A stretch of 15,904 bases of DNA from NCBI GenBank assembly GCA_030040475.1, contig JASHTQ010000683.1:1-15904 (forward strand), in the 5' to 3' direction. The notes under the pieces were generated by a model that saw nothing but the letters and a program-made list of their open reading frames with translations, had not been told where the DNA came from and made no database searches. Shown here piece by piece: positions 1-15,904 of the stretch; position 1 is the first letter of the stretch, and the number at the start of each line of letters is the position of its first letter. The DNA comes from Streptosporangiaceae bacterium. Its GTDB lineage: Bacteria; Actinomycetota; Actinomycetes; Streptosporangiales; Streptosporangiaceae. A program made the translations under genes and the position numbers.

Positions 1-45
1 CGGCGCCGGCAGTGGGGTGGCGACCGGCGGGCTGAGGCGCTGCCG

Positions 46-3000
46 GTGGTGCCGGCGCCGGTCAGTGACTTGCGGGTGGCGATGGCGCGGCTGGCGATCA
101 TCGTGACCGTGTCGGCCTGGCTGGCGTACCTGGTCTGGTGGTTCTTCGCCGATTTCTTTCATCCGGGGTATGAGACGGCGACCGGCCGGGCCGAGTCGGT
201 GCTGTACCTGGTGATCGTGACGCTGCTGACGGTGTCGGCGCTGGCGTACCTGCTGAGCCGGCTGGGGTTCTTCTACCGGACCCGGACGCATCACCGGGCC
301 AGCCGGGCGGTCCTGGACCAGTTCTACGACGCCACCACCCCGGCGCTGACCGTGATCATCCCGTCCTACTGCGAGGACGAGCGGGTCATCCGCAGCACGC
401 TGCTGTCGGCCGCGCTGCAGGAATACCCCGGCAAGCGGGTCGTGCTGCTGATCGATGACCCGTGTACTCCCGGGACGGCCCGGGCGCGGGACCTGCTGGA
501 GTCCGCGCGGGCGCTGCCGGGCCAGGTCGGGCGGCTGCTGGCCGGCCCGGCGCGGCGGTTCGCCGGGGCGCTGGACGCCTTCGAGGCGGGGTGCCGGCGG
601 GGGGAGCCGCCGGGGCTGGGGTCGATGATCGCGCTGGCGTCGTATTACGAGGAGGCGGCGGGGTGGCTGGAGCGGCTGGCCGGCGGGCAGGAGGCCGCCG
701 ACCATGCCGGCGTGTTCTTCGCCGGGGAGGTGGTGCTGCGGCTGGCCGGGTCGCTGCGGTCGGTCATGGCCGCGGTGCTGGCGTCGGCCGGCGAGGGGGT
801 GGTGCTGGAGGAGCAGATGTTCCGGCGGCTGTACCGGCGGCTGGCGTGGACGTTCGGCGCCGAGGTGACCAGCTTCGAGCGGAAGAGGTACGTGTCGCTG
901 TCGCACGAGCCGAACAAGGCGATGAACCTGAACTCCTACATCGGGCTGATGGGCGGGTCGTACCGGGAGGTGCCGACGCCGGCCGGGCTGGCGCTGGCCC
1001 GCACCCGGCCCGGCGGGGGGGTGGATGTCCCGGACCCGGATTACGTGGTCACGCTGGACGCGGACTCGGTGCTGCTGCCGGAGTACTGCCTGCGGCTGGT
1101 GCACCTGCTGGAGCAGTCGGAGTACCGGGACATGGCGATCGCGCAGACGCCCTACTCGGCGTTCCCGGGGGCCGGGACGCGGCTGGAGCGGATCGCGGGC
1201 GCGACGACGGACCTGCAGCACATCGTGCACCAGGGGCTGACCTACTACGACGCGACGTTCTGGGTCGGCGCGAACGCGGTGATCCGCAAGAAGGCGCTGG
1301 ACGACATCGCCGAGACCTCCTACCTGGGGGACTGGGAGATCCGGGCCTACATCAGGGACCGGACGGTGATCGAGGACACCGAGTCCACGATCGACATGGG
1401 GGTCCGCGGCTGGCGGCTGTACAACTGCCCGGAGCGGATGTCGTACTCCGCGACGCCGCCGGACTTCGGGTCGCTGGCCATCCAGCGGCGCCGGTGGGCC
1501 AACGGCGGCCTGCTGATCCTGCCCAAGCTGCACCGCCAGTCCCGGGCCCGCAAGGCCGCCGGGAAGCGGACCCGGTTCGCCGAGCTGTTCCTGCGGTGCA
1601 ACTACATGGCCTCGATCTGCTGGTCCTCGGCCAGCCTCCTGGTCCTGCTCGCGTTCCCGTTCAACGCCACCCTGATCAGCCCCCTGCTCGGCCTGGCCGC
1701 CCTGCCCTACTTCGCCGCGATGGCCTCGGACCTGCGGTACTGCGGGTACAAGCGGCTCGACGTGCTGCGGATCTACGGGTTCAACCTGGTCCTGCTCCCG
1801 GTCAACCTGGCCGGCACCCTGTCCTCGGTCGTGCAGGGCATCACCGCGTCCAAGGCCCCGTTCGCCCGCACCCCCAAAGTCCGCAACCGCACCATCGTCC
1901 CCCCCTTCTTCGTCCTCGCCCCCTACCTGCTCATCGCCCTCGCCGGTGTTACCTTCTGGTTCGCCTGGCGGGACCACCGGGTGGAGAACATGGCGTACGC
2001 GGCGCTGAACGTGGTGCTGGCGTGCTACGCGGTCACTGCGTTCATCGGGCTGCGCAACTCCGTCGTCGACACCGCCATCCACGCCACCTCCCTGCTGTTC
2101 AAATCCCCCCGCAAGCGCCGCCGCATCCCCCGCAAGACCCGCGGCCAGCAGGCCCCGCCACCCGCCGACTGGCGGACAGTCCTCGAAGTGGGCTATATCG
2201 AGCCGCTGCGATCCCCGCAGACCAGGCCGGCCGCCCCCATGGGTCCGGGGGGCCCGATGACCCCGATGGTCCGCGTGGCGTCGGGTGGCGGCGCGCCCGC
2301 GGGCCCGGCGGGCCCGGCGTACCGGATGGCCGCGCCGCCGTCGGCGCCTCAGCCGGCCTGGACGCCACAGGAAGAGCCGCGGCGCAGGCTGTCGCTGCTC
2401 CGGGTGCTTGTCGCCCTGGTGGTGCTGGCCGGCGCCGGGTACGGCGGGCTGGTCGGCGTCAAGACGCGGCTGGCCGGCGCGGTGGTGATCCACCAGACCT
2501 GGTTCGCGCCGTACGTGGATGTCACCCTGACCCCGACCTACCAGTTCCAGAGCACCTCGGCCGACACCGCACGGCAGAGCATCCTCGGCTTCGTGGTCGC
2601 GTCCTCCGCGTCCTCCTGCACCCCTAGCTGGGGCGCGGCCTACACGCTGGCGCAGGCCAACGCCTCGCTCGCGCTCGGCTCCCGGATCGCCCAGGTCCGG
2701 CAGGACGGCGCCCAGCCGATCGTGTCCTTCGGCGGGCAGGCCAACACCAGCCTGGACGTCGCCTGCACCAGCGTGGCCGGCCTCACCCAGGCCTACCAGT
2801 CGGTGATCAGCGCGTACAACCTCACCGCCATCGACCTGGACATCGAGGGCGCGCCGCTGGACAACCTCGCCGCCGGGCAGCGCAGGGCGGCCGCCGTGGC
2901 CGCCCTGGAGCAGGCCGCCACCGCCGCCCACCGGCAGCTGGCCGTCTGGCTCACCCTGCCCGTCGAGCCGGACGGGCTGCAGGACGACGCGCTATCGGTG

Positions 3001-3927
3001 ATCTCCTCGATGCTGCGCGATCATGTCTCGATCACCGGGATTAACGTGATGACCATGGACTTCGCCCAGCCCCCGGCCGCCGGGAGCAGCATGCTGTCCT
3101 CGGTGCAGGACGCGCTGGACGCCACCCACGCGCAGCTGGCCAGCCTGTACCCCCGGTACGGGATCCACCTGCGCTCGCAGCAGATCTGGCAGCGGATGGG
3201 CGCCACCGTGATGATCGGGCAGAACAACATCTCCGGCGAGAACTTCACCGTGCCCGACGCCCAGGGCCTGGTCCGGTTCGCCGGCGCGACTCATCTCGGC
3301 CGGATCTCGATGTGGTCGCTGAACAGGGACAGCCAGTGCGGCTCGTCCTTCCCGGAGACCGGCCTGCTGTCGAATACCTGCAGCGGCACCGCCCAGTCCG
3401 CGCTGCAGTTCTCCCAGATCTTCGGGCAGCTGCAGGGGGTGACGGCGGTCACCGCCTCGGCCGGGGATGTCCAGCCCGCGGTGGCCAATACCAACCCCGC
3501 CGACGCGCCGTACCCGCAGTGGTCCGCCGTGGCCGATTACCCGCTCGGGTACCGGGTGACCGAGGACGGCGAGATCTACCAGGCGAAGTGGTTCAACAGC
3601 GGGGACGACCCGCAGGCGCAGGTGCAGGACTCCTGGCAGACGCCGTGGGAGCTGCTCGGCCCGGTGCTGCCAGGCGACCACGCGCCGGTCATCCCCAAGC
3701 CGCCCGTCGGTACCTACCCGGCCTGGTCGATCACCTCTCATTACTCCGACGGCGACAAGGTGCTATTCGCCGGCCTGCCGTACGAGGCCAAGTGGGACAA
3801 CCAGGGCGTCTCACCGCAGACCGCGACCAGCGACCCGTCAGGGTCGCCGTGGGAGGCGCTGTACAAGATCCCCGGCGAACCCGCGGGAGCATCGGTGCAA
3901 GGGCAGGCGTCCGCTGTCTCCGGCTGA
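46..3927 (+). CDS. Membrane GT2 polysaccharide synthase fused to GH18 chitinase-like domain and two CBM5/12 modules
   Basis: Seen: two N-terminal membrane segments (about residues 14-34 and 50-72), then a cellulose-synthase-like GT2 domain. Its motifs are D137/D138 in LIDDP, DAD at 338-340, ED at 443-444 and QRRRW at 480-484. A further membrane bundle (about 520-690) carries a KAPFARTPK loop. A basic Pro/Gly-rich linker and one more membrane helix (about 782-805) follow. Next is a GH18 domain (about 812-1125) with IDLDIE (E934 as acid/base), MTMD at 1002-1005 and W1090. Two chitin-binding-like modules with AKW motifs lie at about 1156-1205 and 1224-1272. Positive-inside logic puts the GT in the cytosol and GH18/CBM outside. 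Family knowledge: such GT2s polymerise beta-linked sugars and GH18 cleaves GlcNAc polymers. Inference: it makes, trims and holds a GlcNAc-containing polymer. T927 replaces the first Asp of DxxDxDxE. GTG 46 has GAGG eight bases upstream, but the frame is open to the left edge, so the start could lie further out; an ATG lies near 82. Confidence 0.88.
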   Translation: MVPAPVSDLRVAMARLAIIVTVSAWLAYLVWWFFADFFHPGYETATGRAESVLYLVIVTLLTVSALAYLLSRLGFFYRTRTHHRASRAVLDQFYDATTPALTVIIPSYCEDERVIRSTLLSAALQEYPGKRVVLLIDDPCTPGTARARDLLESARALPGQVGRLLAGPARRFAGALDAFEAGCRRGEPPGLGSMIALASYYEEAAGWLERLAGGQEAADHAGVFFAGEVVLRLAGSLRSVMAAVLASAGEGVVLEEQMFRRLYRRLAWTFGAEVTSFERKRYVSLSHEPNKAMNLNSYIGLMGGSYREVPTPAGLALARTRPGGGVDVPDPDYVVTLDADSVLLPEYCLRLVHLLEQSEYRDMAIAQTPYSAFPGAGTRLERIAGATTDLQHIVHQGLTYYDATFWVGANAVIRKKALDDIAETSYLGDWEIRAYIRDRTVIEDTESTIDMGVRGWRLYNCPERMSYSATPPDFGSLAIQRRRWANGGLLILPKLHRQSRARKAAGKRTRFAELFLRCNYMASICWSSASLLVLLAFPFNATLISPLLGLAALPYFAAMASDLRYCGYKRLDVLRIYGFNLVLLPVNLAGTLSSVVQGITASKAPFARTPKVRNRTIVPPFFVLAPYLLIALAGVTFWFAWRDHRVENMAYAALNVVLACYAVTAFIGLRNSVVDTAIHATSLLFKSPRKRRRIPRKTRGQQAPPPADWRTVLEVGYIEPLRSPQTRPAAPMGPGGPMTPMVRVASGGGAPAGPAGPAYRMAAPPSAPQPAWTPQEEPRRRLSLLRVLVALVVLAGAGYGGLVGVKTRLAGAVVIHQTWFAPYVDVTLTPTYQFQSTSADTARQSILGFVVASSASSCTPSWGAAYTLAQANASLALGSRIAQVRQDGAQPIVSFGGQANTSLDVACTSVAGLTQAYQSVISAYNLTAIDLDIEGAPLDNLAAGQRRAAAVAALEQAATAAHRQLAVWLTLPVEPDGLQDDALSVISSMLRDHVSITGINVMTMDFAQPPAAGSSMLSSVQDALDATHAQLASLYPRYGIHLRSQQIWQRMGATVMIGQNNISGENFTVPDAQGLVRFAGATHLGRISMWSLNRDSQCGSSFPETGLLSNTCSGTAQSALQFSQIFGQLQGVTAVTASAGDVQPAVANTNPADAPYPQWSAVADYPLGYRVTEDGEIYQAKWFNSGDDPQAQVQDSWQTPWELLGPVLPGDHAPVIPKPPVGTYPAWSITSHYSDGDKVLFAGLPYEAKWDNQGVSPQTATSDPSGSPWEALYKIPGEPAGASVQGQASAVSG

Positions 3928-3930
3928 GCA

Positions 3931-3957
3931 CCCGCGTGACCCGCGTGACCCGCTCGG
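3931..3957 (+). repeat. Short tandem repeat, unit CCCGCGTGA, 2.5 copies
   Basis: Two perfect 9-base copies followed by a partial third (cccgc) lie in the junction between the synthase stop codon and the decarboxylase. Each full copy carries a GTG triplet, at 3936 and 3945. Both are out of frame with the downstream decarboxylase by one base. Confidence 0.7.
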
Positions 3958-4033
3958 CCTGGCCGCCGATGCCCCGCTGCTGGCCGGCTGGCTCGACTGG
4001 ACCGGGCGGGCCGCGGCCGGGCAGCTGACGCCG

Positions 4034-5371
4034 ATGTCCACGCCGGGCCACAAGCAGCGCCAGGACCTCGTCGGCGCCGTGGTCAGGGACGACGCGCCGC
4101 TGTACGGCGGGGTCGACTCCATCAAGCACGCCGACGTGCTCCGGGCCGATGCCGAGGCCCGCGCGGCGGCGCTGTGGGGCGCCGACTGGTGCCGTTTCTC
4201 CGTGGCCGGCTCGACCCACGGCAACCAGGCGTTCTGCCTGGCGATCGGGCAGCCGGGCCAGGAGGTGATCATAACCAGGACGCTGCACAGGTCGCTGCTG
4301 CTCGGCCTGGTGCTTGCGGGCCTGCGGCCGGTATGGGTACGGCCGGAGATCGACCAGGAATCCGGCCTGCCCGCAGCCGTCGCGGTCGACACCGTCCGCG
4401 AGGCGCTCGCCGCGCATCCCGGCGCCTGCGGCGTGATCCTCGGCGACCCGTCCTACGTCGGCACCACCGGCGACCTGGCGGGCCACGCCCGGGCCGCGCA
4501 CGAGGCGGGCGTGCCGCTGATCGTCGACGCGGCCTGGGCCGCCTACCTCGGCTTCCACCCGGATCTGCCGCGGCATGCGCTCGCCGCCGGGGCCGACGCC
4601 ATGGTGACAAGCGCGCACAAGACGCTGCCCGCCTATACCCAGGGCGCGCTGGTACTCGCCAGGACCGAGCGGCTCGACCCGGCCCGGCTGGAGCGGGCGT
4701 TCGACGCCACCCACACCACCAGCCCGGCGGGGTCGATCGTGGCCAGCATCGACGCCGCGCGGGCGCTGCTGGCCAGGGACGGGAACCGGCTCTGCGACCG
4801 GCTGCTCCGCGGCCTGGCCGCGACCCGCGCGCGGCTGCGCCAGGTGCCCGGCCTTGACGTGCTGGAGGGACCGGGCGTGGACCCGGCCAAGCTAGTGGTG
4901 CTGCTGGCTGGCACGGGGGCGCACGGCGGCCTGGTGGAGGCCGACCTGATCGACGCCGGCATGCCGGTGGAGATGGGTGACAGGGACACGCTGATCCCGA
5001 TCGTTACGATCGCCGACGACGAGGCGCGGCTCGCCGCGTTCACCAAGGAGCTGATCGCCTCGGTCGAGCGGCGCCGCGGCGCGCCGCGGCGGCCAGCGGC
5101 CACGGCCGCGTGGACGGTACGGCCGCAGACGGTGCTGAGCCCGCGGGAGGCGTTCTTCGCCGCGAACGAAACCGTCACCGCCCGGGCCGCAATCGGCCGG
5201 GTCAGCGCGGAGCTGGTCGCTCCCTACCCGCCGGGAATCCCGGTGCTTGCCCCCGGCGAGCTGATCACCGCCGAGGCGCTCGCCGCGCTGCACGAGGTGG
5301 CCGCCGACGGCGGCCGGATCGCCTACGCGGCCGACCCGACCCTGGCCACCTTCCAGGTCGTCACCGCCTGA
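4034..5371 (+). CDS. Orn/Lys/Arg decarboxylase family PLP-dependent protein
   Basis: Family knowledge: fold-type I PLP enzymes that decarboxylate basic amino acids to polyamine precursors, in the cytosol. Seen: STPGHKQ at the N-terminus, GSTHGN at 59-64, D165 in VDAAWAAYLGFHP (expected to pair with the PLP ring nitrogen) and the PLP lysine K196 in TSAHKTLPAYTQGA. The C-terminal domain contains PYPPGIPVLAPGE. At 445 residues it matches the short Gram-positive type rather than the ~700-residue enterobacterial enzymes. ATG 4034 is the first standard start in this frame. However, the family's N-terminal helix is clearly encoded upstream (DAPLLAGWLDWTGRAAAG from 3968), so the real protein should begin near 3959 with a non-standard CTG, or the frame is broken by one base. 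It follows the synthase by about 30-100 bases and may be co-transcribed. Substrate cannot be assigned. Confidence 0.88.
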   Translation: MSTPGHKQRQDLVGAVVRDDAPLYGGVDSIKHADVLRADAEARAAALWGADWCRFSVAGSTHGNQAFCLAIGQPGQEVIITRTLHRSLLLGLVLAGLRPVWVRPEIDQESGLPAAVAVDTVREALAAHPGACGVILGDPSYVGTTGDLAGHARAAHEAGVPLIVDAAWAAYLGFHPDLPRHALAAGADAMVTSAHKTLPAYTQGALVLARTERLDPARLERAFDATHTTSPAGSIVASIDAARALLARDGNRLCDRLLRGLAATRARLRQVPGLDVLEGPGVDPAKLVVLLAGTGAHGGLVEADLIDAGMPVEMGDRDTLIPIVTIADDEARLAAFTKELIASVERRRGAPRRPAATAAWTVRPQTVLSPREAFFAANETVTARAAIGRVSAELVAPYPPGIPVLAPGELITAEALAALHEVAADGGRIAYAADPTLATFQVVTA

Positions 5372-5443
5372 CCGCCCGCCCCGCCCGCCGTCTCGCCGGG
5401 AGTACTAGGGTGGGCAGCGGTGTTCGATCCCGATCAATTCACT

Positions 5444-5448
5444 GGAGG
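5444..5448 (+). promoter_or_regulatory. Ribosome-binding site deciding the OsmC start
   Basis: GGAGG lies four bases before ATG 5453. It favours that start over the in-frame GTG at 5420, which has no comparable site. A TAGGGT at 5406-5411 fits the loose actinobacterial -10 pattern TANNNT, but no -35 element is evident. Confidence 0.65.
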
Positions 5449-5452
5449 TCCC

Positions 5453-5893
5453 ATGCCGACCAGAACCGCACGTACCGACTGGACCGGGACCCTGGAGCAG
5501 GGCGTGGGCCGGGTCGAGCTGACCAGTTCCAAGCTCGGCACCTTCGAGATGTCCTTCCCCAGGCGGGCCGCCGAGGAAGCCGGCGGAGTCACCAGCCCCG
5601 AGGAGCTCATCGCGGCCGCCCACTCCGCCTGCTACGCGATGCAGCTGTCGCATCTGATCGCCGAGGCCGGCGGCACGCCGCAGGCGCTCGACGTCCAGGC
5701 CGACGTCTCGCTGGGACCCGACCCGGCGGGCGGCTTCCGGCTGACCGGCATCAAGCTCACCGTGCGCGGCGAGGTCGAGGGCCTGGACGCGGACCAGTTC
5801 GCCCGGGCCGCCGCCGACGCCAAGGCGGGCTGCCCGGTCAGCAAGGCGCTCACCGGCGTGGACATCACCCTGGATGCCCAGCTGGAGAGCTGA
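5453..5893 (+). CDS. OsmC family peroxiredoxin
   Basis: Family knowledge: OsmC/Ohr proteins are small cytosolic thiol peroxidases that reduce organic hydroperoxides with two cysteines. Seen: 146 residues, the usual family length. The signature SPEELIAAAHSACYAMQLS carries the peroxidatic cysteine C60, and AGCPVSKAL carries the resolving cysteine C127. The TRTARTDWTGTLEQGVG opening is typical of the OsmC branch rather than Ohr. The start is ATG 5453 because of the GGAGG just upstream; a GTG at 5420 would add 11 residues with no family support. It sits alone between the decarboxylase and the rhomboid gene with gaps of 81 and 71 bases, so it could be its own transcription unit. No OhrR-type regulator gene is next to it. 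Confidence 0.93.
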   Translation: MPTRTARTDWTGTLEQGVGRVELTSSKLGTFEMSFPRRAAEEAGGVTSPEELIAAAHSACYAMQLSHLIAEAGGTPQALDVQADVSLGPDPAGGFRLTGIKLTVRGEVEGLDADQFARAAADAKAGCPVSKALTGVDITLDAQLES

Positions 5894-5894
5894 G

Positions 5895-5910
5895 CCTGCC
5901 CGCCCGCAGG
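5895..5910 (+). terminator. Weak hairpin after the OsmC gene
   Basis: CCTGC and GCAGG form a 5-bp stem around a 6-base loop immediately after the OsmC stop codon. It is short and has no T-tract, so it may be chance in such GC-rich DNA. Confidence 0.2.
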
Positions 5911-5964
5911 AAACCCGAAGCAGAAACGGACCTACCGTGGCGGCACTGAGCGACAATGTGAGGT

Positions 5965-6708
5965 ATGGCTAGTCAACCCGGCTCCAGCGCCCCGGCGCAC
6001 CGGGCCGCCGAGATCGACGTGGACGAGGCCAGGAAGGCGTTCTTCCTCATGGTCGGGTTCATCGGGCTGATCTGGCTGCTCCAGGTCGCGAACTGGGCCG
6101 ACCACTATCATCTGGACGCCAGCTTCGGCATCCTGCCGCGCAACCTGGGACACCTGGGTGACATCTTCATCGCGCCGTTCCTGCACTTCTCCTGGGATCA
6201 CATCGAGGGAAACTCCGGGCCGCTGTTCGTCTTCGGCCTGCTCGCCGCCTACCGTGGCGTGACCAAGTTCCTCGGCGTGACGCTCCTAGTCGCGATCACC
6301 AGCGGCCTGGCTGCCTGGCTGTTCCAGGGCAACAACCAGCTGACGGTTGGAGCCAGCGGGCTGATCTTCGGTTACTTCGGCTACGTCCTGGCCCGCGGCC
6401 TCATCGACAGGAACCTCATCGACGCCCTCGCGGCGGTGGTCATGGCCCTGTCCTACGCCTACATCCTGACCGTGGCGATACCGGGTACCCCCGGCGTGAG
6501 CTGGATCGATCACCTGGGCGGCCTGATCGGCGGGCTAGCCTCTGGCTGGATATTCCGCACCAAGCGCCGCGCCCGCCGCGCCGACCGCACGTCGCCACCG
6601 CCCGCCAACTCCTCCGGCTCCCCGCGCCAGCCCGGCACCGCGGTAGACCTGACATCCGCCAACCCGCGAGCCGACCTGCACAGGGAGCTAGGAGAGATGG
6701 GCCTCTAG
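5965..6708 (+). CDS. Rhomboid family intramembrane serine protease
   Basis: Family knowledge: rhomboids cleave transmembrane substrates within the lipid bilayer using a Ser-His dyad. Seen: 247 residues with about six hydrophobic segments, the first at about 25-44. H79 and N83 in the HFSWDHIEGNSGPL motif match the His/Asn positions of the oxyanion region. The nucleophile S131 sits in GASGLIFG and the catalytic H183 in DHLGGLIGG. The dyad and spacing are complete, so it should be active. A hydrophilic Arg/Pro-rich tail (about 198-247) is probably cytosolic. ATG 5965 has only a GAGG one base away, too close for a normal ribosome-binding site, so translation may be leaderless or weak. Its substrate is unknown; nothing adjacent is an obvious target. 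Confidence 0.92.
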   Translation: MASQPGSSAPAHRAAEIDVDEARKAFFLMVGFIGLIWLLQVANWADHYHLDASFGILPRNLGHLGDIFIAPFLHFSWDHIEGNSGPLFVFGLLAAYRGVTKFLGVTLLVAITSGLAAWLFQGNNQLTVGASGLIFGYFGYVLARGLIDRNLIDALAAVVMALSYAYILTVAIPGTPGVSWIDHLGGLIGGLASGWIFRTKRRARRADRTSPPPANSSGSPRQPGTAVDLTSANPRADLHRELGEMGL

Positions 6709-6778
6709 CCGCCCCCGACGCGACCGTGTCACGTGGCCGGGCATGAAGAAGCTCCGCGCTCAGCGACCGCGCTAGCAC

Positions 6779-6860
6779 CGCATCTTTATCGAAAACGTAT
6801 CCATTAAAGGTTGGAAATCTGACACAATATCAGATGTGACATCGATTTCATTTCTTGAAC
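6779..6860 (+). promoter_or_regulatory. AT-rich promoter/operator island before the S9 peptidase
   Basis: This stretch is strikingly AT-rich against very GC-rich surroundings. It contains a perfect inverted repeat, ATCTGA-CACAATA-TCAGAT (6817-6835), that ends on the base before the GTG start at 6836. A second short palindrome, GATGT-G-ACATC (6833-6843), spans the start codon. No Shine-Dalgarno sequence precedes the GTG, so the transcript may be leaderless, with the CAATAT at 6825-6830 as a candidate -10. The inverted repeat could be an operator for a dimeric regulator. No neighbouring regulator gene identifies it. Confidence 0.5.
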
Positions 6861-8971
6861 AGCTTGTTCGCACCAGGCGCTTTAGCCTTGGCGAGCCCGG
6901 GCAGTTCACGGTTGCGGAGGATGGAGCGTGGGTGCTGTTCCTGCGCAGCCGGGCGGGCGACGACCCGGTGGCGTGCCTGTGGGCGGTCGACCTCGACTCC
7001 GGCATGGAGCGGCTGCTCGCCGACCCGGCAGACCTGCTCGCCGACCCCGGCGATCCCGCTCGGGTGCCTGCCAGCACCGTCGGCGTCGCGGGCCGGCCTG
7101 GCCGGAACGAGACCGGGACCCGAACGGCGGCAGGCGATGGGATCGGGGGGTACGCTACCGACGCGGCCGCACGGCTGGCGGCCTTCGCGCTGGGCGGGGC
7201 GCTGTGGACGGTCGACGCGGCGAGCGGGCGGGCGCGCCGCCTGCCGGCCGCGAGCCCCGTGGCCGATCCGCGTCCGGACCCGACCGGGCGGCGGATCGCG
7301 TACGCGAGCGCCGGCGCGCTGCGGGTGATCGAGGCGGACGGGACCGGTGACCGCGCGATCGCGGAAGCTGACGGAACCGGCGTCGCGTTCGGCATCGCCG
7401 AGCAGGCGGGGATGGTGTCGCTGCACGGCACGCGCGGCTTCTGGTGGTCGCCCGATGGCGACAGGCTGCTGGTCGCGCGGGTGGATCCGGCTGCTGTCCG
7501 GCTCTGGCACATTGCCGACCCGGCCGATCCCGGCCGGCCGCCGCGCGCCGTGCGCTACCCGGCGGCCGGGACGGCCAACGCCGACGTCACGCTGTGGCTG
7601 GCCGGGCTGGACGGCGCGCGGACCCCGGTGCGCTGGGATCGGGACGCGTTCGAATACGTGCCGGGCGCGGGCTGGGACGACCACGGCCCCTACGCCGTCG
7701 TGCAGTCCCGGGACCAGCGCACCGTCCGGTTCCTCGGCATCGACCCGGCCGGCGGCCGGACCACCGTGCTGGCCGGGCAGCGCGACGAGCGCTGGGTCCA
7801 GCTCGTCCCCGGCCTGCCGGCGAGGACCGGCTCCGGCGCCGTCGTCTGGCATGCCGACGTGCGCGGCACCCGGCGGCTGACCATGGACGGAGCCGCGGTC
7901 ACGCCACCCGGCCTGCAACTGCGTGGCGTGCTCGGCATAGACGGCGACGAGGTGCTGTTCACCGCCTCGCAGGAGCCGACCGAGATCCAGCTGTGGACCT
8001 ACCGGCCCGCGGACGGCGCCCGGCGGCTGACCGAGGAGCCGGGCGTGCACACCGGCGTCCGCCGCGCCGGGACCCTGGTCCACGTCATCAGGGACTCCGG
8101 CGGGCCGGGCGGGCGGATCGCCGCGCACAGGCGAGGCAAACCGGCCGTTCTGGTCGCCTCGCTGGTGCAGCGGCCGGCTCTCGACGTGCACGTGACCCGG
8201 ATGGAGCTTGGGCCGCGCCGGCTGCGGGCCGCGCTCTACCTTCCCTCCTGGTACCGGCCCGGCGAGCCGCTGCCCGTGCTCGCCGACCCGTACGGCGGAG
8301 CGAGCCTGCAGCGGGTCACCGCCGGACTCGACTGGCGTGGCCTGGTCTCGCAGTGGTTCGCCGAGCACGGCTTCGCGGTCCTGGTGGCCGACGGCAGCGG
8401 CACGCCGGGACGCGGACCCGACTGGGAGCGCGAGGTCCACGGTGACATCTACGGGCCGGTGCTCGACGACCAGGTCGTCGCGGTGACGCAGGCCGCGCGG
8501 CTGCACCCGGGCCTGGACCTCGGGCGGGTCGGCATCCGCGGCTGGTCCTTCGCCGGCTCGCTCGCGGCGCTTGCGGTGCTGCGCCGGCCCGAGGTCTTCC
8601 ACGCGGCGGTGGCCGGCGCCGGCCCCACCGACCAGCGGCTCTACAACACGCACTGGCGGGAACGTTTCCTCGGACATCCCGACGAGTTCCCCGACAGGTA
8701 CGAGGCGTGCTCGCTGCTGCGAGAGGCGCCGAACCTGACCCGGCCGCTGCTGCTGATGCACGGTCTCGCGGACGACAACGTGTTCCCGGCACACACGCTG
8801 CTGCTGTCCAGGGCGCTACTGGCCGCCGGCCGGCCGCACGAGGTGCTGCTGCTGCCCGGCCTCGGCCATGCGGACGCCGCGACGGCCGGGCACCTGCTCC
8901 GGTACCAGGCGCAATTCCTGCAGCGGCACCTGCAAGCTCAGCCCCCGCGCCAACCAGCGGCGCGGGGCTGA
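6836..8971 (+). CDS. S9 family prolyl oligopeptidase / DPP4-like serine peptidase
   Basis: Family knowledge: S9 peptidases cut short peptides, often after proline or release dipeptides, with a beta-propeller gating an alpha/beta-hydrolase domain. Seen: the N-terminal RTRRFSLGEPGQF opening and beta-propeller region (about 1-430) are typical of actinobacterial S9 proteins. The C-terminal hydrolase has S571 in GWSFAGS, D646 in HGLADDNVFP and H678 in LPGLGHAD, a complete triad. At 711 residues it has the expected length. No signal peptide or membrane anchor is visible, so it is probably cytosolic. GTG 6836 is chosen because the family N-terminus starts right there. It lies 127 bases after the rhomboid gene, behind an AT-rich control region, and ends inside a strong hairpin, so it is probably a single-gene transcription unit. 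Exact specificity (DPP, oligopeptidase or acylaminoacyl) is not assignable. Confidence 0.92.
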   Translation: MTSISFLEQLVRTRRFSLGEPGQFTVAEDGAWVLFLRSRAGDDPVACLWAVDLDSGMERLLADPADLLADPGDPARVPASTVGVAGRPGRNETGTRTAAGDGIGGYATDAAARLAAFALGGALWTVDAASGRARRLPAASPVADPRPDPTGRRIAYASAGALRVIEADGTGDRAIAEADGTGVAFGIAEQAGMVSLHGTRGFWWSPDGDRLLVARVDPAAVRLWHIADPADPGRPPRAVRYPAAGTANADVTLWLAGLDGARTPVRWDRDAFEYVPGAGWDDHGPYAVVQSRDQRTVRFLGIDPAGGRTTVLAGQRDERWVQLVPGLPARTGSGAVVWHADVRGTRRLTMDGAAVTPPGLQLRGVLGIDGDEVLFTASQEPTEIQLWTYRPADGARRLTEEPGVHTGVRRAGTLVHVIRDSGGPGGRIAAHRRGKPAVLVASLVQRPALDVHVTRMELGPRRLRAALYLPSWYRPGEPLPVLADPYGGASLQRVTAGLDWRGLVSQWFAEHGFAVLVADGSGTPGRGPDWEREVHGDIYGPVLDDQVVAVTQAARLHPGLDLGRVGIRGWSFAGSLAALAVLRRPEVFHAAVAGAGPTDQRLYNTHWRERFLGHPDEFPDRYEACSLLREAPNLTRPLLLMHGLADDNVFPAHTLLLSRALLAAGRPHEVLLLPGLGHADAATAGHLLRYQAQFLQRHLQAQPPRQPAARG

Positions 8972-8973
8972 GC
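8936..8973 (+). terminator. Strong terminator-like hairpin over the S9 gene stop codon
   Basis: The arm GCTCAGCCCCCGCGCC (8936-8951) pairs with GGCGCGGGGCTGAGC (8959-8973) across a 7-base loop, giving 15 base pairs with one bulged C. The TGA at 8969-8971 lies in the second arm. There is no T-tract, as is common for intrinsic terminators in high-GC actinomycetes. Confidence 0.65.
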
Positions 8974-9189
8974 GGGGGATCGACGGAGGCTTAGAACCCG
9001 GGTACGTACGCGGTCACGTCGCCGCGCGGTGCCGGCCAGGGCGACGGTCCCGGCTGCGGGGGTAGATGCGAAGTGGGGCGGGTGCGGCCATCCGTCAGAA
9101 AGAGGAGCAAACCCGCCCGGCTCCAACACAAACCAGGCGAGAAAATATGCACAAGAAAGGCGGATCGGGAAGAGGGCAGGTGAGGACCG
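8974..9189 (+). other. Intergenic region between S9 peptidase and serine hydrolase
   Basis: The first part is GC-rich with small palindromes (CCCGGG, GTACGTAC). The last ~100 bases become more A-rich, including gaaaatatgcac at 9141-9152, and probably hold the promoter of the serine hydrolase. I see no clear -35/-10 pair. GAGG at 9182-9185 is the likely ribosome-binding site, four bases before GTG 9190. Confidence 0.4.
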
Positions 9190-10437
9190 GTGGGCGAGGT
9201 CGCGATCGAGCTGGACGCCGTGGACGCGGGCCTGGACCCGAGGCGGCTGCGGCGCATCGACGCCCACTTCGCCCGCTACGTGGACGACGGCCGGCTGCCC
9301 GGATGGCTGATCACGGTGAGCAGGCACGGCCGCCCGGTGTACGTGGCCAGGTACGGGTGGCGTGACCTGGAGGCCGGGCTGCCCGTCACCGACGACACGC
9401 TGTGGCGGATCTACTCGATGACCAAGCCGATCACCTCGGTCGCGGCGATGATGCTGTACGAGGAGGGCAAGCTGGCGCTCACCGATCCGGTCAGCGCGTT
9501 CATCCCCGCCTTCGCCCAGGTACGGGTGTACGCGGGCGGTTCGGACCTGGACCCCGTCACGGTCCCCGCGGCGGAGCCGATCCGGGTCTGGCACCTGCTC
9601 ACGCACACCGCCGGGCTCAGCTACGGCTTCCACCGGGTCCATCCGGTGGATGCCCTGTACCGGTCGGCCGGCTTCGAGTGGTCCGGGCCGGCCGGGATCG
9701 ACCTGGCCCAGGCCTGCGACGTCTGGGCCGGGTTGCCGCTGCTGTTCCAGCCGGGCACCGAGTGGAACTATTCGGTCGCCACCGACGTCCTCGGCCGGGT
9801 CATCGAGGTCGTTTCCGGCCAGCGCCTTGACCAGTTTCTCGGGACGCGGGTGTTCGGCCCGCTCGGCATGACCCAGACCGCCTTCTGGGTCGGCGCGTCG
9901 GCCGCGCCCCGGCTGGCCGCGCTGTACGTGCCGGGCGCCTACGGCAAGGCGACGCGGGCCGACGCCATCGGCAAGGCCGCGCTGTCCCCGCCGGGCCTGA
10001 TCAGCGGCGGCGGCGGCCTGGTGGGCACCGCGGCCGACTACGGCCGCTTCACCCAGATGCTGCTGCACGGGCCCGGCAGCCCGGCGGGCGAGCTCGATGG
10101 CGTCCGGCTGCTGAGCCCGCGCACCGTCGGGTACATGGCCCGCAACCACCTTCCCGGCGGCCTTGACCTGGCGGCCGTCGGCCGTCCGCTGCCCAGCGAG
10201 GGCCCGTTCCAGGGCGTCGGCTTCGGCTTCGGCTTCTCGGTCGTCCTTGACCCCGTGCCCGGCAAGGTGGTCCGCTCCGCCGGCGAGCTCGCCTGGGGCG
10301 GGGCCGCGAACACCCTGTTCTGGATCGACCAGGAGGCCGACCTGACCGCCTCGTTCTTCACCCAGCTGTTCCCGGTGGGCACCCACCCGCTCCGCACGCA
10401 GTTGCGCCAGCTGGTCTACCAGGCCCTGGTCCGCTGA
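9190..10437 (+). CDS. Beta-lactamase-fold serine hydrolase (class C / EstB-like esterase)
   Basis: Family knowledge: this Pfam beta-lactamase family includes class C beta-lactamases, DD-peptidases and esterases such as EstB. All use a serine nucleophile activated by a lysine and a tyrosine. Seen: 415 residues, with S76-M-T-K79 as the SxxK motif, Y194-S-V as the YxN-equivalent, and W369-G-G replacing the KTG box. YSV plus WGG resembles EstB-type esterases more than true beta-lactamases, so an esterase or amide hydrolase role is more likely than antibiotic resistance. LISGGGGLVGTAADYGRF is a typical family segment. No signal peptide is seen, implying a cytosolic enzyme. GTG 9190 has GAGG four bases upstream. 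The gene stands alone, 216 bases after a terminator. The substrate is unknown. Confidence 0.92.
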   Translation: MGEVAIELDAVDAGLDPRRLRRIDAHFARYVDDGRLPGWLITVSRHGRPVYVARYGWRDLEAGLPVTDDTLWRIYSMTKPITSVAAMMLYEEGKLALTDPVSAFIPAFAQVRVYAGGSDLDPVTVPAAEPIRVWHLLTHTAGLSYGFHRVHPVDALYRSAGFEWSGPAGIDLAQACDVWAGLPLLFQPGTEWNYSVATDVLGRVIEVVSGQRLDQFLGTRVFGPLGMTQTAFWVGASAAPRLAALYVPGAYGKATRADAIGKAALSPPGLISGGGGLVGTAADYGRFTQMLLHGPGSPAGELDGVRLLSPRTVGYMARNHLPGGLDLAAVGRPLPSEGPFQGVGFGFGFSVVLDPVPGKVVRSAGELAWGGAANTLFWIDQEADLTASFFTQLFPVGTHPLRTQLRQLVYQALVR

Positions 10438-10467
10438 CCGCCGCACCGCTGGCGTCACCGGCCGCCG

Positions 10468-10517
10468 TCACCGGGGGCGCCGTCCGCGGCTGCCTCACCG
10501 GGGGCGCCGTCTGCGGC
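10468..10517 (+). repeat. Two near-identical 23-base direct repeats
   Basis: Copies at 10468-10490 and 10495-10517 differ at one base (C to T). Each begins TCACCGGGGGCGCCGT, and the offset between copies is 27 bases. They lie 30 bases after the serine hydrolase stop. The core GCCGTCCGCGGC also occurs in the tandem repeat at the right end of the window. Confidence 0.75.
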
Positions 10518-10581
10518 CGGCGCGTTTGTGGTGAGCGCAGCGCGGATCGCAGCGACGGTTGTGGCGGCCGTCAAAGCCGCA

Positions 10582-10639
10582 ATCTGGCTCTTTCCCTCCC
10601 CCCGGCGGGCGAGTACCTAAGGAAAAGGAGAAGCCAGAT
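10582..10639 (+). promoter_or_regulatory. Inverted repeat / 5'-leader hairpin before the SDR gene
   Basis: ATCTGGCT (10582-10589) and AGCCAGAT (10632-10639) are perfect 8-base inverted arms. Inside them, CTTTCC can also pair with the GGAAAAG at 10621-10627, leaving a few unpaired bases. The structure ends just before the GGAGG of the SDR gene. It could be a leader structure affecting translation or a diffuse operator. It matches no riboswitch that I recognise. Confidence 0.4.
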
Positions 10640-10647
10640 CCCTCGCC

Positions 10648-10652
10648 GGAGG
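10648..10652 (+). promoter_or_regulatory. Ribosome-binding site of the SDR gene
   Basis: A full GGAGG lies six bases before ATG 10659. This is the clearest Shine-Dalgarno in the window and fixes the start. Confidence 0.8.
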
Positions 10653-10658
10653 TGCTCG

Positions 10659-11435
10659 ATGGAGCTGCCCGCGCTGTTCAGCCTGGAAGGCAAGGTCGCG
10701 CTCGTCACCGGCGCGGGCGGCGGCCTGGGGCGGCAGTTCAGCGAGATGGCGGCAGCGGCGGGAGCCGACGTCGCCTGCGCGGACGTCGACGAGGAATCGG
10801 CGAAACAGACCGCCGCGGCGGTCGCCGGCCAGGGGCGTCGCGGTTTCGGGCTCCGCTGCGACGTCACCGCGGAGGCCGAAGTCGAGGCGATGGTCCGCCG
10901 CACCGTCGAGGAGTTCGGCCGCCTCGACATCTTGTTCAACAACGCCGGGATCGCCGACCCGGCCCCGTTCCTGCTGCACGAGTATCCGACGGAGAACTGG
11001 CGCCGGGTGCTTTCCGTCGACCTGGACGGCGTCTTCTTCTGCGCGCGCGAGGCGCTCAAGGTGATGGTCCCGAGGCGATCGGGCAAGGTCATCAACATCG
11101 CCTCGATGTGGGGCCTGGCGGGCTCGTCCAGCCTGTTTCCGGCGCCCGCCTACAACGCGGCGAAGGGCGCCGTGGTCAACCTGACCCGCGAGCTGGGGCT
11201 GCAGTACGCCACGCGGGGCATCCAGGTCAACGCGCTGTGCCCGGGCTTTTACCGCACCAGGCTCGGCGCCTTCGACGACCCGGACACGCTGGCCAGGGTC
11301 GAGGCGTTCATCCCGATGGGCCACGTCGCCGAGGCCGCCGACATCAAGGGCCCGGCGCTGTTCCTCGCCTCGGCCGCGTCGGACTACATGACCGGCCAGA
11401 CCCTGGTCACCGACGGGGGCTGCCTGGCCAAGTAG
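10659..11435 (+). CDS. Short-chain dehydrogenase/reductase (SDR), classical type
   Basis: Family knowledge: classical SDRs are cytosolic NAD(P)-dependent oxidoreductases of alcohols, ketones, sugars or steroids. Seen: 258 residues, typical length. The nucleotide-binding TGAGGGLG spans 17-24. D42 at the end of beta-2 favours NAD(H) over NADP(H). NNAG spans 94-97, S149 lies in INIASM, and Y165 and K169 form YNAAK. Ser to Tyr is 16 residues rather than the usual 13, so a short insert (GSSS region) shapes the active site. The structural tetrad Asn is replaced by D121 in SVDLDG. The CPGF segment after beta-6 is normal. It has its own strong GGAGG and is followed 71 bases later by the aminopeptidase, so the two could be co-transcribed. 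The substrate cannot be predicted. Confidence 0.93.
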   Translation: MELPALFSLEGKVALVTGAGGGLGRQFSEMAAAAGADVACADVDEESAKQTAAAVAGQGRRGFGLRCDVTAEAEVEAMVRRTVEEFGRLDILFNNAGIADPAPFLLHEYPTENWRRVLSVDLDGVFFCAREALKVMVPRRSGKVINIASMWGLAGSSSLFPAPAYNAAKGAVVNLTRELGLQYATRGIQVNALCPGFYRTRLGAFDDPDTLARVEAFIPMGHVAEAADIKGPALFLASAASDYMTGQTLVTDGGCLAK

Positions 11436-11506
11436 GCCGCCGGCGGCTGCCCGGCCAGGTCGGCGGTATCGTCGGTGAGTCCGAGCAGACGAAGCTGGAG
11501 CCGACG

Positions 11507-14065
11507 ATGCCAACCGACGAGATCACCCGCGCGGAGACGGCGCAGCGGGCCCGCCTGCTGCGGGTCCGCGACTACCACGTCGCGCTGGACCTGACCCGCG
11601 GTGCGGAGACTTTCGGCTCGGTCTCGGTCATCAGGTTCGATGCCGCCGAGCCCGGCGCGGCCAGCCACGCCGACCTGGTCGCCAGCGCTGTCCACGAGAT
11701 CACGCTGAACGGAGCGCCGCTGGACCCGGCCGCCGTCTACGCCGACGGCCGCATCGCCCTGCCCGACCTGGCCGTGCACAACGAACTGCGCGTGGTGGCC
11801 GACTGCGCCTACACCGACTCGGGCACCGGCATGCACCGGTCGGCCGACGCCGCGAGCGGCGGAGTCTGGATATACGGGAAGTTCGCGCCCGCCTACGCCC
11901 GCACCGCGTACGCCTGCTTCGACCAGCCGGACCTGAAGGCCGAGTTCACCTTCCAGGTCACGGTGCCCGCGCAGTGGACCGTGCTGTCCAACCAGCCGCC
12001 AGCGGCGGCGCCGGAGCAGGCCGCCGGGGGCAATGCGATCTGGCGCTTCACCCCGACGCCGCGGCTGCCGACCTTCACCACGACCGTGGTGGCAGGCGAC
12101 TACCACGTGGTCACCTCGTTTCACGCCGCGCCGGGCGGCCGGCGGATCCCGCTCGAGCTCGCCTGCCAGGCCAACCTGGCCGGCCTTCTCGACGCCGAGG
12201 CCCAAGCCCTGTTCGAGGTGACCGGGCGCGGCCTGGACCTGTATACCGGATTGCTCGGCGGCTACCCGTACGCCAAATACGGCCAGGTGTTCGTGCCCGC
12301 CTTCAGCGCCGGGGCGAGCGAGGACGTCGGCTGCGTCCTGATCTCCGACCAGTTCCTTTTCCGGTCCAGGGTCACCGCGGCGATGGACGAATTCCGAACG
12401 ATGGCGATCCTGCACGAGATGGCGCACATGTGGTTCGGCGACCTGGTGACCGTGCAGTGGTGGGACGACCTGTGGCTGAGCGAGTCGTTCGCCGAGTTCT
12501 GCGGGCACCTCGCGACGGCCAGGGTGGGCGGTTTTCCCGATGCCTGGTCGACGTTCTCCGTCGGGCGCAAGGCATGGGGCTACGCGCAGGACCGGCTGCC
12601 GTCCACGCATCCGGTCGCCGCCGACACGGCCACGCTCAGCGAGGCGATCGCCAACTTCGACGGGATCAGCTACGCCAAGGGCGCCAGCGTGCTCAGGCAG
12701 CTGGCCGCCTTCGCCGGCGAGGAGAACTTCTTCTCCGGCATCCGTGCCTACCTTGCCGGGCACGCCTTTGCCAACGCGAGCCGCAACGACCTCATCGCGG
12801 CCGTGGCAGCCAGCTCGGGCAAGTCCCTGGACGACTGGTCGCAGGCCTGGCTGCGGACGGCGGGATTCAACACGCTGCGCTGCGAGTTCCGCACCGACGC
12901 CGGCGGCGCCTTCACCGAGTTCGCCGTCGTGCAGGATGCTCCCGCATCGCACCAGGTCCTGCGGCCGCACCAGGTGGCGGTCGGCCTCTACCAGCGTTCC
13001 GGCGACGTGCTGGCGCGAATGCACCGGATAGAAGTCGACGTCGCGGGCCCGCGGACGAACGTGCCCGAGCTGGTCGGCACCACGCAGCCCGACCTGGTCC
13101 TGCCCAACGACGGCGATACCGGGTTCGTGATGGTCAGGTTCGACCCGCGGTCGCTGCGGACCGTGACCGAGTCGATCGGCAGGCTCGCCGACCCGCTGGC
13201 ACGCGCGGTCTGCTGGAACACCCTCATCGACATGGTCAAGCAGGCCGAGCTTCCGATGCCCCGGTTCGTGGCCACGCTGGCCGGCGGCATCCGGCACGAA
13301 CCGTCGGTATCGGTGCTCCAGGCCCTGCTCCCGCAGGCCGAGCAGATCATCAGGCAGCTGGCCGGACCGGAACCCGCGGCGGAAGGCAAGCGGCTGCTCG
13401 CCGACGTCGCCTGGCAGCTGCTGCGTTCGGCCGAGCCTGGCGGCGATCTCCAGCTGGCCTGGGCGCAGCTGCTCGGCTGGACGGCGACATCGCCGGACCA
13501 GCTCGACCTGACCGCCGCGCTGCTGAGCGGCGGCGTGACCGTGCCCGGCCTGCCGGTGGACGCCGAGCTGCGCTGGCCGCTGCTGCAGCGCCTCGCCGCC
13601 GCCGGGCGAGCCGGCGATGCCCTCATCGACGCCGAGCTGGCCGGGGATCCGACGCCGGCGGGCCAGCGCTACGCCGCGGCGTGCCGGGCCGCGATCCCCG
13701 ACGCCGCACACAAGGAAGCGGCCTGGCAACAGCTCATCGACGGTCGTCTCGGCATCGAGGGCCTGTCCATGCTCGCCCGCGGATTCGCCCTGCCCGAGCA
13801 GGCCGGCCTGCTCACCCCGTACGCCGCGCGCTACCTCGGCACGCTGCGCGAGATCTGGCCGACACGCAGCGGTCACCTGCGGGTGCTCCTCGGCGACCTG
13901 CTGTTTCCCTACCCGGCGGCCTCGCCGGACCTGCTCGCGCAGCTCGACGAGTTCCTTGCCGCCGACCCGGCCGACCCCGGCATGACCCGGGTCCTGACCG
14001 AGCGCCGCGACACGCTGCGGCAGGCGCTGCTCTCGCGCGCGCTGCCCAGCCGACCAGGTGAGTGA
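11507..14065 (+). CDS. pepN: M1 family aminopeptidase N
   Basis: Family knowledge: zinc aminopeptidases that remove N-terminal residues from peptides in the cytosol. Seen: 852 residues, the usual size of actinobacterial PepN. The order is a beta-rich N-terminal domain (about 1-190), a thermolysin-like catalytic domain (about 195-430), a beta module and a helical C-terminal domain (about 510-852). Zinc ligands are H303 and H307 in HEMAH, and E326 exactly 18 residues later in WLSESFAE. The catalytic Tyr is Y389 in YAKGASVL. The exopeptidase motif GAMEN reads GASED (269-273): the N-terminus-binding glutamate E272 is kept, but Met and Asn have changed. ATG 11507 is preceded by GGAG at six bases; the same frame is open far upstream but that part has no similarity to the family. 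It is convergent with the helicase, seven bases between stops. A TATCGT at 11467-11472 is a possible -10. Confidence 0.95.
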   Translation: MPTDEITRAETAQRARLLRVRDYHVALDLTRGAETFGSVSVIRFDAAEPGAASHADLVASAVHEITLNGAPLDPAAVYADGRIALPDLAVHNELRVVADCAYTDSGTGMHRSADAASGGVWIYGKFAPAYARTAYACFDQPDLKAEFTFQVTVPAQWTVLSNQPPAAAPEQAAGGNAIWRFTPTPRLPTFTTTVVAGDYHVVTSFHAAPGGRRIPLELACQANLAGLLDAEAQALFEVTGRGLDLYTGLLGGYPYAKYGQVFVPAFSAGASEDVGCVLISDQFLFRSRVTAAMDEFRTMAILHEMAHMWFGDLVTVQWWDDLWLSESFAEFCGHLATARVGGFPDAWSTFSVGRKAWGYAQDRLPSTHPVAADTATLSEAIANFDGISYAKGASVLRQLAAFAGEENFFSGIRAYLAGHAFANASRNDLIAAVAASSGKSLDDWSQAWLRTAGFNTLRCEFRTDAGGAFTEFAVVQDAPASHQVLRPHQVAVGLYQRSGDVLARMHRIEVDVAGPRTNVPELVGTTQPDLVLPNDGDTGFVMVRFDPRSLRTVTESIGRLADPLARAVCWNTLIDMVKQAELPMPRFVATLAGGIRHEPSVSVLQALLPQAEQIIRQLAGPEPAAEGKRLLADVAWQLLRSAEPGGDLQLAWAQLLGWTATSPDQLDLTAALLSGGVTVPGLPVDAELRWPLLQRLAAAGRAGDALIDAELAGDPTPAGQRYAAACRAAIPDAAHKEAAWQQLIDGRLGIEGLSMLARGFALPEQAGLLTPYAARYLGTLREIWPTRSGHLRVLLGDLLFPYPAASPDLLAQLDEFLAADPADPGMTRVLTERRDTLRQALLSRALPSRPGE

Positions 14066-14074
14066 GCCCTGGTC
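14052..14074. terminator. Possible bidirectional terminator between convergent genes
   Basis: GACCAGG (14052-14058) and CCTGGTC (14068-14074) form a perfect 7-bp stem with a 9-base loop. The pepN stop lies in the loop and the helicase stop overlaps the second arm. The convergent placement suits a shared terminator, but the stem is short and has no T-tract. Confidence 0.45.
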
Positions 14075-15904
14075 ACAGGAGGCGCAGCTGGCGGTCGGCG
14101 GGCCGGCGGGCTCGCTGGGCCGACGCGGGGCCGAGCAGGCCTGGATCGACCGCGGCGAGGAACGGCGACCGGCCCGCGGGCTCCTCGGAGCCGTGCCTGG
14201 TCCGGCGGGCGGCGCAGCTGAGCAGCAGCCTGCCGCGGGCCCTGGTCATCCCGACGAACAGCAGCCGCCGCTCCTCGGCCTCCTCGTCCGCGGCCAGCGG
14301 GCCGGATCCGGGCAGCCGGAGCGGCAGCAGGCCGCGCTCGCAGCCGGCCAGGAACACCACGTCGTACTCCAGGCCCTTGGCGCCGTGCAGGGTCAGCAGG
14401 GTGATCGCGTCGGCCCGCGGATCCAGCGCGTCGGTTTCGGCGCCCAGCCCGATCTCGGCAAGGAAGCGCTCCAGGTCGGCGCCGCAGCGGCGGGCGAGCG
14501 GCGTGAGCACTTCGCCCGCGGCGCGGATGTCCACCACCGCCGGGTCGCGCTCGCCCCTGGCCCTGGCCAGGACCTGTACGGCCGCGGTCAGCTGCCGCAG
14601 CACATCGCCGCCCGGGGCCGGACCGACTAGCCGCAGCTCGCGCACGATCTCCGGCACCCCCGCCCGGCGGGCGAGCAGGTCGTGCGAGCGCTTCTGGTAG
14701 GGCAGGCCTGCCCTGGTCAGCGCCTGGCCGATCGGCCCGGCCTGCGCGTCGGTCCGGTACAGCACGGCGATGTCGGCCAGCCCGAGCTTGCCGTGCTCGT
14801 GCCCGTCCGCCCGGCCGCTGTCCAGCGAGTGGAACGAGGCCCCGCCGAGCAGCCTGTCCACCGTGGCGGCGATCCACGAGGCCTCGGCGTGCTCGTCCGC
14901 GGCCTCGTGGCAGGAGACCGCGGCGAGGGGGTCGGCCGGAGCGGGCCGTACCGCGGTCGCGGTGCGCCCAGGAACGAGCGAGGACGGGGCGATGGCCTGC
15001 GCCGCGGCGGTCACGATCGGCGGGCTCGACCGGTAGTTCCTGGCCAGCCCGACCGTGGTCGCCGCGGGGAAGTCCGCGCGGAACCGGCCGAAGATGCTCA
15101 CGTCGGCGCCGCGGAAGCCGTAGATCGCCTGGTCCGGATCCCCGATGGCGGTCAGGCCCGCGCCGTCGCCGGCGATCGAGCGGAGCAGGTCGTACTGCAC
15201 CGCGTCGATGTCCTGGTACTCGTCGACGCTGACCCGCGGCCACCGCGCCCGCAGCGCCGCCGCCAGCTCCGGGTGGCCGGCGAGCAGGTCCGCCGCCAGC
15301 TCGACGAGCCCGTCGAAGTCCACCAGGTCGCGGGCGAGGAGCGCGCGGCGCAGCGCCAGCCTGCCGTCCGGGTCGTCGGCCAGCCCGGCGAGCAGCCTGC
15401 GCCCGTCCCGCTCCGATCCGGTCAGCCCGGACGAGGCGGCCAGCCTGGCCGCCTCGTCCGCCACGCCGAACCCGGGCGGCAGCCCGGCAACGTCCGCGTG
15501 CTCGCGCAAGATCCGCAGGCCCAGGCCGTGGAAGGTGGTCACCGTCGGGTGGTCGTCCGGGTCCGGGCAGAGCACCGCCAGCCGGTCCTTCAGCTCCTCG
15601 GCCGCACGCCGGGTAAACGTGATCGCCAGGAACTGCCTGGCCGGCCCGCCCAGCGCGCCGATCTGATAGGCGATCCGGTGGGTCAGCGTCCGCGTCTTGC
15701 CCGTCCCCGGCCCGGCGATGATCAGCAGCGGCCCGTCCGCCGTGGCCGCAGCCCGCTGCTCCGGATCCAGCCCGTCGAGCACCGATCCCGTCCCAGCCAG
15801 GAAACCGCCCGTTGCCACGGAGCCGTCCGCGGCGAGGGAACCGGCAGGGCCCGGGGAGCCGTCCGCGGCGAGGGGACCGGCAGGACCCGGGGAGCCGTCC
15901 GCGG
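14073..15904 (-). CDS. UvrD/PcrA-type SF1 DNA helicase, N-terminus off the window
   Basis: Family knowledge: UvrD/PcrA/Rep enzymes are ATP-driven 3'-5' helicases in DNA repair and replication restart. Numbering runs from the in-frame GTG at 15818 (581 residues to the stop). Seen: LDPEQRAA with Q21 as the Q motif, Walker A GPGTGKT at 36-42, DEYQD at 199-203, GDPDQAIYGFRGAD at 226-239, ARNYRSSP (motif IV), TLHGAKGLEYD at about 476-486 and VGMTRAR at about 522-528. All core motifs are intact. The 581 residues are short compared with ~700-800 for PcrA/UvrD. Upstream of 15818 the frame stays open to the edge through a repeated AADGSPGPAG peptide, so GTG 15818 is probably internal. I recall similar helicase modules fused behind a PHP-domain endonuclease Q-like region; that part would lie outside this window. 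Confidence 0.9.
   Translation of the reverse strand, partial: ADGSPGPAGPLAADGSPGPAGSLAADGSVATGGFLAGTGSVLDGLDPEQRAAATADGPLLIIAGPGTGKTRTLTHRIAYQIGALGGPARQFLAITFTRRAAEELKDRLAVLCPDPDDHPTVTTFHGLGLRILREHADVAGLPPGFGVADEAARLAASSGLTGSERDGRRLLAGLADDPDGRLALRRALLARDLVDFDGLVELAADLLAGHPELAAALRARWPRVSVDEYQDIDAVQYDLLRSIAGDGAGLTAIGDPDQAIYGFRGADVSIFGRFRADFPAATTVGLARNYRSSPPIVTAAAQAIAPSSLVPGRTATAVRPAPADPLAAVSCHEAADEHAEASWIAATVDRLLGGASFHSLDSGRADGHEHGKLGLADIAVLYRTDAQAGPIGQALTRAGLPYQKRSHDLLARRAGVPEIVRELRLVGPAPGGDVLRQLTAAVQVLARARGERDPAVVDIRAAGEVLTPLARRCGADLERFLAEIGLGAETDALDPRADAITLLTLHGAKGLEYDVVFLAGCERGLLPLRLPGSGPLAADEEAEERRLLFVGMTRARGRLLLSCAARRTRHGSEEPAGRSPFLAAVDPGLLGPASAQRARRPADRQLRLL
15819..15904 (-). repeat. 36-bp tandem repeat in frame with the helicase, 2.4 copies to the window edge
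   Basis: GGAGCCGTCCGCGGCGAGGG begins at 15819, at 15855 and (cut by the edge) at 15891. The first two copies are complete and differ at a few bases. The unit is a multiple of three. On the minus strand it reads, without stops, as a 12-residue repeat of the type LAADGSPGPAGP leading directly into the helicase frame, which suggests a flexible Pro/Gly/Ala linker. Confidence 0.85.

Follow-up and report, generated by a model that had tools for sequence, protein, structure and literature searches.

The DNA analyzed here, called the window, is a stretch of 15,904 nucleotides from a Streptosporangiaceae bacterium (contig JASHTQ010000683.1). One gene was found on its forward strand at 1..3927, encoding in a single frame a GT2 synthase, six membrane helices, a linker, a seventh helix, a GH18 domain, and two CBM5/12-like modules, in that order. 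An earlier, sequence-only reading had described one uninterrupted frame at 46..3927. The frame is real, but it extends further, as frame 1 is stop-free from base 1 and the residues encoded 5' of base 46 also match a relative, P0001. The gene is therefore truncated at its 5' end, with its start lying outside the window.

The synthase half begins with two membrane helices N-terminal to the GT domain (70..255, forward strand, as are all features below), which hydropathy puts at residues 9-27 and 52-70 and AF2 modeling at residues 8-37 and 45-81. The cytosolic GT-A domain follows (337..1566; residues about 98-507) and contains a helical insertion (residues about 142-285) that separates the first Asp motif from NKAMNLN. 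Alignment located the DxD motif, DAD (1057..1065; residues 338-340), in which D338 and D340 are invariant, the catalytic ED of the TED-type motif IEDTES (1372..1377; residues 443-444), and the QxxRW motif, QRRRW (1483..1497; residues 480-484). D, DxD, (T)ED, and QxxRW all lie within this one domain and are invariant or nearly so across 40 aligned sequences, which bears out the earlier claim of all four processive GT2 motifs. Four membrane helices were found C-terminal to the GT domain (1576..2046; AF2 residues 511-536, 546-565, 620-642, and 646-667). The membrane bundle and extra helix claimed before were thus recovered, by hydropathy and in the AF2 model, as six predicted helices on both sides of the GT domain plus a seventh. 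The predicted structure aligned with BcsA across 485 residues, and the PDB matches of the GT2 profile at E <= 1e-6 were cellulose synthases only. The motif before the acceptor site, DATFWVGANAVIR in the synthase, is nearer to that of BcsA, DATFFCGSCAVIR, than to that of PgaC, NVFTVSGVIAAFR. The synthase motifs and fold therefore look most like those of cellulose synthase, which argues against a GlcNAc product. These likenesses favor an alternative in which the synthase makes a glucose (cellulose-like) polymer and the GH18-CBM part is an anchor, or a chitinase tying the cell or glucan to outside chitin, rather than an editor.

The linker (2113..2403; residues 690-786) is basic and then low-confidence in the model, probably disordered. 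It contains a conserved DWxxVLxxG (residues 708-716), and its position holds an EAL domain in some relatives. The seventh membrane helix (2404..2460; residues 787-805) is the counterpart of the N-terminal anchor in stand-alone GH18 proteins. The GH18 domain (2488..3465; residues 815-1140) is of the Pyrococcus ChiA / Streptomyces exochitinase type. Both the TIM-barrel fold of the ChiA active-domain-2 type and the catalytic DxDxE were found, the latter as DLDIE (2833..2847; D930, D932, and E934) by motif and alignment, in agreement with the earlier assignment of a GH18 domain with its catalytic Glu. Pfam at E <= 0.01 gave no PF00704 (GH18) match in the window protein, and the relatives L085 and L010 matched PF00704 below threshold. 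The catalytic Glu was retained in 68 of 70 rows; two gammaproteobacterial copies, L069 and L071, have lost it and, therefore, cleavage is not required everywhere. GH18 catalysis depends on the 2-acetamido group, so this retention speaks against the glucose polymer, as does the co-inheritance of the pair despite gene-order changes and fusion (see below). We consider the glucose polymer unlikely, and a GlcNAc-containing product is preferred.

The two chitin-binding modules of the earlier reading both appear CBM5/12-like, but Pfam reported neither above cut-off. The first (3508..3660; residues about 1155-1205) was identified by motif and alignment and went unreported, and the second (3721..3852; residues 1226-1269) scored 24.8 bits with PF02839 compared to a cut-off of 26.2. 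This cut-off was passed in the relatives L083 (33.8 bits), L084 (38.9), and L085 (56.3). CBM5/12 modules are able to bind cellulose too. Taken as a whole, the domain reading was upheld by the motifs, the predicted helices, the GH18 fold match, and DxDxE.

Relatives were kept at 80 loci. A survey of GT2-GH18 architectures by phylum, as the sequence-only reading had proposed, found both parts at 72 of these loci, which belong to Actinomycetota, Bacillota, Chloroflexota, Gammaproteobacteria, Patescibacteria-type MAGs, and others. The parts were fused at 10 loci and were close neighbors, divergent or tandem, at the other 62, making the single chain the minority form. The claim that the novelty lay in the GT2-GH18-CBM order in an actinomycete did not hold, since the same order is common in the closest relatives. 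Another possible explanation for the single frame is an assembly join or a frameshift. The same fusion, however, occurs at the 10 loci and in at least 120 proteins, the isolate genome L005 included, and a fused gene is present in Microbispora amethystogenes; separate assemblies effectively rule out an artefact for the family, and we give it virtually no weight. Seven GT2 relatives lacked GH18 in the DNA examined, some of them on short contigs. L050 and L061 were classed as tandem GT-GH by hand (a stop-to-stop frame comparison had given GH-GT), and the architecture of L041 and L068, with a GT match in two frames, may reflect frameshifts. L087 (genome G901) lies entirely within L001 on the same contig and is not an independent copy. 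A second independent fusion in Patescibacteria G289, with both matches in a 1335-aa frame, was rejected since the GT2 lies in an 801-aa ORF without GH18.

Next to the architectures, the inheritance of the two parts was compared. Trees were made by a quick, unrooted method with 79 rows for GT2 and 71 for GH18; L054 and L073 were left out as near-duplicates, and the GH18 tree lacks L008, whose GH18 runs off the end of its contig. The two trees had 40 of 68 splits in common and 28 not, with a distance correlation of 0.92; such trees leave individual branches, and which way changes ran, uncertain. In the phylum of a WWE3 seed, where genomes are small, 9 of 379 were positive and all nine had both parts. 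A further alternative is that the fusion is fortuitous: a chitinase displayed on the surface to feed on chitin from the surroundings would by chance have its promoter or its chain in common with a synthase unrelated to it. In its favor, the nearest solved relative of the GH18 domain is a Streptomyces venezuelae chitinase domain, and this species feeds on chitin via secreted chitinases (PMC12370203). The GH18 gene is also present without the synthase on 12 of 25 Lactococcus plasmids. This explanation is nevertheless improbable given the same GT2/GH18 partners in several phyla, the largely congruent trees, and the small genomes in which every positive has both parts. The earlier proposal of a tethered synthase and hydrolase is upheld. 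Both parts are co-inherited across phyla, which is better evidence that they work together than one window could give. Co-inheritance fits any tight functional link, including a GH18 acting on another polymer. No conserved third gene was found when 912 predicted ORFs from the 80 loci were clustered: after GT2/GH18 (80), the next widest cluster covered 15 of 80 and lay several kb away from the pair in L014 and L070. ORFs were called crudely (GC3-weighted, without overlaps) and many loci were short and, thus, small or overlapping genes, or genes beyond the ends of the loci, may be missed.

In the clade of divergent pairs, the synthase bears an EAL (cyclic-di-GMP-type) domain. GT2-EAL-GH18 was found in one frame at three loci and an EAL fragment at one locus; the window's clade has none. 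The EAL profile was built from the same divergent loci later searched with it, and Pfam served as an independent check: all six full-length EAL stretches scanned (L014, L020, L070, L009, L011, and L012) reached the PF00563 cut-off, and the L010 fragment had no Pfam match. L065, cut by a contig end, was scored as EAL-negative. Eight EAL catalytic positions (Glu, Asn, Asp-Asp, Lys, Glu, Glu, and Gln) were kept in 15 of 34 sequences, 14 of the Actinoplanes type plus L020, a count that omits the EITE region and one misplaced alignment column. In the loosely aligned (L)EITE region, the last Glu was present in 3 of 34. The Actinoplanes copies thus keep most of these residues, and the EAL domain of Geodermatophilus is degenerate. 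The domain suggests that the synthase may be under cyclic-di-GMP control in the EAL-bearing relatives.

The GT2/GH18 pair was also found on Lactococcus dairy plasmids, adjoining proteinase genes; on plasmid p267A it occupies 6929-10773 of locus L083. Because both genes are side by side there, these plasmids offer a tractable test bed for product and role. In a Lactococcus pan-plasmidome paper (PMC6458302), the passages searched mention neither chitinase nor p267A. The window alone shows neither the neighboring-gene form nor the copies on plasmids nor the EAL domain, which seems to have eroded step by step.

The computation established the domains and motifs, a topology consistent with the proposed order, the co-inheritance, and the set of architectures. 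From these we infer the activity, the cutting direction, the product, and the order of events. In the mechanism that we favor slightly, the synthase is processive and pushes out a chain containing GlcNAc, which the tethered GH18/CBM part then trims, releases, or holds. On the cytosolic side, the membrane-embedded GT2 would build the chain from a nucleotide sugar and thread it across the membrane by way of its own helices. The linker would be cytosolic, with the seventh helix spanning the membrane and the GH18 domain and two binding modules outside. Once bound to the emerging chain, this outer part could cut or trim it, release it, or attach it again. The product would most likely be a GlcNAc-containing, chitin-like surface polymer; GlcNAc is suggested by GH18 chemistry and favored by GH18 and CBM5/12, whereas the GT2 motifs and fold point to cellulose synthase. 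Alternatively, the GH18 domain could work chiefly by transglycosylation or ligation rather than hydrolysis, joining the new chain to the cell wall or another glycan. Its tethering to the synthase together with two binding modules would suit this, and retaining GH18 enzymes are capable of transglycosylation, although sequence and model do not separate hydrolysis from transfer. We rate attachment as the main role quite unlikely and prefer the trimming synthase. Its GT2-GH18-CBM order seems to go back to an older module of two genes, probably a synthase and a membrane-anchored GH18-CBM-CBM protein. One lineage bears an EAL domain on the synthase; in the window's lineage the proteins are fused and the EAL domain is absent. 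More broadly, and at a little under an even chance, this may be a portable bacterial chitin(-like) synthase-editor found over several phyla and on Lactococcus plasmids, to which one lineage attached an EAL sensor before fusing everything and discarding the sensor, the window being the sensor-free end.

That the two parts are usually neighboring genes, in several phyla, suggests a widespread yet seemingly undescribed system that makes and trims a cell-surface polymer. No description of a GT2/GH18 module was recognized in titles and abstract openings (few subscription journals, no preprints), which is weak evidence of absence. A link to Actinoplanes sporangium polysaccharides was also rejected: the main texts of PMC13390465 and PMC12691653 are without GH18, EAL, or chitin and, therefore, their gene clusters apparently lack the pair. 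A widespread GT2/GH18 module, to which an EAL domain is attached in some cases, would be a further synthase-dependent exopolysaccharide system. It would provide a natural series for the gain, erosion, and loss of a second-messenger domain on a polymer synthase. On the broader reading of a portable synthase-editor, a bacterial GlcNAc polymer produced by none of the NodC, PgaC, and fungal-type chitin synthase families would have been overlooked in soil actinomycetes and food bacteria.

Several known systems resemble the module. BcsA/BcsZ has the same processive GT2 fold and motifs, and its hydrolase is likewise encoded with the synthase, E. coli bcsZ adjoining bcsB and bcsA. EAL-clade synthases, like BcsA with its PilZ, have a cyclic-di-GMP-type domain C-terminal of the GT domain. 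Unlike BcsA, the window protein had no PilZ match after the membrane helices (Pfam, E <= 0.01), and it scored 70.5 bits with the CelA/BcsA equivalog TIGR03030 compared to a cut-off of 699.1. In the module the hydrolase is a CBM-bearing GH18, either fused to the synthase or encoded as its partner in a pair of genes, with no widely common third gene. PgaC/PgaB, which makes poly-beta-1,6-GlcNAc, also combines a GT2 synthase with an extracytoplasmic glycoside hydrolase by E. coli annotation. The PgaB hydrolase belongs to another family, GH153. The window protein, in contrast, has no reported deacetylase domain and reached 38.5 bits with the PgaC/IcaA equivalog TIGR03937 (cut-off 422.3). NodC and fungal-type chitin synthases are GT2 polymerases of GlcNAc. 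The window protein scored 28.9 bits with the NodC equivalog TIGR04242 (cut-off 550) and had no Pfam chitin synthase domain (E <= 0.01); a distant GT2-only relative, L074, matched PF03142 below threshold (22 bits compared to 27). Foldseek matches of the model to chitin synthases were far weaker than those to BcsA. Fungal-type enzymes of division 1 also occur in a few bacteria, acquired by transfer (PMC5122149). The Pyrococcus furiosus ChiA active-domain-2 type and Streptomyces venezuelae Chitinase 1 (9buf) have the same fold and DxDxE as the GH18 domain, with 28-36% domain identity. The window GH18 differs from ChiA-type chitinases in being membrane-tethered, co-inherited with a synthase, and followed by two C-terminal CBM5/12-like modules. 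Few synthase-dependent exopolysaccharide systems are known (cellulose, PNAG, alginate, and Pel). Synthase-plus-hydrolase exopolysaccharide systems are already known as a kind, and we rate the GT2/GH18 module as a variant of it.

The first gene of the window runs in a single uninterrupted frame to position 3927 on the forward strand, as the sequence-only reading had proposed for 46..3927. The start at 46 did not hold, as the same frame is open to base 1 and a protein relative, P0001 (1374 aa, 84% identity to the window protein), also aligns with residues encoded upstream of base 46. Therefore, the 5' start of the gene lies outside the window. Pfam placed a GT2 domain (PF13632) at residues 333-558 (2.4e-34), and a PDB sequence search matched residues 332-514 to cellulose synthases (1.4e-08). 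The same search matched residues 819-1127 to the GH18 exochitinase 9buf (5.5e-47), which bears out the assignment of the C-terminal part to GH18. The Pfam match to CBM5/12 at residues 1226-1269 reached 24.8 bits, short of the 26.2-bit cut-off.

About 100 bases after the fusion gene, positions 4034-5371 encode a short (445-aa) Orn/Lys/Arg decarboxylase-type protein. This gene holds the same position in L001, the nearest relative locus, with 92% identity over 171 aa up to the end of the L001 contig, and the protein had no match at E <= 1e-5 in the remaining 79 loci. Positions 5965-15818 include genes for a rhomboid protease, a prolyl oligopeptidase-type peptidase, a beta-lactamase-fold hydrolase (top NCBIfam match AcmB, below the cut-off) and, on the minus strand, a UvrD-type helicase. 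The PepN reading frame at 10559-14065 (1168 aa, TTG start) was probably called from too early a start, or else has an unusual N-terminal extension, since its match to aminopeptidase N begins only at residue 322.

Scanning species-representative genomes identified 121 relatives, and the arrangement of the two parts was compared in the best 80. GT2 and GH18 were in one frame in 10 loci, divergent neighbours in 31 and in tandem in 31 (two of these relabelled by hand); no GH18 was found in eight, among which L009 is truncated by its contig end and several of the rest are short contigs. Where both parts are present (72 loci), 82-1072 bases separate the two matches, and the largest distances occur where an EAL domain intervenes. 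The stand-alone GH18 proteins inspected have the layout of the fused half, with one N-terminal helix, GH18 and two CBM-like modules. In L010 and L017, a lone stop codon separates GT2 and GH18 frames that are in register, leaving these loci one codon short of a fusion. In Haliea and Halioglobus (L069 and L071), DxDxN or DxDxT replaces the catalytic DxDxE, so that the GH18 partner there is probably a non-catalytic binder. An MBOAT O-acyltransferase gene occurs nearby in three GT2 loci with no GH18 (L073, L079 and L080); Pfam identified it in L073, and its counterparts in L079 and L080 fall in one cluster with it. A conserved protein that is about 440 aa long and has no Pfam match is also encoded nearby. 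Therefore, the GT2 subfamily probably functions without GH18 as well, and this branch perhaps acts on an acylated polymer.

Trees of GT2 (79 rows) and GH18 (71 rows) were compared on their 71 common rows. They had 40 of 68 splits in common, against a mean of 0.2 and a maximum of 3 with shuffled tips, and the correlation between their distances was 0.92, with no value above 0.21 in 2000 permutations. Both trees group Patescibacteria-type MAGs with Bacillota and Microbacterium (support 36 for GT2 and 100 for GH18), and Dehalococcoidia with the gammaproteobacterial Haliea and Halioglobus (support 100 in both). These shared cross-phylum groups suggest that the pair moves jointly between lineages; MAG binning errors could contribute to the mixing.

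GT2 relatives were found on 14 plasmids, 13 from Lactococcus and one from Arthrobacter; in 13 of the 14, the match spans 80% or more of the query. In Lactococcus plasmids p267A and pG323, a GH18-CBM-CBM gene comes after the GT2 gene, with adjoining genes annotated prtP and PrsA; over 502 columns, the p267A GH18-CBM-CBM protein shares 37% identity with the corresponding part of the window protein. The GT2/GH18 stretch was matched by 25 Lactococcus plasmids (L083, L084 and 23 more), and 13 of these carry 80% or more of it. The other 12 carry the chitinase part and just the final bases of GT2, which suggests that the synthase was lost there and the chitinase-like gene retained. The Arthrobacter plasmid pNicSoilB8 (L085, 4059-12434) has a divergent GT2/GH18 pair; a GGDEF gene and a second GH18-type gene lie no more than about 5 kb away. 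Genome searches, in which each count includes the seed genome, matched 9 of 379 genomes in the phylum of the WWE3 seed, all nine with both parts, and only the seed itself in the phyla of the Bacillota and Pseudomonadota seeds (1 of 249 each). With GT2-only queries, matches came from 2 of 26 genomes in the Microbispora family (one being that of L001) and from 9 of 25 genomes of the genus to which Paractinoplanes tereljensis belongs. The distribution is patchy, in line with an accessory surface polymer.

In the divergent clade, the synthase carries a C-terminal EAL domain, confirmed by Pfam in L014, L020 and L070. A profile built from this clade itself matched 30 of the 31 divergent loci (L068 partially), the exception, L065, being cut by its contig. 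GT2, EAL and GH18 share one frame in L008, L011 and L012 (Pfam EAL 1.2e-28 in L011 and 1.0e-27 in L012); L008 and L011 are from the same MAG, and a contig end cuts the L008 GH18. L041 has EAL but its reading frames are broken, and L010 has an EAL fragment by the clade profile (E 9.8e-08), with no match from Pfam. EAL is absent from the window's clade, with none below E 1e-3 among the 120 relatives listed. Eight catalytic positions were read against 2r6o in 34 EAL domains, and all eight were intact in 15. The first Glu, the Lys, the fourth Glu and the Gln were kept in all 34. Since the last Glu of the EITE region, which is loosely aligned, is Glu in only three, even the best-preserved copies may be inactive. 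The first Asp and the AEG Glu were lost in all 10 Geodermatophilaceae-type domains (L014, L019, L021-L024, L028, L029, L047 and L078), and the fused copies have Asn replaced by Lys. We infer that the EAL copies bind cyclic-di-GMP. On the unrooted GT2 tree, three changes of EAL state are required, one attributed to the cut locus L065. The simplest reading, which the L010 fragment supports, is a single gain and stepwise loss of catalytic residues, after which the window's clade lost the whole domain.

GH18 catalysis employs the 2-acetamido group of the substrate, and CBM5/12 is chiefly a chitin-binding family. The nearest solved GH18 relatives are chitinases, and the catalytic Glu is present in 68 of the 70 rows covering that position (57 by pattern, 11 by eye). 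ORF clustering across the 80 loci showed no dedicated sugar-nucleotide gene accompanying the pair, which fits a universal donor, UDP-GlcNAc or equally UDP-Glc. These points favour GlcNAc, whereas the synthase itself counts against it. Cellulose synthases were the sole PDB match class of the GT2 profile at E <= 1e-6, CelA was the top NCBIfam match of the window synthase, yet far below its cut-off, and DATFWVGANAVIR of this synthase is nearer to BcsA than to PgaC. On balance, we lean slightly towards a product that contains GlcNAc.

A full-text literature search, together with the paper passages it covered, yielded no description of the GT2/GH18 module. Fusions of GT2 with GH18 or of a deacetylase with GT2 have apparently been published. 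The combination of a synthase with a hydrolase is already known in kind from the cellulose and PNAG systems; what sets this module apart is the putative GH18-CBM editor, the attached EAL domain and the fusion series.
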